From positions 505,990,544 to 506,054,543 of the forward strand of contig NC_053037.3 in the NCBI RefSeq assembly GCF_002575655.3: a stretch of DNA of 64,000 bases, in the 5' to 3' direction. Below are positions 1-64,000 of this stretch, one piece after another. The translations under genes were made by a program, and so were the position numbers. Source of the stretch: Aegilops tauschii subsp. strangulata (lineage: Eukaryota; Streptophyta; Magnoliopsida; Poales; Poaceae). The notes under the pieces are model-generated. The model was not told the origin of the DNA, searched no databases, and saw only the letters and a program-made list of their open reading frames with translations. Positions within the stretch are counted from its first letter, which is position 1, and every line of letters starts with the position of its first letter.

Positions 1-271
1 TACATGTTAGAGATGCATCTTCATCAAGAGATACACGATCATATGCAACAAAATATACTAGAGCAACATGAAAAAGAAAGGGTTAGCAACTAGATGCAAC
101 ATATAGTACGCAAACTAATTAACTAGAGGTACGCATATCATCGTACCCAAACTAACAAAGTAGCGTTACGCAAGTTCGGCTGGGACCGTGGACATCACAA
201 AGTTTCATCGCTACAGAAAGTATACAAGTTCAACCGACACATATCATCATCATCATCGGCATCGTAAATCA

Positions 272-3200
272 CTAGAAGTTCCATCCTTCCATATCATCAA
301 GGATGGACCCTGGCTTCTTGAACGACATGAGGTCATGGCGTTGAATGCCTATGCGAGTTCGGACGTCAGCTCGCGATATAGGGCCGTGGTGGAACATCCC
401 CTTCTCGTCGATGACTTCTTTCATGATGATCGTCGCAATGTCCCTTTGGATGCGAAAGAAGTCATCTCTAAGTTTATAATCCGCTTCTCCATGAGATTCA
501 ACCCACTTGCGGATATGATCATCCTTTCTGGTTGCCATACGAAGCATTTGGTGATCCGTGTTGAACTCAATCATGAGATGGAGGAGGTAGAATCCATCTT
601 TCTTGCTTGGTTTTGGGACATGGATGCAGCAGAAGTTAGTTTTAGGCGAGAAACCCAACTTCTTGTTCCTTTGTTTCCTGATCTGCAGGTGGCCACCCCT
701 AATACTGAAGCCTTGGAGAGAGCATCATCTAGAATATTCATTATGTGGGTGTAGTCCTTATCGTAGTCTCTGGTAGGGTCGAAATACACGGCGTGGGAGA
801 CTCGCGGGTAAAGAACGATAAGGACGGCGCGCCCGTTGCTTCTGGGAAAAGACACCTCAAATTATTCTCCATATGTGCGAGAAGAAATGATTGAAATGTA
901 CGAAAGGGTTGTCTAGAACTGACTTACTTTGGATGATAAGGCAGGAGGACAATTTCCTGTTCCTTATTCTGTACCATGAAGTTTTGGAGGTACTCCCTAG
1001 CAGTTTCACGCTCAAAGTCTCCGAGACTCAAGAAAGACTCGTGCATGTAGTATGGATCCGCCACACAGATTTGCGAGACTTCTTCTCTCTTCATGACGGA
1101 GCTCATATGTAGCGCAAAAAGGCGGACAATTGTAAAATCGAGCCGCCTTGTCAGAAACATCTCGAAGATATGGACAAACCGCATGAAGAACACCTCCGCG
1201 GGCCGTGTGTCGACGTAGCACTTCCCCTCAGGCACACGAGCCGCGCATGTCGGATATCCTAGATCCTTCGAGGCTAGTAGGCTTTTCTCAATCGACAGCA
1301 CATGGTCGTGCAGTCTCCTGAGATCCCCTGATAGTGCCTCCAGCGGTTTTGGCGGTAGCATCGGCTCGCCCGTGAGATGGAACATGTCCGCACCTTTCAC
1401 GGGTACACGCTCTTCAGAATCCATCGTCTAGCTGCTATGTGCTCTGGCTTGTTTGGAGACAGCTATCTTCCCCGGTCTCTTCCTCTCCTTTTTCTTGGGC
1501 ACACCTTCCAGACCCTTCCTTAACCCCTGCCCCAGTGTTGCCGGGCTAAGCACTATACGACCCCCGGCTAGTTGAGCCTATGTTGAGGCGGCATCTTCAG
1601 GCGTGTCCTGTGAGGATTTCATGAAGAGGGACTTCTTGCAATCCCTGCTACGACGTTCCTGCCCGGGCAGATCATCCATATCCTCATTAGCATGCTGATA
1701 GCCCGATTCTTCATATGGTTGACTCATCATATCTAAGTCACCCTCATACGCGTTTGTATTGAGGAAACCCATTGGGTCCTCCACCTCCTTCGTCTCATCA
1801 TCCATTCTCAATTCTACAGGACGGATTACATCAGCTAGTACTATTGCCCCCCCTCGTCACGTCGTCCGCCGCTCTCACCTGGCACTACAGGAGATGGTAA
1901 TTGCGTAGGTGGGGTGGTGGTATCCATACATGCTTGTTGATGTGTGGTTATTGCTGTGCTCTCGGCCAGCTCCAGACCAAGAAGATTCTTCAGCCATAGC
2001 AGCACCCAACCCTTGCAGCTTCCAATCCGCAGCGGGGTCTCATCGTCCTTTCCCCCATGCCGTACTGGAGGAGGCAAATCCTCGTGCCCCGATGTCACAC
2101 TCGACAAGGTAACCCTGAAGTGCCCAGCGGGCATCGGCTGGTTGTGGAACGTGAGATCCAAGGGCTTCGTTATCACCCCCTTTACCACGTCCACCTTCTG
2201 GCCTTTGATCAAGTAGAGTACGGTGCACGGGGTTTCGTCGGCCTGCAAACACATGTCTGCGGCGTAAAACATCCAAAAGGCAACGGAAATGGAATATTCT
2301 AGATATATATGTTCGTGCGACATGTAATTACCGTGAGGGCGTCGAGCTCAGCCAAGGACGAAGGCCCGCCTAGCGCGCCAGAGACCGAGGACGGGCTGCT
2401 ATGAGCGGGTGCGGGTGCGAGACGAGGCCCGCTTGCGTGAGCAAGTGATGGTGCGGTGGTGTTGTTGTTCACGGAGTTGCTCACGACGAAACTGGGCAAC
2501 TGGAAATCATGTACCGTCTTGTCTGGATTTTCCTTCATCCAGTTGATGATAGCTGGGACCAAGTTAGTAGCGAAATCATTTCTGCAGGCAGTTACAGCGG
2601 CATTGGCTGCCTGCTGTAGCAGCTCATTTTTCTCCTCGGCTGTTTTTTTCGCGTCCTCAGCTGCTTTTTTCTCGAACGCAAGCTTCACCTTCTCGTCGAT
2701 GTCCGCCTGACTAAACTTCTTTTTCTGCTTCTTGGCCTCCAGGCCCTCGTTGTAAAACACCTTCCACGTGGCACGGTCTCCGGCGCCGTGCACACGACCA
2801 TATTGCGGCCGCTGGCCCAAAGGGAGTCCCTTAAGTTCGTTCAAGGCCCGGTTGAGAGGGGTGCCCCACTTGGGCATCATCAGAGAAGTAGGGCTTTCGG
2901 CTGCAAGATGGTGTTGCTTCTCCTGCAGAAGGAACGTGAACCATTTAGGAATGTGTAGTCGACTAGATCTGGAGGTAAATGTAAGGTGGTAAAAGAATAA
3001 TTACTAGTAGTCTAATCAATCTCCTCGTGATCTGGTCCACGTAAAAAACCTTCTTTTCCTTGTCCCACTTGTAGCGGGCCCTGACGAAGTCACACTCCAA
3101 GGGGTTGGTGAACTTCGCGAAGGGGTCTGGGATACCCGCGGCTTCACGTGTTGCGTCCTCCTTATCCCATATGGGCCTTTTACCGAGGTAGCCACGGCTT

Positions 3201-3982
3201 CCGAGGCGGTGCTTCCCCGTGTTCCTTTGCTGAAGGCTCTTGAATTTCGCAGCCTTAGCCTTGGTTGCCTTGGTAGCGCAAGTGTCCTTTAACTTTTCGA
3301 ACTCCTCTTCCGTAAGTGTCGGATTTTCCTCCAGAATCTTGGACAGGGGTTCCTCAGCCTCAATAGCTCGTTTCACCCTCCCTTTCCAGGAGGCCAAATC
3401 ATTGCTGAACATGCCCATGGCATGATTGTTAATCTTTTTCATCTTCGGATCATCCCACGGTTGTTATATCTTATCATCCCGGTCGGGGAACTTGAATCTC
3501 TTATGCAACTTCGTCAGGAGCAACTGCGTCAAATGTTCTTTACTCCTTAAGTCATCGTCGTTGATGCTCACGCATTCCCGTAGGATGCATCCTACTTGGT
3601 TCCCATAGAACTTGCGAGGTTCTTCCGGCTCTAATGGCTCAAACTTGCCAGGTGCCATCTTTGTGATCACCAGTCGTCCAATCCCTAGTTTGTTAGGTTT
3701 TCGTATCCTCTGCTTCTTCTGCTTCTTCTTTTCGGTAGCGGCATCGGCGCCGGTACCTTCCTCGCCGGTATCTTCCCCACCGGTACCTTCCCCACCGGTC
3801 TCGACGCCGCCATCGGTGCCGGCGCCGTCGGTGTCGATGTCGGCGTCAGTTCCATCATCGAGGCCGACCTGCAAACCTTGACATTGCTTAGCAGACAAAA
3901 AGTCGAGGTACTCTTGTTCACCCTCATAATCCATCTCGTCTGCATCTTGGTCAGAAGGCCCGGTTTCTTCGTTGTTCGACAT
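272..3982 (-). pseudogene. CACTA second gene (tnpD/Ulp1-like), decayed
   Basis: Several exons read on the minus strand. The likely start is the ATG at 3982, opening an acidic N-terminus (MSNNEETGPSDQD). Next comes a conserved block with RKPNKLGIGRLVI and a Lys-rich exon at 2963-3442. A coiled-coil exon at 2330-2880 is rich in Lys, Glu and Ala. The segment 924-1560 leads to a C48 (Ulp1-like) peptidase-like end at 272-855. There the block expected around the catalytic cysteine reads KKDGFYLLHLMIEF, with Asp where Cys is expected. The reading frame is broken between 1811 and 1841 and again within 571-658. In CACTA elements this gene is thought to support transposition; its biochemical role is not established. 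The call rests on motif resemblance and position. Confidence 0.7.
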
Positions 3983-4654
3983 GTTTCCTATGATTAAGTC
4001 TCCTTGTTTAATTCTAAAACTATGAAAAAAAATGAGAAATGACATAAACAAAGATCTACGTTTGCCGGAATGTCGTTTCCCAGCTACTCCCGGCACTCGA
4101 TATGCCTACTATCTAGCACAAGTCATGCCAAAATTCACTGAAAATTTCGGCATGACCTTTGCTAAAAAATGGACATATCGAGCGTCTGAAATTCACCGGA
4201 ACAGAAATGAATCAACACTCCGGCGTAACATAGGCCACTCGGATCATTTACCCTGCACATAATCATCATCAAAATGACATGTCCAAATTCCAAATATGAC
4301 ATGTACAAATTCCAAATATGACATGTCCAAAACATCACATGTCCACTCCAAATATAGAACTTGAAGAAAAATGCAAGAAGTCATAACAATATTTGAAAGT
4401 AAATTTCAGCCTACCTAAATTTGCTTTAACAAGGGATGTTGATTTGGAGAATTGCTTAAACTAACTCTGTTTTTTAAATACTAATTCTAATTTGCCCTCA
4501 ATTGCTTAACCAAGCTAAATTCATAACTAAATAGATAACCTAATTAACCTACTTCCCTAACTAAAACCTAAGTAAATTAACCAAAGAACCCTAGCTAGCA
4601 GAGAGAGGAGGAGCGGTGGGGGGCTTACAGAGGGTGCAGGCCCGACGACGGCCG

Positions 4655-4735
4655 AGGTTGGGAGGGGTCGGGGTCGGGCTCGGGGCCGGGGTCGGGGTCG
4701 GGGTCGGGGCCGGGGCCGGGGTCGGAGTCGGGGTA
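4655..4735 (+). repeat. GGGGTC/GGGGCC array in CACTA leader, G-quadruplex prone
   Basis: About 80 bp consist of runs of four G separated by TC or CC, with more than ten G-runs on the plus strand. It lies between the second gene of the first CACTA element and an internal block of subterminal-type repeats, in what would be the leader or promoter of that gene. The pattern fits the consensus for G-quadruplex formation; no function is shown. Confidence 0.8.
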
Positions 4736-4919
4736 GAGGCCGTGGGCGAGCGCCGGGGCCGGGGACAGGGCCGTGGGCGAGCGCCGGGGTCGGGGGCGAG
4801 CGCAGGGGCGCGGCGAGGGTAGGGCTCCGGCGGCGCAACGGGGGAAGAGAGAGTGTGGGGATTTCGGGGAAAAGAGGTGGGATGAAGAGAGGAGTGGGGA
4901 TTTTGGGGGTTAAGTGGGC

Positions 4920-5052
4920 ATAGCAGTAGCGCGTTTAAACAAAAACGCGCTATAGCTACTCCAGGTAGCTATAGCGGTTTTGTGGGGAAACCGCTACTGC
5001 TATCTTGACTAGCTGTAGCTCTTTTCTCAGAAAAGCGCTGCTGCTATAACCA
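4920..5052. promoter_or_regulatory. Internal copy of CACTA subterminal repeats, upstream of second gene
   Basis: This block holds TAGCAGTAGCGCG, AAACGCGCTATAGCTAC and related inverted units, the same vocabulary as the true element end at 9303-9681. It lies directly upstream (in minus orientation) of the second gene and downstream of the transposase gene. No CACTA terminus is visible here. It may be a promoter module of the second gene or the scar of an older element fusion. In En/Spm, subterminal repeats bind TNPA and overlap the promoter; that role here is inferred. Confidence 0.6.
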
Positions 5053-5132
5053 GTACTTATATATCAGTTTTCCTATTTGTTTCCTTCTATTTTCTTTTCC
5101 TTTATTTGACGATATATATTGCATCATTTGAC

Positions 5133-5243
5133 GGTTAAGTATGTATACAAAATAGGAACATATATATATTATATCATTGGACCCATGCATAATAATGGCT
5201 AACTGTGTATACAAAATAGGAACATATATATTACATCATTTGA
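5133..5243 (+). repeat. Short tandem duplication, unit about 65 bp
   Basis: The phrase GTATACAAAATAGGAACATA recurs twice, with matching flanks TATATTAYATCATT(T/G)GA. The copies lie just 3' of the transposase stop codon, in noncoding DNA of the first CACTA element. Confidence 0.75.
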
Positions 5244-5261
5244 CCGATAACATACGGTTCC

Positions 5262-8200
5262 TCAGCGTTGACGTTTTCGTTTTTGAGTGAGCTTCTTTCC
5301 CTTCTTGTTCGTTGAATAATAATTGAGCCCCTCATTGTGACTTTTCCTTTTCCATGGAGTACGATTTTTCTTAGGTAATGTAGTATTGATTCTTCTTTTG
5401 ACGTATACTTCATCATCATCGTCATCTTCCCTCATTGGGTTGCCGTACTGGTCGTAGTCTTCCTCGTTGGCGACTCCATCCATTCCAATGATGTTCCTTT
5501 TGCCTCTCCTCACGACAACACGGTTGTGATTGCGCGGGTCGGTTATGAAGAAGCATTGTGTCACGTGCTTAGCGTGTACCCATGGCTCGTTTTTTGCGAT
5601 AGCGTTCACGGTAGCGCTCTTGGCGTCGGGTATAGTCATGGTAGTGAAATACCGGTTTTGTCTTTCGGCATTCTTAGCCCATCTGACACGAAACATCGTC
5701 GTGTTGTGCAGTCCAGAGTAGTCAAGCTCCCAGATCTCCTCGACCCTTCCATAAAATCTATCAGTTGCGGCGTTGTCGTTGCCGGTCATGCATTCCATCG
5801 TCACCCCTGAGTTCTGATCATCATTGTCCATATCTTTGGCCTCCGTGTAGAACGTGTATCCATTGATATCGTATGCCTGATAGGTTACGAGGTTGGGCGA
5901 GGGGCCATGTGCTAAGGCGTATATGAGCAATCCGTCCTTAGAGCCCTCCTCCGGGGGATTAGCAATAATATGCTCTTTGAACCAATGCAGGAAAGTAGAG
6001 TTGTGCTCTCTAGTAACTTCGGCGTCCGTCCTGCATACCCCCCGGTCACGATACTTCTTTGCGATAATTTCTTTGTGCAGTGCCACGAAAGGATATACCT
6101 CGTCTAGGTGTTGTAGCACTATCAAGTTTGCTCTGTCAAAGTCGCTGCGTCGATCTGAGTATGCCATGTGCAGTTCCCTGTGACCGTTGGAGTGACCTTC
6201 TCCTTCGAGCCTCCCATCGTGCTTGTTAATGGGCAAACCAACACCAACACCAGGCGGCTGGTCTGCGCCATATAGAAAATTCTCGCAGAAAGAGATGCAC
6301 CATCACGTCAAAGGACGCGGGCGGGAAGTACATCTCAAGCTCATTCAGTATCACAACGATCTCTTCCTGTAGCCTTCGGAGCTGCTTCACACTGATCGAC
6401 TTTCGAGAAATGACGTCGAAAAAGTTGCAGAGACCAATAAGCGTGTCACGGATGTGCTTGTCCATTATCCCTCTAAGGGCAACAGGTAGTATCGGTGTCA
6501 TCATCACATGGCAGTCATGGGACTTCATCCCGCTGAACATTTTCTTGTTCGTGTCTAGATATCTGCTTATCTTGCCACAGTAACCGGAACTAACTTTGAC
6601 TCCGGTAAGGCACTTAAAGAATTGATCGATCTCAGCCTGACTTAAGGTGAAGCAAGAAGGGGGGCAATAATCCTCTTCCTTTACTTTCTTGCCCTTCTTC
6701 TCACGCGCCTCTGTCTCCGGCTCTGTCTCGTCTGACTTTTTACGGGGCGGCATGTGCAGATCTTCCCTAATATTCAAATCTTGCAAGTCTTTTCTTGCCT
6801 TCGGCCCATCCTTGGTCTTATCCGGCATGTTCATCAGTGTCGCGAGCAAGCTCTCAAGGACATTCTTACAGATATGCATTTGATCAAGGCAATGAGGTGT
6901 ATCGAGTTTGTGCCAGTACACCAAGTCCCAGAACACAGACCTCGTCTTCCATACCTTCAGCAGCGGCTCCGCCGCCTTTTTCATCGTCTTTCCCGGCGCA
7001 GGGCACTGCTTCCAGTTTTTCAACAGCTCATCGATTTCGGCGCCGCTCCGCTTACGTGGAGGTCCTCGATGCTCAGCGTGACCATTGAATAGATCTCCAC
7101 GGTTTCTCCACGGGTCGTCCGGTTCGAGCCATCTTCGATGCCCCATGTACACGATTTTCCCAGACCCGCCATCTTTCCTTGACGTTAGCTGCTGAGACGT
7201 CATATCATCCATGCACCGCGTGCATCCGCAATATCCATGGCACACCTGGCCTGCGACATATCCGTAACCGAGATAGTCGTGCACCGTCATGATCAGCGCG
7301 GCTCTCATGTAGAAATACTCGCCTTTGCTGGCGTCTCATGTCTTGGCCGGTGTTTTCCATAACGTGTCTAACTCCTCTTGAAGTAGCCCCAGATACAAAT
7401 TAATATTATTTCCTGGTTGTTTCGGCCCTTGAATCAACATGCTCATGTGAATGTACTTCGACTTCATGCACAACCAGGGGGAGGTTGTACATCCATACAA
7501 ACACGGGCCATGTACTATGGTTGGTGTTCTGGTTGCCAAACGGATTCATGCCATCGGTACACGCGCCGAGCACGATGTTCCTTGCATCACATTCGAAATA
7601 CCGATAGAAGTCGTTCAACTCCACGGGCTTCCATCCTTGACGTGTCTCAGCTCCGGATCATCTCCATCGTCGGGCTTCTTCCTCTGCACGTGCCAGCGCA
7701 TTAGCTTTGCTTCCTTGGGATCTATGAAATACCGCTGGAGATGGGGAGTGATCGGTAAGTACCATACAACTTTCTGGGGACATTTCTTCCCGGCCTTCTT
7801 GTATCGAGAAGCATTGCACACCGGACAGCTTATTTTTTCCGCGTGCTCCTTCCTATAAATTATGCAATCGTTGATGCATGCATGGTATCTAACGTGTGGC
7901 AGATCAAGAGGGCACACGATCTTCTTGGCCTGATCCACACTAGTAGGACATAGATTTCCTGCGGGAAGAACATCCTTTAGGTACTTGAGATGCTCATCGA
8001 GGCTAGTGTCGGTCCATTTGTTTTTAGCCTTCATCTTCAGGAGTTGGAGCGTGAAACTCAAGCGGGTCACCTAAGGCTTGCAACCATCATACAATGGAGT
8101 GTTCGAGTCTACCACCAGTTGCTGCAGCTTAGCCTCCTCTCTAGAAGCAGCTCTCTCAGTAATCGTCTCCTTGCGAAGCAGTGCTTGAACATGAGGGTCC

Positions 8201-8619
8201 CACACGATTGCACTTAGTACCGACGAACTCTGTTGCGTGGAGTCCATGTTCTCTCCGCCGCCATGTCCGGCCCCTTCTCCTCCGCCATGTCCGGCCCCTT
8301 CTCCGCCGCCATGTCCGGCCTCTTCCCCGCCGCCATTATCGATCATCTCTTCGTCTTGCCCCGTGTCGTCATTGCCTGCCCCGTCGGCGTCCTCAACACC
8401 ATCATCCTCATCTTCAATTATCCACCGAGTATAGCCATCCATGAAACTAGTCATGAGCAGGTGCGCTTCGACACGACCATCGTCATATGGGTCGAGCCAA
8501 ACTATTCCTTTGCATTTTCGACACGGACATAAAACCTCTGTCAGGTTATTTTCTTCCATGTCCTGCACGGCCGACCGCAACCACCTGTCCACCATCGTTC
8601 CACTGACCATCATGAACGT
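5262..8619 (-). pseudogene. tnp2-family CACTA transposase, decayed
   Basis: In coding order, the first exon starts after a splice acceptor (TTACCGTGCAG) at 8620. It holds the transposase-associated domain with CPCRKCK (8071-8619) and a Gly/Glu-rich tandem repeat. The transposase core follows (6226-8070), with HCLDQMHICKN and ILPVALRG. A DUF4218-like piece and a DUF4216 domain (NGYTFYTEA, EEIWELDY) end in a basic tail (5262-6236). Lesions are an in-frame TAG at about 8071, frameshifts near 7620 and 7430, and a frameshift with loss of part of DUF4218 near 6235. The protein would bind element ends and catalyse cut-and-paste transposition; this copy is inactive. Confidence 0.85.
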
Positions 8620-9302
8620 CTGCACGGTAATAATAAACAAATTGATTATAAAAATGCGTGCATGCATCAAAGTCATACAAAAATTCGGCATGACCTTCCC
8701 TAAAAATAGGACATATAGATCTAGAGTTTGCCCGGAATTCGCCGAAACGGAAATAAATCGACATTTCGGCAAAACATAGGCAACTCAAAAGCACAATTCG
8801 GCGTCAACTTATGCCACACACACAATTTCCATCATATCGCCCAATTATCATATCACACACACATACACATATTTCCATTCTTGCAAAAGCATGAAATTTT
8901 AATCACCTATCGTCTCGAGATCGAGCACACGGTAGAGATGATGATGTAGGGAGATCAAAAGTGGACAAAGCTCTTCTTGACAAAGCTAGTTTTAGTTAGG
9001 GGCACATAGGTCACTTCACTAAATGCTACATCTACCTAGCTAGCTAATTTGGGAGGAGACAACTTCAACTAGTGGAGGGGAAGGAAAAAGAGAAAGGAGA
9101 TGCATTAATGGAGGTGGTGGAGTTAGCTAGGAGTAATAAAGAGAGAGAAAGGTAGGTAGAAGAGGGAGAGTAATGGAGGGAGAAGTATTGAGGAAGAAGC
9201 AAAGTGAGGGAGAGAGGAGGTGGGAGGTAGGGGAAAGTGAGGAAGAGAGGAGATGGGGGAGAGGGGAGGAGGGGGAGGGGAAAAGGTGGCATTATGCTGC
9301 GT
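8620..9302 (-). other. Transposase leader/intron region
   Basis: No coding sequence is seen. The part at 8660-8790 resembles 4120-4230, which lies upstream of the second gene. Shared phrases include GTCATxCxAAAATTC, CGGCATGACCTT and AAAACATAGGC. The part at 9065-9290 is a pyrimidine-rich leader when read on the minus strand, like the GC-rich leader at 4560-4850. So both genes of this element have related upstream DNA. Confidence 0.55.
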
Positions 9303-9681
9303 CTTAGCAGTAGCGCGGGCTGCAAAGCGCGCTACTGCTAATAGAGTAGCAGCAGCAAGCTTTCTGCACACGCGCTACTGATAAGCGGGGTCCGCCATGT
9401 GGCCACTTTGAAAATTAGCAGCAGCGAACAGAGAAAAAATGTGCGCTACTACTATTGCATTAGCAGTAGCGCGTGTCGCGTCAGCGCGTTGTTGCTAAAC
9501 TTAGGTTGGTGGGTACTGTCGGTCGATTTTACTAGCAGCGCATTTCCTCTAGGCCGCGCTACTGCTAACTTGGTAGCAGTAGCACCTGTCTCCTACACGC
9601 GCTACTGAAAATTAGCAGTAGCGCGTGTTTTTGTAACGCGCTGCTGCTAAGATTTTGTGTATAAGGTTTTCCCTAGTAGTG
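9303..9681. repeat. CACTA subterminal repeats and terminal inverted repeat
   Basis: More than eight copies of AGCAGTAGCGCG and its inverse are packed into 380 bp and end in CCCTAGTAGTG at 9681. These are the binding and recognition sequences for the element's own proteins in known CACTA systems, and they define the element border. Confidence 0.85.
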
Positions 9682-10563
9682 TTGCCCTGTGCAACAAGGC
9701 CTCGTCTGGTCACTACCGCGCAAGCGGTAGTACCGCACCGTCCAGCAGTAGTACCGCGACCCTTTGCGGTAGTACCGCACCACGCGGGCTGAGTGAGGGG
9801 GGTAACGGTTGGATCTTTTGCCCCACTATATAAAGGGGGTCTTCTTTCCCAAGAATACCACATCTTCCCTCCCCAAGCTCCATTGTTGTTCAAACCTCCA
9901 TTTTCGCCCGATCTCTCTCCCTAACCAATCAAACTTGTTGATTTTGTAGGGATTGGTTGAGAAGGCCCCGATCTAAACTTCCACCAAGAGAAATTTGATT
10001 CCCCCACTAATCCCTTGCGGATCTTGTTACTCTTAGGTGTTTGAGCACGCTAGACGGTTGAGGTCACTGCGAAGCCATATTCGATTGTGGTGAAGCTTCG
10101 TGCTGTCGTTGGGAGCCTCCAATTAAGTTGTGGAGATAGCCCCAACCTTGTTTGTAAAGGTTCGGTCGCCGCCTCCAAGGGCACCAATAGTGGAATCACG
10201 GCATCGCATTGTGTCAGGGCGTGAGGAGAATACGGTGGCCCTAGTGGCTTCTTGGGGAGCATTGTGCCTCCACACCGCTCCAACGAAGACGTACTTCCTC
10301 TCAAAGGAAAGGAACTTCGATAACACATCCTCGTCTCCACCGGCTCCACTCTTGGTTATCTCTTACCTTTACTTGTACAAGCTTATATTGTGTTGTATCC
10401 CTTGCTTGCTTGTGTGCTTGTTGTTGTTGCATCATATAGGTTGCTCACCTAGTTGTATATCTAGACAACCTATTTTGATGCTAAGTTTAATTTGGTAAAG
10501 AAAAGCTAAAAGTTATTTGTTGCCCATTCACCCCCCCTCTAGTCAACCATATCGATCTTTTCA
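9682..10563 (+). mobile_element. LTR retrotransposon LTR fragment
   Basis: A U3-like part carries repeated GCGGTAGTACCGC boxes (9727-9790). A TATA box CTATATAAAG follows at 9826-9835, then an R/U5-like part ending in CACCCCCCCTCTAGTCAACC and a terminal TCA at 10563. No primer-binding site or gag follows, so it is a solo or truncated LTR. The CACTA element appears to have inserted into it, because it starts without a TG end at 9682. The family is not named with confidence. Confidence 0.6.
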
Positions 10564-10985
10564 AAAGGAAAGGTTATGAAAAAGGCATGGAAAGAAAGTA
10601 AATTTCATAAGTCCAAATAATATGCTTGACTTTCTGTTAAATTTTCCAAATTGAATTTGAAACATATTTGGGTTTAAAACCAAATTGAAATTCAAGTGAA
10701 AAAATAAGGTGGAGGAAATTATTTGTCCAAAAGGGCCAAATAAAATATCCACCCAGTCACAAATATTCAGGAGTGAATTTAGTGCAAGTTTGTAGTATAA
10801 AGACAATTCAAAATCCAATGAAATTGAAAATGACAGAGAAAACGGAAAAGAAAAAGAAGAAAAACAGAAAATAAAAAGAACCTCATGAGACGAATTTAGG
10901 TTCCTATTTATTCTTGAGGACCAGGCTTTCCTGGAACTCACACATTTATCATTGAGGACTAGGCTCGATGCGTAACCGAGATTAA
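10564..10985. other. AT-rich intergenic DNA, unassigned
   Basis: This stretch is AT-rich with many AAATTCAA/TTTGAATT words. It has no coding potential, no termini and no TSDs that I can see. It is probably decayed retrotransposon DNA. Confidence 0.4.
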
Positions 10986-10989
10986 AAAA

Positions 10990-11060
10990 TCCTAGTACTC
11001 ATACTTAAAGGTTGTATGCATCCCTAGTTGGTGCAGAGGCCAGGGAAGTGAAATTCTCCC
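10990..11060 (+). mobile_element. LINE 3'-end-like relic
   Basis: It contains GTATGCATCC, TTGGTGCAGAGGCC and CCCCCAATTTT, the same layout as the clearer LINE-like 3' end at 12290-12357. It is a short, worn copy. Confidence 0.4.
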
Positions 11061-11109
11061 CCAATTTTAAAGGGCTCATGTACATTTTCAAGTAGAACCA
11101 ACTATAGAT

Positions 11110-12357
11110 ACCTGCCCCACGTCCCCATGCCCCCGCGTTGTCCCCGCTAGGGCGACTCGGGCTGCGCTCAAACCCTAGCCGCCGGGGGCGTGATCTCCCT
11201 CTTCCCTTACCTCCGCCGCCGTTGGAGGATGCCGCCGGGCTAAGCCCGGAAGCCGACGGCGGTGGCGGAGGAGTCCCTCTCTCCCGCATCTTAGGGGTGG
11301 TGCGGGGCCCCTAAACATGTGGTGGCGCGGCCGATCAAATCTATGCGGCGCGACGGCGGCAACTGCAGGCGTGGCGAGGCCTTGTACCGGGAAGGGCGGT
11401 GGTTATGGTCGGCGGCGGCGCGCCATCGGGCCTCGGATCGGCGGCGGCGGCATGGAGGGCCTGGTGGACTGGTCGGTGGGGCCTCCGGTCAGATCTGATC
11501 TGGCCGGTGCAGCCGGCAGTGGTGGCCATCTCCTCCGTCGGAGGTGGTCGGCCTGAGACTGGATAGTCAGATCTCGATATCCGTCATCTAGTCCCGGCTG
11601 CGAGTCGAAAAGACATAGTCGCCGGTGAAAACCGAGCCGATGGCAGGTGATGACAGTGTTCTGCCCCGTTACCTTGATGAAGGCATCGTCGTGTAACTAC
11701 TGTCGACCCACTCGTGCTGCTCCAGGGGAAACCCTAAGATCTGGTCTTCCAGATCGGAGATGGCGGTATTGCGGTGTCGTTTCTCTCTTGGGAGCATCGT
11801 TTGTGGAGCAGCGCTGGAAGAGAGAGGCAGGAGGTCGAGCGGCTTCGTCTTGCACGGACCTTCGGTGGAGATGTCAAGTCATGCCTGGCCGACAGGTGCT
11901 ATGTCGTGTCATGCCTGGTCGGCAGGTGCTACGCACGACAGATCTTTCAGAATCTTCGCGTCTGGATGGACGAGCGCGGGGCGATGGCGCCGTTGGGCAC
12001 CGTGGTGGCGTCGACGGATGGACGGACTGGCAAGGATGACACGGATCTCTCTCCTGAAAATGAGTCAGCGGTCCGATGATGATGACGGCATCTAAAACAT
12101 GTGCATGTGGTGTACGCTTTAGGTCTATTGCACCGGTTGTTGGTTGTGATACGTTATGTGGATGGATCAACGACAACACCGGTTTTAGATATGAGCAGTG
12201 AAAGCACTCTACATTATCGAGTTTTGTAGGTGTGAGTGATGGCTTCGGGTGGTTTGATGTATGTTCTTTTTAGAACTTTGTTGAATAATAAATATAAATG
12301 ACCGTATGCATCGATTGATGCAGAGGCTGGGGTTTTAATCTCCTTTTCAAAAAAAAA
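11110..12357 (+). mobile_element. Non-autonomous LINE-like element
   Basis: The 5' part is GC-rich with CAAACCCTAGCCGCCG, usual for grass LINE leaders. The 3' end has AATAATAAATATAAATGACC, a short stem (TGCATCGATTGATGCA) and GAGGCTGGGG before a poly-A tract at 12347-12357. No endonuclease or reverse transcriptase reading frame is present, so it would depend on another LINE. Target duplications were not found. Confidence 0.5.
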
Positions 12358-13205
12358 CCCGCCTGCAACCGGCAATGTACAACACCTGCCAAGGTGCATC
12401 ACACGGTACCGCGTCGCCTGAACCGCTCATCCAAAATCACCAAAACACTTGCCGTTGAAGCAGACTGTTCTTAATTCGTGAATTCTACTCAGCTAAGAGT
12501 TCCAGCACTACATGCTCATCCAAAATCAAATTAAATTGGGTAGCTGTAGCGCCGGTTGTTTTTACGCAATATTACAACCTGGAAGTGGAAGTCTACCTAG
12601 ATTTCTTGTACCCCTTCAAAGAAAAAAAAACACTAGATTTCTTGTGAGCATGATGATGTTAGTCTTTGTTTCCTCGAGTTCTCCTGATGAACTGCCCGCT
12701 CTGGCACTATTCAGCCTACTAACCATATAAGCAAATGCATTGCGTATCAGGCTCATTATACCTCGAAAACAGGCTTTCGCCCAGGTTCATTATACCTAAA
12801 TAATGTCACTATGAGTTCAAACCACGAGCAAGCAAACTACTACCACGAAGCATCGTGAACGTTCTATATCTACAGTGTTGGAATGCTGATATAGTGCGAG
12901 GAATCTCTTCCTTAATTAAGGCCAGGTCTGTCATCCCCGCAAAAAAAGAAAAAGGCCAGTTCTGTCAAGTTCAGTTCACACTTTTTTTTTCTCCCTCCAT
13001 ATTCCCATTCTTCCGTACGTTGAGTTGTTGCTCTCTTTGGTACTCTTGGTTGACTCACTGGCAGTAGATGTAGATCACATCACACTCACATGTAGGGCGA
13101 CAGCCGAGCTGACAGGTATTTAGCTGAGCTCTTTTGTACATTGTACGTGCTTTGTTGTACGTGCATGTGGGACGCATTCTGTACACATGTGATTTTAGCA
13201 CTAAG
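12358..13205. other. Intergenic DNA, nothing recognised
   Basis: Mixed-composition DNA with short homopolymer runs (12958-12990). I see no gene, terminus or RNA gene. Confidence 0.4.
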
Positions 13206-13545
13206 CGTCATTTTTTGGGGGAATGAATCAGATCTATTATGATAGTTCACCGAAACCGGAAGTACAAAGTATCCCAAATATAACACAATTTACATCGAGG
13301 TTCCTAAACCACCAAACGGCCACTACTGCCGCCAGAACAAGCCGTCAGGGCGTCGCCGTCGCCGCTCCCCTATCACAGTCAGTTTGACCTTGTCGATGAC
13401 CATCGAGAAGTCTTCGTGCACCTGCCCTTAAGGACAAGCACCCTTGAGCCACTGTCGGGGCTCGCCAGTGAAGTCAAAGTTTGCCCTAGCCACCTAGGGT
13501 TAGGGGAGGAAACGAAAGGAAGTCACGTTCTTTCCGTCTCCTGCT
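13206..13545 (-). mobile_element. Possible LINE/SINE-like relic, inverted
   Basis: It opens with a T-run (a poly-A tail in minus orientation) and continues into a GCCGCC-rich stretch often seen next to Triticeae genes. It has no coding sequence. The assignment is tentative. Confidence 0.3.
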
Positions 13546-13567
13546 AGCAGTAGATGATTGGAACTAA

Positions 13568-14949
13568 GGGCATCTTCAAAGTGGATTCTCAAACCGCCCG
13601 CAACCATCCGGAATGCATGGTCCGGACGTGTTTAGCCATCCAACGCGGCTCTGTATCGATCTGCCGAGCGGTTCGGGCGTACTTTTTCGGCAAAACCGAG
13701 ACAAAGTGGTGGGGAGTCTGGACATCAGCCACGTAGGACTCCGACACCCCGGCCCACCCAAAACTCCTCCCGGACCCCGCACCTCCATCCTCCTATTTTT
13801 CTCTCCTTCAGTTTTCTCTCTTGCCTTCACCACCGCTCCACCACCCCGGCCGCCACGCCACACTCTGTCGGAACTCGACGAGTCTGTCAGCTCCAATGGT
13901 ATACCCGAGCTCCATGCCGCTTCTCCTCCGCCGCTAACCCACACCTCTCCTCAGATCTTCGCTCAGGTGCCATCCACATGCATTGGAAATGGAAGAGGGT
14001 GGCCAGGTTTGCTCGGATCACTTGATTGCATGCATTGAAAATGTAAGAACTACCCAAAAGCTTTGAAAGGACAATATCAGGGTCATGTTAAGAAGCCCAC
14101 CATCATTCTTGAAGCAGTTGCATCACATGATTTTTTGATTTGGCACGCTTTCTTTGGCATGCCTGGGTCTCAAAATGACATCAATGTGCTGCAGCGATCA
14201 TCATTGTTTGCTAGACTAATTAAAGGAAAAGCTCCTCCGCCACTATACTGTCAATGGTCATGAGTATAACATGGGCTACTATCTGGTTGATGTTATCTGT
14301 CCTCCTTGGGATATCTTTGTGAACACCACCCCTGACCCAGTTGATCAGAAAAAGTATCACTTTGCCCGAAGACAAGAAGCAATTAGAAAAGATGTTGAGA
14401 GGGCTTTTGAAGTTCTGCAGCAAGTTTTGCAGTTGTTCGTGGACCTGCTAAAGAATGAGATCCTAAGACCTTGTGGGAGGTGATGACCTGTTGTGTGATC
14501 ATGCACAACATGATCATGGATGATGAGGAACAGGATGTTGCAGACTGCAGCAGGTCTTGAATTTGGGAACATGGGTGATCCTACCGAGCTTCCCGGCCAA
14601 GATCTGGCCGCATTTGAAGAGTTTGTTCAAATGCATCTACAGATTCGGCATCAAGCAACTCACGAGTAACTGAAGGGAGATCTGATTGAGCATCTGTGGA
14701 TGGTTAAGGGGGACAAAAATGTTGGAGTGTAATATTTAAACTTTTTAAATTTTAAGTATGGCTGCATTTGAATTATTTTAGGCTATATATGCGGCTATTT
14801 GAACATATATAGACTTAAAAAAAATAGGGTTGGATGTATACGGGCAGGGCAGCGCTCGACGGCCGGTTTTCCGCATCCGTATTCATCGACTGGTTCTCCC
14901 TGTCCGCGAATAGATAGAGCAAATTTGCGAATTAGCGTTGGAGATGCCC
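13568..14949 (+). mobile_element. PIF/Harbinger DNA transposon, complete but dead
   Basis: The ends are GGGCATCTTCAA and, inverted, GGGCATCTCCAA. They are flanked by a TAA target duplication at 13565-13567 and 14950-14952. A trinucleotide TWA-type duplication is the hallmark of PIF/Harbinger. The 1382-bp body carries a DDE transposase relic on the plus strand. The ends and duplication are readable to the base, so the limits are firm. Confidence 0.9.
13970..14732 (+). pseudogene. PIF/Harbinger DDE transposase, broken
   Basis: The catalytic block GSLDCMH is followed by a stop where the family has Trp. The frame continues through KKPTIILEAVASHDFLIWHA and FGMPGSQNDINVLQ, then shifts near 14255. 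It resumes with NMGYYLVDVICPPW and FARRQEAIRKDVERAFEVLQ, and shifts again near 14430 and 14500. Further C-terminal coding remnants (LIEHLW) end at the stop at 14730-14732. The N-terminal third is missing. In the family this enzyme acts with a Myb-like partner; neither works here. Confidence 0.85.
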
Positions 14950-14952
14950 TAA

Positions 14953-15544
14953 GCATCTGATCATCTGATGGAAACGTCCAGATCTTCTCCCGAAACTAAC
15001 AGACATACATCTTAGCATGTGAAGTTCAGATTCTTTTTCAGTAAAGTCGTTGGGTTGGGGGATAACTAGAATTTTTGCCGAGGCATCTGAGTTGTTGCAG
15101 AAGATTGTCTGCATTTAGAGACTTGTCAAGCAAGCCTTAAAAGTGGACCCGTATTATTATCTCTGAAAGTGTGGCCAACAACTCGTTGTAGCTAAGATTA
15201 ATTAGCCAGGCTGTTCAACTGCCATCCTTTCTTAATCACAAGCAAGGTGGACCAGTATTGTGGAATAAGATGGTACCATGAGTGTCTCGTATACTATGTA
15301 GGACTGTAGCCTACATTGGATCATCCAGCCATCTCTTTTGGTCTGCGAGACATCAGGAGACAAAATACGAGCCATTAAACCCAACGTGTTGTGTGTATGT
15401 ATACATCCTAACAGTGAACGTTTTGGTGTTTTGGATGATTAGGCGTACGTATATTGCATGTACAAGTAGGGACGAATGTACTGTATATGATTGCTATATA
15501 TGCTGCCTTTTAGCACAGGTTTCTGCAGCTGGTGCAATAGAAGA
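14953..15544. other. Intergenic spacer between two Harbinger-type elements
   Basis: I see no coding sequence, termini or RNA genes in these 590 bp. Confidence 0.4.
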
Positions 15545-15739
15545 TAAGTGCATCTACAACCACGGACAACAAGTCCTACCTCTCAAGCGCCCGCGGACAC
15601 ATCCGTGGACAGTGACTGGTCCCGACTTAAATTTGCTCCTCTGCATCCGGATACCTCATACTAGAAACCTTAGATCCATCCAAAAACATGCAAACGCATG
15701 AAATTCTCGTACTACATAGATCAAATAACCTATACTACC

Positions 15740-16686
15740 CTAATCCTCATCGGAGATGTCCACTATCTTCGTGCCCGGCTCCGGATACATGGGCGGCAGC
15801 CTCAGCTTCGGCTCCTACGGCTCCTCCGCGTCGCCCTCGTAGAAGAGTGTGTTAGTGCCGCCCGTTTCTGCCGGATGAACTGTTGGTTCGCCTTCGCATA
15901 GGCCTCATCATGGATGGACTTCAGCATGGCCTGCTTCTCCGCCATCTGGCCCACTTGGGCGACCACGAACTCCGCCTCCGCGTCCTCCATGTTGAAGTCC
16001 GGAGCCGGAACCGGCGGCAGAACGCGTCCTTCGGATCCGCCAACCTCCATCGGAGTTGGCTGCCGCTCCTCTTCCTCCTCTGCCTCTGGCTGCTCGTCCT
16101 CCTCCTACTCCAGCGAGTCCGGAGGCAAGCCGTCTGCGATGCGTGCGGTGCACACTAGTAGAAAGACTACTTTACGTGAGACACATTAGTCCCGATTCGA
16201 ACGGCTATGCATTAGTCCCGGTTCATTTGTGTCCTATAGTACCGGTTGGTGGCTCCAACCGGTACTAATGGGGTGATGGCCTTTAGTACCGGTTGGTGGC
16301 TCCAACCGGTACAGGCCTTTGTGGGCCTATTGCAAGTCTTCTGCCCTGTGGGGCCTACTGGGCGTACGGGCCTGCATCCTGGCCCAACTAGAGGTTGGGT
16401 TTCTAGTCGTATGCAGGCTGTGCCGGCCCAGTAGGCGAGTTTTTTTTCCTTTATTTCAAAAAAAAATCCCCCAGACCACGACGCGCCTCGTGCCACGTGG
16501 TGGGCCTTTGGTCCCGGTTCGTGTTGAACCGGGACTAAAGGGGGGAGGGGACCTTTAGTGCCGGTTCCAGAACCGGTACTAAAAGTCGCTTTTCTACTAG
16601 TGGCACCTCGCCCGAATCTCGTGCTCAATCTGGAACCGGCGCTCCGACGTGAGCATAGCATAGGTGGTCTTCTTTTGCCAAACCAT
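15740..16686 (-). pseudogene. Accessory ORF of Harbinger-type element, split by CACTA insertion
   Basis: The frame starts at the ATG at 16686 (MVWQKKTTYAMLTSERRFQ) and runs to 16603, where the miniature CACTA element interrupts it. It continues in the same frame from 16152 after removal of one GCA copy. It has one in-frame TAG in an acidic tract (QPEAEEEEE) and one frameshift near 15845. It ends in LPPMYPEPGTKIVDISDED at 15740. The product would be about 160 residues: a basic N-terminus, an acidic middle and a helical segment (VGQMAEKQAMLKSIHDEAY). I do not recognise a named domain. It may be the partner protein of a Harbinger system, but a Myb motif is not clear. Confidence 0.6.
16153..16602. 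mobile_element. Miniature non-autonomous CACTA element
   Basis: It starts CACTAGTAGAAAG and ends CTTTTCTACTAGTG, flanked by GCA at 16150-16152 and 16603-16605. Inside are inverted pairs of TTAGTACCGGTTGGTGGC and TTAGTCCCGGTTC. It is 450 bp long with no coding sequence. It inserted into the accessory ORF of the surrounding Harbinger-type element and so is younger. Confidence 0.9.
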
Positions 16687-17026
16687 GGCGAAGCCGGAGG
16701 GCATGGAAAGAGCGGTGGAGCGAGAGAGAGGTGGTGAATGGGCTCGGGCTGGCGGCGAGGAGAGGGAAGAGGTGGATGTGGCTATGGTTGGGGGATGCCG
16801 GCCAGCTTAAATTGCCAGAATTGGCCTCGGGCGGCGAGCCGGAGCGGCGCCACACGGTGTTCACACCCCCCACCGGAGGAGACGTCCGTTGGACCGCCGG
16901 GTTTCCAAGTGATTCCGTGTGGGACCCCATCGTCAGTCCGATTGGCAGACGCGCCTGGAAGCCCCCATATCCGGCCCATATTTGGGCTGGATATGAGGGT
17001 ACCGGTCAACCCGGTCGTTTGAGGTT

Positions 17027-17172
17027 CGTTTAAGGAGCTCGTCTGGGTCGCATTTTGTGACCAGTCAGTGACCGGGTCATCCGTCCGGGCGTTTGAGGCC
17101 GTTTAAGGAGCTGGTCTAGGTAGCATTTTTGTGACCGGTCAGTGACCGGGTCGTCCGCCCGGGCTTTTGAGG
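17027..17172 (+). repeat. 73-bp tandem duplication
   Basis: Two copies of a unit with GTTTAAGGAGCT, GTGACC(A/G)GTCAGTGACCGGG and CCGGGC lie inside the right end of the Harbinger-type element. They may act as subterminal binding repeats. Confidence 0.75.
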
Positions 17173-17205
17173 CGGGCTTGGGGCGCCCGCCTGTAGATGC
17201 TCTAA

Positions 17206-18504
17206 GGCTCCCCGTTGCAACAAGATAATAATGCCTCCAGCAATCCCAACGGCTTATCAGGTTTTTTCATTAAGAAATTTAAGTTTCTTGTTATTATTTG
17301 TTCGAAAGTTCACTCAACCATTCAAGCTTTCTTGTGCAGAAAGTTCTTGTGAGGAATGTATACACATATTTGTCTTGGAATGTATAGGGTTTCTAGCTTG
17401 TGCAGAAATTGGAGGATCTAGGCAGAATGGCTCCTAGATATATCCATCTCCATCTGCCGACACTACACAGTGAGAGGGAGATTCTTATGATGATATGGAT
17501 GTCGTGTACTGATGTTGTATCCATCCACGAGTGGTCGTCTCTCTCGCACCGGTTTCCTACAAAGACGTGAGGGAAAATGAACCCAGAAAACGAAAGAAAG
17601 CAAAGCGACTCAGGTATCAGCTGCACTGTCTAGTTACCATGCAGCTGCGATAAGGACGCGAGATGACCAGGTGAGGTGAGTGCGCGCCAAACTGTCATCA
17701 AGTTGCTCTAACCCTATTGATTAGTGTTGATAAGTGACGTAGCGAGAGAATCCAATCATGCCATCCCTCCCAGCTCCCGACCTGGAGTTCAGTTTGTCAA
17801 GTGACACTATTCTAAGCAGCCTTGCTTTACAGCTTCCTGTGTGTAGGGCAGACAAGGCAGGTCAAGGACATAAGCTCTGTCAGCAAAACGCGAACGGCCA
17901 AAGCGAGATGAAAACGCCACACGACCTACTTATAATAATAAAAAAACATTCGCTGATAGGCTCTTAATACTGTTGTTCCGCAAACGGCGACACCTTTTTC
18001 ATGATTGAAAATGCACTGTTCCTGTTCATGAACTATGGCCCGCGCTTAGGCGTGAAAACCTTTTTATTGTTTATGTATTACATCTCATTTGTTAATTCAC
18101 AAAGCATACACATAGCTGAATGTATGTGGTGATTAGTGCAAGATACGGAAGTGCGAGAGTTTATGGTCTCTGGGTGCAACCAATGAGAGATGAAAGTTTA
18201 TGGTCTCTGAGTGCAGCCGATGAGAGATGGTAACACGAGGTACATATAATCGGTTTAGGTGACGGTCCAATAATAGGCTGTGTGTAGGCAATGATGTAGA
18301 TGCCGGGAGATGATCCTCCTTTCCTAAGAAAATATTGTCTTAGTTACAAAATAAAAAGGATAATTGGAGGTACACAAGATGTTCCGGAAATAAATACCTT
18401 CTATCCTGGTCATGGCTCCTTAGACATTAGATCGAACCCTTCTAAAGTTTGCTCTATGAGTCAATTAGTCGTTTATACGTGATATCATAATAAGGAATTA
18501 TTAC
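17206..18504. other. Intergenic DNA, nothing recognised
   Basis: 1.3 kb without a convincing gene, terminus or RNA gene. A 27-bp phrase around GAGAGTTTATGGTCTCTG is loosely duplicated at 18158 and 18192. Confidence 0.4.
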
Positions 18505-18810
18505 ATACACTAGTGCAGAATCGGGCTATTGTCCCGGTTCGTAAGGCACTTTAGTGCCGGTTCTAGAACCGACACTAAAGGGTGGGGACTAAAGCCCCCC
18601 CCTTAGTCCCGGTTCAATATGAACCGGGACCAAAGGCCCACCACGTGGCACGAGCCCGCGCTGGGGCTGGGGGCCTTTAGTCCCGGTTGGTTACACGAAC
18701 TGGGCTAAAGGGTTTTGGGGGTTTTGGTTTAATTTTCCTTTTAATTTTATGTTTTCCATTTAATTCTTTTTCATTTCACACACATTTTAGGCTACTACAT
18801 ACTGTACATG

Positions 18811-18811
<1 letters not shown>

Positions 18812-18843
<32 letters not shown>
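18812..18843. repeat. (TA)n microsatellite
   Basis: About 16 TA units, immediately left of a fold-back MITE. Confidence 0.95.
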
Positions 18844-18844
<1 letters not shown>

Positions 18845-19214
18845 TATTCATCGCCCAGGGTGCATAATAAGTTATTCTTCACCCGAGGTAATCTTACAAT
18901 CACTTCATAATTAAATTACATTTGGAATTCAGATAGTTACATTCCTATTGATTCACTATCTAAAATTTGGCATAATAAAATAAAAATATATGTCATAAGA
19001 CAAGAAAATTTACAGTTTATGTATATTTTACACTATGTTTTTACGTTTGTAATTTTACGTAACATAAAATATTTTTTACGGCGATTATATATTTTCTTAC
19101 GGTTTCTTTTTACGTCGGAAATAAGACAAAACTTACGGAGCGTAAAATTACGGTGTATTGATGGTAAAATAGAGGGGGTGAAGAATAACTATTCCTCACC
19201 CAGGGTGACGAATC
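18844..19214. mobile_element. Fold-back MITE inserted in a TA microsatellite
   Basis: The left end reads CTATTCATCGCCCAGGGTG and continues AAGTTATTCTTCACCC. The right end, inverted, reads GATTCGTCACCCTGGGTGAG and ATAGTTATTCTTCACCCC. The middle is AT-rich with TTTTACGG/CCGTAAAA words. Both sides are long TA runs, so the target duplication cannot be read. The class is unassigned. Confidence 0.65.
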
Positions 19215-19220
19215 GTCAAT

Positions 19221-19223
<3 letters not shown>

Positions 19224-19290
<67 letters not shown>
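19224..19290. repeat. (TA)n microsatellite
   Basis: About 33 TA units on the right of the fold-back MITE and just downstream of the second gene's stop codon. Confidence 0.95.
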
Positions 19291-19292
<2 letters not shown>

Positions 19293-22078
19293 TCCTACAA
19301 TTTACAGATCTTTACAGATCATTACATGGAGGCATTATAACGGTTAATAGTATTCTTCTTTGGGATCTATGACATGGTCGAGCAAAAATTCCGCTATTTC
19401 CTCTTGAATTGCTCGTACGCGATCCTGTCGCAGGAGCTTGTCCCGTATCTCCTTCATCTTTAGAGAAGGGGATCAATATGCATGTATTAGTTGTGTGTAT
19501 ATATATTAGATAATGATGTAAAAATATGAATAGTGTTCTGGCAAACGTACCCATTGCTCTCTATCAGTTCTGCTCCTTTCGGACGTCATCATGTGAATGT
19601 TCTCGCAAACGTAGTATGCACATAAATCAGTCCCCGGCGCCTGCTTCAGGGCCTTTATGAGAATAGAATTCAATCAGATAATAATTAATCAATCATGATA
19701 ATGGTATTGAAACTAGAAATAAAGAGATGCACGGACGTAGCTAGCTAGTACTACTTAATTACCTTGGGTCACACCCATTTCAGCTGTTGTTTCCATGGGC
19801 CTTGAACCTGTTTGATAAAATTTTCTCAAGCCCTGCCTGCCGGCAAAGAAAATGAATAAAGGAGTTATTAATTAATTGATATCAGGAAATGACGAACTAA
19901 AGAGGCCGACATATAGTTCTATAATGATTGAAATTACCCGTCGACCATTCCCCTCACGATTGTGTAGTCATTAACGTCTTTAAGTAGTGGGTCCAGTACT
20001 TGAACTCTTCCCTCGTCAACTTCAATGATTAGCAGGATCTAGTGAAAACTGCATGCGCACACGTTTGTAAAATTAAGCGGATATGTGCATAACTCATCAA
20101 CTACACTTATTAACATCTAGTAAGCAAAAACAGAATTTGTAGTACAAGACAGTGTCGCTCACCCGAAGTTGTAAGGAAGTAGTATGTCTGGTTGGGTATT
20201 TAGTCACTTCAAAAACTCTAGCAAGCTTTTCTCTGTGTCATTTCTTGACCATTCTTTTGACCATGTCTCTTGATTAATGGTATTTGGGTCAATGAACCCA
20301 ATGCCATAGCGTCCAACCTTTTTCATTTCATAGATCTTCAATATGCATAATACCACAAAAAAGAAAATAGTGAGGATAATTACAGGTAATGATCAACGAG
20401 CACTACAGCTAGCTAGAGACTTAAATTACAAAAAGAAATCACTTACAGACAATAGCAACTGACGATAGATTTGTCGAGTGTGTCTTGATTGAATAACTGA
20501 AACAGTTCTTGAAACTCAACCCACAGAGCATTTTCATGGTAGTAATGCTCTGGCTTGACTCTCACCATGAGGGACTCTCGATCGGTAGTCTTGGCTTCTC
20601 TCAAGTACCATTCATGCAATTTATACATTCTCAATGATAGATGCTTGATCTCCTCAGGCTTGACCAGAGGTTCGCCGCGGGCATATTTCCGTTTTAGTTG
20701 CTCCTCTTTAAACGTTTCCATGGGCTCGATCTCTAGGAGTCGATAAACAGTGATACCGGCCTCTTCAGCCATCCTTCTATGATCATCGGTTATTACCAGC
20801 TGATCGGCGCCGGTACTCACATGTGTTGGTACAATGAGAGCGGGGATCGATTGCACCGCCTGTTCTCCCAGCTGGGGAACAGTTTTCCCACTTTTTTGTC
20901 AGCTGCTTGGCTCGAGCTCGAGCTTGACTCCTTTTTTTGTGCTTGATATGACTTCTTGATTTGGCGCTCATAGTCTGAGTCCCTATGCTTGGGAGCTGGT
21001 GGTTCAGCCATACGAATAAAGTGGTCAATGGCATGCTCAGGTACTTTCTCCTCTGGCGGTGGGGCGGTTTCAGTCTAAAATGGGCCTTCACTTGGGCCCT
21101 CACTTCGACTTCATTTTTCGCGTCAGTTAGGTCGTAAGGCGACCTCGGAAGAGGCTTGAGGCTTGGACCAAATCTGTATTTTTTGCCTCTGTTGTACCGC
21201 TAGCCGCCGTAGCTGCGGTGCCTCTCTTCTGCTGTTGCTTAGGCGGCGGAGCCCGCTGAGGCGGCGGAGACGGCTGACGCAGTGCTTGACTTGGAGGAGG
21301 AGGAGGCTGATGCGGTGCCGGACTTGGAGGAGGAGGAGTGGGCTGACTCGGTGCCGGACTTGGAGGAGGAGGAGTGGGATGACGCGGTGGTAGACTTGGA
21401 GGAGCAGGAGTCTGCTGAGGTGGTGGCTGAGTTGGAGGTGCGGGAGTCTGCTGACGCGGTGGCGGACTTGGAGGAGGAGCCGGCTGACGTGGTGTCGGTG
21501 GCCTTTGAAAGACGATGCAATCCTTTCTCCATAGAATGATACGATGTATGGCCTCTCCCAGTGTGCGCTCGCCGTCACCTCCAGGAATGTCAAGCTCTAG
21601 CCATGAATATTGTGCCACCACTTCATCAACCCCGACACGAGCATAGCCAGCTGGAATCGGATTGCAATGGAAGGTTTCTTCAGGGGGATTTGTATCAGCA
21701 ACGCCATCCGCCACCTTCATGGATATGTTCTTCATTTTAAAGTATAGCTCACAAGTTGTCGTATCAATGATATCATCCACAGGGTATCTATCCAGCAATG
21801 CATCATCGCCCGGGGCGGAACCCACGCTGCTTCTCGGCATGGATGGGACGGTGCTATCCAATGCTGGATCCGCTAGCTGCTGCCGCTGCCGAGACCTCCT
21901 TTCCTAGCTAAGTGAGTCGATCTGCTGCAGCTGCCGCTGGAAAGCGAGTGCCAAGTCCGTGTGCCTTGATTCTAGGCCTTGAAGGAGGTCTGCTTCCTGC
22001 TTCCTCTGCTCCTCCTCCAGCTTCCTCTTCTTCTCATCCCGCTGCTTCTGTCTCGCACGGCTTCTGTAGTCAGCATTC

Positions 22079-23487
22079 TGATAACCAGTATAGGGGATCG
22101 CAACAGTTTTCGAGGGTAGAGTACTCAACCCAAATTTATAGACTTGAAACAAGGGGAGCCAAAGAATATTTGAAGGTATTAGCAGCTAAGTTGTCAATTG
22201 AACCACACCTGGAGATTAATTATCTGCAGCAAGTATTCAGTAGGACAGTAATATGATAGTTTTGATAGTAGTGACAACAGCAATGGTAACAATAACAGTG
22301 AAAGCAGTAATTTTGTAGCAAGTGTAACAGTGATGATAGCAGTAGTAACTTAGCAAAAACAATATAAGATAAATTTGTAGGCATTGGATCGCTGACTTTT
22401 TGGATGATATTCATCACGTGACAGTTATAACCTAGGGCGATACGGCACTAGCTCAAGTTCATCAATATAATGTAGGCATGTATTCTGTAAATAGTCATAC
22501 GTGCTTTATTAAAAGAACTTGCATGACATCTTTTGTCCTACCCTCCCGTGGCAGCGGGGTCCATATTGGAAACTAAGGGATATTAAGGCCTCCTTTTAAT
22601 AGAGAACCGGAACAAAGCATTAACGCATAGTGAATACATGAACTCCTCAAACTACGGTCATCATCGGGAGTGGGCCCGGTTGTTGTCACTCTGGGGTTGC
22701 CGGATCATAACACGTAGTGGTGACTCTAACTTGCAAGATCAGATCTAAAACATGGATATAATGATGAATTCATAAATGGTTCAGATCCGAGTTCATGGCA
22801 CCCGGGCCCAAAGTGACAAGCATTAAGCATGGCAAAGTCATAGCAACATCAATCTAAGAACATAGTGGATACTAGGGATCAAGCCCTAACAAAACTAACT
22901 CGGTTACATGATGAATCTCATCCAACTCCTCACCGACCAACGAGCCTACGAAGGAATTACTCACTCCCGGTGGGGAGCATCATGGAAATGGCGATGGAGA
23001 TGGGTTGGTGATGACGAAGAACGAAGACCCCCCTCTCCGGAGCACCAAACGGACTCCAGATCTGCCCTCCTGAGGAAGAACAAGGCTTGGCGGTGGCTCC
23101 GTCTCGTGGATCGCGATAATTCTTTCTCCTTGATTTTTTTCTGGAAATATGCGATTTTATAGTATCAGGGGGGTCGTCCACGGGGCCACCAGGTGGGTAC
23201 AATCCACATGGGCGCGCCAGGAGAGGGGGCGCGCCCTGGTGGGTTGTGCCCACCCAGGTGCCCCTCTCCGGCAGGTCTTGGCTCCAGAAATTCTTATTAT
23301 TGATATAAAAAATCCTCACAAAGTTTCGTTCCATTCCGAGAACTTTTATTTTTGCACAAAAACAACAGCATGGTAGTTCTGCTGAAAACATCGTTAGTTC
23401 GGGGTTAGTTTCATTCAAATCATGCAAATTAGAGTCCAAAACAAGAGGAAATGCGTGAGAAAAAGTAGATACGTTGAAGACGTATCA
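22079..23487 (-). repeat. 3' LTR of the Gypsy element
   Basis: It runs TGATAACCAG to GACGTATCA on the plus strand, which is TGATACGTC to CTGGTTATCA in element orientation, 1409 bp. The polypurine tract TAAGCTTGGGGGACT adjoins it at 23488-23502. A GC-rich block with GGGCGCGCC pairs (23205-23245) lies in U3. Confidence 0.85.
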
Positions 23488-25520
23488 AGTCCCCCAAGCT
23501 TAAACCTTTGCTTGTCCTCAAGAAATTCAATTGATAAACTGAAAGTGAGAAAGAAAAACTTTTACGAGCTGTTTTGCTCTTGTTTGCATAAATAAGCTTA
23601 AACAGCACCCAGGTTTTCAGCCAGCATTATAACTAACCATGTCGACAGTAACACTTAAAGATTATATTAACTCATATCAATGACATAATCAGCTAGCGAG
23701 CAATAATAAGATATCTCAAACGGCAACACGTTGTCAAAACAACCATGATATAATATGACAATAGTGGTTTCTCGCTAGCCCTTTCTCATACCGCAAAACA
23801 TAAATGCAGAGCACCTCCAAAGTTCAAGCAGCGATTAAACAATTCATGATAGAAAAGATCCAGTCATGATGAACCCACCATTAGCTATACATAATGCATA
23901 AATCATGACAGCTGTGCTCTACTCAGTTTCTGGCGCTTGTTTTAGAAGGTGGTGACACAACATAAAAGTAAATAGAAAGTCCCTTCACAAAGGGAAGCAG
24001 TGATTTGCAGAGGTGCCAGAGCTCAGTTTTTAAAACAGAGATAAATGATTATTTTGAGACATGCACCCTTCTTATTCACTTCACGACCATCAGTTATCAA
24101 CATCTTCCATGCTAAGCACGCTAGTGGCGGTTCCCAAGCGACAAAACTAAAGGTTTTGACTTCATTGGGAGTTTTTGTTTGATTATTTCAGAGACGAACT
24201 CTTTTTCATGTTTGCAGTTTGGGACTGGGCATCATATTACCGCCCATTTTCTCGTGCGACGGCGAGTGAATAAACACTCGACCTGAGAATAACCCGCTTA
24301 GCATGAAAGATATCGACCACCTCCTGTAGTTCCATGAACGATCGAGGCACACAAAAAGGATAACTTTTAGAAGTTTTTAGAGGTGGCACATGCAAATTTA
24401 CTTAGGACAGCAGGGTAATACCGTATATAGGTAGGTATGGTGGACTCATCTGGAATAACTTTGGGTTCAAGGTTTTTGATGTACAAGAAGAATTCCCACT
24501 TAGTACAGGCGAAGCCTAGCAATTAAGATTGAGAAGCGGCCAGCTAGAGAGCAACAATGATCATGACCATGCATTATGCATAAGTAACATTGGACACTAG
24601 CATGAGTAGGATATGAACACCATGAACATAAATATCATAGAGGCTATGTTGGTTTTGATTCAACTACATGTATGAAATGTGCCAAGTCAAGCCACTCGAA
24701 TATTCAGAGGAGGATACCATATCATCATACTAAATCACAATCATCTTAACACTATGTTGATATCCAAGATAAATCATTATCAACTCCCATCTACTTATGC
24801 AGGGCATGAGAAACTATAATCTCTAATTGTCATTGCAAACATGTTTAACCATAATGGGCTGAATCATGGGCACTAGGTTAAACATATTTACACAAACAGA
24901 ACAAGTCGAGTTCATACCAGTTTCTCTTTGCCACGGTCAGTTCATCGAATATCGTCATTATTGCCTTTCACTTGCACGACCGAACGATATGAAAATAATA
25001 ATAGTGCAAGAGTGCCGTGGACTAAGCTGGGATCTGCAAAGATTTTATTCAACAGGAGAAGGCAAGGTAAAATGTGCTCTTATTAGTTCAACAATTATTC
25101 ATGTGAGAGCCACTCAACATTTTCATTGTGGTCTTCTCCTCGGTACAACTCGAATAAAAGAAAAGAAATTCAGAGAAACACACGAAAATGTTTTTGGAGT
25201 TTTTTGGTTTTCTTCAACGAGCAAATAAAAGGGAAAAGCAAAGACAAGAAAAACTATTTACATGGGAAAGCTCCCAACAAGCAAAAGAAGAACAAGGAAA
25301 TCTTTTTGGATTTTCTTTTTAGTACTACTACTAAACGTGCATAGAAAGTAAATTACTACAACTAATTTTTTTTGGTTTTTCTAAAGTTTTTCAAGCACAC
25401 AAGAAGAAGGCAAGAAAATAAATCTAAGCATGGATGATACAACGAAAAAGTGTGAACACCAACAAATAGAATGATATGTAGACATAAATGTAATGTCGGT
25501 GAGAAACACGTACTCCCCCA
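23488..25520 (-). other. Gypsy 3' untranslated region
   Basis: About 2 kb of noncoding DNA between the polypurine tract and the env-position ORF. A second polypurine-like stretch, TAAGCTTGGGGGAGTACG, lies at 25511-25528. I see no coding sequence. Confidence 0.6.
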
Positions 25521-25587
25521 AGCTTAGGCTTTTGGCCTAAGTTGGTAATCAATCAGTAGCCTGGAGGGTAGTAGTCGGCGTGGTAGC

Positions 25588-26556
25588 TCACGGAGGTTCT
25601 TGGTGCGGACGTCTCGACCTGTCGTGCTGCCACCACTGCTGCGTTATGAGCTCGGGCCTCGCTCTCAAGAACAAAATATCTCCCCTTGTTGTGATAATAA
25701 AAAAGAGCAGGCGAGGCAGATATGTGTGCACAATAGATGTTTGGTCAAACATTAAATTATAAGTGAAGTTATCAACCTTTCCCTTGAGAATCTTATGCTC
25801 TTTTAAGGTGTCAAAATCTAAACACTGCGTGGGTAGGATAGGATCAAAGGGCAAAGGTAAAACATCCAGCCCTCGTGCTAAACGCGTGGCATAAATTCCA
25901 CCATAGAACCAGCCACTGTTAGCGTTATGCTGAAGTCTACATGCAACAATCACTCCAAGGTTATAATTCCTTTCACCAGTGAGAGCGGTGTGAATGAGGC
26001 TCAAGTCTGGCGCGCAAAGTATGCTACAGTCTTGCTTGCCTACTATGCATTTCCCGTTAAATAATGCAAAATACTGAATTACGGGAAAGTGAATGCTCTT
26101 TATTCTTCCTTGTCTCACTCCCCTATTTTCACTGTAACAAAGGCTAGTCAAGAAAGACTCGAACTCAGCCGTTGGTGGCTCATCAAGCGAACCCCAAATT
26201 AGAAGTTTGCAATGGTAAGCAAAATTCTCTAGTGAAATAGTAAATGTATTATCATAAAGCATAAACGACACCCTAGACTCACGTGGAAAATACTTAAATC
26301 CCTTACCAAAAGATTCAGTGAGAAGTTGGCGTTGTTCACACTTTTCTGAGAGGTAGGGACCGAGACCGGGATTGTGAACATATTGCTCAAATTCCTCCTT
26401 GATGCCCACACACCATATAATCATCGCAAGGCCATAAGCATGTTTTGGTGGTGGCATCTCGTGTGGAACTTTCACTTGGTTCAATATAAGACCGGCGAGC
26501 AGAACTGTCACTAGAAGATGCCCCCGAGGATCGTCTCCTCGAGGAACTCCTTCCAA
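25588..26556 (-). CDS. Env-position ORF of Athila-type Gypsy, function unknown
   Basis: An open frame of 322 codons lies downstream of protease, where Athila-type elements keep an extra ORF. It has no signal peptide and no strong membrane segment, so it does not look like an envelope protein. Recognisable phrases are YDNTFTISLENFAYHCKLL, GSLDEPPTAEFESFLTSLCY and ILPTQCLDFDTLKEHKIL. It is intact at this length, which is notable because pol is missing. The domain resembles the retrotransposon ORF-1 type proteins found in many plant genomes. Its role is unknown and I do not assign one. Confidence 0.55.
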   Translation of the reverse strand: MEGVPRGDDPRGHLLVTVLLAGLILNQVKVPHEMPPPKHAYGLAMIIWCVGIKEEFEQYVHNPGLGPYLSEKCEQRQLLTESFGKGFKYFPRESRVSFMLYDNTFTISLENFAYHCKLLIWGSLDEPPTAEFESFLTSLCYSENRGVRQGRIKSIHFPVIQYFALFNGKCIVGKQDCSILCAPDLSLIHTALTGERNYNLGVIVACRLQHNANSGWFYGGIYATRLARGLDVLPLPFDPILPTQCLDFDTLKEHKILKGKVDNFTYNLMFDQTSIVHTYLPRLLFFIITTRGDILFLRARPELITQQWWQHDRSRRPHQEPP

Positions 26557-26739
26557 ATAGGTTCATCGTGTCCGCTACAATTTTCTGAAAATAAAATTTT
26601 TGAGGTGACAAAAATTTGTCAACAAAACTTTATGAAATTGATAGCAACTAATCATAGGGAAACATAGAGGCCATAGCAAGCATTCAAACTACTTAGAACA
26701 CTAAGAATTGAGCATGCAATCACATCTACAGCAGCACCA

Positions 26740-27200
26740 AGAGTAGCTAATTATTCAAAGTATAAACCATCAAAACAAAAACTAATTGGACAAATGGTGG
26801 AGTCACATACGAAGCAACAATCCCCCGAAACAGTTTCGGAAACGGAGCTTCGAGCAAAGAGATCGAATACCGCGGGTTTGAACTCAAGAACACGGGAGAG
26901 TGAGCAATGGAGATTTTTTTCTGGAGGTAAGTGATGATTGGGCTAAAGAGATAAGTGAGGGGGCCCACGTGGGGACCACAACCCACCAGGGCGCGCTTGG
27001 GGGTGCAGGCGCGCCCAGGTGGGATGTGCCCACCTAGTGCACCTCCCTCGGGTATTATTTGCACCAAAAAATCATAAATATTCAGAAAAAATCATGTTCA
27101 ATTTTCAGCACATTCTAAGAACTTTTATTTTGGGGTCATTTTTTATTGCACGGGAAATTCAGAAAACAGACAAAGCATGGCATTTTATTTTATTTAACTA
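26740..27200 (-). promoter_or_regulatory. LTR-U3-like block inside the Gypsy element
   Basis: It shares order and words with U3 of the 3' LTR in the same orientation. Common items are GATTTTTTTCTGGA, the GGGCCCACGTGGGG/CCACGGGG region, paired GGCGCGC boxes, GTGGG(A/T)TGTGCCCACC and AGAACTTTTATTTT. It lies upstream of the env-position ORF and could be an internal promoter, or the scar of a recombination that removed pol. Confidence 0.45.
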
Positions 27201-27358
27201 ATAAAAACAGAGAATAAAAAGTAAGGACAGAAAGTAGTGCTTACTAAATTCATCAACTTCATACCGCTAAAAAATGATTCATTAATAAGGTTGATCAGGT
27301 CTTATTAACAACCATTTTCGATTAGCATGAAACCGAAAAACTTTCGTAAATCACTAAG

Positions 27359-27934
27359 TTACCTCAATGGGGATATGATGTCCCCAACAATAAGCATTTC
27401 ATATTTATTTTTGACAGTAGGTAGAGGTATTTGAAAACTTCCAATAGTGATTGTCGGAGATTTTTCAATAACATTAATACCATTCACTTGGAATTGTTTC
27501 TTTGGAAAGTGCACCGTATGCTCATTACCATTAATATTAAAGGTGACCTTGCTTTTATTGCAATCAATAACAGCCCATGCAGTATTCAAGAAGGGTCTAC
27601 CAAGGATAATCGACATGTTGTCGTCCTCGGGCATCTCAAGTATAACAAAGTCAGTCAAAATAGTAACATTGGCAACAACAACGGGCACATCCTCACAGAT
27701 ACCGATAGGTATGGCAGTTGATTTGTCAGCCATTTGCAAAGATATTTCAGTAGGTGTGAGTTTATTCAAGTCAAATCTTTTGTATAAAGAGAAAGGCATA
27801 ACACTAACACCAACTCCTAAATCACACAAAGCAGTTTTCACATAATTCTTTTTGATGGAGCAAGGTATAGTTGGTATTCCCGGATCTCCAAGTTTTTTAG
27901 GCACTCCATCTTTAAAAGTATAATTAGCAAGCAT
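27359..27934 (-). CDS. Gypsy retropepsin-like protease domain
   Basis: This open frame carries CDLGVGVSVMPFSLYKRF, where Athila-type aspartic proteases have a DLG active-site triad in place of DTG or DSG. DNMSIILGRPFLNTAWAVID follows as the second conserved block, and NGNEHTVHFP later. It is part of the gag-pol polyprotein, not a separate gene. The frame upstream (27945-28419) continues the linker with MPPYAKYMKDIITNK. The reading frame stops after SPLR at 27359 with no reverse transcriptase. Confidence 0.8.
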   Translation of the reverse strand: MLANYTFKDGVPKKLGDPGIPTIPCSIKKNYVKTALCDLGVGVSVMPFSLYKRFDLNKLTPTEISLQMADKSTAIPIGICEDVPVVVANVTILTDFVILEMPEDDNMSIILGRPFLNTAWAVIDCNKSKVTFNINGNEHTVHFPKKQFQVNGINVIEKSPTITIGSFQIPLPTVKNKYEMLIVGDIISPLR

Positions 27935-27944
27935 AGTGGAGATT

Positions 27945-28419
27945 TCAGCTTCCGGTATTGTTTCTCTTATTTGTGATGATGTCTTTCATATACTTTGCAT
28001 AAGGAGGCATTTTCAAGATATCAGTCAAGCGGGTACGCAAAAAGACTGGCCTCAGCATTTCAGCAAAGCGTTCAAATTCTTCATCATCGTTCTTTTTAGT
28101 TGACTTGGGTGGAAAAGGCATAGGTTTTTGAACCCACGGTTCTGTTTCTTTACTGTGTTTTCTAGCAATAAAATCTCTTTTATCATACCTTTTATTTTCT
28201 AGGTTGTGGGTTATCAAGATCAACAGGTGGTTCTATCTCAACATCCTTATCTAGTTCTTTTTCATTATTTGGTTGAGTGTCTTCATGAACCTCATCATTA
28301 TCTTTTTCATTATCACTAGGTGAGTGTTCATTACCAAATTGAGTTTCAGCATCAGAGATAGAGGTTTCATTTTCATTATCAGGAGGTTTCTCTATTTCAG
28401 GTTCACTAGAAGTGTGCAA
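27945..28419 (-). pseudogene. Gypsy gag-protease linker, frame broken
   Basis: Two overlapping frames cover an acidic, Asn/Glu-rich linker (DNEKDNDEVHEDTQPNNEK) and the conserved segment RDFIARKHSKETEPWVQ to LKMPPYAKYMKDI. A frameshift lies near 28200. A poly-Lys stretch coded by CTTTTTCTTTTTCTTT lies at 28431-28452. Confidence 0.7.
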
Positions 28420-28915
28420 AGTCCTATCATTTTTCTTTTTCTTTTTCTTTCTAGAAGGACTAGGTGCACTAGTGTTATTTCTTTATGAATCCTGTTCAAT
28501 TCTTTTTGGGTGTCCCTCAGGATAAAGTAGTTCCTGAGTCATTTTACCTCCTCTAGTTGCAACTCTAACAGCAAAGTCATGCATATTATGATTCATTTTA
28601 TCAAGCAATTCTCTTTGTGATTTAGCAACTTGTTCTAACTGAGTTTGAACCATAGAAGCATGTTTTCCAACACCTCTAACATCATTTTAAATTCTAAATA
28701 ACAAGTCACTCAAGCAAGCAATCATATCAGAATTATATTTCAATTGTTTCATAACATTTGCATTGAAGTGATCTTATTTTCTAATATAGTTTTCAAACTC
28801 ATAAAGGCATTGACTAGGATGCATATTGTGAGGATTATCATTTTCACTGAACTTCATAAGAGAATTTACCTCTACCACCTTAGGCAGTGGTGGTGTATTA
28901 AGCCCATGTATTTCT
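28420..28915 (-). other. Gypsy gag C-terminal region, decayed
   Basis: Low-complexity, stop-containing continuation of gag between the open gag frame and the linker. Traces are readable on the minus strand, but there is no continuous frame. Confidence 0.5.
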
Positions 28916-29815
28916 TCAATAAGGTAAATTTTTAACATCCTCAGCTTTAATACCTTTTTCCTTCATAGATTTCTTTGCCTCTTGCATATCTTCAGGACTG
29001 AGATATATACCCCTCTTCTTTGGAGTGGGTTTAGACAGTGGTTCGGGAAGAGTCCAATCATCATAATTTCTCAATATGTTATTCAATAATTCTTCAGCTT
29101 GAGCAATAGTTCGTTCCCTGAGAACACAACCAACACAACTATCTAGGAAGTCCCTAGAAGCATCAGTTAGTCCATTATAGAAGATATCAAGTATTTCATT
29201 TTTCTTAAGAGGATGATCAGGCAAAGCATTAAGTAACTGGCAAAGCCTCCCCCAAGCTTGTGGGAGACTCTCTTCTTTAGTTTGCACAAACTTAAATATT
29301 TTCTGTAAGGCAGCTTGTTTCTTATGAGCAGGAAAATATTTTTCAAAAAAGTAGTAAATCATATCCTGGGGACTACGCACACAACCAGGAGCAAGAGTAT
29401 TGTACCAAGCTTTAGCATCACCCTTTAATGAGAAAGGAAATAATTTGAGAATAAAGTAGTAGCGAGTTTTCTCATCATGAGTAAAAAGGGTGGCTATATC
29501 ATTCAACTTAGTAAGATGTGCCACAACAGTTTTAGTTTCATAACCATGGAAAGGATCAGATTCAACCAAAGTAATCAACTCTGGGTCGACAGAGAATTCA
29601 TAATCCTTATCATCAATAAATATAGGTGAAGTACCAAACTTAGGATCACATTTCATTCTAGCATTCAGATATTTTTCTTTATACTTGCATAGTAATTTCT
29701 CTAGATCATCTCTATCCTTACAAGCAAGAATATCTCTAGTTGCCTCCTCATTCATAACATAACCTTCTGGCACCTTAGGCAATTGATATCTAGGAAGGCT
29801 AGTAATTTCTCTGGA
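28916..29815 (-). pseudogene. Gypsy gag, N-terminus missing
   Basis: The gag domain is recognised by DEKTRYYFILKLFPFSLKG, DAKAWYNTLAPG, YYFFEKYFPAHKKQAALQKI and LPQAWGRLCQLLNALPDHP. The open frame formally starts at 29839, but its first residues are CACTA-derived. True gag sequence begins near TSLPRYQLPKVPEGYV. In life the product would build the virus-like particle. Confidence 0.75.
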
Positions 29816-30432
29816 TGTCCCTTTGCTGGCTTTTTCCATTCTTGAATGGAGATCTGGATTTTGTCCCTAACAATAACTCCGCATTGGCGAATGAACTTGC
29901 TCGCATTCTTCTTAGGTTTGCGCGGTTCGCCATTAGGTTTGATGGCATCGATGTTGTACTTTACGCCATCCTTCAACTTTTTGGCCGGGCCTCGAACTGA
30001 CCTACTGCTTGTAGAAGATTTGCACGATACGGAGGGCTGAAAGAAGAAAGATTGATTCATTAATATATATATACAAATCAATTAAAACATGTGATGGTCA
30101 CCAGATGCCTGCTTATATAAATATACCTCGCCGGTCTTTGTTATTTCAAGAACAACATTTCCTTTGTCATCATATTTCTCGACTTCATATATTCGTTTGT
30201 CTTCATCAAATATCATACCCTCACCGGTAGGGTTCAGATATTGTGAGTCGTCATCTTCTTCAAACTCATCTGGGCGAGGGGAGCATATGATGTCGAACAG
30301 GGCCTCCTCTCCTTCTCTGCCGGTATTGTCCATAGCTTTTATTTAACTAATCCAGAAGAAACATAAAACAATTTAGTATTCAAATTAGAATGCATGCATG
30401 CAATCAATAAGGAAAAACTGAATCATAGTACA

Positions 30433-30600
30433 TAATATGTATCTCGAATAATCCAGATAATTAATATGCATCATCGAATATAATCTCGAATACATCGTCT
30501 CGAATATTATCGAATAATATAATCTCGAATACATCGTCTCGAATATTATCTTGAATACATCACTAGCTAATACAGATCGAATACTATTGAATAATCTAGT
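30433..30600. repeat. Tandem CTCGAATA-rich repeat in CACTA intron
   Basis: Repeats of ATAATCTCGAATACATCGTC and CGAATATTATC units, about 38 bp apart, lie in the intron between the first exon (ending at 30610) and the ATG exon at 30333. Confidence 0.75.
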
Positions 30601-31045
30601 TCACTCACGGTGGACACCCAAAGAGAAGGAACCATCACATGATCATAGCTCCGATGAGATCCCTGAAGAACCGGCCAGGTATTGGAGAACTTGACGTCCA
30701 ACGCAACCATGTAGCGACGGACGTGCTCGTCCTCCTCCCTGACACGGTGACATACCACCTCCGCGGGGGACGCTAGCCTCCGCACCGAATGTGGCCCACG
30801 CGTCCGCCACCAAAGAAGCTCCGGGTCGACGGCGGGACCCGGGTTCCTCACCAAGATGCGCTCCCGTGAAGGTAGCACCTCACAGTGCCAGCCCGGCGGA
30901 TCCCAGTCCCGGACATGGCGCCTCTGAAGCAGGACGTTGTCGCGAATGGGTCGACGACAAGGATGCGGGCCGGGCATCGTTGACGTCGAGAACAAATTCT
31001 ATGCAAATGTAACTTTTTTAAATGCTTGGGTTGTGATTTCTTAAT

Positions 31046-31587
31046 ATACGAGGAACCTTCAGTCCCTGGCTAGGAATAGGATTTAGAATCATAACGGATT
31101 CTCTTAACCTTTAAGGGATTTAGAAAAATGGCGCCATTCTGGATGTGCAGAAAATGGTCCATATTTTTCATGATCTCATCTACCCTTCTATATGTCACGT
31201 TGTCTAGTGTCAAAAGATTCAAGAAAATCATGGCTTCATCATTAGCCGGAAGTAACAGGCGCATGATGGTACAAAGCTCTTCAAATTATTTTGGAACGGA
31301 GTCCCGGATAGGATAATTAGCTTTTTGGTACGAAGTTCGGCAAGAGCCTTCCGAATATCGCTATTTGGAAGGGCTTTGCTGAACTTCGTACAAAAAAGTG
31401 AATTATCCTATCCGGAATATTTGGAAGGGCTTTGCTGAACTTCGTACGAAAAAGCGAATTGTCCTATCAGGAACTCCGGTCCAAAACAACTTTGGAGAGC
31501 TTCATACCATCATGCGCCTGATACTTCCGGATAATGATGAAGCCATGGATTTCTTCAATACTTTGACAGACAACGTGACATATAGAA

Positions 31588-31590
<3 letters not shown>
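31046..31590. repeat. Inverted repeat of a captured SNF2 helicase gene fragment
   Basis: The left arm (31046-31358, minus strand) and right arm (31363-31590, plus strand) code for the same SNF2 segment. The left arm gives AELRTKK, SGTPFQNN and, after a 1-base shift, TIMRLLLPANDEAM. The right arm gives ELRTKKRIVLSGTPVQNNF, then HTIMRLILPDNDEAMDFF. SGTPxQNN is SNF2 helicase motif III. The arms are about 85% alike by eye, with a loop of only about 4 bases. The right arm starts with a 52-bp direct duplication (31362 and 31415). The context is the leader of the CACTA second gene. The later segment LVHIPNGGILDKSLIKGLRES suggests the CLASSY/DRD1 branch, but that is tentative. Confidence 0.75.
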
Positions 31591-31652
<62 letters not shown>

Positions 31653-31845
31653 TTGCATATTTTAATGTTGTATTTGCAATTAATTAGTATATGTATGTAT
31701 AGTACAATATATTCTCTTAGTCCTTTAATAAGGGATTATATGAGATCAGAAAAAAAAAAGGATCAACTTGTGCACATCCCTAATGGGGGCATTCTTGATA
31801 AATCCCTTATTAAAGGACTAAGAGAATCTATTGTACTATACATAC
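31398..31845 (+). pseudogene. SNF2-family helicase fragment, plus-strand copy, interrupted
   Basis: The exon-like segment 31413-31590 covers helicase motif III (SGTPVQNN) to DNVTYRR. The homologous left arm continues directly with VDEIMKNMDHFLHIQNG. Here the sequence is interrupted by a TA run and one arm of the 88-bp hairpin (31591-31737), and resumes at 31740 with KKDQLVHIPNGGILDKSLIKGLRES. The piece is about 80 codons of a protein that normally exceeds 1000 residues. No introns or flanks of the parental gene are evident, so the donor copy cannot be placed. Confidence 0.65.
31591..31650. repeat. (TA)n microsatellite
   Basis: About 30 TA units between the SNF2 right arm and the 88-bp hairpin. 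Confidence 0.95.
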
Positions 31846-31888
31846 ATATACTAATTAATTGCAAATACAACATTAAAATATGCAACTT
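31650..31888. repeat. Near-perfect 88-bp hairpin, 63-bp loop
   Basis: Arms at 31650-31737 and 31801-31888 match at 87 of 88 positions as counted by eye, the one difference being in CAATA(T/G)ATTC. The loop holds SNF2-derived coding sequence (GTGCACATCCCTAATGG), and the first 35 bases of the right arm (AATCCCTTATTAAAGGAC...) are also SNF2-derived. So the left arm is an inverted duplicate of local DNA, not a separate element. A transcript from either strand would fold into a pre-miRNA-like stem. Confidence 0.85.
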
Positions 31889-32390
31889 TTGCAAATACTA
31901 TTTGCTATACATTGGATCAAATGTCAAAAAAATTAGTTACATTGGATGTCAAAATTCAAACCTCCTCTCAAATGTACATCTATGTCATTCTTGCATCTAT
32001 GTCAAAATCCAAACTTTGACATATGATCAAATGTTGCATATTTGATCATATTTCACTAGATCAAAATTTGACATATGATCAAATGTTGCATATGTCAAAA
32101 TTCAAACTTTGACATATGTCAAAATTCTTGCATCTAGTTACATTGGATCAAATGTTGCATCGTGAAATATGCAACATTCAAACTTTTTTCAATATACATC
32201 TAATCATCTAGTGAAAAAATGTCAAAATTCATCTAATTAACATTTATATATCTAAAATTCATCTAACATTTCTATAACTAAAAGTATAAAAAACTAAAAA
32301 AACATTCATATAACATTTATATATCTAATTCATCTAACATTTCTATAACTAAAATTATAAAAAACTAAAAAACAGAAAATAAGAAAATGT
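31889..32390. repeat. AT-rich cluster of TTTGACATATGATCAAATG words
   Basis: The phrase TTTGACATATGATCAAATG recurs with GTTGCATAT (32014 and 32066), along with further CAAATGTTGCAT and GTCAAAATTCAAAC copies. From 32230 there are repeated CATCTAACATTTCTATAACT words. There is no coding sequence. It looks like degenerate local amplification. Confidence 0.6.
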
Positions 32391-32660
32391 GTGTGCGTGT
32401 GTGCGTGTGTGTGTGCGGGCGCGATTGATGGGAGGGCGGCCATGGCGGCAGGGGCTCACAGCGGGGTGACGGCCGGCGAGTCGTCAGCGATGGCGACTGC
32501 GACGGCGATGGCGCACGAGCTCGAGGAGGGGGCGGTGCGACGGGGACGGCGTCGGGGCAGGCGGTGCATCGGGGGTGGCGGCGATCTCCTCTGTTTGTGG
32601 TCGAAGAGACAAAGAAGCAGAGGGAAACTGAAAAAATTTCAAGTGGTGTATATATATGCG
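32391..32660 (-). other. GC-rich leader of CACTA second gene
   Basis: A GT/GC-rich segment that, read on the minus strand, follows the subterminal-repeat block. It has the same place and make-up as the leader at 40210-40345, upstream of the small gene and transposase. I see no coding sequence. Confidence 0.45.
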
Positions 32661-32870
32661 GAGGCCTTTAGTCCCGGTTGGAGCCACCAACCTGGACTAA
32701 AGGTCAATTTTGGCCAGGCCAAGCGGCGGGAAGCCAGGCCTTTAGTCCCAGTTGGTGGCTCCAACCACGACTAAAGGGGAGCCTTTAGTCGCGGTTGGAG
32801 CCACCAACCGGGACTAAAGGTGGTGCGCTGCCAGGCGAGGGCGCGGTGGATGTTTAGTCCCATCTCGCTA
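32661..32870. promoter_or_regulatory. Internal CACTA subterminal repeats upstream of second gene
   Basis: Five or more units of CCTTTAGTCCCGGTTGG and its inverse (GGTGGCTCCAACC) lie here, the same repeats as at the element ends. No CACTA terminus is visible. It is the counterpart of 4920-5052 in the first CACTA copy and is a candidate promoter module for the second gene. Confidence 0.6.
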
Positions 32871-33392
32871 GTTGAGGAGCGCCAGGACCTGCTTATAAGC
32901 CCCGGCGAGGGCACTGCATTGAGCTCCTGTCAAATGCAGGCCTTCTCGGCCTACCTCTCCTGCTCTGCCCTGATGGGACTACTGGGCTTTGCGGGCCTGC
33001 ATCCTGGCCCAAGGCGGGTTGGGTTTCTAGTCGTATGCAGGCCGCTGTGGCCCAGTAGGCGGGCTTTTTTAATTTATTTATTTTTCTTTTTTTGTTTTCT
33101 GCTTTATTTAATTTCTTTTATTTCTGAGTTGTTTTCTGCTTTATTTAGAGTTTCTTTCTGAATCTTTTTTGCTTTAGGTAAAAAAGTTATAAACTTTCTA
33201 TTAGTGCCAGTAGTTTTCAAATTTGGATAGTATAAATTTGAATTATTTGAATTTTGTGTGAATCACTAGTTTGTGAATAACTTTACTTTAAAAATAGATT
33301 TTTCAGTGATTCTTTTTTCCGCTATTTAATATTAGTGTGTTTTATCATTATATTCAATTTGGTATTTCTTAGGTTATTGAAAAAATAAAATA

Positions 33393-35035
33393 CCTTTGTA
33401 ACAGATGAGTTTTCCTCCGAAACCGTGATACTTCGAAAGAGATTGTACATTTTGTACACCAAGTGCATCCAGTTTTTTCCGTAACCTTCTCAACTTTTTA
33501 GCACATGCTATGTGGGTGAAATTATGATACCATGCCAACTTTCAATGTTTTCGGAGTTCATTTTGTACTGCTTTTTCAATTTCAGGGTCATTTAGCTAAA
33601 AAATCAGTAAATGCATGAAAATAGCAAATGAAATTAGAAAGGGTTGAAAATTGATGACATGGCTTTGAATGGTGCATACCGAATGCACAAAAAGTCTGGA
33701 GTTGAAATAAGTTAAAAAATGAAAAGCCTTTGTAACAGATGAGTTTTCATCCGAAACCCTAATACTTCGAAAGACATTGTCCATTTTGTACACGAAGTGC
33801 ATCTTGTTTTTGACGTAACCCTCTCAACTTTTTAGCACATACTATGTGGGTGAAATGATGATACCATGCCAACTTTCAACCTTTTCAGAGTTAATTTTGT
33901 ACTGCTTTTCAATTTCACGCTCATTTAGCTAAAAAATCAGTAAATGCGTGAAAAATAGCAAATGAAGTCAAAAAGAGTTGAAAATTGATGACGTGTCTTT
34001 GAATGGTGCATACTGAATGCACAAAAAGTTTGGAGTTGACATCAGTTAAAAAATGAAATGCCTTTGTAACAGATGAGTTTTCGTCCGAAACCCTGATACT
34101 TTGGAAGAGATTGTCCATTTTCTACACGAAGCGCATCCAGTTTTTGCTGTAACCCTCTCAACTTTTTAGCACATTCTATGTGGGTTTAATGATGATAACT
34201 TGCCAAATTTCAACCTTTTCATAGTTCATTGTACAACTTTTCAATTTCAGGGTCATTTAGCTAAAAAAAATAGTAAATTCATGAAAAATAGCAAAATGAA
34301 GTCAGAAAGGGTTGAAAATTGATGACTTGGTTTTGAATGGTGCATACTGAACGCACAAAAAGTCTGGAGTTGAAATAAGTTTAAAAATGAAATGCCTTTG
34401 TAACACATGAGTTTTCGTCCGAAGCCCTGATACTTCGAAAGAGATTGTCCATTTTGTACACGACGCGCATCCAGTTTTTGTCGTAACCCTCTCAACTTTT
34501 TAGCACATGCTATGTGGGTGAAATGATGATACCATGCCAACTTTCAACATTTTCAGAGTTCATTTGTACTGCTTTTCAATTTCAGGGTCATTTAGCTCAA
34601 AAAATCAGTAAATGCATGAAAAATAGCAAATGAAGTCAAAAAGGGTTGAAAATTGATGACGTGGCTTTGAATGGTGCATACTGAACGCACAAAAAGTTTG
34701 GAGTTGACATAAGTTTAGAAAAATGAAATGCCTTTGTAACAGATGAGTTTTTGTCCGAAACTCTGATACTTCGAAAGAGATTGTCCATTTTGTACACGAA
34801 GTGCATCCAGTTTTTGTCGTAACCCTCTCAACTTTTTAGCACATGCTATGTGGGTGAAATAATGATACCATGCCAACTTTCAACCTTTTCAGAGTTCATT
34901 TGTACTGCTTTTCAACTTCAGGGTCATTTAGCTCAAAAAAATCAGTAAATGCATGAAAAATAGCAAATGAAGTCAGAAAGGGTTTGAAAATTGATGACGT
35001 TTGTCCGAAGCACAAAATTACACGTTTCAGAGTTC
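33393..35035. repeat. 334-bp tandem repeat, nearly five copies
   Basis: The phrase CCTTTGTAACAGATGAGTTT recurs (with small changes) at 33393, 33727, 34061, 34395 and 34731, giving periods of 334, 334, 334 and 336 bp. Each unit also has ACTTTTTAGCACAT, CAATTTCAGGGTCATTTAGCT and GCACAAAAAGT in fixed order. The last unit is cut short near 35035. The array lies between the transposase stop and the promoter of the second gene. Open frames inside it recur with the unit and are not genes. Confidence 0.9.
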
Positions 35036-35136
35036 ATTTGTACACAAAGATTCCCTACGGTTTGTCCCAAGTGGGACTTTCCAGATATATAAGTCCGGAA
35101 ACTCACTAGAGAAGAAAGTGATGACAGTGAAGCCGG

Positions 35137-38100
35137 TCACATCCTAGAGTGGGATCTTTGGGTGTAAAACTTTTTCTTCGCGTGTGTCCCTCTGCGCCGT
35201 AACCATGGACAAACTTCATCATTTAACTGGATGCTCGGGTCAATATTCACTGTGAAGGGAGCAATTTCATGAAACTTTTCATAATCTTCTGACATGTCTG
35301 TCTTGTCATCCACTCCCACGGGTCTTCCGTTACCCCGCCTCATGTCAGATTTGCACTGAAGCAAAGGGACCTTCAAACCATGTCCATAGTCAAGTTTCCA
35401 TATCTCCTCTATGTAACCATAATATGTGTCCTTTCCCCTCTTGGTTGCTGCATCAAAGCGGACACCACTGTTTTGGTTGGTGCTCTTTTTATCTTGGGCG
35501 ATCATGTAAAATGTATTCCCATTTATCTCATACCATTTGAAAGTCATTATATTCGAAGATGGTAACTAGGACAGCAAGTACACGTCATCTTCAACAGCGT
35601 CGCCATGCATGGCATGTGTCTGCAACCAACCGGCGAAAGTCCCCATTTGTTCACGTGTAATCCAGTCGCCAGACTGCTCCGGGTGTTTGGAGCATAGAAT
35701 ATTCTTGTGTTCCTCGATATACGGAGCCACCAAGGCGGAATTTTGTAGAACTGTGTAGTGTGCTTGAGTGAGAGAATGCCCGTCCATACATATTATTTGT
35801 TTCGGTCCTAGCATGCCATTTCCACCCAGTCTACCCTTATGCCGCGATTCAGGAACATCAATCGGCTTAAGGTCAAGAATAAAGTCAACACAAAACTCAA
35901 TGACCTCCTCATTTTCATGGCCCTTGGAGATGCTTCCTTCTGGCCTAGCACGGTTATGAGCATATTTCTGTTGGGAAACGTAGCATGCAATTTCAAAAAA
36001 ATTCCTACGCTTACGCAAGATCTATCTAGCAGATGCATAGCAATGAGAGGGGGAGAGTGTGTCTACGTACCCTCGTAGACCGAAAGAGGAAGCGTTTGAC
36101 AACGCGGTTGATGTACTCGAACTTCTTCTAGCTCCGAACGATCAAGCACCGGACGTACGGCACCTCCGAGTTCTGCACACGTTCAGCGCGATGATGTCCC
36201 TCGCCTTCTTGATCCAGCAAGGTGTCGAGGAAGTAGATGAGTTCCGTCAACACGACGGCGTGGTGATGGCGATGGTGAAGTGATTCTCGCAGGGCTTCGC
36301 CTAAGCACCACAAAACTATGACCTGGGGTGTAAACTGTGAAGGGGGGCGCCGCACACGGCTAACAATTGTTGTTATGTGTTCTAGGCACCCCCTCCCCAT
36401 GTATATATAGGTGGGAGGGGGAGGGGAGCAGCCATGGGGCACCCCAAGTATGAGGAATCCTACTTGGGGGCCTCCTCCAATTCGGCCTCCCCCCCTTCCT
36501 TTTTTTAGCCGAAGAGAAAAAGGGAAGGGGGGAGGAGAGAAGGAAGGGGGGGCCGAACCCCTTCTCCTCCTTCTCCAATTCGGACACATGCCTAAGGGGG
36601 GGGCGCCACCCCTTGCGGGCTAGTGTGCTCCCCTCGTATGGCCCATATCCCCCCCCCCTCGGGGTTCTGGTAACCCCCCGGTACTCTGATAAATACCCGA
36701 TACTACCCGGAACAATTCCGGTGTTCGAATACTATCATCCTATATATCAATCTTTACCTCTCAACCATTTGGAGACTCCTCGTCATGTTCGTGATCTCAT
36801 CCGGGACTCTGAACAACATTCAGTCACCAAATCACATAACTCATATAATACTAAATCGTCATCGAACGTTAAGCGTGCAGACCCTATGGGTTCGAGAACT
36901 ATGTAGACATGACCGAGGCACATCTCCGGTCAATAACCAATAGCGGAACCTAGATGTTCATATTGGTTCCTACATATTCTACGAAGATCTTTATCGGTCG
37001 AACCGTTATGACAACATGCGTTATTCCCTTTGTCATCGGTATGTTACTTGCCCGAGATTTGATCGTCGGTATCTACATACCTAGTTCAATCTCATTACTG
37101 GCAAGTCTCTTTACTTGTTCCGTAATACATCATCTTGTAACTAACTCATTAGTCACTTTGCTTGCAAGGCTTCTTATGATGTGCATTACCGAGAGGGCCC
37201 AGAGATACCTCTCCGATACTCGGAGTGACAAATCCTAATCTCGATCTATGCCAACCCAACAAACACCTTCGGAGATACCTGTAGAGCATCTTTTTAATAA
37301 CCCAGTTACGTTGTGACGTTTGATAGCACACAAGGTATTCCTCCGGTATCCGGGAGTTGCATAATCTCATAGTCGAAGGAATATGTATTTGACATGAAGA
37401 AAGCAATAGCAATAAAACTTGAACGATCAATATGCTAAGCTAACGGACGGGTCATGTCCATCACATCATTCTCCTGATGATGTGATCCCATTATCAAATG
37501 ACAACTCATGTCCATGGTTAGGAAACCTTAACCATCTTTAATCAATGAGCTAGTCAAGTAGAGGCTTACTGAGGACACAGTTATTTATCTATGTATTCAC
37601 ACATGTATTTTGGTTTCCAATTAATATAATTCAAGCATGAATAATAAACATTTATCATGAATAAGGAAATATAAAATAACAACATTGTTATTGCCTCTAG
37701 GGAATATTTCCTTTAATTTCTTTAAGACTCCCATGAACCTCTCAAAGGGGAACATATTGTGTAGAAATACAGGACCCAGAACGACAATCTCTTCGCATAG
37801 GTGAACTAGGACGTGCGTCATGATATTGAAGAAGGATGGTGAGAAAACCAACTCGAAACTGACAAGACATTGCACCAAATCATTCTCTAACCTTGGTATG
37901 ATTTCTGGATCGATTACCTTCTGAGAGATTCCATTGAGGAATGCACATAGCTTCACAATGGCTAATCAAATGTTTTTCGGTAGAAGCCCCTTCAATGCAA
38001 CCGGAAGCAGTTGCGTCATAATCACGTGGTAGTCATGAGACTTTAGGTTCTGCAACATTTTCTCTACCATATTTATTATTCCCTTTATATTCGACGAGAA

Positions 38101-39320
38101 GCCAGACGGGACCTTCATACTGAGCAGGCATTCAAAGAAGATTTCCTTCTCTTCTTTGGTAAGAGCGTAGCTGGCATGACCCTGATGTATGCCGTCCTTT
38201 CCGTGCATACAATTTTGGTCCTCCCGTGCCTCCGGTGTATATTTTGTCTTCCCATACACGCCCAAGAAGCCAAGCAGGGTCACACAAAGATTCTTCGTCA
38301 TGTGCATCACGTCGATTGCAGAGCGGACCTCTAGGTCTTTCCAATAGGTAGGTCCCAAAATATAGATTACTTCTTCCACATGGATGCGCGTCCGTCAGCG
38401 TCGTTCGGAACAGATTGTCCGCCAGGACCCTTTCCAAAGATTACCTTTAAATCATTGACCATATCATATACATCATCACCAGTACGGTGGCGAGACTTCG
38501 TCCGGTGATCTGCCTCACCTTTGAAATGCTTGCCTTTCTTTCTTACGGGATGCCTGCTTGAAAGAAATCGACGATGTCCCAGGTACACATTCTTCTTACA
38601 ATTATCCAAATATATACTGTGGGTATCATCCAAACAGTGTGTGCATGCGCGGTATCCCTTGTTTGTCCGTCCTGAAAGGTTCTGAGAGCAGGCCAATCAT
38701 AGATGGTCACAAACAGCAACGCATGTAGGTCAAATTCTTCCTAATATTGTCCTCATCCCACGCATGTACACATTTTTCATTCCACAACTGTAAGAGTTCT
38801 TCAACTAATGGCCTTAGGTACACATCAATGTCGTTGCCGGGTTGCTTACGGCCTTGGATGAGCATTGGCATCATAATGTACTTCCACTTCATGCACACCC
38901 AAGGAGGAAGGTTATACATACATAGAGTCACATGCCAGGTGCTATGATTGCTGCTCTGCTCCCCAAAAGGATTAATGCCATCTGCACTTAGACCAAACCA
39001 TACGTTCCTTGCGTCATCTGCAAAGTCCCTCCACTTCCTCTCGATTTTTCTCCTTCCCGTATTTCTTCATTTTCTTCTATTAGGACCCCTCTTTCTCCGT
39101 GCTTGGTCCAAACATTATAGTGGGGCATGGAACCGGACTCAAACAGGTGGACGTGAATGGTTTTTGACTTAGTGTAATTCCGATCATTCTTACAGCCAAC
39201 ACATGGACAACACATAAAACCATCCGCCCGCTTGTTTGCCTCAGCCGCAAGCAGAAAAGTATGCACGCCATTAACGAACTGGGGAGAGCATTGGTCATCG
39301 TACATCCATTGTCGGCTCAT
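35137..39320 (-). pseudogene. tnp2-family CACTA transposase, split by solo LTR
   Basis: The start is MSRQWMYDDQCSPQFVNGVH at 39320, with the zinc-binding-like CCPCVGCKN. A deletion then joins it near 39000 to ARNVWFGLSADGINPFGEQ. Core blocks follow: THCLDDTHSIYLDNCKKN, DVMHMTKNLCVTLLGFLGVY and MTQLLPVALKGLLP. The DUF4218 part FERFMGVLKK is interrupted at 37720/35964 by the LTR and resumes as YAHNRARPEGSISKG. DUF4216 ends at 35137 (EINGNTFYMIAQD, EEIWKLDYGHG). Lesions are a stop near 38367 after ASMWKK, frameshifts near 38690 and 37960, and the deletion. Removing the LTR and one ATTTC restores the frame exactly at its site. Confidence 0.85.
35969..37715 (-). mobile_element. Solo Copia LTR (Angela/WIS/BARE type)
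   Basis: It starts TGTTGGGAAACGTAG and ends CTCTAGGGAATATTTCCTTTA, 1747 bp. It is flanked by ATTTC at 35964-35968 and 37716-37720. The TATA box GTATATATAGG region is at 36397-36408, read on the minus strand as CCTATATATAC. The internal region was removed by LTR-LTR recombination. The last bases TTTA replace the usual TTCA by mutation. Confidence 0.9.
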
Positions 39321-39411
39321 CTTCATTACACGGCACCGAAAAGACCAAATTACTACAAGTTCATACATATATTCCATACACACTTATTCTCATAAACAAC
39401 ATACAAACTCT

Positions 39412-39700
39412 CTAGCAAAAGCATTCAAATGCAACAACAAATGCGATCAAGATCGCAACTAAGATAACAACTGATCCAACAGCGTAATGATACCAAGCCT
39501 CACTATCAATGGCATATTTTCTAATCTTTCCAATCTTCAAGCGCATTTTCTCCATCTTGATCTTGTGATCATCGACGACATCGGCAACATACAACTCCAG
39601 TTTCATCTTCTCCTCTTCAATTCTTTTCAATTTTTCTTTCAAACACTCGTTTTCTTTTTCAACTAAATTTAACCTCTCGATAAGAGGGTCGGTTGGAATT
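39412..39700 (-). CDS. Small coiled-coil protein with C-terminal membrane anchor, CACTA-borne
   Basis: The exon starts after a splice acceptor (GTGAACCAG) at 39701 and reads PTDPLIERLNLVEKENECL. A heptad-like charged helix follows (EKLKRIEEEKMKLELYV, DDHKIKMEKMRLKIGKIRK). It ends with a single hydrophobic segment near the C-terminus, AVGSVVILVAILIAFVVAF, and the tail ECFC. That is the layout of a tail-anchored membrane protein of about 95 residues in this exon. An upstream exon ending at 39802 (RPVYDSDV) is likely but is out of frame by one base here. It lies between the element end and the transposase start, 90 bp before the latter. It has no counterpart in the first CACTA copy. I know of no assigned function. 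Confidence 0.55.
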
Positions 39701-40367
39701 CTGGTTCACATACCTCCTAGATAAAAATATCTATGTCAACTTGATGGGAATAATTTGTCATAAACACGAAATGCAACAAATAGTTATAAAAGAGAATATA
39801 CCACATCCGAATCATAAACCGGACGAGGGCCGACGGGGACGGATATCAAAACCATCCACTATGTATAACAAACATCGTGCGGATAAGAAAATTATACAAG
39901 TAACTATATATCTAAATCACACAAACATGATTTTATATATATATATAGAAGATAAGAACAAGAGGCTCACCACAAGGTGGTGCCGGCGACGGGACGGTGC
40001 GGGCGATCGGCGGTGGTTAGGATGGAGACGGGAAGGCACTAAGTAAACCACACCTACATATGCAAACTAAGAGTTATTTTGAGCTCAAATTTGATATTAA
40101 TCAAATGAACTACCACATATAATTCCTCCCAAACTAAAACCCACAAATCACTATACTTATAAAGCATTGCAAGAGCTAATCTAGAAATGAGAGACGAAAG
40201 GACAAAGTTGCTAACCTTTGTGATCACTTGGATGGATGGGGGGCCTTCAAATCTTGAAAAAAATTGGGCAAAATGACGGATGAGCTCGAGGAAGAGGGGA
40301 AGAACAGAGAGGAGAGGAAAGGAGAAGAACAGAGAGCTTGGGCTCGACGAAGGGTTTATGTAGGATG

Positions 40368-40656
40368 ATCTTTAGTCCCGGTTGGTGATACAAACCTGGA
40401 CTAAAGGTGAGACTCTATCCTGGTTCGTGCCACGAACAGGGACTAAAGGGGTTGGTGGGGCCCTAGCCTGACACCAGCCTGCCAGCACCTCTTTAGTGCC
40501 GGTTCGTGTCACGAAACGGTACTAGAGGTTCAACATGAACCAGGACTAATGAGTGCCGCCCGCCTAGCCGTTGGAACCGGCACTAATGCATATTAGTGTC
40601 GGTTCGTAAATGAACCGGGACCAATGAGGTGAACATAAGGTCGTTTTCTACTAGTG
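40368..40656. repeat. CACTA subterminal repeats and terminus, right end
   Basis: Inverted and direct units of CTTTAGTCCCGGTTGG, CTTTAGTGCCGGTTCGTG and GAACCGGGACCAATGA end in TTTTCTACTAGTG at 40656, followed by ATA. Confidence 0.85.
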
Positions 40657-40659
40657 ATA

Positions 40660-41546
40660 ATATTAAATGAATACCGGAATGACAGTTGAACAACCAATCA
40701 TTAAATGTGATATGAGATTAATTCGAGGGCCAAATGTTAGGATCGTGAATCACATAATTGTTCATATGTGATATCAATATGTAGAATTAATGCGCCATTA
40801 CAAATTGGCCAAAGGCCTGTTTGGGGAATAGAGAAAGTATATACTATATGTGCTCATGCGAAAATAAAATGAAAACCAGATAATGGTTTTAGAACCGAAT
40901 GCTGGTTCGGATGGCTAGAGCTTTCGGATGTAAAGTTGCCCATCCACACTCGATCCGTAAAGAGGTCCCATTCCACCTAAATAACGTAAAATTAAGAGAG
41001 GAAATCCTCCCTTCAACCACTTTATTTTACTTATACTATTTTAATTATGGTTTATGAACGTTAGTTCCCCTGTGTTTTTTGCTTTCAATACATGAGATGT
41101 CGTTTTTGTCAACGCTTATTATATTTTTGTAATAAAGTTCTTGTTGTTCAAAGAATAGGCTTTCACCCAAGCATACGGTTGAAGACACAAGTTGGTAAAG
41201 ATACCCTCTAAGAAAGCCGAACCAAGAAAACTAAACATCGCCAACAAAAAAAGTTCATGTTGTTACCCTTGAGATACAACACTTTATAATTTCAACATTG
41301 AATTTCACAATGACCCGAACCCTTAGAGGTTTCTTGTTCTTGTAGTATGTTTGAATTAATCTATAGTCGCATCTACTAAAAAGTGCACCGAAGTAGTAGT
41401 TTTCATAATAGTCTCATCCATAAAGAATATTATAAGTAAGAAAACTTGTTAAATGAATATTAAGAAAGTATACTTATAGATTTATATATGTAAGTAAATG
41501 GTTGATATTTACTATGTTGTTTAAAAACCCTTTCCGACCTGCTATT
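40660..41546. other. Intergenic DNA, nothing recognised
   Basis: AT-rich, with no gene, terminus or RNA gene that I can support. Confidence 0.4.
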
Positions 41547-41548
41547 TA

Positions 41549-41813
41549 CCCTCCCCTTTCCCGAAATACATGGGGTATAAACTGAGTGAAAAAGTTAATA
41601 TTTTCTAAGTTTGGCCAACTATATACTATATACAAAAATATTGAGATAGAAAGTACAGAAACAATATCAATATATTCATAATTAGATATATATTTATAAT
41701 GTGTCCATCCAATATTATATTTGTTGATATTTTCTTCTATATATTTGGTCAAACTTAGAAAGCATTGACTTTTTGACTAAATTTATGTGTCATGTACTTC
41801 AGGATAGAGGGAG
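41549..41813. mobile_element. Stowaway-type (Tc1/Mariner) MITE
   Basis: Left end CCCTCCCCTTTCCCGAAATAC and right end GGATAGAGGGAG are variants of the CTCCCTCCGT Stowaway terminus, each next to TA. The inner arms TTTGGCCAACTATATA and ATATATTTGGTCAAAC pair. It is 265 bp and worn. Confidence 0.6.
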
Positions 41814-41815
41814 TA

Positions 41816-42931
41816 TGTTATTTGTGACCCTTCCAGTCCAGGTAACAAATTGTAGTTCTCCTGTCGTTTTGTCGAAAAAGAATCAAAATGCAAACAAATC
41901 ATAGTGTTATTATGTTTACATATGGTATTCAACAGCAATAAAATACATATACTAACTTGTATGGATCACATACAAACAACATCTATAGCTACAACCATTT
42001 GTACATATGCAACACCACGAAAATAAAGCCGGAAATAACACCATAACACAAATTTTATTTAGTATTGCATTGCACACAACATAATATTGAATACCTAACT
42101 TTCACACAACAAAATACTTAATATTCCATAGGGTTTAAATATTTTCTATGAGGTTTAGCATCACTGGCATCAGGACCCCAAATGTATGACGGGAATCCAA
42201 AGAGCAAAAACTACGCCCATGTCCAACCCCTGAGTTCGTGGGTACTCGTCTGCGATAATCAAAAGCAAAATGACCTCCATACAGGGGTTGCATGCACAAT
42301 ATTTGGATCCTTGGCTAAAATTGATGCTTAACCATGTCAATGTCTTTAAGTTCAACGGCATCTAGGGGTTGATCGGCGGATCCATGGTTCTAAAAAGAGT
42401 CTCAACCAAACAAAAGAATACACCTAATTATTTATTATGTTTACATATATATACAAACGTCTCTCTTCATGAGTTCATACTTTAGCATGAGGTGGTTGGT
42501 GCAAGAATTTCATATTGTATCAGAGTAAGAAGTCTCAAGTTCAAGACCCGAGAGCCGGCTAACACGCTATTAAATAAAAATGGTTGCGGCTTATACCGAG
42601 CCCACATCTAAGAACAATTAGACGTCAGTGAAAGTTCTAAAATATATTGTCCACATTTCTTCATAAGTTCAGACTTTTGGGTAAACAAACTGGTGCATGA
42701 ATTCAATAGTTTTTTACTATTATAAAACAAGATTTGTTGTGTGGGAGTAACACAAATTGTCTCCAGACAATATAACAGTAAGAAATGATTGAATCATGCC
42801 TCAAATCATTTGGGATCTTTTGGCCTAAATCACTTGCTAGATTCCATTTTCATCCACATTGTCTTGACATCACCACAAGTTCTTTCTCCGAGAAACATTC
42901 CAACTCGCCCGTAACTGACGCCCAGGTCGCT
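41816..42931. other. Intergenic DNA, nothing recognised
   Basis: AT-rich, with no supported feature. The phrase TGGTTGGTGCAAGAATTTCATA near 42490 has a weak echo at 42690 (TGGTGCATGAATTCAATAG). Confidence 0.35.
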
Positions 42932-42954
42932 CCCCCCCCCCCCCCCCCCCCCCC
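42932..42954 (+). repeat. Poly-C run of 23
   Basis: An uninterrupted run of C followed by GGGC. The length is likely to vary between individuals and is prone to assembly error. Confidence 0.85.
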
Positions 42955-42959
42955 GGGCA

Positions 42960-45900
42960 ATCTGGGCATGCCGCGAGCCGCCGCGATCCAATGTCTCTCT
43001 CCCTGCCGCTGCCGACGAGCGCCGCCGGGCAAAACCCGCTCGGCATCGGTGGCGGCGGGTCCTACTCATCTCTCCTTGGGTGGGGGTCGCGGGGGCCCGC
43101 TCATCCTGGCAGAGGCGCGAGGCCACGCGGCTCGGCGGGGTGCACCGGCACATCACGCGAGGCCGCCGCCGTCTCGCCTTCCTGATATAGCCCAAGGACT
43201 CGGGTCTTCATTCCCACTGCCACCTACACAGTTTCACCACCACGCACTGCCCCTTCGATCTGCAGCTAACCTCGGTTGGACTGTCAAAACCAGGTGTTCA
43301 TACGGACGTGATTTGGACCTAGCTAGAACAGGGCCAAACCGGTCCACGTCGCATGCTCGAGTCAGAGCACACACACAAGCCCCTATTCGCCTACTATTTG
43401 ATACTTATTTTCTTCTCCTTCCTCGATCGTTAGTTGAAACTAGCTTTCGCGCCATTGCTACTTCCGTGAAATAAATAGCCTTTCGGCTACGAGCAGCTAT
43501 GGTGGCTAATTGAATTTGCGTAGACGACCTGTTTGGTACGTGCATCTGCTCCTCCAGGAGGTAAATTAAGTAATGGATTAAGGCAGCGAGTAGCGTGTGA
43601 GCCGATAGTTCTGCTTGGTTTTGGACAAAGACCACCGAGAGGAAAATGTTCAGCATAGGATTCTGGGGCAGTACTAATATGCATCCGATTTGGCAGCGCG
43701 GTGACCTCCCAACGGCAGGCAGTGGTCTCGCTCGCTCGTGACCCGCATCCGCTCCGATCGGGTCAACTACGTACGTACGGGCGCATCTTCTTGCTCCGTG
43801 GTAGTATAGCGCACTCCTATGCCGGGATCTGCTCGACCGTGCGTAGTGGTGAAGATCTCGGCAGCCGATCGGGCGAGTGAAAGGAACGCCACTGCCGCTG
43901 GGATCTCCGACCGGGAGAAATTGACAACGAACGTACGTCCCTTTTCCCGCATGGCTTCGGAGCCACGGCCGGATCCGGGTGGTCTCTAGCACTGCCGTAC
44001 AAGGTTCCTAATTACCCATCACATGTTCAGTTACTGCTATCTTTTTAGGCACACATGTTCCGTCGCTTGCCCACGCGGTGTGTTATTGGTGGGCTCCGTC
44101 AGATGCAGAACGAGCGAGGGATATTTCTCGACATCGATCTGATGAAACCCCAGAAAGCTTAACACGTGCCCTGTGATCACATCACGTTCTTAACCATGGT
44201 ACCGTAGTACAATGCCACACAGGACCCGTGGCTCGCACACCGGCCCCCCACCGGAACCGCCACCGGAACCCAACAAAACCGGCCCAACCCCGCCGTGTCG
44301 AGACGTGACGACCAGCCACACGCCGCTGATGAGACCCGTGGCTACATCTGCATGGCCGCGCCACGGCGCCACTTCCCAACCACCGCGCGCGCCCACGGTG
44401 AAATCCACCCGGTCGATACGCCGATGGATTTGGACCCCCGTGCTAGTGGAATTTACCACTACTAATCTACTGCCAATCAATCTCCCGCGCCGCGCATGCA
44501 CTGCAAATTGCGGGCGCGCCATGTGCGGGCTATCTCGGGTCACAGCACGGGCGATCCGATCCTGTTGGGGATTACGATGATCATGGCCGACTTGTTAATC
44601 CCAAATGGGGCTTTCCGTTATACAGTAGACTCGACGAAGATACCGAGAGAGAGGCTCATAACCCAACCTGGGCTGGCCATCGATCGGGCCGTACGTCAAA
44701 TCCCCACTGGGTTCTATAATACGGCGTACGGGCACGTGCCCGCGGATCGCCGAGGCCCGAACGTATCATGTCAATTCACTCCTCCTGTACGTGCCCCAAG
44801 CCGAGACTCCCATTTTCCTTCACCTTGCGCTACTACTACCTCTACGATCGATCGCCTTCGCCGGGTAGATCAGACGAGATGACACGAGGTGAGATCACCG
44901 ATCGCATCACGGCGTTGTTCCTGCCCCATTTATGCCCCCGTCTCCCAACCCCGCCTCTGACTCCAGCTCGTCCCGGTCGACCGTCACCTTGCTTGCCTAG
45001 CTCGATCGGCCGCCCGCGTCCAAGTCGCGCGTCGTCGGCCACGGCATCTAGCAGCAGGCCGGCGTCCCTCTCTGTTCTGTTCTGCTTGGTATTACGGTGC
45101 GTGCAACGTGGTGGGATCAAAGCATCCTCGGAACAGAGCCGGTACCTGAGCCAGAGCCACGTCGTACCTGTACCCGACGGTGGCACCAGACGGCGATCAA
45201 TGGGCGCTTGATGAGCGGCGTCCGGCTTCCTTTCAATTTCCCCACCCTCCAATCTCCCACTTCGCACATGCGCGCCGGAAGAATCCAAGGCGCGCTCTGC
45301 CATTGACTAATCCCAGCTCCGTCTCGACGGACTATACTATACGTACAACACACACCCGTATCATTACGAACATATCTTGATCCCGGAGGTAATAATAATA
45401 TACTACTAGGCGCTGCGTGTCGCCAGCGTGACCAAGGGACAAAAGAAGAGTCTGGTGACTCAGCGGCCAGCGAGACAAACAGTGTGAGGGTCCGATCGGG
45501 TGGCGACAAGGGCATGCACGGGCAGCCCGTAGTAATGCCGCCGGTACGTACGGACAGTAATGTCTGCTGCTAACCACGCCGTACTTGTCATTCGCCAATC
45601 ATTCACCTGCCCTGCCGCGGCGCAACGGGTTAAAAAGAAGACAAACCACATGCATGGCAGAGATCGAATCATCGAGCCATGCAAACCCAAACACGGCTCT
45701 CCTCGCCGCAGTTCGATCTGCTCGGAGGCAGCGGTCTGCTGGACGCGGAGAGCACAGCCAGCTGCTCATGATTATGTTTATGAGTATGCTCCTCCGTCTG
45801 CCTGCTGCTTCATGATGTTACTGTAGCGGCCAACCGACGTTTGAACGACGCGGTTCATGACAGAGATTCCAACGACTTTCGTGGGGATCTAAATTTTCTT

Positions 45901-46189
45901 GGGTTTCGACTGAGCTTGCTTGCGGAGTAGATTGCTGAGCCGTCTGCGCTAAGTTGATTTCGTTTGTTTTTTACATGTTGATTGTGATCCATTCTTGTTT
46001 TTTATTTTACGAATCGAAGAACAACTAGCTAGAATAACCATACAGCTGACGACGTCGACTTGGACATAAAAAATCAGATGGCTCAAATGTTACTTCAGCC
46101 CATATCCAATTTAGAAATCACCGGCACACTCTGTGGGGCGTAGATTTGTGAGAATCCAGTCAGGATCAACCAAATTGATTTACTGTCGG
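42960..46189. other. GC-rich gene-flanking DNA, no gene supported
   Basis: Composition rises toward that of the gene island. Open frames here (for example 42785-43474 and 44768-45211) have no family motifs, strong compositional bias and no splice structure. I see no RNA gene. It may hold distal regulatory DNA of the DnaJ gene. Confidence 0.35.
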
Positions 46190-46890
46190 TCATGCATTAT
46201 TTTCCCCACAAATAATTGATTTTATTGACTAAAAATGAAACATCAAGCGGATACAAACATAATGAGCACACATACAGCCTATGCATAGTTAAGATTCACA
46301 TAGCCAACATCAACACAAACAAATGAAACACGCCGGCAGATAGCAAAGTCATACACGACCAAAAGCTATGTCTAAGCAAGAAAAAGAGAAAAACATCTCA
46401 AAGCGATCAGCATTGATCCACAAACTATAGCAATGACCTTATCCACACCAACTATATCTTGACATCTTAAGAACAACAAAAGTTCTTTAACAGCAACGCC
46501 TTCAGGAAGGGAACAACGTTTAAGCGCCGCCGTCACGGAATCCGGCCACTAAAGGCTAGATTCTAGATTTTCACCGTGAAGGTCAAGTATGAGCATATCC
46601 GAGCAATGCCTTCAACAAGGTAACGATGCAAAACAACGCCATTGCCAGGTATAACCAACTGGGTCAGACTTAGGTTTTCACCCTGGAGCTCAAGACATGT
46701 TACTCGAGTCAATATGGTGTCACCTCGAAACTGCTCTATCACTGCTTTGTAGATAAATTACAAATCATAGTGCAGTTAAGACAAACGCTTCCCTTCAGGT
46801 TTCGTCGGTGATCCCACGGATTCGCCTTCCCACTGCCTACCGCTCTGGCAGTCAGTGACGGGGAGGGGAATCTTGATGCCTTTGCTCCGG
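46190..46890. mobile_element. Repeat relic of LINE-like type
   Basis: A segment with TTGATTTTATTGACTAAAAATG followed by AAC/CAT-rich noncoding DNA and CGCCGTCACGGAATCCGGCC, similar in style to relics that flank many Triticeae genes. It has no frame or termini. The class is tentative. Confidence 0.3.
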
Positions 46891-47300
46891 CTAGTAGTTT
46901 ATGTTAGGATTTTTTAGCCTTCACAAGTGTGGTGCTCAGGCAGATGGCCGCGCTTCTTCCTCGAGGTTCACTTTCAATCTTCGAACATCATTGAGTCTGT
47001 CCATCTGGATGTTGTCGATAGAGCTTTGGCATAGATTCCCGCTGCCTCCTTGGGGACTCGAGGTTAGGGTATCTTGTCGTGTGTGTGCAACGGCGAGATT
47101 TGATGTCAGTTGCTTCAGATCTGTTAAGGGTTAACATCGACGACCGCGGTTCCAGGGGCACTTGTCCTTAGGGGCATGTGCACGAAGACTTTCTGGCTGT
47201 CAACGGCAAGGTCAAGCTAGCTTTGGTAGGGGAGTGGCGACAACAACGCGGCGGTGGCTAATTTTGGCGACGATAGTGGCCCTTTGATGGTCTGGAGACC
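46891..47300. other. Intergenic DNA, nothing recognised
   Basis: Mixed composition. A 77-codon open frame on the plus strand has no recognisable motif. Confidence 0.3.
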
Positions 47301-47308
47301 TCGATATA

Positions 47309-48150
47309 GTTTTTTTTTATTTGATCTGAATATTTTCCAAAAAAATATGGCCGTAATGATACAAGATACTAGACAACCTCTTACAAAGCAGATATCGGGA
47401 TAACCGGACAACACAAAACACATACGACTATGTTGCAAAAAAACGTACGAAGGTCTAAAGACAACAACACACCACGCCCTAGAACACCTAAGCCACGAGA
47501 AGGCCCTAAGGACGCAAAGCGTCGCCTCTGCCGAGCTCGAAGAGACAAGGGTCTTCACCCGAAACTATAACACAGAGAGGAGAACCACAACGATGTTCAC
47601 AAGAGAAGAGCGGCCACACCAAAGCGCAGCTTTCGTTGGACATCTCACCCGTGCCAGCACAAGGCCTCCAGGATTACCGCGACGAACACAAACCTCGAGA
47701 TCCGCTCTGGCGTCAACGCTACCGACGACAGAAAAGCGAGCCCGAGCCACCCACCGCTACACCCCCTCGTCGCCAATACGACCATCCTTACCTATCCGGA
47801 GCAACAGCCCCGACCCGCCCTCGGGCCCAGATCTGGCTGACCAGAGCACGGACCCTAGGTCAGAACCACCGCCGTCGCGTGTGTAGTCGTCACTGTCAAG
47901 GCCCGCCCCGCCCACCACACTGTTTGCCACGGCGCCACAGGGCCTAGCGCCTGCACCAGGGCCTGGCATGGGGAAGCCGACCCGCGCCGCCCCCGTCGCA
48001 CGGTGAGTCGGGGACAAGACAGAGCCTCGCCGCCATCCATCGGGCTTCGCCTGGCCGTGTCCTCTGGCAGGGCGAGCGAGCAAGAGGATGGTCGGCGGCG
48101 GAGATCTAGGGTGTGCCCTCCCCATCGCCTCGTGGGGCGACGCGAGAGGG
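47309..48150 (-). mobile_element. Possible inverted LINE relic
   Basis: It opens with a T-run (poly-A inverted), then an ACAACACAACAC-rich stretch and a GC-rich block with CCAGATCTGG-type words, which would be the leader in minus orientation. It has no coding domain. Confidence 0.3.
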
Positions 48151-48314
48151 GTGATAAGATTTTTCACTTTCACAAGCAGACAGAGCATGGAAGGCTCCAT
48201 CCATTGACAATTCAACCTCACACTATGGCCCCACATGCACCACCGCTGGTAGTAACAAATGCAGTAGATCTCTCCCTCTCTCTCGCTCCAAACGGTTTCA
48301 AATAGATCGCCCTG

Positions 48315-48464
48315 CATAAAAGCCACTCATTTCTCCCACTGGCTCACTCTGCTTCCGCTCTCCTCATCCTCTCTGCCACTAACCACCTCCCTCCTCCCTC
48401 CCCTCCCCCGTTTCGCTTTCCCCCGCGACCGAATCTCCAGCGGCGCCGTCCCCCTTCGGCCCCA
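48315..48464 (+). promoter_or_regulatory. DnaJ gene core promoter and 5' UTR
   Basis: A weak TATA-like CATAAAAG lies at 48315-48322, about 145 bp before the start codon. The rest is a CT-rich leader (CCTCCCTCCTCCCTCCCC), usual for grass 5' UTRs. No heat-shock element cluster is evident just upstream. Confidence 0.45.
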
Positions 48465-50395
48465 ATGGTGAACCCGCCGGAGCTCTACCACCGGATCCTC
48501 GACGTCCCCAGGGGCACCTCGTCGCAGGGGCTCCGCGCCGCGTACAAGGGCCTCGCCAGGAAATGGCACCCCGACAAGCACCCGCCGGCCTCCAAGCCCG
48601 AGGCCGAGGCGCGCTTCAAGGCCATCACCGAGGCCTACGAGGTGAGTAGCGCCCCGCCGCCTCCCTCCCCGCGCGCGCTCGTCGCCGCCGTGGAAACCGC
48701 ATGCATTCGCGGCTCGTCCTGATTCGCTGTCGGCGTGGGCTTGTTTTGGTTGCGCAGGCGCTCCTGGACCAGCAGGAGAACAGGGCGGTGTTCGGGGTGT
48801 GCAACGACGATCGGGCGGCCGAGATGTTCGGGACGTTCGGCGCGGGCGGGGGCGGGGGCGGCGCGCGCATGGCGAGGACGCGCAGCGACGACTTCTGCAT
48901 GCGGAGCGCGCCCGCCACGCCGGCCAGGGAGTTCACCAAGGTCTACAGCTCCGGCAACACGGGCGGGCGCCGCGCCTTCGCCGAGTTCTCCAGCTCCATC
49001 ATGCGCAAGGCGCCGCCGCTGGAGCGCGCCCTCGAGTGCACGCTGGAGGAGCTCTGCCGCGGCTGCAAGAAGCAGGTCAAGTTCACCCGCGACGTCGTCA
49101 CCAAGAACGGGTACCGCCACTCACTCGCCGCTTCCTCCTCCCCCCACCCAATCCATGAGCAGGACTGATTGAAACTTCGCCTGAATTCTTAAAGAAAACA
49201 AAATACTATCAATTCACGCGGAACAGGCCTGATGTGATCCATCACCCATCTACATGGGAGATTTCGACGGATCGATGCCTGGAAAATTTCAGGGCAGGCA
49301 AGAATTCAGACTTTCTCCCCGACGGCGACATCCATTCCACCTTGGCACCTTGCGCCCGCGCCCCAATTCGCCGCACTGTTCCCAAATCCTCGGTGCACAG
49401 TAACCCAGCACCATTGCCGCTCCCTTTCCAGCCTACGCCGCACTTGTTTTTTACAGTGGGTGAACTGCTTTATAGCCTGCCTGCATTCCTCAGGGGAATA
49501 TTTAGCTTACTTTGGAACATAACAACCAAACCTTTAGGCAACTGCTCTCCGGTGCGCGCCTTTTTTTACCTCGCGGGGCATCTATGCTATCCTTGCAAAG
49601 ATTATCCTACCTAACATGAGACGTAACACGACCACTAATGATGTTCTTGGAAAGGGTTTAGTGTCAGGGCCCTGTCTCGAGGGGATAATTCTAAGGCTTC
49701 GGTTGCTTTCCTTGCCACATATGTGTATGGAAATTTGTTGGGGCCTTTGATTACCCTTCTTTTGGACCTATAATCTAACAAAGATGTGGTCCTTTGACGG
49801 TATTAATTCATAATTTCGTTTACATGTGAGGGTATGGCCTAGGAGGGTTCAGAGACAATGACTCCTGAGCTTCCTTGCTCCTTTAGGCTCTATCCCCTGG
49901 GAATGTTGTTGGGCTGATCACCATCACATGATTAATGCCTTTGACAGGTCAATAGTTAAGAAGGAGGTGACCCAGGCGATCATGGTGAAGCCGGGGTGGA
50001 GGAAGGGGCACAAGGTCACCTTGGACGGCATGGGGGACGAGAGGCCGGGGTGCCTGCCGGCCGACGCCGTCTTCACCGTGGCCGAGAAGAAGCACTCGAT
50101 GTTCAAGAGGGTGGGCGACGACCTGGTGCTCAAGGCCAAGGTGCCGCTGGTGAACGCGCTCACCGGCTGGTCCTTCTCATTCAGGCTCCTGAGCGGCAAG
50201 AAGGTGAGCTGCAAGTTCGACGACGAGGTCATCTGCCCGGGGTACGAGAAGGTGATCAAAGGCGAAGGGATGCCGATCGCCGAGCAGAGAGGCGCGCGGG
50301 GCGACCTACGGGTGAAGCTCGAGATCGTCTTCCCGGAGCAGCTCACCGACGAGCAGCGTGCCGGCCTCGCTGAGATCCTGAAGGACTGCACCTGA
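48465..50395 (+). CDS. DnaJ/Hsp40 co-chaperone, class B (type II)
   Basis: Three exons: 48465-48641, 48758-49110 and 49948-50395, with GT-AG introns of 116 and 837 bp in matching phases. The product is 325 residues. Residues 6-66 form the J domain with HPD at 35-37, which stimulates Hsp70 ATPase. A glycine run (GAGGGGGG, about residues 86-93) stands for the G/F linker. There is no CxxCxGxG zinc finger, so it is class B. The C-terminal substrate-binding domains start at LECTLEELCRGCKKQVKF and run to EQLTDEQRAGLAEILKDC, the dimerisation end. It has no signal peptide, so it is probably cytosolic. It converges on the glycosyltransferase gene 1.1 kb away. The frame is intact and is likely functional. 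Confidence 0.93.
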
Positions 50396-51520
50396 GTGAG
50401 TCTGCAATGTTGTTGCTAGGCCCAGCTGTATGTATAAGTTTTCCCGGCCGTGCTGTTAATACCTCTCCAGAGGGTGTGAGTACATAAAGAGATGGGTCCT
50501 TGTACATACAGTTCAGTTTTTCTCTCTCTCTATATATGATATATGATGAAACGTGAGGCAAGCATTATGTGGATAGTATAGTAAATGTTTGGTCCATGAG
50601 CTGTATGTACACGCGAGATCTCGCCTTGTTTTCTTGGCCTCTTGATGCCTCCAGTTCATTCATTCCATTAACTATCTGAAGGTGCAGTTAATTGGTGCTC
50701 GTTCCGTCAGTTACTAGCGTGCGCTGGTGCCAGCTTCGCGATAATCCCTTGCTTGGCCGAGGAATTTACATTACAGGTTTGCTTTGTGCATTCCCCAGCT
50801 TTTCCTTGTCACCAACTGACAACCTGGTGGTGCTTAAATCTCAAGGAATTCAGGACAGTTTCACCAGTTAATCATACTGCTGCAGATGCTTGGATCGTGG
50901 ATGGGCCATTTGGTAGGCGAGAAAAGCCCGGGCGATCCAGAGAAATCGACGAAACTGGACCATGGCAATGAATCGCTCGTACTCGAGCGCGCAAATTGAA
51001 TGAAATGATCTAGCTGATGGGAAGGGAGGGGAGGGGAGGAGGAGCTGGAATTGATGGTTGGTGCAGCGCAGTTCCTCCAGCAGATGTTGGGCCCCTGATG
51101 CTCCTGGAAAGGAAAGAGCAACCAAACCAACCCTGTTTGGGAGTTGTGGTGGTTCAGTGCCAATTGGCGTTTGGTAGCCCAGCAGCAGCAGAACGGAGCA
51201 ACTTGTGTGTGTGCTGCACTAGTGCCAGTAGGTGCTGCACAAACACCTTGGGACAACTAGGCAACAAGTTCTCCACCAGTCAACGTGGTGGAGATATGCT
51301 GCTGAATGCTTATCCCTAAACTAACCTTCCTTTTTTTTCTCTTTTCTCAGACCATGCATACTGTAGCGAATTCGACAAGATGTGGTGCCGGCAAATGAAG
51401 AGGAGGCGTTTTATGTTCACGGGTCACAGGATGGTCAAGAGGCTGCTGAATATAGATCCTAAGTTACAAACATGGAAGAATTGGTCCGATCATCGCCGGC
51501 GGCGGCGCGGCGGGGACTAG
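50396..51520. other. Convergent intergenic region between two host genes
   Basis: It holds the 3' UTR of the DnaJ gene (up to roughly 50550, with AT-rich signals GTTAATACC and GTACATAAAGAG) and that of the glycosyltransferase. No repeats or RNA genes are seen. Confidence 0.5.
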
Positions 51521-52837
51521 CTAGTACCCCATGACCGCCGACGACATGTTGAGCAGGGGCCCGAGCGTGTCGGGCGCGAACTTCCTGGCGAACAGGAAGC
51601 ACATGGACGTCGGCCTCTGGTTGTAATAGCAGGGCCTGTCGTTCCTCCACCCCCTCCTCCTTATGCCCTGGATCGCCGCCGCCGTCACGTTCCCGGCCGT
51701 GTACTTGGCCGGGTGCGCGCCGCCCTTGGACCAGTCGACGTACGTCACCGTGCGGTTGGCGTTCCTCGCGCCGTGCAGCATGTTCACGGTGGTCGGGAGG
51801 TAGTGCTCGTCCGGGTAGCACGACGGCCGGCAGTGCCGCCGGAAGAGTGGGTAGTACTTGGTGTCGGCGAGGACGTCGATGGCCAGGTCGCGGCTGAGCT
51901 CGAACCACTGGGAGCCCTTCCTCCACTGCGGCAGCCTGATCGCCGGCGCCATGCGGCGGCTGTACCGGCCCTGGCACTGCTTCGTCTGCTGGAAGTAGAC
52001 CTCCACGAAGCTGTGCCGTGAGCCGATGAGGTAGTCGTAGACCGCCCGGAAGCTGTGCAGCGGGATGCAGCTCTCGGAGAGCAGCACGAAGCGCTCGTTG
52101 GAGAAGTCCAGCAGCGCGTTCGCCAGCAGCCGCTTCTCCGCGTCCATCAGCGATATCGATCCCCACGCCGTCTCCTGCACGCACTCACGCGGAAAAGAAT
52201 TAATGGCCGCACGTGAGGATGCATGCCGCCGGTCATGGCACCGGCGGCATTGTGCTGTGCCGTGTCGTGTAGCATGTACGTTACGTACCTGGCTTGGGAT
52301 TTGGCGGCCGTAGAAGGGCGAGTCGGTGGAGACGTTGACGGTCATTCCCGGCGGCGCGTGGACGTAGACGGAGAAGCGGTCCTCGTTGCCGCGGAAGAAG
52401 CGCTCCCAGAGCGGCGCGAGCGGCAGCTCGCCGCGGCCTGTGAGGAACATGAAGGCCACCTTGGGCACGCGCTTGAACGGGTACTCGGCGGCCACCGGCA
52501 CCATGGAGGCGCGCCAGAAGAGCTGCTCGTCCGTCATGTCGTGCATGAGCCGCGTCGGGGCCACGAACTCCGCGAAGCCGGCCTCGGCCTCGGCACCGGC
52601 CTCAGCATAGACAGTGGTGGTGGTGGTGCTGGGGAAGACGATGTTGTTGTAGGTCCTGGTGTACTGGGTGCGCGGCCCGGTGGCCGTCCAGAGGCCGGCG
52701 ATCACGCCGACCGCGAAGATCACGAGGAACATCACTGACCTGGCGAGGCAGGTGGAGGACTCCTTCCTGGTGAACATAACCCTCAAGTCGTCGACGACCC
52801 CGCCCTTCATGGCCGAGCTCCCTTGTCGCCTCGCCAC
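51521..52837 (-). CDS. GT14 glycosyltransferase, Core-2/I-branching (BC10-like)
   Basis: Two exons: 52837-52289 and 52174-51521. The intron (GTACGTAA to GTGCGTGCAG) is 114 bp, a multiple of three with no stop. Spliced, the product is 400 residues and gives the family-typical junction GRQIPSQ/ETAWGSISLMDAEKRLL. A short basic cytosolic tail is followed by one membrane anchor at about 33-52 (VMFLVIFAVGVIAGLW), so it is a type II Golgi protein. The Branch domain follows, with FMFLTRGELPLAPLWERFF-like sequence, NALLDFSNERFVLLSESCIPL and GSQWFELSRDLAIDVLAD. The CRPSCYPDEHYLPT block carries acidic residues typical of the family. There are several NxS/T sites. Rice BC10 affects cell-wall and arabinogalactan glycans; the substrate here is not known. 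Confidence 0.92.
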   Translation of the reverse strand: MARRQGSSAMKGGVVDDLRVMFTRKESSTCLARSVMFLVIFAVGVIAGLWTATGPRTQYTRTYNNIVFPSTTTTTVYAEAGAEAEAGFAEFVAPTRLMHDMTDEQLFWRASMVPVAAEYPFKRVPKVAFMFLTGRGELPLAPLWERFFRGNEDRFSVYVHAPPGMTVNVSTDSPFYGRQIPSQVRNVHATRHGTAQCRRCHDRRHASSRAAINSFPRECVQETAWGSISLMDAEKRLLANALLDFSNERFVLLSESCIPLHSFRAVYDYLIGSRHSFVEVYFQQTKQCQGRYSRRMAPAIRLPQWRKGSQWFELSRDLAIDVLADTKYYPLFRRHCRPSCYPDEHYLPTTVNMLHGARNANRTVTYVDWSKGGAHPAKYTAGNVTAAAIQGIRRRGWRNDRPCYYNQRPTSMCFLFARKFAPDTLGPLLNMSSAVMGY

Positions 52838-53310
52838 GCAACAAGACGCAAACGTACAACGCCACTACGCGGCAAAACCAAAACCCCTCCTCGACATGAA
52901 CGACGGGGAGAGCTCTGCTGCTCGATCCGTCGACGGATTTAAACGGGAAGCTCGGCGGATCGCTTGCGAGGCTCGGCTAGCAAAGCATACGATGCGATGC
53001 CAGGACGAGCCGCGCACTCCAGTACGTATACCTCTCTGGCTCCTGATTCCCGGGAGCTAGCTAGCCTTCACGGGCAAGCCATGGAGAGAGGCGGAGAGCC
53101 GGAGAAAGGTATATGCAGCCGCGGGCCGATCGATCGGTGTTTCCCAGGATGGCGGTGGTAACGTGCGAAAAACAGGCCGAGATGCGGCCAAAAGGAGGGG
53201 AGACCGAGATAGGGATCGAGGGAACAACAAGGGGGCGAGGCGCGCGAGAGAGGAGGATCTCCCGCGTTTGAAGTACGTAGCGTGTGCACCTGGGAAGGCG
53301 ATTTATATAC
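52838..53310 (-). promoter_or_regulatory. Promoter and 5' UTR of GT14 gene
   Basis: On the minus strand GTATATAAAT at 53310-53301 is a good TATA box, which would give a 5' UTR of about 430 bp. A closer ATTTAAAC at 52937-52944 is a weaker alternative. The DNA between is GC-rich and free of repeats. Confidence 0.55.
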
Positions 53311-53319
53311 GGCGAGCGC

Positions 53320-54895
53320 CGTCGCGGGGACACACGAGTCTTCTCGGTAATGTCAAGCCCTAGGTATGCTCGATCGATATGCTGTCCAGCTTGACGGGAT
53401 ATATGTCAGTTATAGTTTCGAGGACGTATATGCATAGGAATCCAAGGCGCGTACGTGCGCGCGCGCAGCTTCCGTTCCGGATTGTGTATGGAAGCTTCCT
53501 CAAAATACATATCGGTTTTAGAAGTACATGAAGGACGTATGATTGCATGTACTAGCGCGAATACGCGAAGACGGCAATTTCAAGGATAGTAACGGGCATA
53601 TTCGCCAAGGTGAAGTTTGGTAGATAGGTGTCGGATATGTGTAATCTGGCGCAAATATATGAAGGCGTCGTGGGTTAGGGTAAATAGACTAGTGAAAGTG
53701 GTAGACAAACATAGATCAGAAAGGAGACGATCCAAGCACATGCGGCGGTGGTGGTCGGTCGACTCTAGCAAGATGATGGCCTCAAGGGGCTTTTGTGATA
53801 CGGGGAGAAGCGTATGTGGTCATACCCTGGGAATGGTCACTCATCCATAAATCTCTTAATGAATATGGTATATATGTCTATTTCTGCAAAGCTTTAATCA
53901 TGTAAATTTATCTCAAGTGGTATAGATGACTGTTGTAGGGCTTTGATCCTACTTGTGGTTCCACCCCTATCCTGCATGGTATGCCACATGGGCGGTCAAC
54001 GTAAATTCAGGCCACTCAGTACAAGTCAAGGAGAGCTCAACAATAGTCGAGGAAAGTCACCCCCGGTCAACAAAAGTAAAAGTCCAGCGAAAGCTTCATG
54101 ATCAACAAGTCAAAGGAAGAAGACACATAAAAGAATAAGTCAAAGATGAAGGCAAAGAAGCAAAGAGGCTCAAAACCAAGCTAGAATGCCTTCATATGGT
54201 TGTAGGGAATCTTCCCCTCATGGGTCACCCTTATAACGAAGTTGATATAAGGGGTTGACCCTGGACTTGGGCAACCGCCACATTGGAACCTCACGCAGCC
54301 GATTGGGACCATTTTGGAGCTTTACCCGGACTTTTGATTCGGATGTCGACTCAGTCGGGTGGCTTCCTAGACTTGGATGTAGCTAGGGGAGTGTCGTAGT
54401 CGATCTAAACCTGACAGTTCGGGCATATGAGAACCTGTCAGTTCAGGTATATGATGTGTTCGGTTGGCCTATAAGGGACGGTCGAACATGTTGGGTATAC
54501 GACTGCACCCATGCAATGAAAAATCTATTCGAAGTCGTGTTTGTGGTCTCTATTCGAATAGTTGTGTTTGTGGTCATGGATGATTTGGATCTTGTTGACT
54601 TGATCGTCGAACAGCTACAACCTTAATAATTAAAACTTGTCAACCGTGTGAGTGCCTTGTGGATTCTTCCTCATGAGAGACAAGGTGGTGTTACGTTTGT
54701 GGTTAGGTAGGTGGATAGAGTAGATGATCTACGTGCTTCTTTACTTTTATGCACTTTCTCATCTTATCTCCAATAGATGCATGTTGTCGTTTGTCTATAT
54801 AGAATGCTTAGAGCTTGCGTCGTTTGACCACTTTACCTCTTCCTTTGAAACATGCTGCATACAAATAAATTTGGTATGTGTAAGTCTTGTGAGTA
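53320..54895. other. Intergenic DNA, unassigned
   Basis: No gene or terminus is seen. Small repeats occur near 54415-54450 (CTGACAGTTCGGGCATATGA and CTGTCAGTTCAGGTATATGA) and near 54525-54565 (TATTCGAA...GTGTTTGTGGTC twice). It may be an old retrotransposon, but I cannot name it. Confidence 0.35.
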
Positions 54896-55405
54896 TATCT
54901 TGTTGGGGAATGTTGCATGGAAAACAAAAAATTTCTACGCACACGCAAGATCTATCCATGGAGATGCATAGCAATGACAAGGGGAGAGCATATACATACC
55001 CTTGTAGATCGCTAAGCGGAAGCGTTTATCAACGCGGTTGATGTAGTCGTACACCTTCACGATCTGTCCCGATCAAGCACCGAACGTACGGCACCTCCGC
55101 GTTCAGCACACGTTCAGCTCGATGACGTCCTCGCCTTCTCGATCCAGCAAGAGAGGCGTAGTAGTAGATGAGTTCCGGCAGCACGACGACGTGATGACGG
55201 TAGAGGTGAAACTATTTCCGCAGGGCTGCACCAAGCACAACGGTTTAGAGTGGAGGACGAACTAGAGGGAGAGGGGGCGCCGGCACACAGCTTGGGGATT
55301 TGTGGTGTGTGGCACCCCCTCCCCTCCTCACATATATATGGGTGGAGGGGGAGGGGAGGCAGCCCTAGTGTGCGCCCCAAGGGGCCGGCGGCTGCCCTAG
55401 GCGCC

Positions 55406-57087
55406 TGTTGGGGAACGTAGTAATTTCAAAAAAAATTCCAACGCACACGCAAGATCATGGTGATGCATAGCAACGAGAGGGGAGAGTGTTGTCCACGTAC
55501 CCTCGTAGACCGATAGCGGAAGCGTTATCACAACGCGGTTGATGTAGTCGTACGTCTTCACGATCCGACCGATCAAGCACCGAACGTACGGCACCTCCGA
55601 GTTCTACACATGTTCAGCTCGATGACGTCCCTCGAACTCCGATCCAGCCGAGTGTTGAGGGAGAGTTTCGTCAGCACGACGGCGTGGTGACGATGATGAT
55701 GTTCCACCGACGCAGGGCTTCGCCTAAACTCCACAACGGTATTATCGAGGTGTAATATGGTGGAGGGGGGCACCGCACACGGCTAAGAGATCTCAAGGAT
55801 CAATTGTTGTGTCTCTGGGGTGCCCCCCTGCCCCCGTATATAAAGGAGCAAGGGGAAGGCAGCCGGCCAAGGGGAGAGGCGGGAGTAGGACTCCTCCTTT
55901 CCTTGTGGGAGAAGGAGAAGGGAAGGGGGAAGGAGAAAGAAGGAAGGGTGCGCCCCCCTTCCCTAGTCCAATTCGGACCAGACCATGCGGAGGGGTGCGG
56001 CCACCTTTTGAGGCCTTTCTCTCCTTTCCCGTATGGCCCATTAAGGCCCAATACGAATTCCCGTAACTCTCCGGTACTCCGAAAAATACCCGAATCACTC
56101 GGAACCTTTCCGAAGTCCAAATATAGTCGTCCAATATATCGATTTTTACGTCTCGACCATTTCGAGACTCCTCGTCATATCCCCGATCTCATCCGGGACT
56201 CCGAACTCCTTCGGTACATCAAAACTCAATAAAACTGTCACCGTAACGTTAAGCGTGCGGACCCTACGGGTTCGAGAACTATGTAGACATGACCGAGACA
56301 CGTCTCCGGTCAATAACCAATAGCGGGACCTGGATGCCCATATTGGCTCCCACATATTCTACGAAGATCTTTATCGGTCAGACCGCATAACAACATACAT
56401 TGTTCCCTTTGTCACCGGTATGTTACTTGCCCGAGATTTGATCGTCGGTATCTCGATACCTAGTTCAATCTCGTTACCGGCAAGTCTCTTTACTCGTTCC
56501 GTAACACATCATCCCGCAACTAACTCATTAGTCACAATGCTTGCAAGGCTTATAGTGATGTGCATTACCGAGTGGGCCCAGAGATACCTCTCCGACAATT
56601 GGAGTGACAAATCCTAATCTCGAAATACGCCAACCCAACAAGTACCTTTGGAGACACCTGTAGAGCACCTTTATAATCAACCATTTACGTTGTGACGTTT
56701 GGTAGCACACAAAGTGTTCCTCCGGTAAACGGGAGTTGCGTAATCTCATAGTCATAGGAACATGTATAAGTCATGAAGAAAGCAATAGCAACATACTAAA
56801 CGATCGAGTGCTAAGCTAACGGAATGGGTCAAGTCAATCACGTCATTCTCCTAATGAGGTGATCTCGTTAATCAAATGACAACTTATGTCTATGGCTAGG
56901 AAACATAACCATCTTTGATTAACGAGCTAGTCAAGTAGAGGCATACTAGTGACACTCTGTTTGTCTATGTATTCACACATGTATTATGTTTCCGGTTAAT
57001 ACAATTCTAGCATGAATAATAAACATTTATCATGATATAAGGAAATATATAATACTTTATTATTGCCTCTAGGGCATATTTCCTTCA
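55406..57087 (-). mobile_element. Solo Copia LTR nested in element A
   Basis: It starts TGTTGGGGAACGTAG and ends GGCATATTTCCTTCA, 1682 bp. GCGCC flanks both sides (55401-55405 and 57088-57092). It interrupts the LTR of element A, so it is younger. The TATA region CCGTATATAAAGG is at 55834. Confidence 0.92.
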
Positions 57088-57740
57088 GCGCCTGCTTCCA
57101 TATTTGGTGCATGGGGGGAAGGAAAAGGGGGGCCGACTGCCCTAGGGCACCCCCTCCTTCATTCTAGCGTGCGTGCAAGGGAGGTGGAGCGCGCCCAGTC
57201 CCCTTGTGGGGTGGAGCGCGCCTAGCCCCGAGCGGGGTGGAGCGCGCCCAATCCCCTTGTGGGTTGGTGCGCCTCCCTCCTTGGCCCATGAGGCCCACCA
57301 AGTAGGTATAACCTACCAGTGGCCTCCCGAAACCCCTTCCGGCATTCCGATGGTAATCCGGTGCGTTCCAAAAGCTTTCCGAAACCCGAATACCTTCATC
57401 CTATATATCAATCTTTACCTCCAAACCATTCCGGATCTCCTCGTCACGTCCGTGATCTCATCCGGGACTACGAACAACATTCAGTAACCAACATACATAA
57501 CTCATATAGTACTATATCATCAACGAACATTAGGCGTGCGGACCCTATGGGTTTGTGGAAGATGTAGACATGACCGAGACGCTTCTCTGGCCAATAACCA
57601 ATAGCAGGACCTGGATGCCATATTGGTTCCTACATATTCTACGAAGATCTTTATCGGCTGAACCTTTATGACAACATACATAGTTCCCTTTGTCTGTCGG
57701 TATGTTACTTGCCCGAGATTCGATCGTTGGTATCTCCATA

Positions 57741-58010
57741 TCCAGACTCCTTCATGCGCTGCTTCCGAAGCAGCTATGTACTCCGCTTCACATGTAGATC
57801 CCGCCACGACGCTCTTCTTAGAACTGCACCAACTGACAGCTCTACCATTCAATATAAATACGTATCTGGTTTGCGACTTAGAGTCATCCGGATCTGTGTT
57901 GAAGCTAGCATCGACGTAACCCTTTAAGACGAGCTCTTCGGCACCTCCATAAACGAGAAACATATCCTTGGTCCTTTTCAGGTACTTCAGGCTATTCTTG
58001 ACCGTTGTCC
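57741..58010 (-). pseudogene. Copia pol RNase H fragment, element A
   Basis: Minus-strand sequence with LKYLKRTKDMFLVYGGAEEL, GYVDASFNTDPDDSKSQ and STCEAEYIAASEAAHEGVW. This is the RNase H end of a Ty1/Copia polyprotein. It runs out of family sequence at 57741, where LTR begins. Confidence 0.8.
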
Positions 58011-58011
58011 A

Positions 58012-60684
58012 TGTTGGGGAACGTAGCATGCAATTTCAAAAAAATTCCTATGATCACGCAAGATCTATCTAGGAGATGCATAGCAACGAGAGGGGGAGAG
58101 TGTGTCCACGTAGCCTAATAGACCGAAAGTGGAAGCATTAGTTTAACGCGGTTGATGTAGTCGAACGTCTTCACGATCCAACCGATCTAGTACCGAACGT
58201 ACGACACCTCCGAGTTCAGCACACGTTCAGCTCGATGACGTCCCTCGAACTCTTGATCCAGCAGAGGGTCGAGGGAGAGTTCCGTAAGCACGACGGCGTG
58301 GTGACAGTGATGGTGAAGTGATCCGTGCAGGGCTTCGCCTAAGCACTACGACGCTATGATCGGAGGAGTAAACTGTGGAGGGGGCATCGCACACGACTAA
58401 GAGAACAATTGGTGTGCCTTTGGGATGCCCCCCGCCCTCGTATATAAAGGAGGGGAGGAGAAGCCGGCCGGCCAGGAGGGGCGCGCCAAGGGGGGAGTCC
58501 TACTAGGACTCCTAGTCCTAGTAGGATTCGGCCCCCCTCTTTTCCTTTCTTCACCGGAGGGAAGGAAGGAGAGGCAGAGGGAGAGGGAAAGGGGGCGCCG
58601 CCCCCTCCCCTAGTCCAATTCGAACTGCCATGGGGGGGAGGGAGGCCACCCCTTGCGACCCTCCTCTCTCTCCACTAAGGCCCATGAAGGCCCATTAGTT
58701 CCCCCGGGGGGTTCACGTAACCCCTCGGTTATCCGGTAAAATACCCGAACCACTCGAAATCATTCCGATGTCCGAATACTACCTTCCAATATATGAATAT
58801 TTACCTCTTGACCATTTAGAGACTCCTCGTCATGTCCGTGATCTTATCCGGGACTCCGAACAAACTTCGGTGACCAAAACACATAACTCATAATACAAAT
58901 CATCATCGAATGTTAAGTGTGCGGACCCTACGGGTTCGGGAACTATGTAGACATGACTGAGACACATCTCCGGTCAATAACCAATAGCGGAACCTGGATG
59001 CTCATATTGGTTCCTACATATTCTACAAAGATCTTTATCGGTCAAACCGCAATAACAACATACGTTATTCCCTTTGTCATCGGTAAGTTACTTGCCCGAG
59101 ATTCGATCGTCGGTATCATCATACCTAGTTCAATCTCGTTTCTGGGAAGTCTCTTTACTCGTTCCGTAATGCATCATCCCGTAACTAACTCATTAGTCAC
59201 ATTGCTTGCAAGGCTTATAGTGATGTGCATTACCGAGAGGGCCTAGAGATACCTCTCCGATACATGGAGTGACAAATCCTAATCTCGATATATGCCAACC
59301 CAACAAACACCTACGGAGACACCTGTAGCGCATCTTTATAATCACCCAGTTACGTTGGGACGTTTGATAGCACACAAGGTGTTCCTCCGTTATTCGGGAG
59401 TTGCATAATCTCATAGTCAGAGGAACATGTATAAGTCATGAAGAAAGCAATAGTAATAAAACTAAACGATCATAATGCTAAGCTAACGTATGGGTCTTGT
59501 CCATCACATCATTCTCTAATGATGTGATCCCGTTCATCAAATGACAACACATGTCTATGGTCAGGAAACATAACCATCTTTGATCAACGAGCTAGTCAAG
59601 TAGAGGCATACTAGGGACACTCTGTTTTGTTTATGTATTCAGACATGTACCAAATTTCCGGTTAATACAATTCTAGCATGAATAATAAACATTTATCATG
59701 ATATAAGGAAATATAAATAACAACTTTATTATTGCCTCTAGGGCATATTTCCTTCAGTCTCTCACTTGCACTAGAGTCGATAATCTAGATTACATAGTAA
59801 TGATTCTAACACCCATCGAGTCTTGGTGCTGATCATATTTTGCTCGTGGAAGAGGCTTAGTCAACTCGTCTACTACATTCAGATCCGTATGTATTTTGCA
59901 AATCTCTATGTGTCCCTCCTTGACTTGATCGCGGATGGAATTGAAGCGTCTCTTGATGTGTTTGGTTGTCTTGTGAAATATGGATTCCTTCGCCAAGGCT
60001 ATTGCTCCAGTATTGTCACAAAAGATTTTCATGGGACCCGATGCACTAGGTATTACACCTAGATCGGATATGAACTCCTTCATCCAGACTCCTCCATTTG
60101 CTGCTTCCGAAGCAGCTATGTACTCCGCTTCACACGTAGATCCCGCCACGACGCTCTATTTGGAACTGCACCAACATACAGCTCCACCATTAAATATAAA
60201 TATGTATCCGGTTTGTGACTTAGAGTCATCCGGATCAGTGTCAAAGCTTGCATCGACGTAACCATTTACGACAAGCTCTATGTCACCTCCATAAACGAGA
60301 AACATATCCTTAGTCCTTTTCAGTTATTTTAGGATGTTCTTGACCGCTGTCCAGTGATCCACTCCTGGATTACTTTGGTACCTCCCTGCTAAACTTATAT
60401 CAAGGCACACATCAGGTCTGGTACATGCATTGCATACATGATAGAACCTATGGCTGAGGCATAGGGAATGACTTTCATTTTCTCTCTATCTTCTGCAGTG
60501 GTCGAGCATTGAGTCTGACTCAACTTCACACCTTGTAACACAGGCAAGAACCCTTTCTTTGACTGGTCCTTTTGAACTTCTTTAAAACTTTATCAAGGTA
60601 TGTGCTTTGTGAAAGTCCAATTAAGCGTCTTGATCTATCACTATAGATCTTGATGCCCAATATATAAGCAGCTTCACCGAGGTC
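58012..60684 (-). mobile_element. Copia element B: 3' LTR and part of pol
   Basis: The LTR 58012-59756 (1745 bp, TGTTGGGG to CCTTCA) is preceded by GTCCA. The polypurine tract GCAAGTGAGAGAC (minus) adjoins at 59757-59769. Pol follows on the minus strand and is cut at 60684 by element C. Element B inserted in pol of element A. Confidence 0.85.
59790..60680 (-). pseudogene. Copia pol (RT end and RNase H), element B
   Basis: The end part is open: STCEAEYIAASEAANGGVWM, IFCDNTGAIALAKESIFH, TKHIKRRFNSIRDQVKEG and VVDELTKPLPRAKYDQH. Upstream, reverse-transcriptase words DLGEAAYILGIKI and GLSQSTYLDKVLKKFKR are readable with stops and shifts between. The RNase H Asp of IFCDNTGA is kept. The copy is inactive. 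Confidence 0.8.
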
Positions 60685-62782
60685 TGTTGGGGAACGTAGC
60701 ATGCAATTTCAAAAAAATTCCTACGATCACGCAAGATCTATCTAGGAGATGCATAGCAACGAGAGGGGGAGAGTGTGTCCACGTACCCTTGTAGACCGAA
60801 AGCAGAAGCGTTATGTTAACTCGGTTGATGTAGTCGAACGTCTTCACGATCCAACCGATCCAAGTACTGAACGTACGGCACCTCCGTGTTCAGCACACGT
60901 TCAGCTCGATGACGTCCCTCGAACTCTTGACCCAGTAGAGGGTCGAGGGAGAGTTACTTCAGCACGACGGTGTGGCGACGGTGTTGGTCATGTGATCCGC
61001 GCAGGGATTCGCCTAAGCACTACGACGCTATGACCGGAGGCGTAAACTATGGAGGGGGGCACCGCACACGGCTAAGAAACAACTGTTGCTCCTTTGGGGT
61101 GCCCCCTGCCCACGTATATAAAGGAGGAGGAGGAGGCCGACCCAAGGGGGCGCGCCAAGAGGGGGGGAGTCCTACTAGGACTCCGTTCCTAGTAGGATTC
61201 GCCCCCCTTTCTTTCCAATGGAGAGGGGGAAAGGGGAAAGGAGGGAGAGGGAGAAGGAAAGAGGGGGCCACGCCCCCTCCCCTTGTCCAATTAGGATTGG
61301 GCAAGGGGGGGGCACCTCCCGTGGCCTGCCTCCTCTCTTCCACTATGGCTCATTAGGCCCATTAACTTTCCTGGGGGGTTCCGGTAACCTCTCGGTACTC
61401 CGAAAAATCCCCGAACCTTATCGGAACCATTCCGGTGTCCGTATATAAACTACCAATATATCAATCTTTACCTCTCGACCATTTCGAGACTCCTCGTCAT
61501 GTCCGTGATCTCATCCGGGACTCCGAACAAACTTCGATCACCAAAACACCTAACTCATAATACAAATCGTCATCGAATGTTAAGCGTGCGGACCCTATGG
61601 GTTCGAGAACTATGTAGACATGACCGAGACACATCTCTGGTCAATAACCAATAGCGGAACCTGGATGCTCATATTGGCTCCTACATATTCTACGAAGATC
61701 TTTATCGGTCAAACCGCATAACAACATACGTTGTTCCCTTTGTCATCGGTATGTTACTTGCCCGAGATTCGATCGTCGGTATCATCATACCTAGTTCAAT
61801 CTCGTTACCGGCAAGTCTCTTTACTCGTTCCGCAATGCATCATCCCGCAACTAACTCATTAGTCACATTGCTTGCAAGGCTTATAGTGATGTGTATTACC
61901 GAGAGGGCCTAGAGATACCTCTCCGATACACGGAGTGACAAATCCTAATCTTGATCTATGGCAACCCAACAAACACCTTCAGAGACACCTGTAGAGCATC
62001 TTTATAATCACCCAGTCACGTTGTGACGTTTGATAACACACAAGGTGTTCCTCCGGTATTCGGGAGTTGCATTATCTCATAGTCACAGGAACATGTATAA
62101 GTCATGAAGAAAGCAATAGCAATAAAACTAAACGATCATAATGCTAATCTAACGGATGGGTCTTGTCCATCACATCATTCTCTAATGATGTGATCCCGTT
62201 CATCAAATGACAACACATGTCTATGGTCAGGAAACATAGCCATCTTTGATCAACGAGCTAGTCAAGTAGAGGCATACGAGGGACACTCTGTTTTGTCTAT
62301 GTATTCACACATGTACTAAGATTCCGGTTAATACAATTCTAGCATGAATAATAAACATTTATCAGTATATAAGGAAATATAAACAACAACTTTATTATTG
62401 CCTCTAGGGCATATTTCCTTCAGTCTCCCACATGCACTAGAGTCAATAATCTAGATTACATAGTAATGATTCTAACACCCATCGAGTCTTGGTGTTGATC
62501 ATGTTTTGCTCGTGGAAGAGGCTTAGTCAACGGGTCTGCAACATTCAGATCCGTATGTATTTTGCAAATCTCTATGTGTCCCTCCTTGATTTGACCGCGG
62601 ATGGAATTGAAGCGTCTCTTGACGTGTTTGGTTGTCTTATCAAATCTGGATTTTTTTCGCCAAGGCTATTGCTCCAATATTCTCACAAAAGATTTTCATT
62701 GGACGCGATGCACTAGGTATTACACCTAGATTGGATATGAACTCCTTCATCCAGACTCCTTCATTTGCTGCTTCCGAAGCAG
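60685..62782 (-). mobile_element. Copia element C: 3' LTR and end of pol
   Basis: The LTR 60685-62422 (1738 bp) is preceded by AGGTC. The polypurine tract GCATGTGGGAGAC (minus) is at 62423-62435. About 350 bp of pol C-terminus follow, with the same sequence as in element B, until a Gypsy LTR cuts in at 62783. Element C sits in pol of element B. Confidence 0.85.
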
Positions 62783-64000
62783 TGATACGTCTCCAACGTA
62801 TCTATAATTTTTTTTCCATGCTATATTATATTCTGTTTTGGACATTATTGGGCTTTATTATACACTTTTCTATTATTTTTGGGACTAACCTATTAACCGG
62901 AGGCCCAGCCCAGAATTGCTGTTTTTTGCCTATTTCAGAGTTTCGCAGAAAAAGAATATCAAACGGAGTCCAAACAGAATGAAACCTTCGGGAACGTGAT
63001 TTTCGGAACGAACGTGATCTAGAGGACTTGGACCCTATGTCAAGAAAGCAACCAGGAAGGCACGAGGTAGGGGGCGCGCTCTCCACCCTCGTGGGGCCCA
63101 CGTTGCTCCACCGACGTACTTCTTCCTCCTATATATACCTACGTACCCCAAACTACTAGATACGGAGCAAAAAACCTAATTCCACCGCCGCAACCTTCTG
63201 TACCCATGAAATCCCATCTTGGGGCCTGTTCTGGAGCTCCACCGGAGGGGGCATCGATCATGGAGGGCTTCTACATCAACACCATAGCCTCTCCGATGAT
63301 GTGTGAGTAGTTTACCTCAGACCTTCGGGTCCATAGTTATTAGCTAGATGGCTTCTTCTCTCTTTTTGGATCTCAATACAATGTTCTCCCCCTCTCTCGT
63401 GGAGATCTATTCGATGTAATCTTCTTTTGCGGTGTGTTTGTTGAGACCGATGAATTGTGGGTTTATGATCAAGTTTATCTATGAACAATATTTGAATCTT
63501 CTCTGGATTGATACCTTGGTTCTCAAAAACTGAGGGAAATACTTACGCTACTTTGCTACATCACCCTTTCCTCTTCAAGGAAAAACCAACGCAGTGCTCA
63601 AGAGGTAGCAAGAAGGATTTCTGGCACCGTTGCCGGGGAGGCTTACGCAAGGTCAAGTCAAATTTGGACTCCCGACAATGAGCCATTTCTGGCGCCGTTG
63701 CCGGGGAGTCTACGCAAAAGTCAACATACCAAGTACCCATCACAAACCCTTATCTCCCGCATTACATTATTTGCCATTTGCCTCTCGTTTTCCTCTCCCC
63801 CACTTCACCCTTGCCGTTTTATTCGCCCTCTCTTTTCCGTTCGTCCTTTTGTTTGCTCGTGTTGCCATGTGCCTTCTATATGCTTGCATCTTCACTTGCT
63901 GAAAATCTATTGATATGGATCCACTTAAAGTGTTCTACTTGGATCATCTTCGATCCTTATGAGCTCGTGCTGAAACCCCACCTAGCCTAGTTGATGGGAA
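62783..64000 (+). mobile_element. Gypsy element (Fatima/Sabrina-like), 5' LTR and leader, runs off window
   Basis: The LTR 62783-63610 (828 bp) runs from TGATACGTCTCC to GAGGTAGCA and has a TATA box CCTATATATACC at 63129. Downstream, TGGCACCGTTGCCGGGGA at 63622-63639 matches a tRNA-Asp-type primer-binding site. A second, closer match with TGGCGCCG lies at 63690-63707. The rest is a gag leader without coding sequence up to 64000. It is preceded by AGCAG (62778-62782), which should recur at its far end. Confidence 0.85.

What the first reader, a model, noticed from the sequence alone, without database searches (positions are those of the whole stretch)
31046..31590. Transposon-borne hairpin made from a host SNF2 helicase gene fragment
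Two copies of the same SNF2 segment face each other with a loop of about 4 bases, inside a CACTA element and upstream of its second gene. Both arms keep helicase motif III (SGTPFQNN and SGTPVQNN) and the following TIMRLxLP block. The arms differ by about 15% by eye. Any transcript across it folds into a long duplex that dicer-like enzymes could cut. The residues around SGTPFQNN and GGILDKSLIKGLRES recall CLASSY/DRD1 remodelers, which recruit Pol IV/V to silence transposons. If that is right, the element carries a potential silencing trigger against a host silencing factor.
Basis: partly seen in the sequence, partly recalled or inferred. Interest (0 to 1): 0.88.

Follow-up and report, generated by a model that had tools for sequence, protein, structure and literature searches.

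The report
CLASSY-gene hairpin in CACTA transposons
A jumping gene in a goatgrass-like genome carries a piece of a host gene of the kind that silences jumping genes, folded back on itself, and the same folded piece recurs in hundreds of places; whether it silences anything is untested.

Summary
The inverted repeat is real: left arm 31046-31357, 4-nt loop, right arm 31362-31591 resuming at 31738-31830; 219/259 aligned bases agree; fold -383.9 kcal/mol, z -24. The source is a CLASSY-type SNF2 gene: the right arm scores 84 bits against CLASSY-like proteins, 29 at best against solved structures. The nearest gene found lies in the same genome, whose chromosome lengths fit Aegilops tauschii. In 8 of 20 loci the CACTA sequence on both sides is shared. 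All 42 arms tested hold 21-mers passing a plant target rule against that gene; an unrelated control gene gives none. Against a function: the arms do not co-evolve, no target site is specially retained, and no small-RNA or expression data could be read. Closest precedent: rice miR820, a CACTA-borne hairpin against the methyltransferase gene OsDRM2.

The parts
31046..31357 (-). Left arm: CLASSY-like SNF2 fragment read on the minus strand (SGTPFQNN to LRESVMILNPIPSQ), with a 1-nt deletion
31358..31361 (.). 4-nt loop
   Evidence: 4 nt also in 28 of 30 fetched copies
31362..31417 (+). First copy of a 56-nt tandem duplication at the start of the right arm; the second copy is 31418-31473 (93%)
   Evidence: fetched copies such as L013, L014, L016 and L024 align both copies to one place
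31418..31591 (+). Right arm, first block (SGTPVQNN to DNVTYRR)
31590..31650 (.). (AT)30 repeat interrupting the right arm; shorter AT runs stand at this place in many copies
31641..31737 (-). Inverted copy (95%) of 31801-31897, making a second foldback; not found at this place in 20 of 20 copies
31738..31830 (+). Right arm, second block (VHIPNGGILDKSLIKGLRES)
18508..40656 (.). Best bounds of the host CACTA element: 10 of 13 terminal bases, ATA/ATA target duplication, TTTAGTCCCGGTT repeats inside both ends
37714..39383 (-). Remains of the TNP2 transposase: Transpos_assoc, Transposase_21 in two frames, part of DUF4218
35969..37716 (.). LTR-like insertion; absent in L010, L011, L013, L016, L017 and L019, where the flanks are joined
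30567..30998 (-). First frame of gene 2 (143 codons, no Pfam match); its start lies about 65 bases beyond the left arm
   Evidence: shared with other copies
19517..22078 (-). Rest of gene 2 as shared with other copies (no Pfam match)
22079..29809 (-). Later insertion splitting gene 2; gag and retroviral-protease matches; replaced by about 0.67 kb in L012, L016, L018 and L029
33380..35000 (.). 334-bp tandem array, 4.8 copies, shared by 8 of 20 fetched copies

Best explanation
A CACTA family captured about 300 nt of one exon of a grass CLASSY 3/4-like SNF2 gene, from just after the DEGHTPRN motif through SGTPFQNN to LRESVVILNP. The piece was then duplicated in inverted order into a head-to-head pair with a 4-nt loop, between TNP2 and the next gene. 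The two arms had diverged before the elements carrying them spread to several hundred places. Transcripts of either strand that cross the pair would fold into a long, imperfect duplex, a substrate for dicer-like enzymes. Most likely today: the duplex yields 21-24 nt siRNAs that mainly help silence the CACTA family itself, with incidental cross-talk onto related CLASSY genes. Shown: donor type, capture, inversion, spread, predicted fold, sequence complementarity. Inferred: transcription, dicing, any effect on silencing.
For: Arm consensuses are closer to each other (0.879) than to L030 (0.81/0.80), and the genes stand apart from all arms (100/100), so one capture then inversion. 20 of 21 right arms form one clade (96/94), so inversion preceded spread. 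30 of 30 fetched hits are hairpins; 689 apex matches, control 0. Flanks shared on both sides in 8 of 20 loci. The 20 copies fold at -0.48 to -0.62 kcal/mol per nt. 42 of 42 arms hold a 21-mer passing the target rule against L030; 0 of 42 against control L035; one round of shuffled arms gave 2 such sites in 10041 21-mers.
Against: No small-RNA, expression or methylation data could be read. The window copy is decayed as a transposon. Most siRNAs would mismatch L030: 86 of 538 window 21-mers pass the rule. Rfam miRNA matches all lie below their curated cut-offs. L011 breaks the arm pattern in the tree.
Confidence: 0.5

Rival explanations
1. Counter-defence. The hairpin is kept because its siRNAs lower CLASSY 3/4-like mRNA or methylate the gene, weakening Pol IV recruitment and so helping the CACTA family, in the way of rice miR820 against OsDRM2.
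For: Donor is of the gene type that feeds Pol IV; hundreds of copies; 42 of 42 arms hold rule-passing 21-mers against L030 and L031; six of 20 loci hold two or three hairpins; precedent miR820; the related maize protein RMR1 acts on a CACTA-like element and on Mu killer silencing.
Against: Within-copy arm identity equals between-copy; pairing no better than permuted, p 0.74 and 0.59; longest match to L030 as expected by chance, p 0.47 and 0.44; against L013 and L016 the hairpin is no more conserved than its neighbours.
Confidence: 0.2
2. Inert passenger. The hairpin is an old gene scrap that spread with the element; the elements are silent, nothing is transcribed across it, and it has no effect beyond that of any other heterochromatic repeat.
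For: Neutral-looking drift of both arms; decayed window copy; most Aegilops tauschii TE siRNAs are 24-nt and come mainly from SINE, Gypsy and Copia elements (PMC8664484 passages).
Against: Long duplex-forming copies are unusually good dicer substrates if any is read through; hundreds of copies raise that chance. Not tested.
Confidence: 0.25
3. DNA-level role. The palindrome works as a cruciform or replication block in the element's own transposition or expression, and the CLASSY origin is incidental.
For: Copies keep a short loop (28 of 30) and palindromes can be active as DNA (general knowledge).
Against: The arms have drifted to about 84% identity without correction, poor for a cruciform; no binding or cutting site was looked for.
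Confidence: 0.05

Closest known systems
Rice miR820 in CACTA transposons, targeting OsDRM2 (PMC3459959; abstract and passages)
   Same: Foldback inside a CACTA element, resembling and possibly derived from a host gene of RNA-directed DNA methylation, multiplied with the element; complementary to a surviving host gene.
   Different: miR820 resembles a methyltransferase gene, has 5 copies in Nipponbare, 22/24-nt products, shown mRNA cleavage and target co-evolution. Here the donor is a CLASSY-like SNF2 gene, the arms are about 300 nt, the apex count is 689, and no small RNA is shown.
Mu killer of maize (PMC10760457 passages; PMC3440606 start of abstract in a listing)
   Same: Inverted partial duplication expected to give a long hairpin RNA and siRNAs.
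   Different: Mu killer is made of transposon sequence and silences the transposon; this is host-gene sequence carried by a transposon in hundreds of places.
Gene capture by TIR elements, including Pack-CACTA (PMC13317346; passages)
   Same: Host gene fragment carried by a CACTA element.
   Different: Here the fragment is an inverted pair from a silencing gene; the words hairpin, miR820, CLASSY and SNF2 do not occur in that review's main text.
MicroRNA birth by inverted duplication of a target gene (recalled, from no call)
   Same: Origin from an inverted duplicate of a would-be target.
   Different: No discrete miRNA is shown; Rfam miRNA matches stay below their cut-offs.

Membership tests
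CLASSY (CLSY3/4-like) SNF2 gene as donor | SNF2-related domain | tested here: met
   Pfam PF00176, right arm 31.4 and 33.9 bits, cutoff 24.9; left-arm piece of 25 residues 18.6 bits, below it
CLASSY (CLSY3/4-like) SNF2 gene as donor | Closer to CLASSY proteins than to RAD54, ATRX, DDM1 and other SNF2 groups | tested here: met
   Arms 83.9 and 93.7 bits to P0082, right arm at most 28.9 bits to PDB chains. P0082: 508 bits to Lotus 'CLASSY 3-like', 155 to ATRX, 128 to a RAD54-like chain. L030: 519 bits to the Lotus protein. Against it: five of the 28 proteins, P0082 among them, bear a source name 'RAD54-like'. CLSY1/2 and DRD1 were not compared.
CLASSY (CLSY3/4-like) SNF2 gene as donor | Recruits Pol IV / needed for 24-nt RNAs | not testable with these tools
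   needs plants; grass relatives
CACTA transposon | CACTA/TAGTG ends with 3-bp target duplication | tested here: met
   18508 and 40656, ATA/ATA, 10 of 13 terminal bases; one of several candidate end pairs
CACTA transposon | TNP2-type transposase | tested here: met
   Transpos_assoc 70.7 bits, Transposase_21 140.5 and 67.1 bits in two frames
miR820-like anti-silencing CACTA hairpin | Foldback in CACTA derived from a host gene of the silencing pathway | tested here: met
   the pathway role rests on the donor's family
miR820-like anti-silencing CACTA hairpin | Produces small RNAs that cut the host mRNA | not testable with these tools
   predicted 21-mer sites only
miR820-like anti-silencing CACTA hairpin | Signs of selection or co-evolution with the target | tested here: inconclusive
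   No arm co-evolution and no specially retained site, both against it; co-evolution with the target across species could not be tested, only one genome was held
Annotated microRNA gene | Reaches the cut-off of a known miRNA family | tested here: not met
   best MIR7807 49.1 bits, cut-off 90; none of 15 listed matches reaches its cut-off

The most novel reading that the evidence does not exclude
A dispersed hairpin system, several hundred copies strong, in which a CACTA family uses RNA interference in trans against CLASSY 3/4-like genes, the host factors that steer Pol IV to transposons. With miR820 against OsDRM2 it would be a second grass CACTA lineage that turned a stolen silencing gene into a hairpin against the silencing pathway.
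Probability: 0.2. Interest if true: 0.93.

Novelty: new variant of a known kind. Interest (0 to 1): 0.74.

Why it matters
In the papers seen here, the case that transposons fight plant silencing with hairpins from silencing genes rests on rice miR820. [quoted passage not shown] If siRNAs from the arms hit CLASSY genes, it is repeated anti-silencing evolution; if they only silence the element, it is a natural experiment in gene capture feeding back on a silencing gene.

Tried and rejected
DRD1 as donor: not favoured, but DRD1 and CLSY1/2 were not compared directly. RAD54, which some source names suggested: rejected by scores. Two independent captures: rejected, since the arms are closer to each other than to any gene found and join in the tree. 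A unique local event: rejected. Known miRNA family: below cut-offs. Selection to keep pairing or a target site: looked for, not found. The inverted copy 31641-31737 as part of the family: rejected, not found at that place in 20 of 20 copies. L001, the one viral-contig hit: a weak match over 32 residues, not used. Motif strings in papers: no paper.

Weak points. L011 does not fit the arm pattern: its left arm falls beside the right arms and its right arm among the left arms. Of the first 20 loci six were chosen because the hit list already showed opposite-strand neighbours; the other 14 come mostly from the top of the list; ten more come from its last rows. So 30 of the 150 scored hits were looked at, and the first look had 1824 candidates. 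At the level of arm consensuses the differences are 9/6/14 over codon positions, a mild third-position excess, where the window's own arms are flat. The target rule also passes against the more distant CLASSY-like genes L032 (42 of 42 arms) and L034 (41 of 42), so it does not single out L030. L031's frame is broken upstream, and the N-terminal exons of L030 were not examined. Ages use a recalled rate. Each protein search sees only proteins of 0.55-1.75 times the query length; the first found 5 candidates and scored none. My notebook says about 25 tandem copies on contig C5; the count is 23.

Full report
WHAT IS THERE. The reported inverted repeat exists. The left arm, 31046-31357, reads a SNF2 fragment on the minus strand; four bases later the right arm reads the same fragment on the plus strand. 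Aligned, 219 of 259 positions agree. The right arm is longer than reported: after 31590 it is interrupted by (AT)30 and by an inverted copy (31641-31737) of 31801-31897, then resumes at about 31738-31830 with VHIPNGGILDKSLIKGLRES. It also begins with a 56-nt tandem duplication. The inverted copy was not found at that place in 20 of 20 other copies, and copies such as L013, L014, L016 and L024 align both halves of the duplication to one place. The RNA of 31040-31840 folds at -383.9 kcal/mol against -180.4 +/- 8.5 in 20 shuffles. The left arm makes 161 pairs with the right side in 16 helices, the longest 21 bp.

DONOR. Pfam sees SNF2-rel_dom in the right arm. Against PDB sequences the right-arm composite reaches 28.9 bits at most. 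A protein search with the two arm composites gave 81 matches at E <= 1 among 109 candidates, one of them (P0032) the window itself. A longer consensus query gave 28 matches at E <= 1 among 363 candidates, SNF2 proteins of 362-777 residues, among them 'CLASSY 3-like' of Lotus and a Colocasia protein whose name is cut at 'CL'; five bear a source name 'RAD54-like'. The arms score 83.9 and 93.7 bits against the best of these, P0082. P0082, itself one of the 'RAD54-like' names, scores 508 bits against the Lotus protein, 155 against ATRX and 128 against a RAD54-like chain. The window's genome, G000, has 4.10 Gb. Its seven large contigs are 507.5, 654.3, 629.9, 528.8, 584.4, 497.5 and 652.2 Mb, each 0.4-1.4% above the Aegilops tauschii Aet v5.0 pseudomolecules (PMC8664484 passages); that it is Aegilops tauschii is an inference. 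G000 holds an open 615-residue frame, L030, which scores 842 bits against P0082 and 519 against the Lotus CLASSY, and a sister, L031, whose frame is broken upstream. L030 is 76.5% identical in protein to a family-like consensus over 98 residues, L031 74.5%; two other CLASSY-like genes carry a 26-28-residue linker that the hairpin lacks. In a protein tree L030 and L031 pair with P0082/P0083. L030 and L031 differ at codon positions 1/2/3 as 3/3/13, as coding genes do.

A FAMILY, NOT ONE EVENT. A search of G000 with the 69-residue right arm had 1824 candidates; 150 were scored and all 150 were significant. Twenty 9.9-kb loci were fetched: six because the hit list showed opposite-strand neighbours, the rest mostly from the top of the list. 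All 20 are hairpins with one left-like and one right-like arm. Ten more from the last rows of the list are hairpins too, 10 of 10. The loop is 4 nt in 28 of 30. Six of the 20 loci hold two or three hairpins in tandem. A 35-base pattern across the apex, with up to 3 mismatches, occurs 689 times (376 + 313), the reversed control 0 times. Independently, 26 of 81 database reading frames contain an antisense and a sense block (antisense E < 0.01; 81 shuffled proteins gave 3 hits), 19 of 81 with antisense E < 1e-6, while 28 CLASSY-like proteins gave 79 sense and 0 antisense matches.

SETTING. The best ends of the host element are 18508 and 40656: ATA duplications, 10 of 13 terminal bases, TTTAGTCCCGGTT repeats inside both ends; other end pairs of equal score exist. 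TNP2 remains lie at 37714-39383 on the minus strand; the two parts of Transposase_21 lie in different frames only about 64 bases apart, which fits a frameshift better than an intron. In 8 of 20 loci (L011-L014, L016, L018, L019, L029) sequence on both sides of the window hairpin is shared, towards gene 2 and towards TNP2. Gene 2 has no Pfam match; that it is one gene is inferred. In L012, L016, L018 and L029 the parts before 22.1 kb and after 29.8 kb lie about 0.67 kb apart, so the intervening 7.7 kb, with gag and protease matches, is a later insertion here; so is 35969-37716, absent in six loci. The other loci share less and include diverged relatives.

HISTORY. Left arms are alike (mean 0.924), right arms are alike (0.911), and the two consensuses differ more (0.879). 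Both are 0.80-0.81 to L030. In the tree the two genes stand apart from all arms (100/100), and 20 of 21 right arms form one clade (96/94); L011 is the exception, with its arms swapped in place. So: one capture, one inversion, divergence of the arms, then spread. With a recalled rate of 1.3e-8 per site and year, about 5 million years passed between inversion and the ancestral spreading copy, and copies differ by about 3 million years; treat these as rough.

COULD IT ACT? All 42 arms (20 loci plus the window) hold 21-mers that pass a simple plant target rule against L030 and against L031. For the window, 86 of 538 21-mers pass against L030. The control L035 (a stretch without the captured region) gave 0 of 42 arms, and one round of shuffled arms 2 sites in 10041 21-mers; the more distant genes L032 and L034 gave 42 and 41 of 42. 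This is what homology gives and does not show use. Tests for selection came out negative. Within-copy arm identity (0.841) equals between-copy (0.843). Pairing within copies is no better than permuted (p 0.74 and 0.59). The longest match of the consensus arms to L030 is as chance would give (p 0.47 and 0.44). Differences between the window's arms are flat over codon positions (9/7/8 and 4/5/7), with a mild third-position excess between consensuses (9/6/14). Against L013 and L016 the hairpin is about as conserved as its neighbours, 90-92%, and the transposase region more so, 94%. Rfam miRNA matches do not reach their cut-offs. No small-RNA or expression data could be read here.

KNOWN AND NEW. 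Rice CACTA elements carry miR820, whose foldback resembles OsDRM2 and which lowers OsDRM2 (PMC3459959, abstract and passages). In maize the SNF2 protein RMR1 is needed for most 24-nt RNAs, for methylation of a CACTA-like element and for starting Mu killer silencing (PMC2725412, passages). Rice OsCLSY3 and OsCLSY4 direct 23-24 nt RNAs, and the CLSY3/4 clade duplicated in grasses (PMC12680349, passages). In maize 32.5% of CACTA elements have predicted hairpins, biased towards the terminal inverted repeats (PMC10760457, passages). Searches of an open-licence library showed no description of a CLASSY-derived CACTA hairpin: CACTA with CLSY gave 7 papers, judged by the listing apart from passages of the RMR1 paper; further searches, some with capped lists, were. 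Subscription papers are mostly not covered.

VERDICT. Structure, donor type, capture and spread are well supported. The regulatory role is open. New with respect to miR820: another silencing gene, a long hairpin, and hundreds of copies.

Noticed in passing
G000:C5:25496588-25979080: 23 tandem matches, many about 3 kb apart, to only the C-terminal helicase half of CLASSY-like proteins; open frames of 151-234 residues, several with stops.
   Followed up: no
L020, L021, L023, L025, L026, L027: Two or three CLASSY hairpins in tandem within one locus.
   Followed up: partly
window 16153-16602: 450-bp mini-CACTA, 12 of 13 terminal bases matching, GCA/GCA target duplication.
   Followed up: no
window 33380-35000: 334-bp tandem array, 4.8 copies at 90%, shared by 8 of 20 fetched CACTA copies.
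   Followed up: partly
window 55405-62782 and 35967-37713: Repeated units of about 2 kb, roughly 80-90% alike, LTR-like; one interrupts the CACTA transposase region.
   Followed up: partly
window 51521-52864 (minus strand): Core-2/I-branching enzyme frame of 447 codons, Pfam 252.9 bits, possibly an intact gene.
   Followed up: no
window 5262-8784 (minus strand): A second CACTA transposase gene with Transposase_21, DUF4218 and Transpos_assoc matches; a DUF4216 match is below its cut-off.
   Followed up: no
window 32752-32806: MIR5387-like match below cut-off (41.2 of 69 bits) in the CCTTTAGTCCCGGTTGG inverted repeats.
   Followed up: no
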